Part shown: positions 1 to 60,000 of the stretch, piece by piece
How positions within the stretch are numbered: position 1 is the stretch's first letter
How the letters are laid out: the number at the start of each line of letters is the position of its first letter
Origin: Bolinopsis microptera
Taxonomy: Eukaryota; Ctenophora; Tentaculata; Lobata; Bolinopsidae
DNA length: 60,000 nucleotides
NCBI RefSeq assembly: GCF_026151205.1
Contig: NC_087084.1
Location: forward strand, 11,809,453 to 11,869,452
Direction of reading: 5' to 3'
Notes under the pieces: generated by a model
Told to the model about the DNA's origin: nothing
The model's database searches: none
The model's input: the letters and a program-made list of their open reading frames with translations, nothing else
Translations under genes and position numbers: made by a program

Positions 1-1225
1 TGATTAATCTTTACTGGTTGGATAATGGATATAGAGAAGAGGATTGAATTCAAAATCTTACTGCAAAATCTGACAAATCCATACTAGGGTTGGCTCCAAC
101 TTATCTGCAAGATATGTTCGGATTTATGTTTGGTATGGGTAGCCTCTCTGTAGTAGCTTCTAAGATGTACAATCAATTTGCTAATTCTTTGAAATCGTTA
201 AAGCTCTTCTAAAAACTTTGTCGAAAAACTATTCAAGTCATATTTGGTGAAAGACCTTCAATTTAAAAAATATAACCTCATTGAATATTTTGAAATGGCC
301 ACAACCCATTTAAATATTTTAGTTTCTCTTATTCCGTCACATCTTACTATACATTTCTAACAGAGTAATCGTTAAGTATCAATTAAACCAATTCAGTATC
401 AACAAACTACGATAAACTATGTAGAAGATAAGAGGTATGTCACAAATAGAGCCGACTCTAGAGGAAAAAGCATATGATAAAAACGATTGGAAATAATATG
501 AATGGGTACTCCACATCAAAAAGAATACATTTAAACATAGTTAGTAAACAAATTACACATCAAAAAGATAACCAAATAGGGTGAAAAGGAGTTTCGAAAT
601 GCGACAATAATACTGAAAAACAACCTAGGTATTCTTGTGACAATATGACAGTATTTGCTTTAGCGCTCGATTTTCATATCACGGTGTAAATTTTCGAAAA
701 TATGCGCGGCGCACCTACAATTTTGGTTTTATTAAAAATAAATTTTTTGGTCAACATTATATTCAATATATTTATATTAGTTGTTATTACAAGATATATT
801 ACTAAAAATTTCCAAAATATAGCATATAAGTACCAAAAATAAATTGCGCGCAAAAAAGTCAAAATTTTTACCACTTTTTTGGATTTTTACCCCCAAAAAA
901 ATAGAGGGATTTTTCAAATTTTTATATCATCTTGTGCGGCTGTGTTTTAGCTATCTCCATGCAAGTTTTGCCGATATGCCAATAAAATTAACTTGTTCAA
1001 AATATCAAAAAACATGGTTTTTTGGCCTATTTTTGGCCCAAAAATCGGTTTTTTGCAATTTTACCCCCAAAAAGTCAGTCCAATTATCTTGAAACCACTT
1101 TTAATCGATTCCACGGTCAAAAATACGTCTAGTAAGGTGTATCTGGGGTCCCTAGCATATCGATCAGACAATGCCCGTAAGAGCCTCTACTACAAGGTTC
1201 GGTAAACTTCATTAATATCAGAGAT
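1..1225. other. AT-rich flank with faint LINE 3' relic
   Basis: No intact gene is visible. Around 88-290, plus-strand frames read pieces such as LGLAPTYLQDMF, then ANSLKSLKLF and, after a frameshift, KLFKSYLVKDL. This spacing resembles the C-terminal tail of CR1/L2-type reverse transcriptases, so the stretch may be a decayed LINE end. Two copies of a T-rich motif with TTTTACCCCCAAAAA lie at about 880-900 and 1058-1075. The last ~200 bases may be the 5' untranslated region of the following LINE; its true 5' end cannot be placed. Short open frames here are probably chance. Confidence 0.3.
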
Positions 1226-4200
1226 ATGTCAATCGTTAGAGGCATTTCCAGAGTATGGGACATCGCACGTAACGTGAGTGGGTTTAACACCACTCAAGTC
1301 AACACCACTGTTAACCTGAACATCTCAGTTGGGAACACTATCGGAGACATCTCATATCTATCTGATATTTCTCAGGAAACTGAATATGATGATGATGATA
1401 AATCAGAACCTGCAGGCAGTCCTTCACCCTCCCCCCTTTACCTGACACCGACCTCGAAAGTACCAACAAGTAGAGGAACACCCCCGAGGAAACATGTCGA
1501 ACTGGACTACACATCCCCAGTGAGGACGAATTTCAAAAGCAGGTCACGCTCCAAATCTGAGAGCTCATACAGACGTGATCAGTACCACAAACCAACCCCA
1601 ACAGCTCTTTTGAAACGAAGACTCAAAGAAAAGATTGCGCTCGAAAGATCCGCGGCTTTCAACGAAACACCAGTCGCGAGGATGAGACATAACTCTGAAC
1701 CAACCACCACTACGATTTCCTCAAATGATTCACATAATCTCTCCTTTTCACAGGGAGGTGTTGGATGCACTAGAATAAGGGAAAGTGGCACTCACGACTG
1801 TGGCACCGACGGTGCCGGTATACATTTGGAAAATGATTTACTGAACACGAATAACCCATTCCGCTTGAATATGGGCAATATTTCTAAAGCGGTGGAAAGA
1901 GCTCTGTCAACTGACCTAATGCAGATTGACAACTCAAACCCGACAGTTACCATAACGTTCTGCCGAGAGGAGGTTGATCGAGTAACACGAATCAGTTCAC
2001 TGGACGAACATCCACGTGACCTGATCGAACAAAAGTCTCTCCTCTACCTGCTCGGTCAAATAAACCGTCACATGTCACGCACAACATCATGCAATCAGAA
2101 CTTTAACGGTCTAAAAATCACCAGCATGTCGGACAGAGCAAAACGAATGAAACTAGATGATGATAATTGCTACCCGCTTGGAATCTTGCATATCGGTAGG
2201 AGCAGGGGACTCGACCTGCTACCTAAACGTGCTGCCCGCTTATCACTCAACGTCTATGATGTCGAAATGAGAAACTGGTCGTTCTTAACTATATCTTCGA
2301 AAACTCGGGCATCTATGATACCAAGTTTTGCTCCCGAAAGGAAGTTTGAAATGCATATACCTGATTACCACATAGTTATCATTCCATGCAACAGTGATGA
2401 AGGCTGCAATTTGTCACGGTCTTGTCAAAATTGCGTAATTGTTGAAGATGGAAAAATACATGATGCCAGTGACGATCAGGCCGGGAAGGAGACCACATGC
2501 CATCAAGAAGAAACAATGGCGGAAGACAACAAAAAGTGTGTGATAGCTGAAAATAGCAAGAACGTCACAACAGAAGATGAAGAAAAGAAGACAGACTCTG
2601 AACCTTTTCACGAGAAGAAACTCTCAGCTCCTGATCATGCCGACTCTGACAGTGAGTACGATTCATGCGATCAAGAACCAGAGGACTCTGGAACAGAAAA
2701 AGTTGGAATTATGAATCACTCTGAAACTGACTCTATTTCAGAAAATGATGTCAATGTACCCAACGACAGAGATGATGAAGATGGATATCTCGCCCAAGAA
2801 CGTTCTTCAAATGTTGGTATCGCAGTCAATACAGAAACAGAAACAGATAAAGGAGAGGGAAGTGTTGCTGAGATTGCTGTGGCCCCAAATGAGAAACAGG
2901 TCAATGACGAACTTAAGATGGGTAAGGTAGAGGTGACAAATCTGCCGGAGGAGACAGAGCAGGAAACAGCAGGAGTTGGTAACCCTCCGCAATCTGACTC
3001 TTTACCTGGCAGTAATGACAATAACAGTAAGATTACAAACATTACCATTCCGACCCCATTCTTACAAAACAACGCCCACGAAGAAGTTGTCAGATTAAGG
3101 AACGGGGCCGTGGTTAAAGGTTGGCTAAAAGAGTGCAACATAAAATGTTACAACAAAACGGCAGACTGGAGCCGAGTGTATTTCATTGAGTACCTGGGCA
3201 ATGTGGCATCAAGTAACTCTCCGTTGCAAAACAGTGTTACAAGTGATAGATATGCCCTTCACCCGAAAGTTATCAAAGAACTGATCGTATACCTGACAGA
3301 CGATGCAGTAGTGAAAGAACTTAGCGCTCGAGGTGCATCTATCGCCGGAACGCCTGAAAAGAGAAAAAACAAGCTCACAGGTCTGTTCATTGATCTATAC
3401 GGTGCCAATAAAAGCCCGGTCAAAAACAAAAATGCTAAGAAGGGGAAACATGGGAAGAAAGGAAAGACGAAGTTGGGCCAGAACCACAAAGACGACTATA
3501 CTAGTACAGAACCGGTCTGTGCACAGCCTGGCCCTGGAATAAAGACAACCATAATTAAGCAAACACCTGAGTCTCATGATATTAACGCAACAATACTAAG
3601 TGTTGTAGAAAGCCCCCTAAAAACGCTGGAAAATTGTATGCTGAAGCTAGATGATCGGTTATTAAAGCAAGAAAGTATGGTTGCAGCACTATCGAAGAAG
3701 ATGGATGCCATAATACGAAACCCACTTAAAAACAACACTGAAATCGCTGAACGCTTCCACCTTCTGGAAGAAAATGATAAGACCCTATTCATCAATATCA
3801 AAGCGCTAAATACGGATAGTCAACGGTGCTCTGAAGAGACCCTGAAAAAATTTAACTCAATAGCCCAAACGGTTGATAAGTTGGAGTCCTTGGTTAACAT
3901 CTCTCCAAAGCCTGTCCTCTGCTCTTGTCACTGTGATGCAGAAAAAAGCCGAGATTTAAAAATGAATAGTCCCCTTAAAACAGCAACCATCTGCCGCTCA
4001 CAGGATGCCGACTCTCAACGAGAAACTGTAACAAATGAAATTTTAACCCATGAAGAAACTGGTCCATTTACAGTGGATATCGGCGTCCAGACAGAAACCC
4101 TAAGAAACAGTTTATCTACAAGTCCGTCGACGACGGATAGTTGCGCCCAGACAGAAACAACTGTGTACGAGATTGCAACTCAAACCGAAGAAATGATCCC

Positions 4201-5239
4201 TCATTCTCTGAACAGTGCAAATGAAACAGCCGATATGGAGGAACCATCTGCTGACGACATTGAAAGAATCACCTTTGGCCTGCAACAACTTATAGAGTCA
4301 GTTAAAGATAAAGAAAAGATGATAATGGATCAGCTAAGCGACTTTACTTGTGAGCCAAATCAAAATGATACCATAAATTGTCTGCAACAACTCTTAAGCG
4401 CAACTAGAGATAAAGAAAAGGCGATATCAAAGGAAGTTGAGTCAAATCACGATGAAACCATTCATAAGTGCTCATCATCTACCACGTTGTACTCGGAGAT
4501 ATTAGAGGTTAATGCGGAACCTACGGCGTCGATAATTGACCAACCTCCAGGCGAGGCTGAAGGGAATTTGCATGAAGCATCTCCCGAAGTAACTCATAAA
4601 CCACAACAAGCATCACTCACAAAGTCAAGTCACGAGTATCAAAGAAAAAAGAAAGTACTCCTAGTGTATGATTCTTACCATGAAGACTTCGACCAGCGAA
4701 AATTCTCCAGAAGTTATGATATTAAAAAAGTGCAATACAGCTCAGTTAGTGACTTAGTGGAAAAACAGAAGCTCATATCCGAAATCAAAAGCTTCAACCC
4801 TGAGATAATCTTTATTCACTTGGGAATAAATGACATCAAGAGGGGGCTAACGTTCCCCACTTTCATAAGAAACTTTAAAAGTATCCTTCGATTGGCCTTA
4901 GAAGAAACCAATTGCAAGATATGTTACTCGCTCATAATACCAACACCAGGTAACCCTAACCTCAACACAAAGATTCAAGCTGCCAACCAATATATGGGTG
5001 ACTTTATAAAATGGCTCAGAGAAGAGAACTACTATGAAGACCGAATATGCACAGTCGGTAATGACAACCTCAGCGGCTACTTGGAGAGATATGTTACAAA
5101 AGACGGTGAAGCACTGAGACTTTCGCCCAAGGGTTTAGCTAAACTATGGCTCAGATGCCGAGATGCCCTTAATAGAACGTCAACCCTAACTAGGCAAACT
5201 TTACATGAGTTCACCCGAAGCAACGATCATAATGAATAA
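1226..5239 (+). CDS. LINE ORF1 protein with SAP-like region, coiled coil and C-terminal SGNH-hydrolase-like domain
   Basis: A 1337-residue protein. Residues 1-250 are Ser/Thr-rich and disordered, with basic patches. About 400-600 is very acidic. About 690-730 looks like a SAP motif (AVVKELSARGASIAGTPEKR), followed by a Lys-rich tract that could bind nucleic acid. About 790-880 is heptad-like and probably coiled coil. Residues about 1140-1325 match an SGNH/GDSL esterase fold: a DS pair at 1149-1150, GIND at 1200-1203, and DG..LRLSPKG at 1293-1303. ORF1 proteins of CR1-group LINEs often carry such an esterase. Here the expected catalytic His of the last block is absent (an Arg and a two-residue insertion), so activity is doubtful. 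Such proteins bind element RNA. The start is the first Met of the open frame; the 3' end overlaps ORF2 by 35 bases. Confidence 0.8.
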   Translation: MSIVRGISRVWDIARNVSGFNTTQVNTTVNLNISVGNTIGDISYLSDISQETEYDDDDKSEPAGSPSPSPLYLTPTSKVPTSRGTPPRKHVELDYTSPVRTNFKSRSRSKSESSYRRDQYHKPTPTALLKRRLKEKIALERSAAFNETPVARMRHNSEPTTTTISSNDSHNLSFSQGGVGCTRIRESGTHDCGTDGAGIHLENDLLNTNNPFRLNMGNISKAVERALSTDLMQIDNSNPTVTITFCREEVDRVTRISSLDEHPRDLIEQKSLLYLLGQINRHMSRTTSCNQNFNGLKITSMSDRAKRMKLDDDNCYPLGILHIGRSRGLDLLPKRAARLSLNVYDVEMRNWSFLTISSKTRASMIPSFAPERKFEMHIPDYHIVIIPCNSDEGCNLSRSCQNCVIVEDGKIHDASDDQAGKETTCHQEETMAEDNKKCVIAENSKNVTTEDEEKKTDSEPFHEKKLSAPDHADSDSEYDSCDQEPEDSGTEKVGIMNHSETDSISENDVNVPNDRDDEDGYLAQERSSNVGIAVNTETETDKGEGSVAEIAVAPNEKQVNDELKMGKVEVTNLPEETEQETAGVGNPPQSDSLPGSNDNNSKITNITIPTPFLQNNAHEEVVRLRNGAVVKGWLKECNIKCYNKTADWSRVYFIEYLGNVASSNSPLQNSVTSDRYALHPKVIKELIVYLTDDAVVKELSARGASIAGTPEKRKNKLTGLFIDLYGANKSPVKNKNAKKGKHGKKGKTKLGQNHKDDYTSTEPVCAQPGPGIKTTIIKQTPESHDINATILSVVESPLKTLENCMLKLDDRLLKQESMVAALSKKMDAIIRNPLKNNTEIAERFHLLEENDKTLFINIKALNTDSQRCSEETLKKFNSIAQTVDKLESLVNISPKPVLCSCHCDAEKSRDLKMNSPLKTATICRSQDADSQRETVTNEILTHEETGPFTVDIGVQTETLRNSLSTSPSTTDSCAQTETTVYEIATQTEEMIPHSLNSANETADMEEPSADDIERITFGLQQLIESVKDKEKMIMDQLSDFTCEPNQNDTINCLQQLLSATRDKEKAISKEVESNHDETIHKCSSSTTLYSEILEVNAEPTASIIDQPPGEAEGNLHEASPEVTHKPQQASLTKSSHEYQRKKKVLLVYDSYHEDFDQRKFSRSYDIKKVQYSSVSDLVEKQKLISEIKSFNPEIIFIHLGINDIKRGLTFPTFIRNFKSILRLALEETNCKICYSLIIPTPGNPNLNTKIQAANQYMGDFIKWLREENYYEDRICTVGNDNLSGYLERYVTKDGEALRLSPKGLAKLWLRCRDALNRTSTLTRQTLHEFTRSNDHNE

Positions 5240-5687
5240 TACAGGGAGCGTAATTGTGGGAAAACTGCAGAGAGACAATAGCAGTAAAGTTGATGAACTA
5301 TCCCACACCGCAGCACAAAACCATGATCAGGACCTCTCAGTTGTGTCATGGAACATCAATAACATATCTCACCACTCACTAGGAAACAAGACCGAGATTG
5401 ATGAGTTTCGTGAGATCATCGAGATGTCACCGATATTTTGTCTACAAGAAACAAAGGGAGAAGTAGTGGTGCCCAACTACCGCTGCTTTAACAAAAACAG
5501 GGTATCCTCAAGATCAGGAGGCCTATGCATCGGTGTTCAACGGTCGCTCGAAAAGTACATTACCCAAATCGAAACAGGTTCAACAGACATCCAAGCAGTA
5601 TCCATTTCGAAAACGTACACAAAGGCCGAAAAGAACATCACTCTGATAAGAAAACAACAATTTCAAGAAAACAACAATTTTATTTAG
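5205..5687 (+). pseudogene. LINE ORF2, 5' piece: N-terminal half of APE-type endonuclease
   Basis: The 5' part of ORF2 of the LINE whose ORF1 ends at 5239; its first Met lies inside ORF1 in another frame, and a second Met follows at 5229. Residues about 40-130 read like the start of an apurinic-endonuclease domain: LSVVSWNINN, then IFCLQETK (the Glu of this block binds the metal ion in this family), then SRSGGLCIGV. This nuclease nicks chromosomal DNA to prime target-primed reverse transcription. LINE-specific sequence ends near 5645-5655; the rest of the frame to 5687 is the tail of an inserted minus-strand LINE. The domain resumes near 7770. The gene is therefore cut and cannot give a full ORF2 product. 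Confidence 0.8.
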
Positions 5688-5755
5688 TATCAATTAAAGC
5701 AAACATAAATATATTTTATATATAACTAGCAGGACCTTTTTACCAGATATCTTAG

Positions 5756-5942
5756 GGGACTTGGAGTAGCAAGAGAATGGATAGAAGGTATATATACCTA
5801 ATACAAAAATACGTCAAAAAGAATCCAGGGTGATACAGGATCGGAGAGTGCAGACCGTAAAGTTTACGCACCCACCCTTGCCTCCTAAATTCTTGGTTGG
5901 GTAGGCATTTATGCGAACTTGGTCGTTTATACTCCAAGTCCC
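5756..5942. repeat. Short segment with 13-bp perfect inverted ends (MITE-like)
   Basis: GGGACTTGGAGTA at 5756-5768 is exactly inverted at 5930-5942, bounding 187 bp without coding signal. It lies in the 3' region of the minus-strand LINE. Just beyond it, about 6036-6095, are three imperfect copies of a motif around ATCGAATATAGGTTCGATT. No convincing target duplication flanks the inverted ends, so it could be a secondary-structure element of the LINE 3' region rather than a separate transposon. Confidence 0.4.
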
Positions 5943-6227
5943 TTTGTTAAAAAATTAATAAAATTTATCTCAGGAGTTAACTTCATTCAACAATAATAAT
6001 ATCAATATCAATTTATCGCATAAATTTAACTATCGAATACAGGTTTGATTATCGAATATAGGTTCGATTATCAAATATAGGTTCGATCTGATATAAATTT
6101 GTAAAATAAAATATTTAATTATTAAAAACATTACATCAAGTGGTTAAAAATGGATCTGAAAGCTTATCAGCTTATAGTTCAATCATGATAGTGATATTAG
6201 GTGTGTGCTGCTGCATTTGCAATTTAA

Positions 6228-7766
6228 TTACTGCAATTTAAAATTGGTTGGAGTCCAGGTATCTTTTAAGTCAGCTGCCTGTGATTGTACTAATAGTGCT
6301 TTGGTTCTCAATTTTATCAAGTTAATGGAAGTTTCTAGGCAATTGCTTGAAGTTAAAATTTTTTTATGAACTGTGTTCCAAAGCTTGGCTGCATTAAACA
6401 AAAAGGTATTTGATTTATTTAGAAGAATAACAGTTAGACTCGTTGCACGGTTTGAAATGTTGATGGCCTCATAAAGGGAGTAGGGGCAGTGGTACTTGAT
6501 AATCTTAGAGAATTCTAAAATGCAGTGATATTTGTACAAGTTTTGAGCCGTTAGAATTTTTAGTCTATTAAAAATGGGTTTTGTATGCTCCTTTTCAAAG
6601 TGTTTATGGTCTAATTTTTGCATACCATACGGTCTAGTACGTGCACATGTTGATTGTTTATCTAAATATGAGTCGAGATCACCAAAAAGGATCCTTACAC
6701 AGTGCTTCTGTGTGATAAAAAGACTGTCATTTGATCGTTCTTTAAGGACAACGCCCCAAACACTTATACCATAACTGAGATGTGATTCAAAGAGAGCATT
6801 ATATATTTTCAAATATAGTTCACCAGGTATCGAGTGTCGAATTCTACAGATTGCACCAGTCATGGACCGAAGTTTTTTACGAATGTAGTGCATATGGGCA
6901 GCCCAGTTTAACTTACTATCTATAACAATACCTAGGAATTTGGTATCCTTGACTTTAATCATAACCTTACCATCGATGAATATTGACCTAGACTCATCTA
7001 GCAGGTTAGCAAATGGTCTGGTCCTTGCACAGGTCTCATCATATTCAGAGGCAGGTTTAAAATGGGTGTAGCAACATTTAGACATATTGATATGGAGTAG
7101 ATTACATTTCATGTAAATCGACACATGTTTAAGAACTAAGTTTGCTTTTTTGTATGTTGCTTCTCTAGATGGTCCTGATATAAAGATATTAGTGTCATCA
7201 GCATAAAGTACAAATTTCACCTCACTGTCAGAAAAACAGTTCACTATATCGTTCATATACAGTAGGAAGAGTAACGGCCCTAGAATTGACCCCTGTGGTA
7301 CCCCAAATTTCACATCCAGTGTTTCTGATGGTACATCGTTATACATAACATACTGCTTTCTGTTAGTCAAATAGCTTTTAAGTAAGGTAAGTGCTGTGCC
7401 CCTAATACCATAGGAGTTTAATTTGCTTAGAAGAATGTTGTGGTCAAGGGTGTCGAAGGCTTTGCTTAAGTCAATGAATATTCCTAAGACATGTTTATTG
7501 CCAGCTAGAGTCTTTGTAACGGAGTCTATAGATTTGTGTAGAGCATGAGTGGTGGAATGACCTTTTCTAAATCCAAACTGTGAGTCTGTCAGTACACCTT
7601 TAGATGTGAAGAAATTATAGAGCCGTTTGTAAATGATCTTCTCGAAAATTTTTCCAAATAAAGGTAATATTGATACAGGCCGATAGTTTTCGATACATTC
7701 CTTATTGTCTTTCTTGTAAATGGGAATAACTTTACCAGTTTTAAAAATAGTCGGGAATGTACACAT
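6228..7766 (-). pseudogene. LINE reverse transcriptase, 5'-truncated (Jockey/CR1-group type)
   Basis: An open frame of 512 codons with the RT blocks in order: KTGKVIPIYKKDNK, ENYRPVSILPLFGKIFEK, QFGFRKGHSTTHAL, FIDLSKAFDTLDH (first catalytic Asp), FGVPQGSILGPLLFLLY, and FVLYADDTNIF (catalytic Asp pair, plus-strand bases about 7190-7210). The thumb-like and C-terminal parts follow (KFLGIVIDSKLNWAAH, LSYGISVWG). CARTRP occurs twice in the C-terminal half. The endonuclease and any ORF1 are missing because the 5' end is cut at about 7768. The first Met is simply the first in the open frame; there is no reason to think it is a natural start. Confidence 0.85.
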
Positions 7767-7768
7767 AT

Positions 7769-10700
7769 AATTCCTCTTATAAAGTCAGGATGAAGAGTCT
7801 TGGAGTTGAGGAGAATACTCTTGAAGCTCTTCTCCACTTTATCGGAGAGCAACTTGGTCACTCTGAAATCATGCTAGTAGGTGACCTAAATGCTCGTACA
7901 GGTGGTGTCAACTTCATCCCAGTGACAAAAGACTGGATGAAAAAGAAGAAATCGAATGCACCCAGACCTTGCCGAGCCAGTAAAGATTCTGTACTAAATG
8001 AAAGAGGTAATAGATTCCTTGACCTTCTGGGCAGCTGTGACCTCACTCTATTGAACGGCAATGTCATTGGTGACATTTTTGGTGAGCTCACCTGCTATCA
8101 GTACAACGGACAAAGTGTCGTTGACTACATAGCAGTTTCACCGAGCATCAGGAATATGGTAAAACGGTTCAAAGTTCTTTCCTTAACTAACCTATCAGAT
8201 CACAGACCTATCCTCTGTCAACTCTCAGTTAGAATCCAAATGATAGCCGCTGAATTAATTCAAGAGCTTCATCAAGATGCACCTAAAAGACCGAAATGGG
8301 ATGGAGATGCAACGGCCCAACAGTTTACTGATAATCTTAACAAGGCCGAAATAACAAATCAGCTATTGGATATTTCGACCTCAACTCTTGATACAGTAGA
8401 AAACATCTACTCCACGAACAAGAAGTTCGTTCACATTCTTGAAAGCGCACTTTGCACCGATCAACCCTCAAACTGTGCCAATAGTGAGCAAAAGATAAGG
8501 TGTTTTTCTAAAAAGAAACGACGCAGTAAACTCCGCCCAAAACAAAAGTGGTTCGATGCTGAGTGCATTACAACTAAGCGAGAGCTTAATATTCTAACAA
8601 GGAAGTACGGGAAAAACCCCTCGGACGCCCTTCTACGAATCCGCTTCTACTCTAGGAAGAAGGACTATAAAAAATTGTTAAAAAGGAAAAAGGCTGTTTT
8701 CTTCCAAGAGTTAAACCAGGAAATTCTGCAGGAAAATAAGATTTCGTGGAAGAACTTGAAGAAACTGAAGAAGTTTAACGAAAAACCCTCCAAGCTGGAC
8801 ATATTCGACATGGCGAAGTTCTACCAATTCTTTCTGGATCTCTACAAAAAGAAGGATACAAACTTCCCACAGAATAGAACAGTGACTAAAGCAAATGAAC
8901 AAATAATGAGCATACTAAATGATGAGATATCATCGAAAGAGGTTGTACATGCGGTGAAAACACTTAAGAACGGTAAGGCAGTTGGACTAGATTGTTTACT
9001 CAATGAGCAGCTTAAGTCTGCCGCCCAGAACCACTGCGCTCTCTCAGTGTTAGTTAAGCTCTTTAATGGTTGCTTGGACCTTGGTGTCTACCCATGGAAC
9101 ACTACGATTGTGAGCCCACTCCACAAGAAAGGATGTATCTACGACCCCGACAACTACAGAGCCATTGCGATCGGGAGCAACCTTGGTAAACTTTTCGCGA
9201 CAATCCTATTGGACCGTTTGCTAAAATTCAGGAAGGAACATTGCCCGGACACAGTAAACCAGCTTGGCTTCTGTAAGAATGCTAGAACTGTGGATCATCT
9301 GTTCACCCTTTCCACTTGTGTAGACAAATACGTGAATAACAAAGGACAAAGACTCTACTCTTGTTTCGTGGATTTTCGCAAAGCTTTCGACTCCATCAGT
9401 CGTGAAGCTCTTCTGTACAAGCTCTCAACCCTTGGTATAGATGGAAAATTCCTAAAATGTCTAGAACATATGTACAAGAATTCCAAAGCTAAGATCAAGC
9501 TGATCGCTAAAATATCAGACTCATTTGATATTCTTGCAGGTACGGAGCAGGGCCACCCAATGAGCCCCGAACTATTCAAAACTTACATCCATGAACTTTC
9601 GGAACGACTGAACAGTGTTCAAGACATCTCAAGTCCATTGCTGAATGAAACTATTCTGACCCACCTCTTGTGGGCAGATGATCTTGTCCTCCTCGCACTT
9701 TCGAAAGAAAGTCTTCAGGTCATGATCTCTGAACTTGAGTCATTCTGCAGAGAATGGGGGCTCACGGTGAACACCAAGAAAACCGCCATCATGATTTTTA
9801 ATAAAAGTGGAAGGCAACTCAAAGAGAGTTACGGTTTTCAGTACATGGGAGCAACAATCCCATCAGCGAAAACATATTGCTATTTAGGGATCACCTTCTC
9901 ACTGTCGGGCAGCTTTAAGACAGCACTAAACCTTCTACGACAAAAAGCTCTCCGGGCATACTTTGGACTGAAAAGTGAAGTAGACCTTAACAATATATCC
10001 AAGGTCGCAGTTCTTAAACTGCTCGACTCCCTCATACTGCCAGTTGTATCGTACGGAGTGGAAGTCTGGATCAGCAGTAGCTCAGGAATAAAGGCGTTTG
10101 CCAGCACAACTGACAATACGAAGCAATCCCCACTGGCAGGCATTGCAGCTGACCCATTCGAAAGAATGCACCTCGCCATCCTTAAATGGACCCTTGGAGT
10201 TGGCAAATCTACATCCAACGCAGCTGTTTGGGGAGACTGCGGAAGAACCCCTATTGTAGTTCGATATGTTAAACAAGTCACCGATTTCCATAATCGCCTT
10301 GCAAGACTTGAACTAGAAGACTCACCAGCCCTAGCCAGGCACGCTTTTGCTGAGCAGAAGAAACTTGATTTAGGTTGGTTCAGAGCACTGGAATCAATGC
10401 TAATGATACTCGACGAGAACAAACTTGAACATCAACTTTACAACCCATTGTTATGTCAGGAAAGGGCACATAACCGATTTATCAATCTATGGGAAACAGA
10501 AAGACAAACCAATAAGAAGCTTACGTTCAATAATAAAGTTAAAGGTGCTTTCGAGCAGGAGCCGTACCTCACGCTACCGTCGAGAACTGGAAGCAACTTA
10601 GTGGCTAGGATCCGAATGAGCGGACATAAGCTAAACGTAGAAACTGGAAGATATGGGAGCAGAACTGGAAGTCAACATCACAGAATTTGTGAATTCTGCA

Positions 10701-10951
10701 GCGAAAAGTCCATGATGGAGCTCTTTGTTAATCTTCCTTGTGTTGATCCGATAATAGAAGATGAAGAACACTTCCTTAGAACATGTCCCAGGTACCATTC
10801 CAGTAGGACTAACATGAAGGAGCCCACAAAGTCATTACTATTTCATGACATGAAGAGCCTCTTTCTACCGGAGCACATAGTGGAATTCACCAAGTTCGTC
10901 GCTCAGCTGTGCAGAACACGATTCCCTATAAAGAAGAAACACGAACATTAG
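7769..10951 (+). pseudogene. LINE ORF2, 3' piece: rest of endonuclease, reverse transcriptase and C-terminal Cys/His motif
   Basis: This continues the ORF2 cut at about 5650. It opens with the second half of the endonuclease (MLVGDLNARTG; later SVVDYIAVS and LSDHRPILCQL, the SDH block of APE nucleases). A basic linker follows, then the RT: NGKAVGLDCLLNEQLK, NYRAIAIGSNLGKLF, CFVDFRKAFDSI, GTEQGHPMSPELF and LLWADDLVLL, with catalytic Asp residues at about codons 641-642 counted from 7757. The tail has CEFC followed much later by EEHFLRTCPRYH, a zinc-binding CCHC pattern common at LINE C termini. Together with the 5' piece, ORF2 would be about 1.2 thousand residues, a normal length. The clade was not settled; the WADD box and tail differ from the inserted minus-strand LINE. 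Confidence 0.85.
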
Positions 10952-10976
10952 TGTCTCAGTACGGGATATCACATTT

Positions 10977-10984
10977 CCTCCACA
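10977..10984. repeat. 8-bp target site duplication, left (CCTCCACA)
   Basis: CCTCCACA immediately precedes the CAGTGGCG terminus of the hAT element and is repeated exactly at 14421-14428 just after its other end. An 8-bp duplication is the hallmark of hAT insertion. Confidence 0.93.
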
Positions 10985-12213
10985 CAGTGGCGTAACGTTA
11001 CTTTTTGGCGCCCCCCCGCTCAACTCAAAAAGCGCCCCCCTTTCTGGAGCGCGCTCGCTTCGCTCGCTAGATTTGTCCGAGGGCCGTTGCCATCACAATT
11101 TTTTAATTTTAAAACGGAATATAAATGTGTGCCAATAAAATTTGAATTTGGAAAGTGAGAAGCCGCGCGCAAATAATTTTACATGTAAGCCGCGCGATTT
11201 AGTAATTTAATCGCCAGTAATTTGCGCATGATTGTTTTCGCGTTGGATAAAATATTATCTCGTGATACCTGTTAACGGTTGTGATTGGACTATGCAGAGT
11301 GACGACGCGTTATGGTAATAATAAATGTATCATGTACTGGACACTAATAATAAGTCGGTTACACAATGTCAGAATCTTGTTCGCGTTTCATTGTCGTTTG
11401 ACATTAGACATTACATTCGAAACAGCCGTTAGGTAATTTGTCATTTGTCTGATTAGTGGTGTTACTGTTAATTTGTGATAAACAATGAAACAATTTTGTG
11501 AATTGTGTGTTTCATATTGTTAGTGTAACGAGGAGAACTGTTTTAAGCTGCTGTACATGTTACAAAAATTTATACTATATTAAGGTTACCGGTTGTTCAT
11601 GTAAATTGTAATCATCAATGGGGTAAAATATCAAATATGCCGTACTTAGTTTACGCGAACATTATGCGAATGTATGTTATTATAAATATCCTCACAGCTG
11701 GTCGAATATGTAGAACTGCATTGGGAGTCTGGGCGGTGTACAATCAATATTTACTACTGAGTTGTTTTAGCAGTTTCTACGTTTAGCTCAGTCTTTATTA
11801 CGAGGAACTGATTCAGTGGAGATAAGTCAATTTTGTAGGACTCATTTTAGTCGAAGTTTAGACTTTAGGCAACGATGCCGTTTCTTACTTGTCCGTTGTC
11901 GCAGGTTAATATTATTCATATGTTATTGATAATGATAACTGTGTTCAATGAGGAGTGTTGGTTGGTGTCTTCTAGATGTGTGTAGTCTGTAGATGATAAC
12001 ATCGATAGAATAATACTGAATATTATAGGTACTGATCATGATTGGTAGTACTCTTAAACTTGGTAGTACTCTTAAACTGTTTGCACTTCAGTGTTGAGAA
12101 ACACTGAGAAATTATGTAATGTTGGTTGTTAGTTAATTTCGTTCTGTATTGAATTGGTAAGTTTGTCAGAAACATGATGTAGCTAATAGGATATAATAGA
12201 ACGTTACTCGTTT

Positions 12214-12860
12214 TATTAAGCAAATCGTCGAGGAAACAAATATTACACACTGAGTGTAACAGTAAACTAATGTATGGGACACACCTTAGAAACACTTAAT
12301 AACTGATTTATAACCGATCATATCCTTGACGCTCCATTGGGACAGTTACCATGGCAACATACGGGGGATTCGGGGAATGGTTAAAGAATTCTACTGACAA
12401 GCTTGATCAGTAAAACATTACTGCCGCTAGATTACAAGTATGCCACGTCATTTCAAGGCAATGAGATAGATCAGTGCACTTTATACGCATTCAATTATAG
12501 CATTACTTGGTTAGCAAATCACGTGATATCTCTGGAATTATCACCATGGTAACTGGGTAGGTGTTCAGACTCCACAGATGTAATATATAAACTGACCTCT
12601 TCGTTTTAACATCCATGTTCAACGGATAAATGGAGCTTAAATAGTTGGTACGATCAAATGTAATCTTTACACAAATGTTTTCGTGTTATTAAGCAAATCG
12701 TCGAGGAAACAAATATTACACACTGAGTGTAACACTAAACTAATGTATGGGACACACCTTAGAAACACAATTAATGTAGTGATATACTTAATAACCGATT
12801 TATAATCGATCATATCCTTGACGCTCCGTTGGGACAGTTACCATGGCAACATACGGGGGA
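12214..12860. repeat. Internal direct duplication of ~150 bp within the hAT element
   Basis: The segment at about 12214-12366 (TTAAGCAAATCGTCGAGG to GGCAACATACGGGG) recurs at about 12689-12857 with few substitutions and a ~17-bp insertion in the second copy. Both copies carry GGGACAGTTACCATGGCAAC. A short tandem doubling of TGGTAGTACTCTTAAACT lies at about 12044-12080. No coding role is seen. Confidence 0.8.
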
Positions 12861-13714
12861 ATGGTGAACTTATATATTATACAATTGAAAAGTGCGTGTG
12901 TGAGCTGTACTCACTGTACTAATTGTCCATTATCTAATGCTGTTAGCGAGTTTTTATGGTAGTATGGACTATGGTTGTTACCAGATGATGATGTTAAACA
13001 TTTAAATGTATACTTTTCTATTTATTGGTAGTTGTTCGAATGATTATTGTTATTTGTTAGAACTTGCAGTTGTAGCCGACTTTGTTTTGCTGCCAGAAGT
13101 AGTAATGATTTGAAATGGCTGTTGTATGGTGTCACAACTAGTAACTACAAAGAGTGACCTATTTTTGTAGGAATTGTTTCCGTACGTTTAAAAAAAATGT
13201 ATTAATGAACAAACCTTTACATTAATGAAATTCCCGGATATAGCATGTGTTTATATGAACTACATGCCGAATGCCGATATGTGTGGAGTGTGGTTGCTCA
13301 CTGTATATGCAGAGTTGGGATGTGACTGAAAACATTGAAGTAAGTATTGAGGTTTATTTTGAATCATGTAAATAGCTTTAATATTGTGGCATCTGTGGAG
13401 TTATGTTAGGTATTATGCCATCAGCCATGTGGTGAAATTTGTAGAAGGAAGTGGTTTACAGATTTATTTGTAAATTAACATCAAATTTCCCAAATCAGGT
13501 TTCGTTACCGTTGGAAGATTTCATGTACATAGTACATACTATGCAAAATGTGGAGTCAATTGTACGCTGACGAAAGCTGCAAAACAACTGAGCCAGCTCC
13601 ACAAGCACGACCTGACTGAAGCATTAAATCTTATTTGTCTGTGAATATTTCGCTACGTAGCTTGTCAGCCTTCAATTTGATTTTGGTGCCAATCTGAATA
13701 ACTGTACAGCCAGT

Positions 13715-13925
13715 GCTGAAAAATCCTTTAGCAAACTGAAGCTATTTAAAAACTCCGAAGCACAATGGGTAACTAAACGATAGATTAAGCAGTTTACAGT
13801 TTAGCCATCATCTCAATCAAGAACTTAACAGCAAGACAACTTGACAAGAAAGAGCTGGCCCAATTTGATGCTCTTTCCAAACCTAAGAGAGTTGCTTGGA
13901 ATATGAACTGTACGGTAATGTAAAT
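13715..13925 (+). pseudogene. Decayed hAT transposase C-terminal dimerisation (hATC) region
   Basis: Two frames joined by a stop and a shift read SAEKSFSKLKLFKNSEAQW, then LAIISIKNLTARQLDKKE and FDALSKPKRVAW. This matches the usual end of hAT transposases of the zinc-finger MYM/DUF4371 group (SAERSFSKLKLIK, later LAILSIE). The in-frame stop near 13783 and the shift show it is inactive. The upstream catalytic part is not recognisable, so this copy moved with help from another source or decayed afterwards. Confidence 0.7.
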
Positions 13926-14420
13926 ATTATGTAGTATTGAAAAATGTAAATTGATTTTTATTTCCATATTTTTATCTGTTATTGCTACCTGTTAGATGTT
14001 GATGTTTTATTTGTGAAGTATCATTAATACTACAATAAGTGACTGCCGATGAAATTGGGATCTAAGTTAAAAGTAAACATTGATATCTCAAATTGCCACA
14101 AAATCAAAACATTCTCACGCGCGAATTTTGTATACCACGTTTGTATAAAAATTGCAATATCGTTATCACTTACCACGTGTTTTTAGCGCGCGCTGGCTGC
14201 TTGCTTTGCACTATATTTAATTTTAGAATTTTACAAATCTTACAACAGTAGCACGATATTTAACAACTTTTGGACCTTATATACCAAGTATTTTATTACC
14301 AGGGGCGCCATATTTCTAGGGGGCGCCAAATTATGAGGAGGGGCGGCAGAATTTTGGCGCCCCCCTCTCACGGCGCCCCCCCGCATAGCGGGGTCTGCGG
14401 GGCCTTACGTTACGCCACTG

Positions 14421-15150
14421 CCTCCACAGCCCCTTCATTTTCACTTTTTCTTTACACTCATCAAACACCTTAATGGTAACGGATTTTCTATTTGGATTTC
14501 GGACTTTGACCTTTAGCTATGCTGATCTGACATTATCTCACTGTAATATAAATCTATTTTTTGTAAACCTTGTAAACCTTGTAAACCTTGTAAACCTTGT
14601 AAACCTACCACTGAAAAACCGTACAATTGCTCTGAATCAGAATCTGAATACTCCTACAATTCAGAACAAAAATCAAACCTAGTGACGCAGATTACGCACA
14701 TCGGCGAAAAACCGTATCAGCAAAATGACATAGGAAAAAACTCACATATTTTTCATGAAAACGATCAGGCTTCGAATAACTTTCAAAAAGGTAGTGTTGG
14801 AGAACCCATTTTTGTGAAGCCTCTACCTTTCGTAAAGCCTCTAACATTTGTTAAGCCTCTGAACCTCGCTCACACCTTTCTTTCCAGTTCCAGCTTCCCT
14901 CCCAGTTCCTTCTCCAGTAACCAACCAGAATCTTACAAGTCTCACCCTGCAGCTCCTCTCACCTTCTCACCTGGTGAATCTGTTTTCACACCTGCTCTAT
15001 CCACTATCCCACCTACCTACTCTACATGACAATGTTTCCTTCCCCCTTTCATATTTCCTGCCAGTACAGCGACCATGATGGGGCGTAAATCGGAATGTAT
15101 GTGTATCGTGAAGAACATATTTAGTTAATGTTATTTTTAATAAAACTAGT
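14421..15150 (+). other. Resumed 3' untranslated region of the large LINE
   Basis: After the second CCTCCACA copy the LINE 3' region continues. It holds a 9-bp tandem (about five copies of GTAAACCTT, about 14565-14606) and a Pro/Ser-rich open stretch (about 14800-15029) with a repeated K-P-L-F/T-V motif. That stretch has no known homologue visible and is not counted as a gene. An AATAAAA lies at about 15139. The precise 3' end is not defined. Confidence 0.45.
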
Positions 15151-16500
15151 TCATCTCCATTTATTTTCCAACCAGTTATGAATCATTTGTTTACTTTTAA
15201 CGGCATCAATCAGTTATAAACACAGCTCCGGATAATTAAATAATCAACCGGGATAGAATAATCAATTCTAATAATCCCGCTGTTTTTTCCGCTTAATAAA
15301 TAACCCCGGCACAGTTTCTATAATCCCTCCCCGCTCTGGTTCAACTATATTTGGTTCGTTTTGATATTCCCGTGGGAATTCATCCGCGCACTGTCACGTG
15401 TTTTGGTGACGCGTATCACGTGACTAAATACTACGACGCGCATTGGCCAAAATTTTCACATAAATTGCAACCACTATAATAAACAAAAAAATAATCTCCG
15501 CAAATCTCCAGAATGAGATTTATTTTTTTAACAATTTAAATGAGCTCTTATAAAAGTGTTCTGAATCTTACAATAGTCATAGTGAATAGACAACATTGTC
15601 ATTGTTAGGAATTTGTTTAGAAGATGCTTTAGGGAATCTTCGTTCATGAGCTTTGGTATAAGGAACCTTTCTAGCTGTCTCCGATGGTTAAGTTGTAGGG
15701 TGTGCGAAGATCTGTCCAATATTTAATTGACGATGTCAATTCATGGCAGCTCGGCACGGCACAGTAGCGCATTTCGCCGATCTAGCCTTATTGAGAAGCC
15801 TTATTGAGTGCGCGGCGCGGCACAGTAACGCATCGCGTCGCACTACAATCGATCCAATATCAGAAAAGAGTTGACACACGTTGCATGCCACTTTTCGCGC
15901 GCGAAGCGCGCGCCGCCAAATTTTCTGATATTTGGGATACGATACATGTACGTATCAAGTTAATTGACGATGTCAATTCATCGCAGCTCGGCGAGGCACA
16001 GTAGCGCATTTCGCTACAAGTATTAAGAGAAGAGTAATGTTTTACTTTGTGTTACTGGGCGGCGCTCAGCCTGTCATTCCGCTGAACCCATATGTTTATG
16101 AACATGTTTATTAACATAATAGCCTGCATAGGGTCCCCAGGTAAACTTTTTGGCTTTTACTAATTCGCTCGCCCAAAAATTTCACGTGACATAAATGATA
16201 AACCCCAATCCTAACCCAGAAACCCTTACTGGATGGGGCCTAACTTTGAAAGTAAAAGAGTTAGAGACTTGTAAAATATTCGTTTTGTAAAAGTAACGTT
16301 ACCTCCCCAGGAGGAAAATTTAAGACAACGTCGCGTAGTTGTTGAGTTATCTCAAAATCTCCAGAAAAATCCCATTTCGGGCCGATCAAAATTTTGCAAC
16401 TTTAACTTTGCGGATTCCTGTACTCCGATTGGCTGAATTGTGTCACGTGGTAGCTGCTTGAACATTGGACACAGGAGGAGCAAAGTGCAAGGAAACTGCC
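15151..16500. repeat. Non-coding stretch with short direct repeats
   Basis: A ~52-bp sequence starting AATTGACGATGTCAATTCAT occurs at about 15724-15776 and 15961-16014, with a partial third copy (CGGCACAGTAACGCAT) near 15815. Its core TTGACGATGTCAA is a small palindrome. A CG-rich inverted stretch (TTCGCGCGCGAAGCGCGCG) lies at about 15895-15914. Blocks of TAATCCCG-type motifs lie at 15230-15340. No gene is recognised; small open frames here have no family features. Confidence 0.5.
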
Positions 16501-16645
16501 ACAAACTGCTACTAGGGGGTGCACCATAAAAATAAACTTGCTCGGATTTAAAAAATTTGTGTACCATTGTTTTCTAGAGACTGTGAGAATTTTCACAGTA
16601 CCAAATTTGTCATACCTTTTTGGAAAGATCAGTGAGTTTCGTCTA

Positions 16646-17681
16646 TGATTTTATAATAGCTTTACATTTTACAATTCATGAATCCAACTTATCTAGTTCA
16701 ACAAGATACGTCTTTAGAAATAATCATCAAATATGTCGTCAAAAAGTTAAAAAATACGTCAAATCTCCGGATCTGATCAAATTCTATTTGTCTAATTCCT
16801 CAAATTCCTAACTTTTTACCGTCAAGAAGTAAACATATTATCTGTAATTTTGTATCTTCTCACCGTACTAACACCGTCATAAGAATGGAGAGACGGAGAG
16901 TGGATCTTGCGGAGAATAGGCATTAACTTAAATAGTTTTGATTGATTGATTGAGGAGCACTACCCGAAGGCATTACTCGGCACTAACGCCTTTAAATCTT
17001 TAATTACAATCAAATATAAATATATGCACACAATGTATAAAGTATTAATAATGTATAAAATATGATTATGCTATTAGCAAATTTAAATAGTACTATTAAG
17101 AATTTTAAATAACTCTTATCTCTTGACAAAAATTTAGAACAGCGACACAGGGTCTGAAGAATGCGCGGTGATATTTTTATCTTTTAAAAGTTGTAAATGA
17201 CAGTGAAATTGGGCGGTGTCGATAGCATTGTAAAAAATGCTCGAAGATAGTCATATTTTGTTATGAGGTTAAAGTTTTGTTGCTCGTTATTATGATCAAC
17301 GTATGTTGTACCAAATTATTTAAATTTCTAAAAGTACGAAATTTGAGTTGTCCCAGTCCTTGTCATCCGGTTTATGTGCTTGTGCAGTAAGCACATGCTT
17401 GTTGACTGTAGACTTGAATGAATTTAGGAATTTGTCTTGTAGGCAAGTGGTGACATATTTGATGTCCTTGTTAATAATGTTGACTGTTTGGTTATATAAC
17501 TTAGGCCCAATGTAAGAAATGCTCTTGTCTGAATTACATAAACGGTTAAATGGTACTGCAAAGAACTCAGGTTCTCTTCTAGGTGCGTTTAAGTTTGAAA
17601 CAGTGAACATTCTTATAATATTTGGTGGTGCAGTGTTAGAATAAACTTTGTGCATTAAGCATAATATACATTTAGCTATCA
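16646..17681 (-). mobile_element. LINE 3' fragment inserted in the fold-back arm, 6-bp target duplication CGTCTA
   Basis: The fragment is bounded by CGTCTA at 16640-16645 and 17682-17687. On the minus strand it carries an RT C-terminal tail (17320-17681) and then ~670 bp of non-coding 3' region containing a TGATTGATTGATTGA run at about 16946. It is 5'-truncated inside the RT tail. The right-hand arm of the fold-back element, which lacks this sequence, proves the empty site. Confidence 0.85.
17320..17681 (-). pseudogene. LINE reverse transcriptase C-terminal tail (truncated)
   Basis: About 120 codons read IAKCILCLMHKVYSNTAPP, FAVPFNRL, SISYIGPKLYNQ and FLNSFKSTVNKHVL. This is the usual post-RT tail of Jockey/CR1-group LINEs, where a SIxYxGxKLWN-like motif precedes an F-K-x-x-L block. 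The open frame extends 5' to 17823, but that extension is fold-back arm sequence, not LINE. No catalytic region remains. Confidence 0.75.
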
Positions 17682-18959
17682 CGTCTAGGTGCCATATTTG
17701 ATGGTGCGCGGCTTTTGGAGCAAAATTAGTTGTAAAAGTCGCGTAATTTGACCAAATTTGACCAAATTCGTTGATTTTTGTCGTATTATTTGGATATATC
17801 TTCAGTTTCTTGAATGAGATCATTCTGAAAATTGGTGACGACCTTCCAATAGGGCTTTCACAACTGTCCGAAAAATTTGGTAGATATCGGGGTTGATATA
17901 GTGATCAAAATGGGGCAAAATACGCTGCTTTTAGCTGTAACATAATGTCTGATGGTTGGATATGCTTTAAACTTTTCGGACACTTTCCTTGTAAGTCTAT
18001 ATGAGTAAGCTTGCCAATTTTTGTTGCAATTAGAGGTCGGGAAGGATACTTAATATCTATTTGTTTGAAGAAAATTGTGCTGGCCGAAATTAGCACTAAA
18101 AAACCATCCTACCGTCGGCACGCGCGGCTCACTGTCGATGGTGCACTACCTACTGCTACAAACTGCTACTAGTAGAGGTTCTTACGGGCAAAAAGACGTG
18201 TTTTCTGCTACGAGTTTAGAGACCTAACCGCTAATTGGACACAATAGTATGATGTCTAAGGATCGATAATATGTTAGGAAGTATAAATTTTGCCTTATTA
18301 GTCACGTTAGGTAGTGCGCCATCGACAGTGAGCCGCGCGTGCCGACTGTAGGATGGTTTTTTAGCGCTAATTTCGGCCAGCACAATTTTCTTCAAACAAA
18401 TAGATATTGAGTATCCTTCCCGACCTCCAATTGCAACAAAAATTGGTAGGCTTACTTAAAGACTTACAAGGAAAGTGTCCGAAAAATTTAAAGTATATCC
18501 AACCATCAGACATTATGTTACAGCTAAAAGTAGCGTATTTTGCCCCATTTTGATCACTATATCAACTCCAATATCCACCAAATTTTTCGGACAGTTGTGA
18601 AAGCCCTATTGGAAGGTCGTCGCCAATTTCCAGAATGATCTCATTTAAGGAACTGAAGATAAATCCGAATAATACGACAAAAATGGTCAAATTTGGACGA
18701 ATTTGGTCAAATTACGCGACTTTTACAGCTACTTTTGCTCCAAAAGCCGCGCACCATCAAATATGGCACCTAGGCGAAACTCACTGATCTTTCCAAAAAG
18801 GTATGACAAATTTGGTATTGGGGAAATTCTCACAATCTCTAGAAAACAGTGGTACAAAAATTTTTAAAATCCGAGCAAGTTTATTTTTATCGTGCACCTC
18901 CTAGTCACGTGCTATACCAATGCGCGTTTTAAACTTTGACAGTCTATTACTCTAAGGCA

Positions 18960-19144
18960 AATAGAGTAATAGGCAAAATGATAGTCTTTTTATCACACAG
19001 AAGTGTGGTGTCTCATATGAGTCAACTTTAAAAACATGAAAAAACAAAAAAATAAAAATTAGAAAAAATTTTAAAAAATTGAAAAATATAAAAAAATTAA
19101 AAAAATTAAAAAAATTAAAAAAAATAAAAAATTAAAAAATTTTA

Positions 19145-19188
<44 letters not shown>

Positions 19189-19315
19189 AAATAAAATAAA
19201 TAAAATAAAATAAAATAAAAAATTATTATTAAATCAAAGTTCTAAACAAGGGATAGTTAAAAAACAACGCCCGAGTCTAATCTTTCCCTAAAACAAAAAC
19301 TAAAAATTAAAAACT
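18960..19315. repeat. A-rich low-complexity tract
   Basis: From about 19021 to 19230 the plus strand is almost only A with scattered T, including a ~38-base pure A run near 19150-19186 followed by AAAAT repeats. It lies just beyond the 3' end of the minus-strand LINE ORF (stop at 19316). It cannot be that LINE's poly(A), which would appear as T on this strand. A similar A-rich tract lies at 28540-28680. Confidence 0.8.
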
Positions 19316-20810
19316 TCATTGCAATTTCCGCCAATATCTCTTGTCATAACTCAAATTACGGAGATAATGCAGGTCAAAGATATTATTCAAATAAAGATTT
19401 CTTTTACATAAATCATGCACAATCAGCGAGAAAAGATTGCTTTGGGGTCTTCCTCTTCTCCCTGGTAAGTCCAGTGTATTGATGGCAAAAATGAGGGAAG
19501 AAAACGCTGGTCCGTCAATAGGACCCCGCAAAACATGTCCTAACATTCTCCACCGACAACGGGCCACTTTTTCTGACAATGGTTCAGCATTGCAGCGTTT
19601 ATACAAGTTTTTGTTGGAGATGACTCCTGGGTACTTTATATTCAAAATAGTGCGAAGATGTCTGCGGTGAACAACATCTAGTTTTTCAAGGAATATTTTG
19701 GGGACGGCCCAACAGGATGAGTTGTACATAAGAACCGATACGACTAAAGCATTATACAGTATTAGACGTTTGTTTAGGGGCAGTTTATCACTCCAGGCCT
19801 TCTTGTAATTGTTAAAGGCAGCATATCCCAGGTTTATGCGACGCTGAATATCAGCTTTGCTACACAAGACGGACCCTAGAGTGATACTTTTCCTCCATGC
19901 TTCATTCCCCGACACTAATTTTCCATCATTGTCGACTTCACCCGTACTAGCTAAATAAACATGAGTGAAGTCCGTTTTGTCTTCATTGACAAAGAGGTTC
20001 CATTTCTCGAGTATAGCTGTTGCCTGGGGCAAAATAGCTCTCAAGTTGTCTTCCTCTTCATCATTGAAGTCAACATCATCAGCATATTCAGTGTCAAGTG
20101 GAAGGCCAGCAATAGTAATCGGGGGAATCGGCCTATCTAAACTGATTGTTATAGTCCATCTAAGTTCATTCAAAGCACCAGCCAAGACAAGGGTGAACAG
20201 ACAGCCGGATAGACAGTCACCCTGGAAAGCTCCAAGGAGACTTAAAAACTCAGCTGAAAGAACTCCATTTACCTTCACCCGTAGCTTTGTGTTGGACAAC
20301 AACAACCGGACAATCCTCAGCTCATCCTCAGTACAGCCACACAGTTTCAGGAGTTCAAGAATCGTAGTCCGTTTGATCGTGTCAAACGCACTAGACATAT
20401 CAATGCCCATGCGATGATACTCCCATTTCTTCCTTTGGACAACTGACAGTAGAACTCGCTGACACCAAACAATATCAGCACAAGAACGAGCGCGTTTATA
20501 TGCACACTGCCATGGACCAGTGAAGGCGTTCACTTTTTCTTCTATCCTTTTAAGAGTAGCCATAGACAGAATTTTTCTGGCTGCATTGGACAAGGTGAGT
20601 GGACGTAAATTCTTCAGAGGACCAATAGGTTTTTTTGGCTTCTGTAAGGGTGTTATAGTAGCCTCTCCAATGGAAATGGGAAAAGTATGTGTCTTGAAAC
20701 AACTGTTTATGATTCCAGCATAATGTTCATGGACTGTACTATTAGAGTACTTAATTAGCTCGTTGGGTATTCCATCGGGACCATTTGCCCTCCCATTTTT
20801 CAAGCTAGAG
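19316..20810 (-). pseudogene. LINE reverse transcriptase, 3' part of an ORF split by a 7.5-kb insertion
   Basis: From SSLKNGRANGPDGIPNELIK the frame runs through TITPLQKPKKPIGPLKNLRP, GIDMSSAFDTIKR (catalytic Asp), GAFQGDCLSGCLFTLVL and EYADDVDF (Asp pair at plus bases about 20067-20090). The C-terminal region has SVLMYNSSCW, RWRMLGHVLRGP and PGRRGRPQSNLF, a pattern widespread in LINE C termini. The open frame continues to a Met at 20884, but the part upstream of 20811 is not LINE. The missing N-terminal linker is found in the same orientation and phase at 28273-28540. Removing 20811-28272 plus one AG restores the frame. The clade is not assigned. Confidence 0.85.
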
Positions 20811-21092
20811 CCCTGCGGTTTCTTTGCGTTCGCGACTATACCCATTTGTGATTCCACTGTGTGGACGCAGGTATGACAAATCATATATTTTCGTAAAGTA
20901 CATCCTCTGACTAGGAAATCACAAGTTTAATCAGTTCTGGGGACTGTTCCTGGACAGAGTTATGACAGTTTAAAGCTTCCGCGCCGCGCAATAGCCCCAA
21001 AATGGCTAAAAATGTACACCGTCGTAGAATAACTTTGCGAAGGGAATGCGCGAGCACGAGAATATGATAGTTAATATTGATTTTCGGCCCCC

Positions 21093-21162
21093 GGAACGAT
21101 AGCTTAGTTGGCTAAGAGGGCGATTGACCGTGCTAGCTGAGGGTTCGAATCCCGGTCTGACC
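21093..21162 (+). tRNA. tRNA-like sequence with A and B boxes (tRNA relic or SINE head)
   Basis: TAGCTTAGTTGG at 21100-21111 fits the pol III A box and GGTTCGAATCC at 21142-21152 fits the B box, at normal tRNA spacing. A D-stem (CTTA/TAAG) forms. The T-stem pairs only three of five positions and the acceptor stem has three mismatches, and no good anticodon stem was found. It is therefore more likely a tRNA-derived SINE head or tRNA pseudogene than a working tRNA. No SINE tail or target duplication was identified. Confidence 0.45.
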
Positions 21163-23520
21163 TTTAATTTAGTTTGAACTGAAATAAGTTGTTTACTATT
21201 TTCATCAAAAAGCTTCTCTAGTGTTAAGTTAATATTGATTAGTTAATCATATTACAAGTTGAACTATAGGATGAAATGCATAATTAGAAATGGGAAAGCA
21301 GCTATACGCAAAGCGTCATTATGCTACAATATTATAGTAATAACATTGTTTGTCTCAGATTATTTTTAATACAAGAAGCGACCAGCATCGCATCTTCATC
21401 GATTAGTTCGGAGTCGTCGCTACATTGATTTTTAATTGATGCTATATAGCAGATATGAGCAGCTTTAATCAGTCTGATTTGGTAGGTTTTGGGCTGGGCA
21501 CAGTTTGCTAAGGATTCTGTTTCTATCTGTTGTAAAACTTGATGGTCTGCTGTGAAAAGAACAAGGCAGAAGGCTCTGGATTGGTCTTTTCCATGCCTTT
21601 CTCAACGACAATCCCTCCTTAGCAGTTACTTATATTACAACTTTTTGTTCGGACTATTGACATGTAGTGTCTGGAGAAGGAGGGCAACAAAGGAGCACTT
21701 CTCAGTTGTACAGTGGGCATTTCTAGACGCTGCTATCCATTACCTTCGACATCTGAAACAGATTTTAATATAAGCAACCAATTAATAATACGGGTGAGAC
21801 TTAAGTTTCAGTGAAATTAAATCTGACACTTGTGTGCAGTAATGAGAGAAAATCCAGTGCATCTCAAACTGCTAAACTTGGCTTACTGTTTGAGAATCGT
21901 GACCTGGAATTGTTGAAATTCCAGCCTCCAAGATCAGAGTTGCTTTTACGTCCTCTTAAGAGGCTATCGAGATTCCACACTGTGTATGCTCTTTTCTCTG
22001 TACTTCCGGGGGTTGTATAAACCTGAGAAATTGAACAGTTCAATACCAGAGAGAATGCTGAAGACTTTGAAAGTTCTGCCAAAATGTTTATTTTCTATAC
22101 ACAAATCCGAATTTTTCTCTTTAGTGGCGATTTTAGACAACATTTACCTTCTTTCGGACTAAACTTTGAAACTGAATTGAAGTTTAAATGATTGCCTCTA
22201 GAATGATATAGACAGCTCAGGAAAAACACCACCAGAAGTTAAGAAATGGTGGATTTTTAAAGCAATAAGCTTAGATTTTGAACAAAATCATTCGACGCGA
22301 AAGCGCGGCTTTACGCGCGCCATTTAGCGCGAGTTTAATTGTCTGAAAGGGCTGACATTTCATATTTGACCAACAGAAAGACAATGTGACCGACATGAGA
22401 TACTAAAACTCTTTCGATAGACTAAAACTCTTCTAGACTGTTCTTAATGGCGGGAGTTTATGAAATTTCAAGATTAAGGTCAAATCCAGACTATCTTAAG
22501 CTTTAGAAAATGTTAATGACGCGTAATGCGTATACAATTTGTACGCGTAAAAGGGTGTTGAAAACCAATAAATACTGGTGTCGTACACTGTCAGACACCT
22601 TACTTCTTGATAATATATGTATAGGTTCAATCTTATCAGCACTGATCTGTTGAACATAATCATTCATGACCCGTATCTAGAGACATATCTAGTTACATTT
22701 TGATATGGTTGGGATATCAGTTTCACTTTCAATTTATTAAAACCCACCTGAGTTGTAGAACAAGAAAGTGTAGAGGAAATCTTTTAGCTTGCTGTTTTTA
22801 AATGGAGGATATCTGACGTCGTTAGCGAACTCCATACCAGCGTTCCGGCAGTGCACAGATTTGTAGTTTGTGAAGCGTCCTGGAGGCCAAGTGTTTAGAC
22901 TTGATTGTGAACAGTGATTGTGTGGATGAAAGGAGATGTTTGAAATAATATTTCACATTAATTTGTCTATTTCGATTACATTAGTCCAAATACCATGGCA
23001 AAGTATACTGGTTAAATTCTTGGACCGATGCCAGGACTCACCGTCTTTATTTTGGAAGGAGACATCCACTCCTCCAGGTTTCTGATGGTGTGGCCTATTT
23101 CATGGTCTGTGAAACGAATATCTGTGAAGTATAGTTCTTATTCTGGCTTCTTCCCGCTTCTTCATATCCTTAACCACTGCTTCCGCATCTAGTCAGTCCT
23201 GAGGATATTACTGGATAATGATCAAGTTTAGGAATAATTATTACTGTTCTGTAATCTGTTCACTGATCACTATTTTTATGATATAAATTAAAGTTGAATC
23301 AAGATCTTAGATGGTTGGTCTATGCAATCCTCTCTTATAATTGTATATTAATGTTAACTATGATCTCGCATTTATCAATTATCAGTATCACTAAGGTTAC
23401 TGAAAAGGGGATAAGCACCTCAGGCTATCCCAACAATTGCGGGAGAGTATTCAGTACCCCATCATTATATCGCTCCATGTTACAAGGTGATATTTAGTTG
23501 TGTTAATGAAGTGAAAACAT
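21163..23520. other. Non-coding interior of the 7.5-kb unit
   Basis: No recognisable gene. Small open frames (for example 21552-21773 and 21811-22020) lack family motifs. A CG-rich patch with GCGCGGC/GCGCGCC lies at about 22297-22332. Confidence 0.4.
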
Positions 23521-23537
23521 CATATGGGGTTGACGGT

Positions 23538-23693
23538 CTTTCACATATTACGTAATCAGCCGAGAGGGGGGGGGGTTTCCAAATGCTAACGGTTGATTAC
23601 GGGGGGAGGGGGGGGGGGCGGGGGTAGCATGAAACATAGAGAAAAGTGGTTTTTTTAAATGTCAATGTATGATTGCGTAATATTTGAAAGATC
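23538..23693. repeat. G-rich tracts inside a short inverted repeat
   Basis: Two G runs (about 23565-23575, and about 23601-23625 with only an A and a C interrupting) are framed by a ~20-bp imperfect inverted repeat: CTTTCACATATTACGTAATC at about 23539 and its inverse near 23673-23692. The runs could form G-quadruplexes on the plus strand. A related CGTTCACATATTATATAATC lies at about 43323, suggesting a dispersed small element. Confidence 0.6.
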
Positions 23694-23699
23694 ACATGT

Positions 23700-25190
23700 A
23701 GTAATGTGAGTTAAAAAAATGAATGTGCAAACTTACTTATTGATATGAATCTATGAGATAAATCAGAAGTCACTCCTCCGTCCTTTCACGCCCAAACCCA
23801 CCACCCAATTTTTAAATTTGTGTTATTTTTTAAACAAAACTCATGAATTATAGTCTAGGTTTTTTGAACTTATTATATTTAAATCTTGGCGACAGAATAA
23901 TTTTGTAGAGCAATGTACATTATGTCATCAGCAAAGCAATTTTTTTGCCACCCCTTGAAAATTGAGTTTCTCTTTCAAAAATTCCATCCTAGGTTTTTAA
24001 ACAAAATCCTATGCTTAGTTTATTAAGGCGAGTATCTTCAAAAAATTTAGCGTCACGTATAATTTTAGCTATCAAATCAGTGTGTAGTTTTGCACTTCCA
24101 AAAAATGTACTTTTCCATTCAAAAGTTGTATGAGTGTTGCATAGAAAATTAGAAGCTAACATTAGTCGCACTTTTTACCTTATGACAAGTACAAATATGA
24201 ATCGCAATCAAATCAAGACTGAAGATAGGTAATTTTAGGCCTTCAAAGATAATATAATGTCATATAATATAAAGGCGAATATATAAACCCACATATCTCA
24301 ATTTCTGATTGGAGAAAGAAGATCAATGCAACATGGGTATGAAAATTATCAGAATCATCACATTAAGGGGGTAGAACCTGGTTTCAAAGTCCTCACGCAT
24401 AAGGTTGATGAGTTATGTGACCACGCCCTTCTACGCGTACGCTCTCGCGAGTAACAATTATCACACTTATTTCATGATATCTCAGCTTCTGATTAGAGTG
24501 AAGGGCTCATCTTGGGCATACAAATGGTCAGCAAGTTTTTCAAGCTTACAACAGAGTTTGTCACATTTGACATGTTAAGAGCCTATCAATAAAGAAATAA
24601 TGATTATATATTTGACTTGCCACCAACATCGCACTGGCTAAGGGGACACATCCCCAAATAGGGCCACATCCCCAGATTACTGGTCTTTCATCCCCAGATT
24701 ACTGGTCTTTCGACTTTCGTCAAAGACCAGTCCAATATGTTGGTCACATGTTTCTGTAAGAACAAAGATATCGACAACAGATGTGGCGGGAGATGTAAAT
24801 TCTCAAAGAAAGGTGTGCTTAGCTATGCTTATTGTGTCTGCCAAAACTGATCTGTTGCAACACAGTCAAAGACAGATCAGGCCCACCTAACTCAACCTAA
24901 CACTCTAAGAGAAAGCAGCCATTGAAACCTTCAAGAAATACACGTAAAAAGGCTAACAAAGACTAATTTCATATATTTCCTAAGAATATTTAGGTATTGA
25001 TCAATCATTGCATATGAATAATGAACTGTTACTTAACTATCCCGTAAAAGGAAAATCTGACTATTTTATTTATTATCAAGGAAAAGTTTAATGCTATTCA
25101 TCAAATAGATTAATGATTATCATCCTATATTGAGTTGTGATCTCATGTATCTATTTTACAAATTTATGTCAATTTACTACATAACAATAG
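23700..25190. other. Non-coding stretch with a short tandem doubling
   Basis: No gene is recognised. CATCCCCAGATTACTGGTCTTT occurs twice in tandem at about 24664-24711, and AAAGACCAGT follows inverted at about 24723-24732, so a small hairpin is possible. The rest is AT-rich and shows nothing further. Confidence 0.45.
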
Positions 25191-25194
25191 ATTA

Positions 25195-25620
25195 GTGATT
25201 AGCAGAACAGGCTTATTATTTGCAGATGACAGTGCACTATATTTTGATAATATCACTTGAGGCTCGTCTGACAATGTAGTAGAAGTAGTATAAAGATGTC
25301 ATATGAATGGCTTAGAATTAACAAGCTGAGACGAAATGTTTCAAAATCCTCATTCATGGTATTCGACAAATGTCCTAATCTTGATAGACTGTCGATCCCT
25401 CTTGATTTGGAAGATGGCAGTCTTCACATAGAAGAAACCAAATACCAGAAATACCTAGGTCTGGTGATAGACAACCTATTAAACTTTCAGGACCATATTG
25501 ATTATGTAAGATCATGTTACTAGGAGAATAGGAGCATTATAAAGGTTTTAAAAAACTACTTCCACAGAAATATAGAAAAATATTTGTAAACGCTCTTATG
25601 CTTCCTCAATTTGATTACAT
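25195..25620 (+). pseudogene. Decayed LINE reverse transcriptase fragment
   Basis: Broken plus-strand frames read TGLLFADDSALYFDN (the RT Asp-pair box), then LRINKLRRNVSKSSFMVF, KYQKYLGLVIDNLLNFQDH, and KLLPQKYRKIFVNALMLPQFDY. The order is that of the C-terminal half of a Jockey/CR1-type RT. Stops and shifts separate the pieces and both ends are missing. The 3' side is cut by the 617-bp tandem array. Confidence 0.8.
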
Positions 25621-25673
25621 ATATATATAGATATTATAGCTGATATTACATTTTGAATGCTTTCGACTAGTTT

Positions 25674-27524
25674 CTAGTACAATTGCAATTACAAAAAATT
25701 ATTTTAATGCAGTCACTCAGATAAGTTTATAACAGGACATATCAACAAAGACACATACTCTGCCCATAATAAGGGGCCATAATTGTTTCAATTATGAAAC
25801 TGTATAGAATTATTATTATTAATAGTGCAATCGCCCACAATTTAATACTCTGTACTCAGATTAAACTAACTCACCTAGCCAAAGGGATCGGAGAGGGCGA
25901 ACAGAACTGTTGTATTATTATCCCATGACGTCAGAATGTAGTTCATCTTGAGAAGAAAACATTTCCACTACTCTTCATCACATTCTGAAAAATATTATTC
26001 ATTGATTTATAGTATAATTACACAGCAGACTTCTGTTTTGATTTGAACGGGTCATGTTTCATGAGCAAATTAGGAGCCCTTACCACTGCCGTAGATCATA
26101 AGTCCATATTTTAGCAACCATATTTTGAGAATGATGCATCCTGGACGGCATTCTTTTTCAGATCAATTCACCTGGACAAAAATAATGATCGAGTAGTTAC
26201 CCTGTCTTCACTGCAAAAATTATTCGATGTATGAAAGATTGTTATTATCACTTATCAAAGGAGATAGCTACAACAAATATCATCAAGTGTCTAGTACAAT
26301 TGCAATTACAAAAAATTATTTTAATGCAGTCACTCAGATAAGTTTATACCAGGACATATCAACAAAGACACCTACTCTGCCCACAATAAAGGGCCATAAT
26401 TGTTTCAATTATGAAACTGTATAGAATTATTATTATTAATAGTGCAATCGCCCACAATTTAATACTCTGTACTCAGATTAAACTAACTCACCTAGCCAAA
26501 GGGATCGGAGAGGGCGAACAGAACTGTTGTATTATTATCCCATGACGTCAGAATGTAGTTCATCTTGAGAAGAAAACATTTCCACTACTCTTCATCACAT
26601 TCTGAAAAATATTATTCATTGATTTATAGTATAATTACACAGCAGACTTCTGTTTTGATTTGAACGGGTCATGTTTCATGAGCAAATTAGGAGCCCTTAC
26701 CACTGCCGTAGATCATAAGTCCATATTTTAGCAACCATATTTTGAGAATGATGCATCCTGGACGGCATTCTTTTTCAGATCAATTCACCTGGACAAAAAT
26801 AATGATCGAGTAGTTACCCTGTCTTCACTGCAAAAATTATTCGATGTATGAAAGATTGTTATTATCACTTATCAAAGGAGATAGCTACAACAAATATCAT
26901 CAAGTGTCTAGTACAATTGCAATTACAAAAAATTATTTTAATGCAGTCACTCAGATAAGTTTATACCAGGACATATCAACAAAGACACCTACTCTGCCCA
27001 CAATAAAGGGCCATAATTGTTTCAATTATGAAACTGTATAGAATTATTATTATTAATAGTGCAATCGCCCACAATTTAATACTCTGTACTCAGATTAAAC
27101 TAACTCACCTAGCCAAAGGGATCGGAGAGGGCGAACAGAACTGTTGTATTATTATCCCATGACGTCAGAATGTAGTTCATCTTGAGAAGAAAACATTTCC
27201 ACTACTCTTCATCACATTCTGAAAAATATTATTCATTGATTTATAGTATAATTACACAGCAGACTTCTGTTTTGATTTGAACGGGTCATGTTTCATGATC
27301 AAATTAGGAGCCCTTACCACTGCCGTAGATCATAAGTCCATATTTTAGCAACCATATTTTGAGAATGATGCATCCTGGACGGCATTCTTTTTCAGATCAA
27401 TTCACCTGGACAAAAATAATGATCGAGTAGTTACCCTGTCTTCACTGCAAAAACTATTCGATGAATGAAAGATTGTTATTATCACTTATCAAAGGAGATA
27501 GCTACAACAAATATCATCAAGTGT
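25674..27524. repeat. Three head-to-tail copies of a 617-bp unit
   Basis: Copies start at 25674, 26291 and 26908, spaced exactly 617 bp, and the array closes at 27525 with a CTAG stub. Copies two and three are nearly identical, and copy one differs at a few positions. Each unit holds a CRE-like TGACGTCA and short AT-rich patches; the 65-codon open frame in each copy has no known family. The outer flanks, CTTTCGACTAG on the left and CTAGACGAAAG on the right, are near-inverse of each other. This looks like a recent local tandem amplification or young satellite. Confidence 0.95.
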
Positions 27525-27529
27525 CTAGA

Positions 27530-28250
27530 CGAAAGGTCTTACCTCTTTTTTCTGGTTGCGGGTTGGTTGAACATTTTAAAGTCAGCGAGTGCCAGCGGTA
27601 TCCAATTGCAATTGAACAATGTTAATGAAAGATACCAGCTTACGTGCATTACATGACTCAACAAACTGGTTACCTTAAACTCATTTTCGATACTCAAAAC
27701 GAAAATATTTACTCCGCAAACATTTACAAAGTTTGCAATTTGGATAAAGCTTGGATGCGCGGCTTGACTACTTGACTAGAATTACATTTTAAAATAAAAT
27801 TTCAAATGTCTTATTTCAATTTTTGGAATTTTTCCAATCAATGTTAATGACCAAAACTTTATTAAGCCTACCATATACTACTGTAGCGTAAGAATTATAT
27901 TAATATATTAATCATGCCAATACCACAATTATCAATACTGAACGCGTAATATTTGTCAATAGCAAATAGAATAAACTACCGTCAATAATTACAAACAGTC
28001 GGCTCCATTAAATAAAACAGTATAATCGTTTATGAAATGGCCACTTGTATATTTGAATAACAATTATTGCCAAATTTGCAAAACTGAAGTTTAAATTAAT
28101 AATGAAATATAATTTGAAATTAGTCGTTGTTGCATTGCGCGCGGCGCGAGTGACTGTTCGTTCAACACACTCACTGCTAATAATGTATGCGTCTAATGCA
28201 TCATTAATGGAAGGCGCGCCGGTGTAATTTTTGCGCGCGAATTTACGATT
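27530..28250. other. Non-coding AT-rich stretch
   Basis: No gene is recognised. CG-rich islands (GCGCGCGGCGCGAG at about 28136; GGCGCGCCGG at about 28212) lie near the right end of the 7.5-kb unit. Confidence 0.4.
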
Positions 28251-28272
28251 TAAACGAAAAGAAACTGCAGGG

Positions 28273-28540
28273 AGGTGGCTGCATGTATTTCAACTCCAGT
28301 AAAAGGGACATTGAGAGCACGTGGTAGACCCTCAAAAGGCTCGAGAGGTTGCTCATTGCGAGTCAGCTGTTTTTCGAGATAGTCTCTAACAACAAAAGCT
28401 TTCATGTCGTCAGATGCAATCAAACAGCCATTTTCATCATGAACACCAATCGAGTTATTAGGTGGTTTGCTTTTCTGAAGATGTCTTACTGCTTCAAACA
28501 TTTTCCTTGAATCGTTTGTGTTAGTAATATCACAAATAAA
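28273..28540 (-). pseudogene. LINE ORF, upstream linker of the RT whose rest lies at 19316-20810
   Basis: On the minus strand the frame reads DITNTNDSRKMFEAVRHLQK, SIGVHDENGCLIASDD, VVRDYLEKQL, LEPFEGLPRALNVPFT and VEIHAAT. This is the linker that precedes the first RT block in many LINEs (DE-G-L-x-x-D...K). The frame ends at the 7.5-kb unit and would continue with SSLKNGRANGPDG at 20810. An A-rich tract cuts it on the 5' side near 28540. The frame is open, so the split is recent relative to the LINE's own age. Confidence 0.8.
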
Positions 28541-28700
28541 AAATTAAAATTAAAAAATAAAAAAATAAAAAATATAAAAAAAATAAAAAAATATCAAAAA
28601 TATTAAAAAAAATAAAACTAAAAAAAAAATAAAAAAAAATAAAAAAAATGAAAAAAATAAAAATAAAAAAATAAAAAACTTTTTTAAAATTTTTTTTTTT
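28540..28700. repeat. A-rich low-complexity tract
   Basis: Runs of A with single T interruptions on the plus strand. The composition is like the tract at 19021-19230. Confidence 0.8.
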
Positions 28701-28707
28701 AAAACTT

Positions 28708-28781
28708 TTTTTTGCGCGGCTTGTCCCAATTGAGTCAAGTTTATATATACTTGACTCAATTGGGACAAGCCGCGCAAAAAA
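28708..28781. repeat. Perfect 33-bp-arm palindrome
   Basis: The arm at 28708-28740 (TTTTTTGCGCGGCTTGTCCC, continuing to AAGT) is exactly inverted at 28749-28781, with an 8-base AT spacer. A third copy of the arm with one substitution follows at about 28819-28851 and runs into a separate hairpin, 11-bp arms at 28852-28862 and 28868-28878, loop GTGCT. Confidence 0.95.
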
Positions 28782-29301
28782 GGGTTTTTTTTTAAAAACT
28801 TTTTTTAAAGAAAAAACTTTTTTTTGCGCGGCTTGTCCCAATTGAATCAAGTTTATACTCGCGTGCTGCGAGTATAAAAATTAGGTAAAATCAAGACCGA
28901 AAATCTTTACCCCCGTAGTGCATTTATGTTCCGGGGTAGGTGGAACATGTTTTGGTGGTTAAATTGTAAATAGTTAGTACTTGTCCCAAACCATCAGAAA
29001 AACCGAGTTTCGACCTCCCAACCCACTCAGGCCACTCCCAGGGGGCAGGGGCCACGCCCATCCCAAAATTACTGAAAATTAGGTAAAATCAAGACCGAAA
29101 ATCTTTACCCCCGTAGTGCATTTATGTTCCAGGGTAAGTGGAACATGTTTTGGTGGTTAAATAGTTAGTACTTGTCCCAAACCATCAGAAAAACCGAGTT
29201 TCGACCTCCCAACCCACTCAGGCCACTCCCAGGGGCCACGCCCATCCCAAAATTACTGAAATCCAGGTAAAATCAAGACCAAAAATCTTTACCCCCGTAG
29301 T

Positions 29302-31665
29302 AGTAGTATATGATGCATTTTTCAATAGCCATTTTGGGAAAAAGTGGGGCACACATAATGAAAGTAAGCATATTACGTAATGTTACCGGCGGCGTCCTTG
29401 TAACTTGTGTGATATCATGTTCCATGTGGAAGCTATATTGGATGTAACTTGATTATTATGTCATGTTCATTGCTCACAGTACTTTTGTGATCTTATCTTG
29501 TCTCGATCTTACCAGATTAGAGCGGGCCACAGTTAAGTTATAATGTGCAATTATTAATGACGGGTATTATTATTAATGACGGGTATTATTATTATTAATA
29601 ATGGGTATTATTAATAATGACGGGTATTATTATCAATGACGGGTATTATTATTAAGACGGGTATCATTATTAATGACGGGTATTATTATTATTAATGACG
29701 GTATCATTATTATTAATAATGACGGGTATTATTATTAATGACGGGTATTATTATTAATGACGGGTATTATTATCAATGACGGGTATTATTATTATTAATG
29801 ACGGGTATTATTATTAATGACGGTATTATTAATAATGACGGGTATTATTATTAATGAATGGTATTATTATTATTAATGACGGGTATTATTATTATTAATG
29901 ACGGCCACGGGTATTATTATTAATGACGGTATTGTTAATAATGACGGGTATTTTTATAAATGACGGGTATTATTGTTAATGACGGGTATTTTTATTATTA
30001 ATGACGGGTATTATTATTTTAGTGACGGGTATTATTATTATTAATGACGGGTATTATTGTTAATGACGGGTATCATTATTAATGACGGGTATTATTATTA
30101 TTAATGACGGTATCATTATTATTAATAATGACGGGTATTATTATTAATGACGGGCATCATTATTAATGACGGTATTGTTAATAATGACGGGTATTATTGT
30201 TAATGACGGGTATTATTATTATTAATGACGGGTATTATTATTATTAATGACGGGTATTATTGTACAAGTCACAAATAATAATAATAATAATAACCGTCAC
30301 TAAAAATAATAATTCCCGTCATTAACAATAATACCCGTCATTAATAATAATACCCGTCATTATTAACAATACCGTCATTAATAATAGTACCCGTCATTAA
30401 TTATAATACCCGTCATTAATAATAATACCCGTCATTAACAATAATACCCGTCATTAATAATAATAACCGTCACTAAAATAATAATACCCGTCATTAATAA
30501 TAATAATACCCGTCATTAACAATAATACCCGTCATTTATAAAAAATACCCGTCATTATTAACAATACCGTCATTAATAATAGGGTAATATTATTAATGAC
30601 GGGTATCATTATTAATGACGGGTATTATTATTAATGACGGTATTGTTAATAATGACGGGTATTATTGTTAATGACGGGTATTATTATTTTTAGTGACGGG
30701 TATTATTATTATTATTATTTGTGACTTGTACAATAATACCCGCCATTAATAACAATACCCGTCATTATTAACAATACCGTCATTAATAATGATACCCGTC
30801 ATTAATAATAATACCCGTCATTATTAATAATAATGATACCGTCATTAATAATAATAATACCCGTCATTTATAAAAATACCCGTCATTATTAACAATACCG
30901 TCATTATTAACAATACCGTCATTAATAATAATACCCGTCATTAATAATAATAATACCCGTCATTAATAATAATAATACCATTCATTAATAATAATACCTG
31001 TCATTAATAATAATACCCGTCATTAATAATAATATCTGTCATTAATAATAATATTCGTCATTAATAATAATACCCGTCTTAATAATAATACCCGTCATTG
31101 ATAATAATACCCGTCATTATTAATAATACCGTCATTAATAATAATACCCGTCATTAATAATAATAATACCCGTCATTAATAATAATACCCGTCATTAATA
31201 ATAATACCCGTCATTATTAATAATAATGATACCGTCATTAATAATAATAATACCCGTCATTAATAATGATACCCGTCTTAATAATAATACCGTCATTGAT
31301 AATAATACCCGTCATTATTAATAATACCCGTCATTATTAATAATACCCGTCATTATTAATAATACCCATTATTAATAATAATCCCCGTCATTAATAATAA
31401 TACCCGTCATTAATAATGGCACATTATAACTTAACTGTGGCCCGCTCTAATCTGGTACGATCGAGACACGATAAGATCACAAAAGTACTGTGAGCAATGA
31501 ACATGACATAATAATCAAGTTACATCCAATATAGCTTCCACATGGAACATGATATCACACAAGTTACAAGGACGCCGCCGGTAACATTACGTAATATGCT
31601 TACTTTCATTATGTGTGCCCCACTTTTTCCCAAAATGGCTATTGAAAAATGCATCATATACTACT
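29302..31665. mobile_element. 2364-bp element with 247-bp inverted repeats (AGT ends), 6-bp target duplication CGTAGT; Polinton-like ends
   Basis: The left arm 29302-29548 is inverted at 31419-31665 with two substitutions by eye. The ends begin AGTAGTATATGATGC. CGTAGT at 29296-29301 is repeated at 31666-31671, and the neighbouring tandem units show the uninterrupted site. Ends starting AG, long inverted repeats and a 6-bp duplication are what Polinton/Maverick elements show; IS3EU and Dada also make 6-bp duplications, so the assignment is tentative. There is no capsid, polymerase or integrase gene: the interior is only a short-repeat array. It would be a non-autonomous derivative. Confidence 0.85.
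29549..31418. repeat. Minisatellite of ~17-19-bp units in alternating orientation
   Basis: Units like GACGGGTATTATTATTAAT fill the interior of the AGT-ended element. Orientation runs forward (29549 to about 30250), inverted (about 30250-30585), forward (about 30586-30720) and inverted again to 31418. The joints at about 30248-30265 (TTGTACAAGTCACAAAT) and 30716-30733 (its inverse) are the same sequence reversed. This implies that a central block flipped by recombination between inverted repeats, or that the array grew in a hairpin. Confidence 0.92.
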
Positions 31666-32090
31666 CGTAGTGCATTTATGTTCCGGGGTAGGTGGAACAT
31701 GTTTTGGTGGTTAAATTGTAAATAGTTAGTACTTGTCCCAAACCATCAGAAAAACCGAGTTTCGACCTCCCAACCCACTCAGGCCACTCCCAGGGGCCAC
31801 GCCCATCCCAAAATTACTGAAATCCAGGTAAAATCAAGACCGAAAATCTTTACCCCCGTAGTGCATTTATGTTCGGGGTAGGTGGAACATGTTTTATTGG
31901 TTAAATAGTTAGTACTTGTCCCAAACCATCAGAAAAACCGAGTTTCGACCTCCCAACCCACTCAGGCCACTCCCAGGGTCCACGCCCATCCCAAAATTAC
32001 TGAAATCCAGATAAAATCAAGACCGAAAATCTTTACCCCCGTAGTGCATTTATGTTCCGGGGTAGGTGGAACATGTTTTGGTGGTTGTTT

Positions 32091-33045
32091 GTTGTTGTTT
32101 GGGGACCGGTTTTTGGTACCCGGCCAATGTTTACAAAATAATATGATACATAACAATATAATTTTATTTAATATGCGTGAATATGAAAATTGAAAATTAT
32201 TATGTAACCTTTTACGTTTATTCATTAAAAACAAAAACAAAAACAAAAACTTTAAAAATTAAAACTTGCATATCATGATTTATTAACATAGTGACAAATA
32301 ATTTGATTTGATACGAAAGATGATCACACGCACTGTTTTATAAGCTACTTGTGTCAGATTACTGATTAGTGGGCAGTGTAGAGTCGATGGTATAGTACTC
32401 TGTATCAGTATAGTGCTCTTGATTGAGGTTAAAACAAAAAAGAATAACTGAGCCCAAAAAGAATAACTGAGCCCATGTCTTATCAGCACCTGCTAGCGCT
32501 ATCTATATGATGCTATCAATATGACAGTGAATGGGCAGTGAAAAATGTGGCATATGGTTGATAGTGACTAGTGTGCTAACCGTCTAGTTTTATTTATTCC
32601 TTAGGTTATTCTCGGTAGTTGATTTGTTGTGTGCCTGATCTTGTCGATTTACGTAGCCCGGGTAAATTTAATTATGTAACAGAAAAGGTGGCCATTCTTC
32701 ATCGGTTCCTGAGCTTTGTAGTTCTATCATTACACGCTTTACTGTTTTCTTATAAATGCTTATTGAGAAAATGCTTGTATCACGCGGTGACCCCCACGTG
32801 CCACGGTTGCTTCACTGTAGAGTTTCGACGATACAGGGGGAGCCGCGCACTCGTGCGCGTCGGGTCATACAACGTATGACAAGAAAATGCTAGATGGGCA
32901 AGTTATGCGACTAATGTTGTGCTCGGTAATAGCTAATATAGGACCTTTATACAGAACACTAGCGTGTAAATCTGGTTTAGTAGTAGTAAACCCGCGATGG
33001 GGTGGCATGTGCCTCAATAAAAATATTACAATCATTTATTATTAT
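32091..33045. other. Non-coding stretch
   Basis: No gene is recognised. It contains an AAAAAC run (about 32229-32252) and an 18-bp tandem doubling (AAAAAGAATAACTGAGCCCA) at about 32436-32475. Small open frames such as 32619-32879 have no family features. Confidence 0.4.
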
Positions 33046-33047
33046 AA

Positions 33048-34581
33048 TTTGACCAAAACCCATAATCATGGGTAGAGTGGACCGCTGCCAGTGTCTCTCT
33101 TTCCCAAACAAAAGGAAATGATATTAATTTGATTGACCGTTCTCAAATGCAAAATGATACCGAGAATGAAATCGGTCGCTCGCTTTTCCCATTCATTCAC
33201 GGCTTACGAATTGTAATAAGTTTCGATTGATTAGGTACATCAATCAGATGCTGTAAAAATCTCTTTGGGTTGCGTTCGGGTCGATACCTAGTATTTCGGG
33301 GTAAGGGTGGTAGTTATTACTTATTGAATTAGCTGAAGTTTATTGAATCTTTATTGCTGAGTACAGCTGCCTTTGGGTAGTTCTTCTTAATCTATTACAA
33401 TTGTAAATGAATGGGAAAAGCGAGCGACCGATTTCATTCTCGGTATCATTTTGCATTTGAGAACGGTCAATCAAATTAATATCATTTCCTTTTGTTTGGG
33501 AAAGAGAGACACTGGCAGCGGTCCACTCTACCCATGATTATGGGTTTTGGTCAAATATCATCTCTTTTTGATTATAATGTCACTGTCAGGGTACTTTATA
33601 AAGTCGAAATATAAACTGATATCTTCATTAATAAGGAGGAAGTTTCAACAATTTCGAAATTTTTCCTTTAAAAACATTTCCTTGTGTTTAGGTAAGCATA
33701 TCGGTCGATCACTGACTGAATATGCCACTTAATACTCATTCAAGTTGGCATTAAATTCATTTATAATGACATTAAACTGTCGTGGCAAAGCAGAATTTGT
33801 TGGAAATCACAAATGAGCAAAATTCTCACCTTTCGCACGTGCGGACGTTGCGTGCGCATCCAATATTGAATCGCCGTAAAATTTTGCATGTATTTGTTGT
33901 ATATATAGCTTGATAAGCATGCAAAGTTTCAAAGTATTTCAAGAAGAACTGTTATCACAACGGCACTCTAAAGTTGACAGAAAATGACGAAAACAGCAAT
34001 TTTCAGTGATTTTAGCAATTTTCTATCAATTTGGGCGTGTCCCCAAGTGTGCAACTTTTCGATTTTTAACTTTAAAACTAGCCTAATGCACAATTTATAT
34101 CTATAGGAAGCAGAACTGAGCTCCACAACCCAAGGCATGGCCCAACACCAGAGAATACTAAATCGCAAAATTGACGTTTTTATAAAATAATTCTTCAAAA
34201 AAGCACAAACTTCAATGACGAATATCTTTATGAAGGAGCAAGCTAGAAAAAATTTCCGGTAGATTTTCAGAATGCTTGAACAATTATCTAAGGTGAAAAT
34301 ATCCTCTGATTTTGAATAAAATTACTTTTTAATGGTGTAAAATCATTTTTAAAAGTTATTACTTTGTCAAAAATCAAGTTTTAAAAACGGTTTACTTGAT
34401 GACGTCATCAAGGGGTGTTCATGACGTCAAATAATTTGTTTATACAATGTAAACTAAAGTGTAAACAATTATTTTCAAGACCTGTGGTCGGAAATGGCTG
34501 TATCTTTTATACTTTTGAATCTATGGACAATTAAATACAGGCTACAATTGACTGGCAAAGCGTCTATCCCTGAATATATAT
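33048..34581. repeat. Penelope-type terminal repeat, copy A, with 150-bp hairpin
   Basis: This ~1.53-kb unit is almost identical to 39168-40705 (copy C) and more distantly related to 34617-36012 (copy B). It opens with inverted arms (about 33048-33198 and 33406-33556) containing CCCATAATCATGGGTAGAGT and GAGAATGAAATCGGTCGCTC, then a long non-coding part. It ends GCGTCTATCCCTGAATATAT followed by TA-rich sequence. TGACGTCA-type motifs lie near 34400-34430. Penelope-like elements are flanked by such long repeats. Confidence 0.85.
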
Positions 34582-34616
34582 GTCTATACAAGTATACATA
34601 TATGTATATATACATT

Positions 34617-36012
34617 TTACCAAAACCCATAATCATGGGTAGAGTGGAGCGCTGCCAGTGTCTCTCTTTCCCAAACAAAAGGCAATGATATCAATTTGAA
34701 TGACCGTTATCAAATGCAAAATGATACCGAGAATGAAATCGGTCGCTCGCTTTTCCCACTCATTCATGGCTTACGAATTGTAATAAGTTTCGATTTATAA
34801 CATGTAATCTATTTCAATTGTAAATGAATGGGAAAAGCGAGCGACCGATTTCATTCTCGGTATCATTTTGCATTTGATAACGGTCATTCAAATTGATATC
34901 ATTGCCTTTTGTTTGGGAAAGAGAGACACTGGCAGCGCTCCACTCTACCCATGATTATGGGTTTTGGTAAAATATCATCTCTTTTTTATTATAATGTCAG
35001 GGTACGTTACAAAGCCGAAATGTAAACTCATAACTTCATTAATATTAATAAGGAGGTTATTTCAACGATTTCGAAATTTTTCCTTTGAAAACATTTCCTT
35101 GTGTTTAGATAAGCATATCGGTCGATCACTGACTGAATATGCCACTTTATACTCATTGAAGTTGGCATTAAATTCATATATAATGACATTGAACTGTCGT
35201 GGCAAAGCAGAATTTGTTCAAAATCACGAATGAGCAAAATTTTAACCTTTCGCACGTGCAAACCTTGAGCGGAAGTTGCGTGCGCATCCAATATTGAATC
35301 ACCGTAAATTTTTGCATGATGGTGTTTTATATATAGTTTGATAAGCATGCAAAGTTTCAAAGTATTTTAAGAAGAACTGTAATCACAACGGCACTCCAAA
35401 GTTGACGGAAATTGGTGAAAACAGCAATTTTCAGTGATTTTAGCAATTTTCTATCAATTTGGGCGTGTCCCCACGTGTGCAACTTTTCGATTTTCAACTT
35501 TAAAACTAGCCTATGACACAATTTAGAGCTTTAGGAAGCAAAATTGAGCTCCACAACCCAAGGGATGGTGCAACACCAGAGAATACTAGAACGTAAAATT
35601 AGCGTTTTTATAAAATTATTCTTTAAAAAAGCACTAACTTCAATAGCGAATATCTTTATGAAGGAGTAAGCTAGAAAAACTTTCCGGTAGATTTTCAGAA
35701 TGCTTAAACAATTATCTAACTTCAATACACCCTCAAATTTTGAATAAAATTACTCCTTAATGGCGTAAAATCGATTTGAAAAATGATTACTTTGTGAAAA
35801 ATCAAGTTTTAAAAATGGTTAACTTGATGACGTCATCAAGTGGTGATGATGACGTTGAATTACTTTTTAACATAATGTAAACTAAAGTCTAAACAATTAT
35901 CTTCAAGACCTGTGGTCCGAAATGGCTGTATCTTTTATACTTTAGAATCTACGGACACTTAAATACAGGCTATAATTCACTGGCAAAGCGTCTATCCCTG
36001 AATATATATATG
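34617..36012. repeat. Penelope-type terminal repeat, copy B (diverged, shorter hairpin loop)
   Basis: It has the same order of blocks as copies A and C, with many substitutions (for example GAGCGCTGCC for GACCGCTGCC). The inverted arms, about 34617-34767 and 34824-34973, close a loop of about 56 bases. Copies A and C carry ~150 extra bases in the loop, including TTTGGGTTGCGTTCGGGTCG. B ends at TATCCCTGAATATATATATG just before the 3' side of the Penelope ORF. Confidence 0.85.
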
Positions 36013-36400
36013 TATTTCATGGCTGGACTTCTACACAATAAAAGAAAGCGGTTGTGATTAGATCTTCGAAAGTCTTTGCATCGTTTATTTACATCAATTC
36101 TGAGAAATTATATCATTAAAGTAACTACAACAAATACGAATCATATACAATTGAGAATAAATACAAACTAAAAGCAGTGGGAAAATCTGATGAACTGAAA
36201 TTTAAAAAAGAAACTGAAAGCCGTTAAAAATGTACTCTTATCTTATCTCTTATCTAAATACTGATAACTGATTCTCGGAAAATCACTTAAAATCACAACG
36301 AAAACCTGTAAAATTTATACTTAAGTAAAAAATGTAATATGCACGTCTCTGGAATAATGGTATAACTAAATAAAATCTACAAAATATACTAAAACTAAAA
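36013..36400 (-). other. 3' untranslated region of the Penelope-like element
   Basis: AT-rich sequence between copy B of the terminal repeat and the ORF stop at 36401. No further gene is present. Confidence 0.5.
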
Positions 36401-39232
36401 CTAAGCTCCGGCAGATTTAAAAAGTAGATGGTTACTATCAAGGGTGTTCATACCCCCAAACCGTTCAAGGGTTTTCAATTGGGTCTGGTAGAACCCCTCT
36501 CTAGCTTCCATAGCCTTTTCTTTGTCTGCTTTACTAATATTAGGCTCAAATACTAAAGCGTCTACTATAATGACAGAGAGGTGCTTACTAAGTGAGGAAT
36601 TATAGCAGGCTATGGTACTAAAATCTAAATCATGATCAATATCTAAAAAATGGTTAACTAATTTACAACTTCTTATACCTTTCTTTATGTGACTCTTATG
36701 GTTAGAGAATCTCTTAGGGAGATTTGAGGTAGTATAACCGACATACGACTGTTTACAAGTCTTACACTCCATTAAATAAATGAGGTTATAACTCTGACAA
36801 GATATATACTTAGTTATAGGGAAAACTTGTTTAGAATGGTGACTACTAAAATTGGAACAGGGGGACAGGAAATTTTGCTTACAAACATAACATTTACCAC
36901 AAGCATGGCACCCTGGGTCGACAGCCCCGGGAACCGCCCTTAGACTTTCGGAGTCTGGTTCCTGGATCTGGCTTGCAGTTGTTTCTCTCTCATTATCACA
37001 GTTTAAAGTTCCACTGGCACGGTACTTATTGTGTACAAGCATGCCACCGATAGTTTGATTCTTTCGATGACTCACGAATACACTGTCCGCACGTACCAGC
37101 TTCTTCAGGGCCGGATCAAGGTTGAGAAGGTGCTTATACTTATGGATAATGCCCCCCATGTTGGGAAGTGCTGGATTTTGATCCATCACCATGGGTATTA
37201 AACAGGCAGTCGACTCATCCTTGTCTTTAAGGGTATACAAGTTTTTCCTATTAGCTATATCACTAAATTTGTTAAAGGCATCTTCTATAATACTGGAATG
37301 ATAACCTCGGGCTAGAAGGTAACGTGTATAGACCTCTCTCTGCTCCAAGAAGTTAGTGTCTTCACTGTTGTTCTGTCTCACCCGCCTCGCCACTCCAAAA
37401 GGTATGTTTTTTACAACATGGTTCCTATGGCATGACGTGGGGATAAGGTAGCAGTGGGTGTCACTAGGTTTAGAGTAGAGTTTGGTGTGGACAACATCAC
37501 CAACAGCATAGACATAGGTGTCTAGAAACTCAACGCCGTCCCTAGAGTAGTCGTACGTAAACAAAAGGTTTGGGTGGATACTATTGAGCCATTCCATGAA
37601 TTGTAATAATTCCTCAACAGTACCGGGCCAAGCCATATAAATGTCATCACGTAATCTACCCCAGAATGCTGGTCTATGAGGCGGGTCATATTCTAGATCT
37701 CCTTCGTTAACTAAAATATCAATCTTATCCATAGCACAATCAGCATACTCACATGAGTTCTTAGGACCCATCGCTGCTCCACGCTCCTGGCGGTATGTTA
37801 TACCGTTAAATGAAGCAATGTTGTAATCAAGAGTAATTTCTAGTGCACTAATAATGCATTCTGTACTAAACAATTGATCACCACTACTCCTTTTATTCAG
37901 GTGCTTAGTGCATTGTTGGATCCCCATATCCCTAGGAATGTTGGTAAACATGTTAGATATATCGATGGCAACATGTATAACCTCCTTTCCCAACAATATG
38001 CTAGACTCGTTCAGGCTATCAATCTTCCTCAGAAAGTGAGGGGTATCAATAATTCTATAATTCAAAGTAGCCTTCTTCAATTCATACGCAGTCAAGGCAG
38101 AAAGGTTTTCAATGTATGAACCACAGCCGGTGGTAATCATCCTCCCAGGATACAAAGGTGGTTTGTGTGCCTTGGGATTCAGGTACATGTTTCCAGGCTG
38201 GTTAAGCTCAGTACATGGAATAACCCACTCCTTGACCTTCTTGGACATACCTAATTCATCTTTAAACTCAATTGTCCAATTCGAAATTTTATCAATCAAT
38301 TCTACAACTAAATCATCTACATTATTTACAATACTATATACAGATCTATCATTTAAATGTACACCTATTCGTTGAATATAATCTTCTTCACTAAGAAGGA
38401 AGAATCCTACTCCTTTATCGAATGGTCTGATTACAATGTCTTTCCAACCTTTGACTTCTTTGAGAGCTGCTCTGATGGGCGCAGCGATGTTATCTGGTGA
38501 GACGAATTTCTGAGTTGGCCTGTGGAGGTCTACTTCTGCTCTGCAGCATTTTATAAATGCCTCAAGTGCAGGGTTTTTACAAGATTCGAAAGTACGTGAT
38601 GCATCAGTCTTTATAAGACAACGTTCCATGTCAGTAACTCTCTTATCTGCTTTGTTGGGTCCACATTTAAAGCTATCAAATACAACTTTAGCTCTCATTT
38701 TAGAAAACCATCTACACAGATCGTTCTCGAAGCGGCTTAGATCTGGTAGGGGAGGTGTAGGTGCAAACTTGTGAGACAAGAAAAAGACATAGAGTTGCTC
38801 TTTACTAAGCTCTTTGTCTGTAAGATTTACAACTGTTCTGGACATGTTTTCCATTGACAAGTCTTCAACCTTGGGAAGAGTACCTTTGATTAACGTCCTC
38901 TGATGTCTGTGGGATGTGGTACGATTAATCTTTTTTCTCTTCCTTCTTCTCCTCTTCTTCACAGGTTTAGCATTATCCACATATGAAGGTGCAACATAAA
39001 TAGCATAGTCCTTATCTCTCTTCAACTTAGATTCATGACGCTTGGTTAGTTCAAGTTTCTCCTTGTGCATTAAATTAGATAAATGATTCTCTAAATTTTC
39101 ATGATCTGATGGGGGAAGTGCAGATTTGATGCAGTTTTTGAAACTATAAAAGCTTTTACGCATATATATTTGACCAAAACCCATAATCATGGGTAGAGTG
39201 GACCGCTGCCAGTGTCTCTCTTTCCCAAACAA
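36401..39232 (-). CDS. Penelope-like element polyprotein: reverse transcriptase plus GIY-YIG endonuclease
   Basis: An intact frame of 943 codons. The first ~23 residues come from the flanking hairpin repeat; a more natural start is MRKSFYSFK at about 39162. The N-terminal part is basic (KKRRRRKRKK). RT motifs include PFDKGVGFFLLS, LNPKAHKPP, VAIDISNMFTNIPR and RLRDDIYMAW, with the catalytic Asp pair at about residues 529-530. RDDI instead of YADD is the Penelope form. A Cys-rich knuckle CHACGKCYVC precedes a GIY-YIG nuclease: LIYLMECKTC, SYVGYTT, KRFSNHKSH (about 811-845). The CxxC knuckle is seen in endonuclease-bearing Penelope lineages. The protein copies RNA into DNA at a nick it makes. 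With no stops, this copy could be young. Confidence 0.93.
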   Translation of the reverse strand: MFGKERHWQRSTLPMIMGFGQIYMRKSFYSFKNCIKSALPPSDHENLENHLSNLMHKEKLELTKRHESKLKRDKDYAIYVAPSYVDNAKPVKKRRRRKRKKINRTTSHRHQRTLIKGTLPKVEDLSMENMSRTVVNLTDKELSKEQLYVFFLSHKFAPTPPLPDLSRFENDLCRWFSKMRAKVVFDSFKCGPNKADKRVTDMERCLIKTDASRTFESCKNPALEAFIKCCRAEVDLHRPTQKFVSPDNIAAPIRAALKEVKGWKDIVIRPFDKGVGFFLLSEEDYIQRIGVHLNDRSVYSIVNNVDDLVVELIDKISNWTIEFKDELGMSKKVKEWVIPCTELNQPGNMYLNPKAHKPPLYPGRMITTGCGSYIENLSALTAYELKKATLNYRIIDTPHFLRKIDSLNESSILLGKEVIHVAIDISNMFTNIPRDMGIQQCTKHLNKRSSGDQLFSTECIISALEITLDYNIASFNGITYRQERGAAMGPKNSCEYADCAMDKIDILVNEGDLEYDPPHRPAFWGRLRDDIYMAWPGTVEELLQFMEWLNSIHPNLLFTYDYSRDGVEFLDTYVYAVGDVVHTKLYSKPSDTHCYLIPTSCHRNHVVKNIPFGVARRVRQNNSEDTNFLEQREVYTRYLLARGYHSSIIEDAFNKFSDIANRKNLYTLKDKDESTACLIPMVMDQNPALPNMGGIIHKYKHLLNLDPALKKLVRADSVFVSHRKNQTIGGMLVHNKYRASGTLNCDNERETTASQIQEPDSESLRAVPGAVDPGCHACGKCYVCKQNFLSPCSNFSSHHSKQVFPITKYISCQSYNLIYLMECKTCKQSYVGYTTSNLPKRFSNHKSHIKKGIRSCKLVNHFLDIDHDLDFSTIACYNSSLSKHLSVIIVDALVFEPNISKADKEKAMEAREGFYQTQLKTLERFGGMNTLDSNHLLFKSAGA

Positions 39233-40705
39233 AAGGAAATGATATTAATTTGATTGACCGTTCTCAAATGCAAAATGATACCGAGAATGAAATCGGTCGC
39301 TCGCTTTTCCCATTCATTCACGGCTTACGAATTGTAATAAGTTTCGAATGATTACATCAATCAGATGCTGTAAAAATCTCTTTGGGTTGCGTTCGGGTCG
39401 ATACCTAGTATTTCGGGGTAAGGGTGGTAGTTATTACTTATTGAATTAGCTGAAGTTTATTGAATCTTTTTTGCCGAGTACAGCTGCCTTTGGGTAGTTC
39501 TTCTTAATCTATTACAATTGTAAATGAATGGGAAAAGCGAGCGACCGATTTCATTCTCGGTATCATTTTGCATTTGAGAACGGTCAATCAAATTAATATC
39601 ATTTCCTTTTGTTTGGGAAAGAGAGACACTGGCAGCGGTCCACTCTACCCATGATTATGGGTTTTGGTCAAATATCATCTCTTTTTGATTATAAAGTCAG
39701 GGTACTTTATAAAGTCGAAATATAAACTGATATCTTCATTAATAAGGAGGAAGTTTCAACAATTTCGAAATTTTTCCTTTAAAAACATTTCCTTGTGTTT
39801 AGGTAAGCATATCGGTCGATCACTGACTGAATATGCCACTTAATACTCATTCAAGTTGGCATTAAATTCATTTATAATGACATTAAACTGTCGTGGCAAA
39901 GCAGAATTTGTTGGAAATCACGAATGAGCAAAATTGTCACCTTTCGCACGTGCAAACATTGAGCGGACGTTGCGTGCGCATCCAATATTGAATCGCCGTA
40001 AATTTTTGCATGTAATTCTTTTATATATAGTTTGATAAGCATGCAAAGTTTCAAAGTATTTCAAGAAGAAATGTTATCACAACGGCACTCTAAAGTTGAC
40101 AGAAAATGACGAAAACAGCAATTTTTAGTGATTTTAGCAATTTTTTATCAATTTGGGCGTGTCTCCACGTGTGCAACTTTTCGATTTTTTACTTTAAAAC
40201 TAACCTAATGCACAATTTATACCTATAGGAAGCAGAACTGAGCTCCACAACCCAAGGCATGGCCCAACACCAGAGAATACTAAATCGCAAAATTGACGTT
40301 TTTATAAAATAATTCTTCAAAAAAGCACAAACTTCAATGACGAATATCTTTATGAAGGAGCAAGCTAGAAAAACTTTCCGGTAGATTTTCAGAATGCTTG
40401 AACAATTATCTAAGGTAAAAATTTCCTCAGATTTTGAATATAATTACTTTTTAATGGTGTAAAATCATTTTTAAAAGTTATTACTTTGTCAAAAATCAAG
40501 TTTTAAAAACGGTTAACTTGATGACGTCATCAAGGGGTGTTCATGACGTCAAATAATTTGTTTATACAATGTAAACTAAAGTGTAAACAATTATTTGCAA
40601 GACCTGTGGTCGGAAATGGCTGTATCTTTTATACTTTTGAATCTATGGACAATTAAATACAGGCTACAATTGACTGGCAAAGCGTCTATCCCTGAATATA
40701 TATAT
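39168..40705. repeat. Penelope-type terminal repeat, copy C, with 150-bp hairpin
   Basis: Nearly identical to copy A over its length. Inverted arms lie at about 39168-39320 and 39526-39675. It sits immediately upstream (on the element's own strand) of the Penelope ORF, which begins within the hairpin or at its edge. It ends GCGTCTATCCCTGAATATAT at about 40683-40702 and is followed directly by the next tandem repeat family. Confidence 0.88.
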
Positions 40706-40715
40706 GTATATATGT

Positions 40716-42348
40716 ATCACGACAATCTATCGTAAAACAGGGGTTATAGAAAACCCACTTCCCGATGCTCCTGAAACCTGAAACTTTTTATGCAGTCGAT
40801 TTGGTCAACGTCTAGACGCCCTGAAAAATTTCAGATCTCTAACTCAATTTTAACATGGTTTTTAAGGCACATGAATATGGCGATTTTGGGTTTTTTACCG
40901 AATTTCGTATAACAGTGCTGGCGAGTATTTTATGCAAATTTCTTAAAAATCTCAACATAACTATTTTTTATTCCTGTCATCTTTGACATCAAATTAGAAT
41001 GTTTTGAACTAAAAATAAATCTGCTGAACGACTTCCGATTAGTCTTATTGCCTGAAAAACTCCTGCTGGAGGCGGCGGCCTTCGGCCGCCGCCTCCGGCC
41101 GGAGTGCACGCTTCGCGTGCACGAAAGAGGCTTGTAACGTGTACCAAAGGGGGTATTAATAGTAAAGGGGGTTTAATAGTAAAGGGGGTATGATAGTAAA
41201 GGGGGTATAATAGTAAATGGGGTACATAGTATACCCACAATAAATGCAACGGTCGTGCTTGCCAGCACTGTGATATCTATGTATATATCACGACAATCTG
41301 TCGTAAAACAGGGGTTCTAGAAAACCAATTTCCCGATGCTCCTGAAACTTGAAACTTTTTTTACAGTCGATTAGGTCAACGTCTAGACGCCCTGCAAAGT
41401 TTCAGATCTCTAACTCAATTTTAACATGGTTTTTAAGGCACCTGAATATGGCGATTTCGGGTTTTTTACCGAATTTCGTATAACAGTGCTGGCGAGTATT
41501 TTATGCAAATTTTTTAAAAATCTCAACATAACTATTTCTTATTTCTGACATCTTTGACATCAAATTAGAATATTTTGAACTAAAAATAAATCTGCTGAAC
41601 GACTTCCGATGAGTCTTAATGCCTGAAAAACTCCTGCCGGAGGCGTCGGCCTTCGGCCGCCGCCTCCGGCCGGAGTGCACGCTTCGCGTGCACGAAAGAG
41701 GCTTCCGACGTGTACCAAAGGGGGTGTAAAGGGGGTATAATAGTAAAGGGGATAGAATAGTAAAGGGGGTACATAGTATACCCCCAATAAAGACACCGCT
41801 CGTGCTTGCCAGCACTGTGATACATATAAATATGTATATATATAGATAGATATCACGACAATCTGTCGTAAAACAGGGGTTCTAGAAAACCCACTTCCCG
41901 ATGTTCCTGAAACCTGAAACTTTTTTTGCAGTCGATTTGGTCAACGTCTAGACGCCCTGAAAAATTTCAGATCTCTAACTCGATTTTAACATGGTTTTTA
42001 AGGCACCTGAATATGGCGATTTTGGGTTTTTTACCGAATTTCGTATAACAGTGCTGGCGAGTATTTTATGCAAATTTCTTAAAAATCTCAACATAACTAT
42101 TTTTTATTCCTGTCATCTTTGACATCAAATTAGAATGTTTTGAACTAAAAATAAATCTGCTGAACGACTTCCAATGAGTCTTAATGCCTGAAAAACTCCT
42201 GCCGGAGGCGGAGTGCACGCTTCGCGTGCACGAAAGAGGCTTGTAACGTGTACCAAAGGGGGTATAATAGTAAAGGGGGTATAATAGTAAAGGGGGTACA
42301 TAGTATACCCACAATAAATGCACCGGTCGTGCTTGCCAGCACTGTGAT
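40716..42348. repeat. Three tandem units (559, 535, 497 bp) with strong internal hairpins
   Basis: Units at 40716-41274, 41287-41821 and 41852-42348 each begin ATCACGACAATCT and end GCCAGCACTGTGAT, separated by short TA-rich runs. The start can form a CGACA/TGTCG stem. ACAGTGCTGGCGAG in mid-unit is nearly inverse to the end of the unit. Units one and two carry a GC hairpin (arms 41068-41080 and 41084-41096 in unit one, loop TTC). All three carry a second hairpin, arms GTGCACGC/GCGTGCAC, loop TTC. A sub-array of AGTAAAGGGGGTATAAT follows. Open frames on the minus strand are by-products of the repeats. Confidence 0.93.
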
Positions 42349-42499
42349 CAATTTATCATTAAATATTTCAAGAATATCAATAACGTATGGTTGATCCTTC
42401 ACACTTAGTAAAATATATAAAAATATAGTTAATCTACACTAAAGAATAAATAATCTAAATTATAATTATATAAATCAACAATATTAACTCCCCATCTTC

Positions 42500-43045
42500 T
42501 TGTAGTCATTTATCAAAGCGGTGATTTAGAAAGTTATTCTTGTCGAGAAATTCTAAAACGCGTCTGTGCATTAGTTTTTCATAAATTTTTGAGAACGAGC
42601 CCAGAAGCGAAATAGGTCTATAATTCGCTACGTCGAGTTTACAACCTCCTTTGTGTATAGGTGTTACTTTTGCCGTTTTCAAAGCTTTAGGGAAAGCTCC
42701 CTCTACAAAAGATGTGTTAACTACTGTTGCTAAGGCGCATAAAAAATTTTGGCATGTGCTGGCTATTTTCAAAGGCTCAATCTTTGAATCGAGAGTTGCC
42801 TTATTTTTTAGGCCAATAATAATTCTATGAATCTCGGTGGGCCCAGCAGGTTCGAGGTAGATAGACGTTGGACATGACCCGGTCAGATACTCCTGGAACC
42901 CCCCAGGATCGAAGGTCTGTCGGGAACTGATCTGAGACTTGATGTTGAAGGCGATGCTGGAAAAGTAGCCATTGAACTTTTCAGCGACTGCCGAGTTAGT
43001 ACTCAAGATCGTCCCGTCAGTATCCCTCAATCTGATCTGATCAGA
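42500..43045 (-). pseudogene. LINE fragment: RT linker and first RT blocks, truncated at both ends
   Basis: On the minus strand, RDTDGTILSTNSAVAEKFNG, then EIHRIIIGLKNKATLDSKI, FPKALKTAKVTPIHKGG, and ANYRPISLLGSFSKIYEKLM. This is the canonical entry into a Jockey/CR1-type RT. It stops at NFLNHRF, just before the expected QFGF block, so the 3' side is lost. The frame is open throughout. Not the same family as the other minus-strand LINEs here. Confidence 0.85.
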
Positions 43046-43610
43046 TCCCCGTCTTTAAATAGTTAGTACTTGTCAACCAAATCAGTCACGAAAGGGAGCA
43101 CTTCAGGGTATGATTTTATTCGAATTAGTATTACATACTGCAGAAGTCCGCAAAGGGATTAAAAATGACGAAGTTATCAAGCAACCTGTTTATCTTGGTA
43201 TCGAATTGGGTGAATAGTCATGTGATAGCGTGCTAAGATACCGTAATTGGGCTTTCTGCACGATTCCCATAGGGCGGATCTAGTCTCAACCCAATAAACT
43301 GATCGCACGTACGCGTAAGGGGTCGTTCACATATTATATAATCGATATTTTGTCAATCATCCTCGATACGTACCTCTGAAGGCAGGGCTCCCGCTCCCGA
43401 GCTCGCACTGCAAAAGTGAGGCCTGCCTTCCGAGATCACATTACATGGGGGATCCCTCGAGTCCGAAATCGTATATCGAAGGGTAGGTCCGGACTTCGAA
43501 ATTCGAAGAAGTATTTTCGGCTAATAATGATCAGGGTAGCATGAATCGTGAATAAAAGTAGTTTCCAGAAAAACTTTGAAAATATTTAGACTAAGAAAAT
43601 TTTCGGTCCG
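43046..43610. other. Non-coding stretch with scattered repeat motifs
   Basis: A partial copy of the 28.9-kb array (AAATAGTTAGTACTTGTC) lies at about 43056, and CGTTCACATATTATATAATC at about 43323 recalls the 23.5-kb inverted repeat. No gene is recognised. Confidence 0.45.
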
Positions 43611-43629
43611 AGTCATCCAAGGGTTGTAG

Positions 43630-43945
43630 GAAGAGGGACTGCCTTCAAGAAGCTGCAAGTGGTCCCTTCCTTGGCTAGAGTGTCAGCCAGTTTATTTCCT
43701 TGTATTCCCGCATGTCCTCGTATTCGATCCATGTAAGGGAAACAGAGGAGCATTCGGAGGTAAGAATATCTAACTCTCTTCTAGTGTCGATGCAAAGCTG
43801 ACTTGACGATGCTTCAGCAGACTGCAGAGAGGGCATGAACCGATGATAGCGAGTCGGTAAGAATTGCTATCGATGCGTTATGACAGGACAGCTCAGGGAG
43901 CGAAGAAATGAGCAAGCTTCTCTTATGGCCAGCATTTCTGATTTC
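43630..43945 (-). pseudogene. Decayed RNase H domain of a LINE
   Basis: On the minus strand, broken frames read EMLAIREACSFLRSL, then IAILTDSLSSVHAL, and finally MDRIRGHAGIQGNKLADTLAKEG. The Glu of the first block, the Asp of TDS and the Asp of the last ADTLAK block are the RNase H catalytic carboxylates. The His-Ala-Gly-Ile-x-Gly-Asn block is typical of the RNase H that follows RT in R1/I/Loa-type LINEs. Stops and shifts separate the parts, so it is dead. Confidence 0.8.
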
Positions 43946-44717
43946 TGAAAAATTGTACACAGAAAAGGACAATTAAATAAAAACGTTAGTTGTTAGAACC
44001 TCCCAAAATTTATATGTACACGTATGTTAAGCCTCTATGAAAATTTTTCCCGATCCATGACTCAAAGGTGCCGAAGGCACAAAAGAGTCAAGGACAAGGG
44101 TTAGCGAACGAGGTTTTTTTTGTATATGGTAGCTTTGCGACCGTGCGAGCGATCGTACGTACATACGTGCCCTCGCGCACTGTTATCGACCACGTGACTA
44201 CCTGCGCAAAGTTATTTTGCGCAATAATCTGAATATAATAATTGTTTGCGGGCGGCGCTGAACTGACCAAGTACATTATTAATTTCACCATGAAAATATC
44301 CTGCACTAGGCACTAATTGATAGCATACTATTATTATTTTGAGTTACTATTGTTGTTTACTGTTAACTAACCAAAACCTGTATTCCTAATAGGCATGTTT
44401 ATTTAGTACCTATGTGAGAATTACACCCGCTACTCAACATTGTCAGCTACTCAACATCAATCAGACATCAGTGACCTGGTCTCAGTTCGTGTGTTTGCAA
44501 GAACTATTTGTCTAATTAATGTTTATATTTATTATTTGATCAAACCATTGTTTCACGGTCAATAGTTAGAATAGGAACAAATTAAACAACTATTACTATT
44601 TTGCACAGATCCGTGTCGGGTGTCAGGTTGCACAAACAATAAGCATATGGTTACATAGAAATATACACGATTTTCAAATTCAATATGGAATTATATTATT
44701 ATTAACTTGGTGGCGCT
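43946..44717. other. Non-coding stretch
   Basis: No gene is recognised. CG-bearing patches such as GCGACCGTGCGAGCGATCG occur at about 44137. The right end is the target of the following fold-back transposon. Confidence 0.4.
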
Positions 44718-44726
44718 CGGCCTATC

Positions 44727-45649
44727 GGCAACTTGGTCGTTTAGCTCCGGACAGTCTATGTAACGTCTATGCAACGTCCATGCAACAACAAAAGAACCGT
44801 CTATGCAACGTCTATGCAACGTCCCTGCACAATGAACACTCTATGCACACTCCCTGCACGGTCAGTCTATGCAACGTCTATGCAACGTCCCTGCACAGTA
44901 CCATATGAACACCGGCTACTAGCCGGCTACTAGCCGGCTACTAGCCGGCTAGTAGCCACTTTTGTAATAACAGCTCCTCAACTTCACATTACCAACCGGC
45001 TACTAACCGGCACTTGAAAAGTGGTCACTAGCCGGCTACTAACCGGTTACTAACCGGCTAGTAACCACCAAGTGGCTACTAACCGGCTACTAATAGGTCT
45101 GCTTTAGAGCCGGCTAGTGACCGGTTAGTAGCCGGTTAGTAGCCACTTGGTGGTCACTAGCCGGTTAGTAGCCGGTTAGTAGCCGGCTAGTGACCGCTTT
45201 TCAAGTGCCGGCTAGTAGCCGGTTTAGAACCGGCTACTAATAGGTCTGCTTTAGAGCTCGGCTAATAGCCGGCTAGTGACCGCTTAGTAGCCGGTTAGTA
45301 GCCACTTTGTGGTCACTAGCCGGCTAGTAGCCGGTTAGTAGCCGGCTAGTGACCACTTTTCAAGTGCCGGTTAGTAGCCGGTTGTTAATGTGAAGTTGAG
45401 GAGCTGTTATTACAAAAGTGGCTACTAGCCGGCTAGTAGCCGGCTAGTAGCCGGTGTTCATATGGTACTGTGCAGGGACGTTGCATAGACGTTGCATAGA
45501 CGTTGCATAGACTGACCGTGCAGGGAGTGTGCATAGAGTGTTCATTGTGCAGGGACGTTGCATAGACGTTGCATAGACGGTTCTTTTGTTGTTGCACGGA
45601 CGTTGCATAGACGTTGCATAGACTGTCCGGAGCTAAACGACCAACTTCC
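44727..45649. mobile_element. Fold-back transposon, ~400-bp arms, 9-bp target duplication CGGCCTATC (Mutator-like)
   Basis: CGGCCTATC at 44718-44726 is repeated exactly at 45650-45658. The 923-bp unit begins GGCAACTTGGTCGTTTAGCT and ends with its near inverse. Both arms hold repeats of GTCTATGCAAC and then palindromic CCGGCTACTAGCCGG-type units. The middle carries AATAGGTCTGCTTTAGAGC twice. A 9-bp duplication with long inverted repeats fits Mutator-like elements; Merlin (8-9 bp) is the alternative. No transposase is encoded. Confidence 0.85.
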
Positions 45650-45894
45650 CGGCCTATCACTCCGCCATATCTGCCGCATGTTTATAAACAGTAAAAACTG
45701 GGGTCCCCAGGTTTTATGGAATATGATCAAATACGCCATCACGGATCGGGAAATTGAGCGGCCATCCACACAAAAAAAGCGGCAGCATTTCTTGTTAACG
45801 TATTTATTTAAGACATCATTATTAAAATTCTGATACAATAATTTAATTTTAAGAGATTTCACATTTTTAACAAATCCTTCTAAATTCGTATAAA

Positions 45895-45958
45895 TATTCA
45901 CAATTATTCAGACTATGTAATGTAAATTTACATTACATAGTCTAAATAATTGTGAATA
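45895..45958. repeat. 64-bp spacer-less palindrome
   Basis: Arms 45895-45926 and 45927-45958 are inverse with a single mismatch (45909/45944) and no loop. The centre is GTAATGTAAATTTACATTAC. Surrounding sequence (45659-46190) has no gene. Confidence 0.95.
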
Positions 45959-46189
45959 AATTACATCGTATGATCTTCTATCAGGGACGTTCGATCGCGA
46001 TTTCTAATTAGGCATGCTTAAAAGTTTAAAATGAAAATCATTCCTTTTATCATATAACCCTGTACTAAATTTGTTATTTTCGATAAAAATATCCAAATCC
46101 AAAAATGTTGCACGTTTACTATTTATATTCTATATTCGTTTTTTCCAATATTAAACATGGCGGATAAATCTCTAACTATAATTAATGAC

Positions 46190-47220
46190 TTTTCCAGAGA
46201 CCAGATCCAGTCTTAACCTTAAATTTGACATAACTCAATATAGCTGAAGTACTACTACTAGTAGCTCTGACTCTCTGATACGTCGGATTAGAACCTTTAA
46301 GACTGGCCTCCAGCTCGTCATTTTTGAGATTCAAGCAAATCGAGGATGTACAAAGGGTGTAAGATGTTCAGCTCGACAAAATACTGGTAGAAATTATTTC
46401 GTTGGCCCTAAAATAACTCCTCCAGATCCAGTTTTTACAATGTTACAGGACTATCGCAGGACTGTCTCAAGAAGTTGTAAGTTTATAAAGAAGCTTAACT
46501 TCTTTACAATACATCATCATTAGAGACAGAGTGTGTGGCCGGTGGTAACTCCCCACACCGGTCACCATGTATACAATAAATTAATGTCTCCATCAGGTCT
46601 CCAATACGGAGAGTTTAAGTTGCAATTACTTGATAAGATAATAAACCAGATGATGATACAAGTTTGATTGAGAGTTAACTGTGACTCTTTTTCATGAGGT
46701 GAGTCAAAGGAAGAATTGAACTTATTGGCACTTATAGCTAGTACCCCGTCGCTAGAGTTCACTTGAACATCATGTATCATGTATATTAAATACCAATTGT
46801 TTTCCAAGAAATGCCAAGAAATACAAAAGACCACCAGACTTTGAAGAGCTCGATCAACCTGAAGGTTTCTGGCTCTAACTTTAATGCGAGCCGATATTTC
46901 ACCCACTGATGACTGAAATGGCTAAAAGTGTGTTCATCAAATATCAATGCCTTTGAAATTCCATGATTTTTCAAATTCTTTCTAAAAAACTTACTTCTTC
47001 CATGTCTGGAGGTTTTTTTGTATTTCTTAGCATTTCTTGGAAAAACAATTGGTATGTTTTACCCATACTATTCAAGTGAAATCTAGCGACGGGGATCTTA
47101 CCAGAACTAATAAGCTAAATTCCTCCTTTAGCGCACCTTATGAAAAAGAGTCACAGTCAACTCTCCATCAAACTTGTATCTTTGTATTTCCTGGCACATC
47201 ATCCAGTTTATTATCTTATA
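46190..47220. repeat. Duplicated flanks of the pentraxin locus, in both orientations
   Basis: About 46195-46330 resembles 50575-50610 plus 50920-50990. About 46586-46815 copies the downstream flank of the pentraxin gene (52692-52920), including GAGAGTTTAAGTT, CTCTTTTTCATGAGGTGAG and CCCCGTCGCTAGA. About 47022-47220 is another copy in reverse. These are non-coding and degenerate; they show that the locus was duplicated more than once. Confidence 0.75.
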
Positions 47221-48170
47221 TGAAATGAAATGAAATGAAATGAAATGAAATGAAATGAAATGAAATGAAATGAAATGAAATGAAATGAAATGAAATGAAA
47301 TGAAATGAAATGAAATGAAATGAAATGAAATGAAATGAAATGAAATGAAATGAAATGAAATGAAATGAAATGAAATGAAATGAAATGAAATGAAATGAAA
47401 TGAAATGAAATGAAATGAAATGAAATGAAATGAAATGAAATGAAATGAAATGAAATGAAATGAAATGAAATGAAATGAAATGAAATGAAATGAAATGAAA
47501 TGAAATGAAATGAAATGAAATGAAATGAAATGAAATGAAATGAAATGAAATGAAATGAAATGAAATGAAATGAAATGAAATGAAATGAAATGAAATGAAA
47601 TGAAATGAAATGAAATGAAATGAAATGAAATGAAATGAAATGAAATGAAATGAAATGAAATGAAATGAAATGAAATGAAATGAAATGAAATGAAATGAAA
47701 TGAAATGAAATGAAATGAAATGAAATGAAATGAAATGAAATGAAATGAAATGAAATGAAATGAAATGAAATGAAATGAAATGAAATGAAATGAAATGAAA
47801 TGAAATGAAATGAAATGAAATGAAATGAAATGAAATGAAATGAAATGAAATGAAATGAAATGAAATGAAATGAAATGAAATGAAATGAAATGAAATGAAA
47901 TGAAATGAAATGAAATGAAATGAAATGAAATGAAATGAAATGAAATGAAATGAAATGAAATGAAATGAAATGAAATGAAATGAAATGAAATGAAATGAAA
48001 TGAAATGAAATGAAATGAAATGAAATGAAATGAAATGAAATGAAATGAAATGAAATGAAATGAAATGAAATGAAATGAAATGAAATGAAATGAAATGAAA
48101 TGAAATGAAATGAAATGAAATGAAATGAAATGAAATGAAATGAAATGAAATGAAATGAAATGAAATGAAA
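47221..48170. repeat. Pure TGAAA pentanucleotide array, 190 copies
   Basis: 950 bp of uninterrupted TGAAA (TTTCA on the other strand). It abuts the 3' end of the minus-strand LINE at 48171, so on the LINE's own strand it is a 3' TTTCA tail that has expanded. Simple-repeat 3' tails are usual for L2/CR1-type LINEs. Confidence 0.97.
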
Positions 48171-48522
48171 TGAGGTATTTATATCCCGCTCATATGATTA
48201 ACCAACAACACAAGGAATGTGGTTAACCATGTCAGAGCGGCTGACTGTGAGTGATTTGAGCAAGAGTGTTAAAAGTGAACTAAAGTATAACTCAGCATAA
48301 GGCAAAGACAAAATTAAAACATCTTTTATTGTAAACCACACTAAACTAAATAGAAGCATAAACCATACAGTACATGTAGGTATAATAAAGGTTAGTACAG
48401 TGACATAATCAATCAAGAAAGAATCAGATCCAAGTAAGTAAGAGATCAAGGCATAAAATGGAGTGCGGTAAAAAATAAAAGCCAATGTGTTTTGCAAAGT
48501 GAAGACAATGGAAAGAAAAACA

Positions 48523-49710
48523 TCAGAACTGATTATATAAATGATTCTTTAACGTTCGCTTGAAACAGTTGGTATCATTGATACATCTCAACATCAGGGG
48601 AAGAGAGTTCCATGCAATCGGTGCATGGCTTGAGAAACGTCTGTCATCAACTTTGGATCTTTTATTCTTTGGTACCTTGAGCATGAGATGGTCATCAGGT
48701 CTCTTCGACCTGGTCATGGTCATGGTGTTTGAGAGTTCTTTATCCATTACATCCACATCCAGTAGTGCTTTGAGGTAATCAGGTGCAGTACCGTGAACTG
48801 ATTTGTGGGTTAAAAGACAAACTTTAAAGAAGATTCGTTGGTCTATAGGGAGTATGTGGGCCTTCTTATAGAAGGGAACCAAGTCCGTGGTCCTCTCTTC
48901 TATGTTATAGATGAAACGAACTGCCCCATTAAGGGTTGATCTAAGTTTGTTCAATCTGGTCTTGGGTAGATTCATGTAAAGAGAATTACAGTAGTCTAAT
49001 TTAGATATGACCAGTTGTTTCACCAGCACCAATTTAATGCCTCCATCAAGGTAACGACCAATGGTTCTTAGATTCATCATTGTCCAGCTGCATTTCCTTT
49101 TGACATTATTGATCTGTCTTTCCATATTTAGAGTTTCATCAAATTTGACACCCAGACTCTTCCAGCTGTCTCCTTTACACTCCGTAGGCAGAATTTCAGT
49201 GCTTCCAAATTGCAGTCTGACACTGAGTTCACACTTTTTTAGAACATGGCTCTTTCCTAACACCAGTAGTTCTGTCTTTGTTTCGTTCAGTTTCATGTAG
49301 TTGTTCACCATCCATGCTTTTATCTCTGCAAGACATTTGTTTGTTCTGTCTTGGACATCAATGAACTGTACCACACGGTTTGGTTTAAATGAGATGTACA
49401 GTTGAGAATCATCTGCATAGAGCTGTATATCAAGACCATATTTGGCCGCAATTTTCTGGAGAGCTTTGATATAAAGGATGAAAAGAATAGGCCCCAAGAG
49501 TGATCCCTGGGGAACTCCAAACAGCAGCTCCAAGAAAGATGAAAGAGTATCATCAATCTTAACACAGAAGTGTCTTTTCTCAAGGTAGGACTTTATCCAT
49601 TGCAGTGCACTTCCAGTAATTCCATAGTCCTTCATAAGCTTTTCCAATAAGACTGTGTGATCAATGGTATCAAATGCTGCATCAAGGACCGAAAGACAAA
49701 ATGACAAATT
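48523..49710 (-). pseudogene. LINE reverse transcriptase, 5'-truncated (L2/CR1-like)
   Basis: The frame starts at AAFDTIDHTVLLEKL (first catalytic Asp) and continues through FGVPQGSLLGPILFILY, LQLYADDSQLYISF-like DIQLYADDSQLY (Asp pair at plus bases about 49406-49426), MKLNETKTELLVLG, KLDYCNSLYMNLP and the tail RFSSHAPIAWNSLPLMLR. The DSQLY and KTELLVLG forms are typical of L2/CR1-group elements. About 394 codons are open, and only the part before the RT core is missing. The 3' stop is followed by an untranslated region and the TTTCA tail. Confidence 0.88.
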
Positions 49711-49800
49711 GTCAGTTCTTAAAAAAACTAAACAACTGCTTTGTAATAATTCGATACCTCAAATTATTTGTTATATAGTAGTGTTGAAAGTATTAAAATA

Positions 49801-50545
49801 GTTGTAACCTAAATTCTCCGTATTGGGGGCCTGATGTTTCATTTTTGTAACTCAAAAAAATGTACTCATTCAATGGTCGTTAAATTTTTCAAAAATGAAA
49901 CTACGGGAATTTTATCAAAATTGGCATTATTTTTTAAAGTATTGAACGTTTTACAATAATATCAAAAACAAAAAAGAACTGAACACAATTTTGAAACTAC
50001 TGTCTTCTAATTTAATTGTTCTTTATTTCACCTACTTCTGGCACTGCTTCAGATGTGTAAACAAATGACGTAATCCATATGCCTTTCTTTTCTTTTCCGA
50101 ATGACGTCAACAGCTCACACTCTTCTCTCCGCACAAAATATAGCTAAGCATGTTCCAATGGCGTAATATAACACATAGCCTTGGCTGCGTTTATGTCTCC
50201 CTCAATGTGACCAATGCTCACATCGTCCTTGAACCTGGTTTCCAGTGGAGCCGTCCAGCAGGCTGGTTGGCGAGGTTCGATCATACCGGGGCAATCTCGA
50301 GCAGGCAGAGAACATTCTTCTTTTGGAGGCCATTCTATTTCTTCGACAACAGGGCATTCCTCGACAGCAGGGCATTCTTTTTCAGGGCATGTGACAGCAG
50401 GGCATTCTGTTACAGGGAATTCTTTTTCAGGGCAGAAAAGACCAGGGCATTCTTTAACCGGGCATTCTTTTACCGGGCATTCTTCAACCGGGGGGCATTA
50501 GAAGATTAGACAACATCGCATTCCCCATCAACGACGGATACGGCC
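49801..50545 (-). pseudogene. Inverted, decayed copy of the 3' half of the pentraxin gene
   Basis: On the minus strand, from about 50545 the Cys-Pro-Glu stalk can be read (CPPVEECPVKECPVKECPG, FCPEKEFPVTECPAVTCPEK), then EECSLPARDCPG, RQPACWTAPLETRFKDD and VSIGHIEGDINAAKA. The copy breaks at MCYITPLEHA followed by a stop; later ECELLTSFGKEK is in another frame. AATAAAG and the downstream flank follow to about 49801. Compared with 51884-52620 it has substitutions, indels and lost cysteines (CPEKEF, EIEWPP). There is no signal peptide or pentraxin domain, so it cannot be expressed as the full protein. Confidence 0.88.
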
Positions 50546-50585
50546 TTGTATATCTGCACGTCGATATACAAGGCCAGATCCAGTC
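50546..50585. repeat. 10-bp-arm hairpin in the pentraxin promoter-like relic
   Basis: CCTTGTATAT and ATATACAAGG flank CTGCACGTCG. The right half resembles the upstream region of the intact gene (CGTGCTGATATACAAGCAG, about 51129-51147). Confidence 0.7.
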
Positions 50586-50623
50586 TTAACCTTAAATTGG
50601 AAATAATATTCACACAGTGGCGC

Positions 50624-50904
50624 GCAACGAAGGGCCCCCGCCGACCCCGCTGTGTAGGGGGCGCCATCTTAGGGGGTCGCCAAATCGTCGTTTGAATGTG
50701 GAACGATTTGAAAAAACTTAACTACAGTACTAGCAAAACTGCGCGCGCTTTGATCTAGAAATACACTTTTTTAGAGATTTTACCGGCGTTTCTTCTGAAA
50801 TCATCTAATTTGTTCAATTTTAGGGAGGGGCGACAAAGGGGAGGGGGCGCCAACAGGAAGGCTATTTTTCAGCAAGAGGCGCCAACAGGCAAAGTTGCGA
50901 CACT
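50624..50904. mobile_element. hAT-like MITE (about 280 bp)
   Basis: It begins CAGTGGCGCGCAACGAAGGG and ends near GTTGCGACACTG, a degenerate inverse. The interior has GGGGGCGCC patches on both sides. A truncated relative in the opposite orientation lies at about 53212-53300. Target duplication is not clear (TATTCACA versus TGCTCACG). CAGTGGCG ends are common in hAT elements, and the hAT at 10985 starts alike. Confidence 0.6.
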
Positions 50905-50989
50905 GTGCTCACGGGCTGAAAAACCCGGATACGTTAGATTTGAACCTGTAAGACTGACCTCCAGCTCGCCATTTTTGACTTCAAGCAAT

Positions 50990-51205
50990 ATTATACGGAG
51001 AGTTTAAGTTACAATTGTCTGATAATATAATAAACCGGATGATGTACCAGATGATACAAGTTTGATCGAGCAATTTGACGATCACATACTCGGATGTTAA
51101 CAAAAGAATGTAGTCCCATCATTGAACGACGTGCTGATATACAAGCAGCAAATCTTAAACTAACCCAGGGAACCAGCTGAGCTCACTTATCTTATTCACA
51201 ATCCA
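50990..51205 (+). promoter_or_regulatory. Upstream region of the pentraxin gene
   Basis: About 216 bases between a repeat copy and the start codon. TAATATAATAAACC at about 51021-51034 could serve as a weak TATA-like element, but there is no strong core promoter match. AATGTAGTCCCATCATTGAA (about 51107) to CTCACTTATCTTA (about 51182) is conserved in a second copy at 53850-53945, which lacks the gene. Confidence 0.4.
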
Positions 51206-52414
51206 ATGATGATCTCTCTGACAATTCTTCTCTCAGTGGTGGGACTAGCCGCCAGTGGCAGCGCCTGTGACACCAGCTACAACAAGATCATCAACTTCCC
51301 CGCTGCTAGCAACGCCAACTACATCAGCTTCAACCCTAAACTTCCTGCCCTGACTGGATTAACTGTGTGTGCTTGGAAGCAGGACACGGAGAATGGACAA
51401 GCTAGATTCTGGTTCAGCTACGCAGTTCCTGGAAACGATAACGAGATCATCTTGGGAGACGCATCGGGTGTTCACAGATTTTATGTGAGGAGAATCATGA
51501 CTAAATCTCCTGTGCTACCAGCTAATAAGGGCAAGTGGGTCCACGTGTGTGGTTCCTGGAACTCAGAGACTGGAAATGCCGTCATCAGTATCAACGGAAA
51601 AGCAGTCAACACTGTCGTGGTCAAGAAAGGAGAGGCTTTGACAGCAGGAGGTAATCTGGTTATCGGACAGGAGCAGGACAGTGTAGGAGGAGGGTTCAGC
51701 TCTGCCCAAGCCTACATTGGAAACCTCTACAACATCAACATGTGGGACAGAGCTCTCACTCAAGCTGAAATTACTTCTATCTTCAATGAAGGTATGTGTG
51801 GGATCTTCTTTGCTGGTTTGAGTGGTTCGGAACCCGTCATATCTTACGCTGATATTCTGGCCGAAGAAATGCATGGAGACGTATCCGTCGTTGATGGGGA
51901 GTGCGAAGTTGTCGAATGCCTCCCGGTTGAAGAATGCCCCCCGGTTAAAGAATGCCCCCCGGTTGAAAAATGCCCGGTTAAAGAGTGCCAAGCTTGTCCT
52001 GAACAAAAATGCCCAGCTCCTTTCTGTCCTGAAACAGAATGCCCTGAAAAAGAATGCCCTGAAAAAGAATGCCCTGAAAAAGAATGCCCTGCTGTCGAGG
52101 AATGCCCTGTTGTCGAAGAAATAGAATGCCCTGCAAAAGAAGAATGCTCTCTGCCTGCTAGAGATTGCCCCGGTATCGAACCTCACAAACCAGCCTGCTG
52201 GACGGCTCTAGAGGACACCAGGTTCAAGGACGATGTGAGCATTGGTCACATTGAGGGAGACATAAACGCAGCCAAGGCAGCATGTTACGCCAGCGGCACA
52301 TGCGAAGCTCTGACTTGTTCTGAGAGAAAAGGAGCAGTTTCATGTGAGCTGTTGACGTCATTCGGAAAAGAAAAGATAGGCAAAGGTATGACATCATTTG
52401 TTTACGCTTGTTAA
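51206..52414 (+). CDS. Secreted pentraxin-domain protein with Cys-Pro-Glu stalk and PAN/apple-like C terminus
   Basis: A single-exon gene of 402 codons. Residues 1-19 form a signal peptide (hydrophobic LTILLSVVGLAA). About 20-205 is a pentraxin-type lectin fold: the family signature HxCxS/TWxS is present as HVCGSWNS at 113-120, and GQEQDSVGGGF resembles the calcium-binding segment. About 231-322 is a low-complexity stalk of CPxxE units, with three perfect 15-base copies of CPEKE, probably heavily disulphide-bonded. About 323-402 (ACWTALEDTRFKDD to SFVYAC) has four to six cysteines and the size of a PAN/apple-like module. Pentraxins bind carbohydrate or microbial ligands in a calcium-dependent way; a defence or adhesion role is inference. 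It starts at the first of two adjacent Met codons. Unlike its repeat-rich surroundings, the coding part is GC-richer and intact. Confidence 0.93.
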   Translation: MMISLTILLSVVGLAASGSACDTSYNKIINFPAASNANYISFNPKLPALTGLTVCAWKQDTENGQARFWFSYAVPGNDNEIILGDASGVHRFYVRRIMTKSPVLPANKGKWVHVCGSWNSETGNAVISINGKAVNTVVVKKGEALTAGGNLVIGQEQDSVGGGFSSAQAYIGNLYNINMWDRALTQAEITSIFNEGMCGIFFAGLSGSEPVISYADILAEEMHGDVSVVDGECEVVECLPVEECPPVKECPPVEKCPVKECQACPEQKCPAPFCPETECPEKECPEKECPEKECPAVEECPVVEEIECPAKEECSLPARDCPGIEPHKPACWTALEDTRFKDDVSIGHIEGDINAAKAACYASGTCEALTCSERKGAVSCELLTSFGKEKIGKGMTSFVYAC

Positions 52415-52440
52415 AACTTAAACATTGCCAGAAGTTGGTT

Positions 52441-52449
52441 AAATAAAGA
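52441..52449 (+). terminator. Poly(A) signal of the pentraxin gene
   Basis: AATAAA occurs about 30 bases after the stop codon, within TTAAATAAAGAACAATTAA. The same signal is kept in the inverted pseudogene copy. Confidence 0.7.
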
Positions 52450-52679
52450 ACAATTAAATTAGAAGACGGTAGTTTCAAGATTGTGTTCATTTTTTTTGTT
52501 TGTTGATATTGCTGTAAAGCATTTGACACTTTTAGATTAGAATTCTGATAAATTCCCGTAGTTTCATTTTTTGAAAAATACAAATTGAACGACCATCGTT
52601 GAATAAATATGTTGTATAGATACTATGAAAATGAAAGATCTGAGTACAAATTCAAGTTTAATTTCTTTACAGACTCCCC

Positions 52680-53210
52680 TACAATAAACTATCTCCATCA
52701 GGTCTCCAGTACGGAGAGTTTAAGTTATAATTGCCTGATAAGATAATAAACTGTATGATACAAGTTTGATTGAGAGTTAACTCTTTTTCATGAGGTGAGC
52801 TAAAGGAGAAATTGAGCTCATTGGCACTATAATAGTTACTACCCCGTCGCTAGATTTCACTTGAACAATGAACATGATGGGTAATACATTCCAATTGTTT
52901 TCCAACGACTACCAGGAAATACCGAGAATAACCTCAAGACCGGCAGACCATGCTATAGAGCTTGATCTACCCAAAGCAATTCGCCAATCTGTATCCACTA
53001 TCGACCAATCAAACTCAAGGACCAGTGTAACGTGCCAAACATCAACTCCCAACCACAACCCACATCTATAACTTTCTATGATGTTGATAACTTGAGATGC
53101 AGGGAGAATGAGGGGTTGAGAAGAGGAGCGATGATTAAAGAAAAAGAGAGGATTAGATTGAGAGGGATGTCGAGTTTCAGTTAGAGGATTAGAGGGAGAC
53201 GTAACGCAGT
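52680..53210. repeat. Downstream flank of the pentraxin gene, repeated elsewhere in the window
   Basis: About 52692-52920 is shared with 46586-46815, and inverted with 47022-47220 plus 49801-49840. The rest has no gene; a small open frame at 52868-53071 is probably chance. Confidence 0.7.
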
Positions 53211-53211
53211 T

Positions 53212-53300
53212 TTGCTAGTACCTCAGTTGAGTTTTTCAAAATTGTCCCACATTCAAACGACGATTTGAATGCACAGCGGGGCCCTTCGTTGCGCCACTGG
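53212..53300 (-). mobile_element. Truncated hAT-like MITE
   Basis: It ends GGGCCCTTCGTTGCGCCACTG, the inverse of the 50624 element's start, and matches about 90 bp of it with an internal deletion. No opposite terminus is present. Confidence 0.6.
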
Positions 53301-53372
53301 TTGAGAGGGAGACTTAAAAGTAGGAGGAGGGGTTGAGAAGTGTATATGAACAACTTTTGAAATCATCTAATA

Positions 53373-53680
53373 GATCACGTGTTGTAGATCACGTGTTGTA
53401 GATCACGTGTTGGAGATCACGTGTTGTAGGTCACGTGTTGGAGATCACGTGTTGTAGATCACGTGTTGTAGATCACGTGTTGTAGATCACGTGTTGGAGA
53501 TCACGTGTTGTAGATCACGTGTTGGAGATCACGTGTTGTAGATCACGTGTTGGAGATCACATGTTGGAGATCACGTGTTGTAGATCACGTGTTGGAGATC
53601 ACGTGTTGTAGATCACGTGCTGGAGATCACGTGTTGTAGATCACGTGCTGGAGATCACGTGTTGGAGATCACGTGTTGAC
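53373..53680. repeat. 14-bp minisatellite, 22 copies, each with a CACGTG E-box
   Basis: Units GATCACGTGTTGTA and GATCACGTGTTGGA alternate, with exact 14-bp spacing over 308 bp. Nearly every unit holds CACGTG; one has CATG and two have GTGCTG variants. It lies about 1 kb downstream of the pentraxin stop codon. Confidence 0.97.
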
Positions 53681-54390
53681 ACTCGTTCAGAGTAGTCAAT
53701 TGTTCGCCCCACAAAGACTTTTAATCATTAGTTATTTATATCTTTTTGGTGGCTAACAGTAAGGAACTAAGGAAAACAGATCAATGTAGCAATGTACAAG
53801 TTTAATTCATACAGCATTACCAACAATTGTACCAGCATCCTATAATTGTTAACCAGAGAGTGTAGTCCCATCATGGAACAACGTGCAGATGAGCAAGCAG
53901 CCAATCTTTAAATGACCTGGGCACTAACTGAGCTCACTTATCTTAACTATAACAATCGGTTATTTCGAGGGCTGTGGTGAAACACCCAGTTTACCGACGG
54001 TTATTACCCAAGTAAGCAAGTATAATAAGGTGCTATGATTCTAAAATCATAGGCAACAACTTGTTGTTACATAGACTTAGAGGCCGCAGAATTATGAGGA
54101 CTACCAGATCCTGGTGGAACCTAAGCGATCCATGATATCACGACAGGCCCTAGCCAACAAGCAGGGACTTACAAATTGTAATTTAAGTCAGCATGTCAGT
54201 TATACGATCAGCCGTGAGTCTGAGCTGATAATTCCAGATCAGTGCAGGTTATTAATAATTATAGAAGTCTCAGTCCAGGCTGAGGCTCGTATAATATGCT
54301 CGTGCGCTTCCAAGGTCTATAACTTCTTTAGAGATTGTCCCAACTTTCTTCTTAAACAAGAAATCAAAAGAAAACAGAAAAATAATTAAG
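53681..54390. other. Non-coding, includes a geneless copy of the pentraxin upstream region
   Basis: About 53850-53945 copies AGTGTAGTCCCATCAT, CAAGCAGC and GAGCTCACTTATCTTA from upstream of the intact gene, then departs where the ATG would follow. The remaining sequence, including an open frame at 54114-54389, has no recognised family, though it may be LINE sequence preceding the RT relic. Confidence 0.6.
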
Positions 54391-55056
54391 ATTAACTATA
54401 AAAACAGAGTTATTACCGACTCACAAGATATAGCCTACAGTTTTAATGATTATTTTACTAATATAGCTGAGAACCTAAAAAGCGATAACAATCTGGTTCG
54501 CGGTGTAGGATCAGTAGAACATTCTTTTCCCCAATCTAGTCGATGCGATTTTGATATGGAGCTGAAGGACTCCTCGCCCTCCGAAATCGCTGAAATCATA
54601 CACGATCTTAAGAACAAATCGACTTCAGATATGAATATACAGCCTCTTAAATAGGTTTGTAATGTGCTGTCTCCAGTAGTTAATCACCTGATCTCACACT
54701 CCCTTCACGAAGGAGTATTCCTCGAAAAGCTCAAACTTGCTAAGAGTATAATAAGGTTATCCCACTCCATAAAGGAGGATCGCGCAGCAAAATTACAAAC
54801 TACAGTGTACAGACCAATCTCGCTTTTTTCCTGCTTCTCAAAGATATTCGAAAAAGTAATGCATGCACGTTTAGTAAAGCACCTAAAATCACGTAATATT
54901 CTATATAGTATATGCGTCGAAATTTGGTTTTAGATCGGGTCACAGCTGTGAACATGCGTTGCTTGAAGCTCAGTTTAACTTACATAAAGCTCTAGAAAGG
55001 AAGCAAGTGTCAGCATTACTGCTTCTTGACTTTTCCAAGGCGTTTGACCCTTAGAA
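54390..55056 (+). pseudogene. Decayed LINE: RT linker and first RT blocks
   Basis: Frames with a few stops read VITDSQDIAYSFNDYFTNIA, SEIAEIIHDLKNKSTSDM, YRPISLFSCFSKIFEKVMHA, RSGHSCEHALLEAQFNLHKA and SALLLLDFSKAFDP. The order is linker, blocks 1-3 and the first catalytic Asp. It ends abruptly at AFDP (about 55055). An in-frame stop sits at about 54653. Confidence 0.82.
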
Positions 55057-55355
55057 TTTAGATGGCAAGTACGTACGGTACAGGGCTATAAGTACGTACG
55101 GTACATCTACTTTTAAAGGTACGTATCGTACAGGCACTGTAAGGTACAATTTTTTTTCAAATTTTTAGAATAAACTTTAGTGAATTACTTGCAATTTTTG
55201 ATTAGTATTATCATCATAATTTTTGAGATAGAAGTCGAAAATAAACACAGTGGTTAAAACAATAAAAGATTTAAGAGGAAAATTTGTGTACCGGATCGCT
55301 CTTAATTCCGGTACTACACTACTACTACTTATACTACTTGTAATTATCGTTAAAC
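55057..55355. repeat. Short GTACGTACGGTACA repeats and AT-rich sequence
   Basis: GTACGTACGGTACA occurs twice (about 55070-55083, 55092-55105), with a diverged copy (GGTACGTATCGTACA) at about 55119. The rest to 55355 shows no gene. Confidence 0.6.
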
Positions 55356-55667
55356 TCAAAGCTTCATCCTTTTGTTGCAGTATACGAACACCAGCTTTTC
55401 AGCTAGCTCGGGTCGCAATCTTAATCTACGCTTGTCCATAATATACTCGTAAGCTCTAAAATTGGTCTCACAAATTGACGAAGAACTTAAAACACTGAAT
55501 ACTATTTGGGCCAACTGTTTAAGCAGAAAAAGTTCTCCTCCAAAATATTTCCAGTATATTGACGGATTAATAAGCTTCATAGGTTCTGATTCCGCAACAG
55601 TGTAGGGTTTTAACCCTTCTCTGTCGTTTAACCGGTACCGTCTAGTTTTTGTTTCCATTGCTATCAA
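55356..55667 (-). pseudogene. hAT transposase C-terminal dimerisation domain fragment
   Basis: The minus frame reads WKYFGGELFLLKQLAQIVFS, VLSSSSICETNFRAYEYIMD and KRRLRLRPELAEKLVFVYCN. This matches the hATC domain, where LA..IL...ASSA..ER.FS is followed by a RR.RL.PE..E.LV..K.N block. The catalytic part upstream is absent and no CAGTG-type ends were found nearby. It is a different family from the hAT at 10985 by its motif wording. Confidence 0.85.
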
Positions 55668-56440
55668 CTGGATTTGTACCTTTCAGCATACTTAATATAT
55701 AAATATTTGATTTTGGTATATATTGCGCTGACGGTTAATATCGTAAATATTTGATTTTGATGTATTATATTTATATTGGCATTGCGCTAGCTGACGAGTA
55801 ATATCGCAACTATATTGCGCTGGCCAGCGCTGGCTGACGAGTAATATCGCAAGTATATGATTTCGATACATTGCGCTGGCCAGCGCTGGATAGCGCTAGT
55901 TGTCGCCATCCAGCGCTAGTTGTCGCGTTTTGACTATCGCAAAAGAACCCATTATCTTAATATTTACCAATATCCTCAAACTTCAATGAACGTGTCCATA
56001 ATCCATATTGATATAGTTCTGCAGAGTGCAGACTGCTAACCTATTATTGTCCAGGTCAAGCTGTAACAACAATTCCAACTGCTCTCTACTTTATGAAAAA
56101 CAACGTACTATAAAGCATAAGTTTCCTGTTTATTAATCCATTTCTTTGATAAATAGATTCCACATATTTTCATAATCTAATTTCCGAGCAAGGTACATGT
56201 CTCCTGATTTCTACAATGATGTTTCCAATCTTTTCCTAGATCGAAAAACACATACCTTCGCTGTGACACAAGGCACATTTCCGTTGATTCATAATTATTG
56301 GGGGGCGGAGGCTGCATTAAATCACATACGGTCAGCGACTGAATTTGTAAACAAATATTGGTGACGTGGTCTTCAATTTTGCAACCTGTTCTAGATTTGA
56401 ATGTCCATTCATGCAGTTTTAGCGAACTTCCGTCCTAGTT
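55668..56440. repeat. Non-coding, GCGCTGG-rich direct repeats
   Basis: Between about 55725 and 55930 a ~70-bp motif repeats: CTGACGAGTAATATCGCAA and TTGCGCTGGCCAGCGCTGG. GCGCTGGCCAGCGC is self-complementary. No gene follows to 56440. Confidence 0.65.
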
Positions 56441-56745
56441 TATTTCATATATTGTAAACTATTCTGTAAACAATTATCTTTAAGACCTACAGCCGTCGGA
56501 AACGGCTGTATCTTTTATACTTTTTAATCTACGGACTGTTAGATACAGGCTAAAATTGACTGGAAAAGCGTCTATCCCTGAATATATAATTATATGTACG
56601 TATGTCGTATATATGTATCACGACAATCTGTCGTAAAACAGGGTTTCAGAAATCAATTTCCCGATACTTGAAAGTTTTTTTTGCAGTCGATTTGGTCAAC
56701 GTCTAGAATGACTCTAGACGCCCTGCAAAATTTGATAAAGTGAAT
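56440..56745. repeat. Relic joining the Penelope repeat end to the ATCACGACA unit
   Basis: About 56450-56600 matches the last ~150 bases of the Penelope terminal repeats (GGCTGTATCTTTTATACTTT to GCGTCTATCCCTGAATATAT). After a TA-rich run, about 56617-56740 matches the start of the tandem unit of 40716 (ATCACGACAATCTGTCGTAA, TTTGGTCAACGTCTAGA). The same order occurs at 40.6-40.8 kb. Confidence 0.8.
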
Positions 56746-57780
56746 CGTTACCTATAAACTAAAATGACCCAATTCCCATAACACAGAAAATGAAATTTGT
56801 CGATCCATGCTTCAAACTGTGGGGTCACGAAATCCTCTCCGAACCTCCACGTGGTGTGGGCTGGTCGGCACTAACGGGTGGTGTGCTCTTTTGTTAAATA
56901 CAAAGGTTGGGCCTTGCCAACTCAAAGTTCCCATAGGAACCAGGAAGTCAACACTAACAGCTACCAAGCACCAGGAAATTTCTCTTTCAGAAATCAGGTT
57001 ACAAGATAAGAAGATAGTACACGCACAAATGACGACACGTTAGACACAGATACCTTGCTCTAAAGCTCTAAGAGCTATTAAATCATCAGGAAATTCTCTT
57101 TCAGCTTTCAGGTCCCATCGAAGTCACCCACCACAAAGCTTAGAGTTAGGGATCCCAATTCGCTCATTTTGACTACAAGGACACACTGATAATTAGTAGT
57201 CTTGGCACTTTTCCCTCCGGCCTCCAGTAACCACTTTTCAGGTCTTCTCAGCAAGACAGCTAAGGACTCATCTTGAGGCCATCACATTTAGGATTAGGGG
57301 ACCGGGTTAGCTTTGCCACATTGAAGTGTGACTGTACGCTCATCTAGTAGCAGTGGGGTTAGACTGACACCCTTCTGCAGAAGTGCTGAGATGTTTTATC
57401 ACAGCCTGTCCCATTACACGGGGAACCCTTAGATCTGCAGTACCCTGGTGGACAGCATAGCTCACTAAAGCATAGCGGAACTAGTTCTGAGACGCAAAAC
57501 TAACCGGACCAGGAATAAACATTAATGCAATGCTTCGGGGATGAAAATAGGACATACAACTTTTAACGAATGCATTACTCAAACTTTGGATTCATTTTGT
57601 TAGCTTGACGTTACATGGTAACATTACAGGACAGACAATCCTCCTTCAGGTTCATTGAGGAAATCGTACCCGCTATTTGCGTTACACATGGCAAGTATCT
57701 GGACTAATGATAACTTAGGAATTAGGATCCCCATTACTTATTAATTCCTCTCAGATTCCCAGGCTGCATTTAAAGGGCTT
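56746..57780. other. Probable decayed LINE sequence, unassigned
   Basis: No clear motif. Because an RNase H tail follows in the same orientation, part of this may be the eroded RT C terminus of that LINE. The open frame 56807-57043 has no family features. Confidence 0.3.
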
Positions 57781-57799
57781 AACAGCACTAGTTTTAACT

Positions 57800-58268
57800 C
57801 CAGGTTCGTTCTGAACAACTCAGACCAACTCAACTCACTAGGTATTCACATCGAGTAGAACTTAGATATTCCAGGACATGTAGGAGTATACGGTAAAGAA
57901 CCTGCGGACGAATTCGCAAGGGACGATCAATCCAACAACATCCCCATATGACATGAACCCTTCCTCCCAATTAGGCCACACTCAGTGACAAAGGAAAATC
58001 TCACTTGAGATGTTCCTCCACAAACATAAATACAGGAACTTTAATTTTTCTTGAACTCACATCATATGGCTATCATGATAGTCGCTGTCAGGATAGGTCA
58101 CAGCCCACTAATTTACTTTCAGAACGTGGCAAACAACGTTAGCTTCGATACGCAAGATTGTGAACACTTTTCAGGAGAAGCAGAAACACCCCAGCACCTT
58201 CTCTGCAAGTGCATCCAGATTATGACGCTCAGAATGACGATAATTGATAAACCCTACGGAGGATCTTA
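57800..58268 (+). pseudogene. Decayed LINE RNase H end and C-terminal zinc-finger-like tail
   Basis: Frames read LDIPGHVGVYGKEPADEFAR, the last RNase H block (a His-Val-Gly and Asp-Glu-x-Ala-Arg pattern). About 150 bases later come IGHSPLIYF, DCEHFSGEAETPQHLLCKC, the usual R1/Jockey-type tail with Cys and His at fixed spacing. Frames are broken by stops (for example at about 57857). It is the second RNase-H-type LINE relic in the window, on the opposite strand from that at 43.6-43.9 kb. Confidence 0.75.
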
Positions 58269-58269
58269 A

Positions 58270-60000
58270 TAACTTAGTAACAGTAAACTGAACCATATCT
58301 TCAAATTTGAGGAACAGTCTATTAGACTGGATAGGGAAAACCCTTTTGGGTAACCTCCTTGGATTCCTCACCAGGAACTTTCGCTAAATCCCACACTAGG
58401 AACTCAACTATAGGCCCATCTCCGCATAGAGACATATCTCCCAGGCTTTGACCTTGCTCGGAAGTCCTTTGTCTGCCCGCAGAAGTACTACAACGGAAGT
58501 GGGTTTGCTCTGAGACACGTAGTGACAGCTTCAAGACTCCAGGGGTCTGTTGCATTGATATTTATTATTTTATGATTTCGTATATACTTTGGGAGTCCTG
58601 GCGTGCAGCTAGCAGGAGTTGCATTCTGTGGGCACGGTGATAAGACCTCCCTCATAAAGTATGAGGCCAGAAACCGTTGACCAGAACAGAGAGAGAGCAG
58701 AGAGCTTCAAACTATGTATCAAACTGTGAATTGTTATCATTTTCGTGTAGTTCTTGTTTGACAAGCTCGCTTTCCCATTCCTTCATATCAGTTCCTTCGT
58801 CATTTATCAATTACTTTGATAATAAATGGATAGCATATTTACTCCTTGTACATTATAATGCGCCGTGAAGTCGCTGTATTTATATATCAATATGTTCATT
58901 GTCTATATCCGAAATCAATTTTATTGAGGGCTGAAATAATTGGAGTGTTCAAGTAAAACTAAATTTAACTGTTTAGGGTTATGGTTAGAGTTAGTTATGG
59001 TTTATAAGGTTATGGTTATCTCCGATACTTCGGGTTTGTGTGTATGGTTTGGATTGGGTTGAGTATTGATATAAAACCGTTTTATTATCAACAGCTTCTT
59101 TATTTTATTTTATTTTGACTTAAAATACCCAATCAATTTCTCAGGACAAACAATCAAAATTAAATGTAGTAACACGATTTATTTAATTTCATTTTCAATT
59201 GTTGGCACTGAGTTTACTGTTTTATTAGAAATTTCTTTGAAAGAATCATCAGCAGTTGGAATTGTAGTACATTTTTTTCATCAAATAGATCAGAGCAGTT
59301 GGAATTTGTGTTACCTGGACAGTGGACAATTTATAGATTACCAGTCTGTAGGACTAGGACTAGGACTATATATTATCACATACGACCTTTTGATTGTGCA
59401 ATTCGATTAAAAGTTCCTTTGAGATCCTTGCACCTCTTAATATTGCTTCTGCGGAACACTCCTGGCTTCTCAATACTCCTTCCGCGGAACAAGTAGAGAT
59501 CAGTTGGAATTTGTGTTACCTGGACTATTAGATTCGAGTCTGTAAGTGTAGGACTAGGAGTCCGAGTATAATATTAAAGTCACTATTGCATTGTATTGTG
59601 ACAGTATATTAAAGTGTGATCGCCTGAACGGAACCCCTCCGCGGTTTCAGTTCCTTGTTTAACACTGCCGTACAGCAAGGACATTCGCCGGGTTCTCCAT
59701 AGGAGTTTAGGCAGAAACTTGCAGAAACTTTTCCGTTGCAGAAACTTTTCCGGTGCCACGCACAATCTAATTGCAAAGCGGTGCCAGTCATTAGTCAATT
59801 ACCACCAGAAATAAATCATGTTTTTCAGTTTGAGTCAAAGATTCACGCGTTGCAAGGAACGTAGCCATTTATAAAACTGGACACGTTGCAGGGTACGATA
59901 GATTTAGAGTAATTTAGTATGGCTCCTGTCTTACGGGCCATATTGCATGCTTCAAGTAATGCTTTAAATTCTTTCTGTTTAACTTTATCAATTTGACAAA
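58270..60000. other. Non-coding right end with an ~80-bp direct repeat
   Basis: GCAGTTGGAATTTGTGTTACC to GTAGGACTAGGA at about 59293-59365 recurs, shortened, at about 59498-59565 (CAGTTGGAATTTGTGTTACC). A TTTTA run lies at about 59098-59116. Small open frames have no family features and no gene is called. Confidence 0.45.

Follow-up and report, generated by a model that had tools for sequence, protein, structure and literature searches.

An element of 2364 bp, filled with a minisatellite and devoid of genes, is here interpreted as a non-autonomous derivative of the Maverick/Polinton type that would have arisen through fold-back copying, twice, and been integrated in trans (probability of about 0.7). 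Its membership of the Mavericks/Polintons is well supported, and the fold-back step is one that we infer. The element lies in a window of 60,000 nucleotides, meaning the whole stretch of DNA analysed (G000:C13:11809453-11869452, in a genome of 264.65 Mb), and its parts are listed in Table 1.

The terminal 247 bases of the element are identical in inverted orientation at 245 positions. A chance inverted repeat can be discarded as their source: when 57 random 247-mers of the window were compared without gaps, in inverted orientation, with the sequence up to 10 kb away, the best identity had a median of 0.39 and a maximum of 0.69. The ends, AGTAGTATATG...CATATACTACT, fit the (AGT)2...(ACT)2 motif, and the flanks carry CGTAGT on both sides, an exact 6-bp duplication. 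The surrounding DNA is a tandem repeat of ~183 bp, in which the uninterrupted target site CCCCCGTAGTGCATTTATG occurs at 28910, 29108, 31853 and 32036, that is, as four empty sites. A six-frame scan of the element gave no ORF of at least 60 aa. Its interior is a single array of ~19-bp units in orientation blocks of +33, -15, +6 and -29, and inverted symmetry spans the whole element, with 86.5% identity over 2451 alignment columns against its own reverse complement (84.4% over 2473 columns under another scoring). The original prediction of a real, gene-free transposon with Polinton-like ends, 247-bp inverted repeats starting with AGT, a CGTAGT duplication and an empty site in the neighbouring repeats is therefore borne out, with exact coordinates, by the ends, the 6-bp duplication and the larger relatives with the same ends. 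Its description of the interior as a flipping minisatellite was right about the ~19-bp units in alternating blocks, which are better read as the outcome of repeated palindrome formation, and missed the symmetry of the whole length.

Table 1. Parts of the element, in window positions, and the lineage B elements with two polymerase frames, in genome coordinates
Feature	Position	Strand	Basis or remark
Left target-site duplication copy, CGTAGT	29296..29301	.	Flank reading, empty sites
Palindromic non-autonomous Maverick/Polinton-type element, entire	29302..31665	.	End and self alignment
Left terminal inverted repeat, starts AGTAGTATATGATGC	29302..29548	+	245/247 against the right end
Array block A, 33 GACGG units	29550..30259	+	Repeat and orientation reading
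Junction J (TTGTACAAGTCACAAATAATA...), read as first fold-back point	30260..30292	+	Also at the centre of palindrome L010
Array block B, 15 inverted units	30294..30571	-	Orientation reading
Block B/C junction, read as second fold-back point	30572..30597	.	
Array block C, 6 units	30598..30699	+	Orientation reading
J', inverted mirror copy of J	30701..30733	-	Inverted J 20-mer at element position 1413; rest by eye
Array block D, 29 inverted units	30759..31417	-	Repeat and orientation reading
Right terminal inverted repeat, finishes ...CATATACTACT	31419..31665	-	Comparison with the left end
Right target-site duplication copy, CGTAGT	31666..31671	.	Flank reading
Three lineage B elements with two polymerase frames	C7:6690411-6705670; C9:662254-674315; C9:6594451-6608817		12-15 kb

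Other features were also observed in the window. The pentamer ATGAA is repeated over 954 bp (47220-48173; about 191 copies, 100% match by TRF) with unusual homogeneity, and an ORF with a pentraxin domain followed by a Cys-Pro-rich repeat segment (51164-52414; PF00354, E 4e-35) holds 15/18-bp tandem repeats in its coding DNA. On the minus strand, a 947-aa frame with a GIY-YIG domain (PF01541) at its C-terminus (36401-39244) looks, on our own reading, like a Penelope-type retroelement. Frames in two regions (1181-5239 and 7751-10951) resemble those of non-LTR retrotransposons; one has a GDSL-esterase-like match at its C-terminus that falls short of the family cut-off, and the other has an endonuclease together with a reverse transcriptase.

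The terminal 20-mer has 12 exact forward and 13 exact reverse matches in the genome. Forward/reverse pairing of these 25 matches defines 10 element-sized loci of 2.0-24 kb and leaves five unpaired matches, including one at C9 2.466 Mb. Seven of the 10 loci are palindromes (six of nine with a duplicated locus counted once). L010 is a palindrome of 2.0 kb, L011 one of 2.7 kb with one stretch lacking a match to its mirror, and L015 one of 4.9 kb with 97% identity over its full length, whereas others carry additions to their right ends: about 6.6 kb of extra sequence, of no assigned identity, in L012, and a 1.2-kb insert in L013, which otherwise resembles the window element. The L015 insertion is found again, together with a nested element, in L016/L017; the two loci (C13 16.16 Mb and C13 13.62 Mb) represent one palindrome insertion in an inverted duplicated locus, of which the L016/L017 copy later gained an element of a second lineage, B, with the duplication TCTTAG, at a site that is empty in L015. 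The non-palindromic loci are L009, with 541-bp ends and an interior of 19-bp and 57-bp arrays, L014, with an internal deletion, and the 24-kb, gene-bearing L018-L020, with other insertions. Simple internal deletion, which is the case of L014, is discarded as the origin of the window element, itself an inverted duplication. In the polymerase-bearing L020 the array runs in a single orientation only.

Polymerase exons are present in same-ended or close copies of this lineage, here called A (L014, L018-L020, L033-L036), and their frames are read as a putative family-B polymerase split by introns. The first exon (718-745 aa) has C2H2-like fingers and an exonuclease-like region, the second (224-285 aa) a weak PDDEXK_11 match, and the 3' exons read ...LEMDT / SDSLYLAVSG..., which on our own reading of motif and splicing may be taken as a DTDS motif cut by an intron. 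On its own, the 718-aa exon has no match to PF03175. An alignment of 11 lineage A frames against the lineage B polymerase reaches an hhalign probability of 96.6 (E 5.6e-10, 570 columns), and the lineage B polymerase matches PF03175 (E 1.5e-9). Protein priming in these lineages would follow from the polymerase family. Downstream of the polymerase, the gene-bearing copies carry the minisatellite, then a 359-aa zinc-finger ORF and then, at the right end, a 169-aa ORF that duplicates the N-terminal part of the polymerase in diverged form (28%, E 2e-18). A search of IMG/VR for relatives of the two polymerases and of the integrase discussed below was negative. Among phage families, the lineage B polymerase found a weak DNA polymerase match (0.002) and the integrase found transposases, with nothing for the lineage A exon or the 169-aa ORF. 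Sequence searches of the PDB yielded one zinc-finger match for lineage A, zinc fingers, a weak endonuclease VII match and one chance-level match for lineage B, and retroviral-type integrases for the integrase.

These genes bear on whether the element might belong to another superfamily (IS3EU, Dada or another transposon with 6-bp duplications) and merely resemble Polintons. Short end motifs may converge and an integrase is absent between the same ends, but the same-ended copies hold family-B polymerase exons, and 63 of the 82 listed ORFs of at least 50 aa, in two gene-bearing copies, show no transposase domain, which makes this origin very improbable. The ORFs scanned, from L035, L036 and L014 (19 ORFs of L014 and the retroelement part of L035 being set aside), had no integrase (rve), transposase, ATPase, capsid or protease domain in Pfam, from which capsid models may be missing; a Mutator model reached no better than E 0.025 against one polymerase exon, which falls short of its cut-off. 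The IS3EU or Dada-type transposase named in the original prediction as the outcome that would speak against a Polinton is thus absent from these 63 ORFs, as judged by general Pfam domains for a DDE transposase between the same ends. Of the polymerase and integrase that it expected there, the same ends do flank parts of a family-B polymerase, whereas none of the 22 end-defined elements contains any of 93 integrase matches.

Integrases do occur elsewhere in the genome. A 283-aa stretch with an rve match (2.9e-13) lies about 5 kb from PolB pieces and, from these neighbours and its sequence, is on our own reading probably a Maverick-type integrase. With this stretch as query, an integrase is found within 25 kb of four of the seven distant (36-41%) A-type polymerase matches listed, one at 24.6 kb and the other three at 6.2-9.0 kb, and nine of the 21 distant (about 40%) B-type matches listed, but none of the close matches listed (0 of 10 for A, 0 of 15 for B). 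This count compares 36 integrase places, drawn from the 93 matches after setting aside LTR-like and fragment rows (none of them inside the 22 elements, by eye), with 17 of 63 lineage A rows and 36 of 89 lineage B rows, same-locus pieces and small fragments being left out, as was an A locus of 49-50% identity (C13 13.67 Mb), itself lacking a neighbouring integrase match. Since the searches scored the best candidates (150 of 394 for PF00665, 137 of 272 for the integrase query), absence near a locus is no proof. In the copies at C9 6.18 Mb and C1 5.57 Mb, a right-end-type ORF, an integrase and a polymerase follow in this order on one strand; a 263-aa ORF upstream of the right-end-type ORF in the C9 copy (L056) gave no convincing match. 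Another integrase-bearing relative lies at C13 2.75 Mb. With no integrase in or near them, the close A and B lineages seem to have lost theirs or never to have had one, and integration would be supplied in trans.

Palindromes recur beyond the loci with exactly the same ends. The 169-aa ORF has 58 matches in the genome, of which 18, at 32% identity or less, were taken as polymerase exons and removed, leaving 40 copies or fragments. Half of these (20/40) make up 10 inverted pairs with spacings of 1.7-10.2 kb, always in the order (-,+) and never (+,-), and the rest comprise two near pairs on the same strand and 16 single copies. Six loci chosen from the inverted pairs (L037-L042) are palindromes of 5.3-8.3 kb with two further families of ends (AGTAGTATGTCAGGG and AGTAGTGTATGAGGG) and an arm identity of 95.7-99.8%, which varies with the stretch aligned. 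This choice biases them towards palindromes, and the counts free of bias are 7/10 for the exact ends and 20/40 for the right-end ORF. At G000 C4:10347331-10360565, four copies of the polymerase 3' exon follow one another as -,-,+,+, which may reflect a palindrome of a tandem duplication.

The second PolB lineage, B, has different ends (AGTAGTATGTAATATRGTACC), found seven times in each orientation and all pairing, in elements of 7.7-15.3 kb. In three of these elements, two intact 1261-aa polymerase frames lie in opposite orientation (Table 1), and the frame that was scanned contains a segment resembling endonuclease VII; the element nested in L016/L017 has one full and one partial polymerase copy. 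These four, being those of the seven elements whose flanks were seen, all show exact 6-bp duplications. Relatives of the window element within this genome show that such palindromic by-products arose repeatedly.

Exact 6-bp duplications also flank 14 of the 18 lineage A loci read to both ends: the window element, L009, L010, L013, L014, L015, L016/17, L018/20, L035/36, L037, L038, L039, L040 and L041, with the single insertion of L015 and L016/17 entered twice. In L010, the right duplication is recognisable once a lineage B element inserted in its right edge is discounted. As for the remaining loci, L033/L034 (C9 2.45 Mb) shows, by eye, a 6-bp duplication only on the assumption that one AGT has been lost from its left end, five of six positions match in L042, and the flanks of L011 and of L012, mismatched within each locus, match between the two loci once inverted (GGTATA, CGTATA), which would fit recombination between neighbouring copies that gave an inversion. 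These two loci, both palindromic, adjoin at G000 C8:3423494-3436178 with their flanking duplications exchanged. At a further locus (C2 1.11 Mb, L043/L044), where ORFs were read, element ends were not found.

Long palindromes are a familiar artefact of some long-read libraries, and inverted chimeric reads in the library or assembly might be invoked for such structures. This is, of all the explanations considered, the least credible: left and right flanks differ, at many loci the duplications directly abut the element, the arms have diverged by substitutions, and L015 and L016/17 agree in the duplicated locus.

The most likely pathway would start with a polymerase that copies a linear extrachromosomal form of the element, beginning at the ends. 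Now and then, the copied strand or the displaced one would turn back on itself, mostly in the array, and be copied to its own end, resulting in a molecule with two right ends, i.e. a palindrome. Being shorter and keeping both origins, it could replicate parasitically in the manner of a defective-interfering genome. Finally, a trans-acting integrase would insert the palindrome, making the 6-bp duplication. In the case of the window copy, the first fold would have occurred at J, as in L010, and the second about 300 bp beyond J, producing the order A-J-B/C-J'-D.

In 12 of the 13 lineage A palindromes read, the centre lies in the minisatellite array, which in gene-bearing copies separates the polymerase gene from the ORFs of the right end; L037 has its centre within the 3' end of that gene, where about 30 nt lack a mirror counterpart. 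The array is no obvious hairpin hot spot, a role that was considered and rejected because single strands of the array from gene-bearing copies show nothing unusual in their folding (z -0.75 and +3.38). Well into the array, the arms differ by few substitutions (matches/substitutions of 952/3 in L010, 2354/10 in L015, 3484/10 in L039, 2848/1 in L040 and 2406/4 in L041), which indicates that they derive from one parent or from identical sisters; aligning the entire arms leaves many gaps in L011, L012, L037 and L042, with 233-2531 gap columns.

Between the arms, the unmirrored bases (left + right) number 8+53 in L010, 124+0 in L039, 162+1 in L015, 341+33 in L040, 9+466 in L041 and 753+9 in L038, that is, totals of 61-475 nt in the first five and 762 in the last. 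In the window element, 153 nt are unmirrored beside the second junction, and blocks B and C are unequal, with 15 versus 6 units. These unequal array lengths and the long one-sided stretches at the centres of L038, L041, L040 and L015 would also be expected if two sister linear molecules had broken in the array, been joined head to head by end joining and then been integrated. A fold-back far upstream has the same geometry, so that sequence alone cannot separate the two, but fusion requires two breaks and a joining step, and the centre of L037 is slightly more like a fold-back loop; a sister fusion is accordingly regarded as unlikely.

L010 contains J once, at its centre, whereas in the window element and L013 the second junction is flanked by J on one side and its mirror copy J' on the other; the first 1275 bases of the window element are 89.3% identical to the first 1293 of L010. 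On the simplest reading, the window element would be a second-generation palindrome, derived from an L010-like palindrome refolded about 300 bp past J. The four-block structure is common to the window element and L013, at different sites and with different duplications (CGTAGT vs ATTATG), which indicates that the palindrome itself transposed.

On the other hand, palindromes might arise without extrachromosomal replication if gap repair or ectopic conversion within the chromosome copied one end and its internal sequence onto the other end (TIR1-F1-F1-TIR2). Target duplications would remain intact, and an extension of terminal inverted repeats (TIRs) in this way has been proposed for Galileo (PMC3573991). 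The four-block palindrome at two sites speaks against gap repair as the full explanation, given that palindromes also move once formed, as does inverted doubling in two polymerase lineages. The ends themselves are a further argument against it: the two ends within one element are 95.5-100% identical (12 elements), left ends of different elements 80.8-99.6% (duplicated locus aside), and in 11 of the 12 elements, again with the duplicated locus aside, the identity within the element is higher than the best identity with another insertion. Only the window element departs from this, with 99.2% within and 99.6% to L010. Gap repair is thus held to be rather improbable, and fold-back copying of an extrachromosomal form remains the preferred pathway.

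A wider scenario, put forward tentatively and with somewhat less than even confidence, joins these observations. Two Maverick-type lineages without integrase would be specialised in replication only, borrowing integration from integrase-bearing cousins, and both would breed palindromes, of which the window element would be a second-generation, gene-free example and a record of fold-back errors. The owner of the integrase, the owner of the polymerase and the palindrome would then form a layered parasitism similar to that of a virus, its satellite and a defective-interfering genome.

In the literature searched, which comprised partial listings and few subscription journals, no description of palindromic or gene-free Polinton/Maverick derivatives was found. 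We know of no observed replication intermediates of Mavericks/Polintons, whose mode of replication has been deduced from their polymerase. Palindromic derivatives with clean target duplications could be a trace of that replication, since they suggest a linear copy outside the chromosome, a strand of which is able to fold back and still be integrated. They would make the protein-primed model, integration supplied in trans and an economy of the defective-interfering type testable in an animal-type genome, and their formation would explain the flipping minisatellites that fill such elements.

Among known systems, MITEs are gene-free, keep their ends and duplication and are presumably moved in trans, and they mostly arise by internal deletion from cut-and-paste transposons. 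The window element is similarly gene-free with ends and duplication retained, but it is an inverted duplication of one end. Defective-interfering or snap-back genomes occur in protein-primed viruses such as adenovirus, and these short palindromes keeping both origins offer a possible analogy, although the window element is a chromosomal transposon copy, known here from its sequence alone.

Foldback, Galileo and Tetris elements share with the present ones long inverted repeats made of tandem repeats, gene-poor copies and TIR extension by recruiting internal sequence (PMC3573991, PMC4079207). However, Galileo belongs to the P superfamily, whereas here the ends, the duplication length and the polymerase are of the Maverick type and entire elements are palindromic; the same-ended relatives carry this polymerase, and no P- or Mutator-type transposase was found in the ORFs of them that were scanned. 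According to PMC3573991, expansion of inverted repeats has also been reported for Polintons, with Jurka et al. 2007 among the sources cited there. Vertebrate Mavericks have (AGT)2...(ACT)2 ends and 6-bp duplications (PMC8097293), and Mavericks/Polintons measure 15-20 kb (PMC4028283). Unlike them, the window element is 2.4 kb long, gene-free and a full-length palindrome; its nearest relatives with a polymerase are free of integrase matches over 25 kb, and the scanned ORFs gave no capsid domain. Like them, it has the end motif, the 6-bp duplication and long inverted repeats, with a family-B polymerase of the protein-primed type in its same-ended relatives and integrases near some of the distant relatives of that polymerase.
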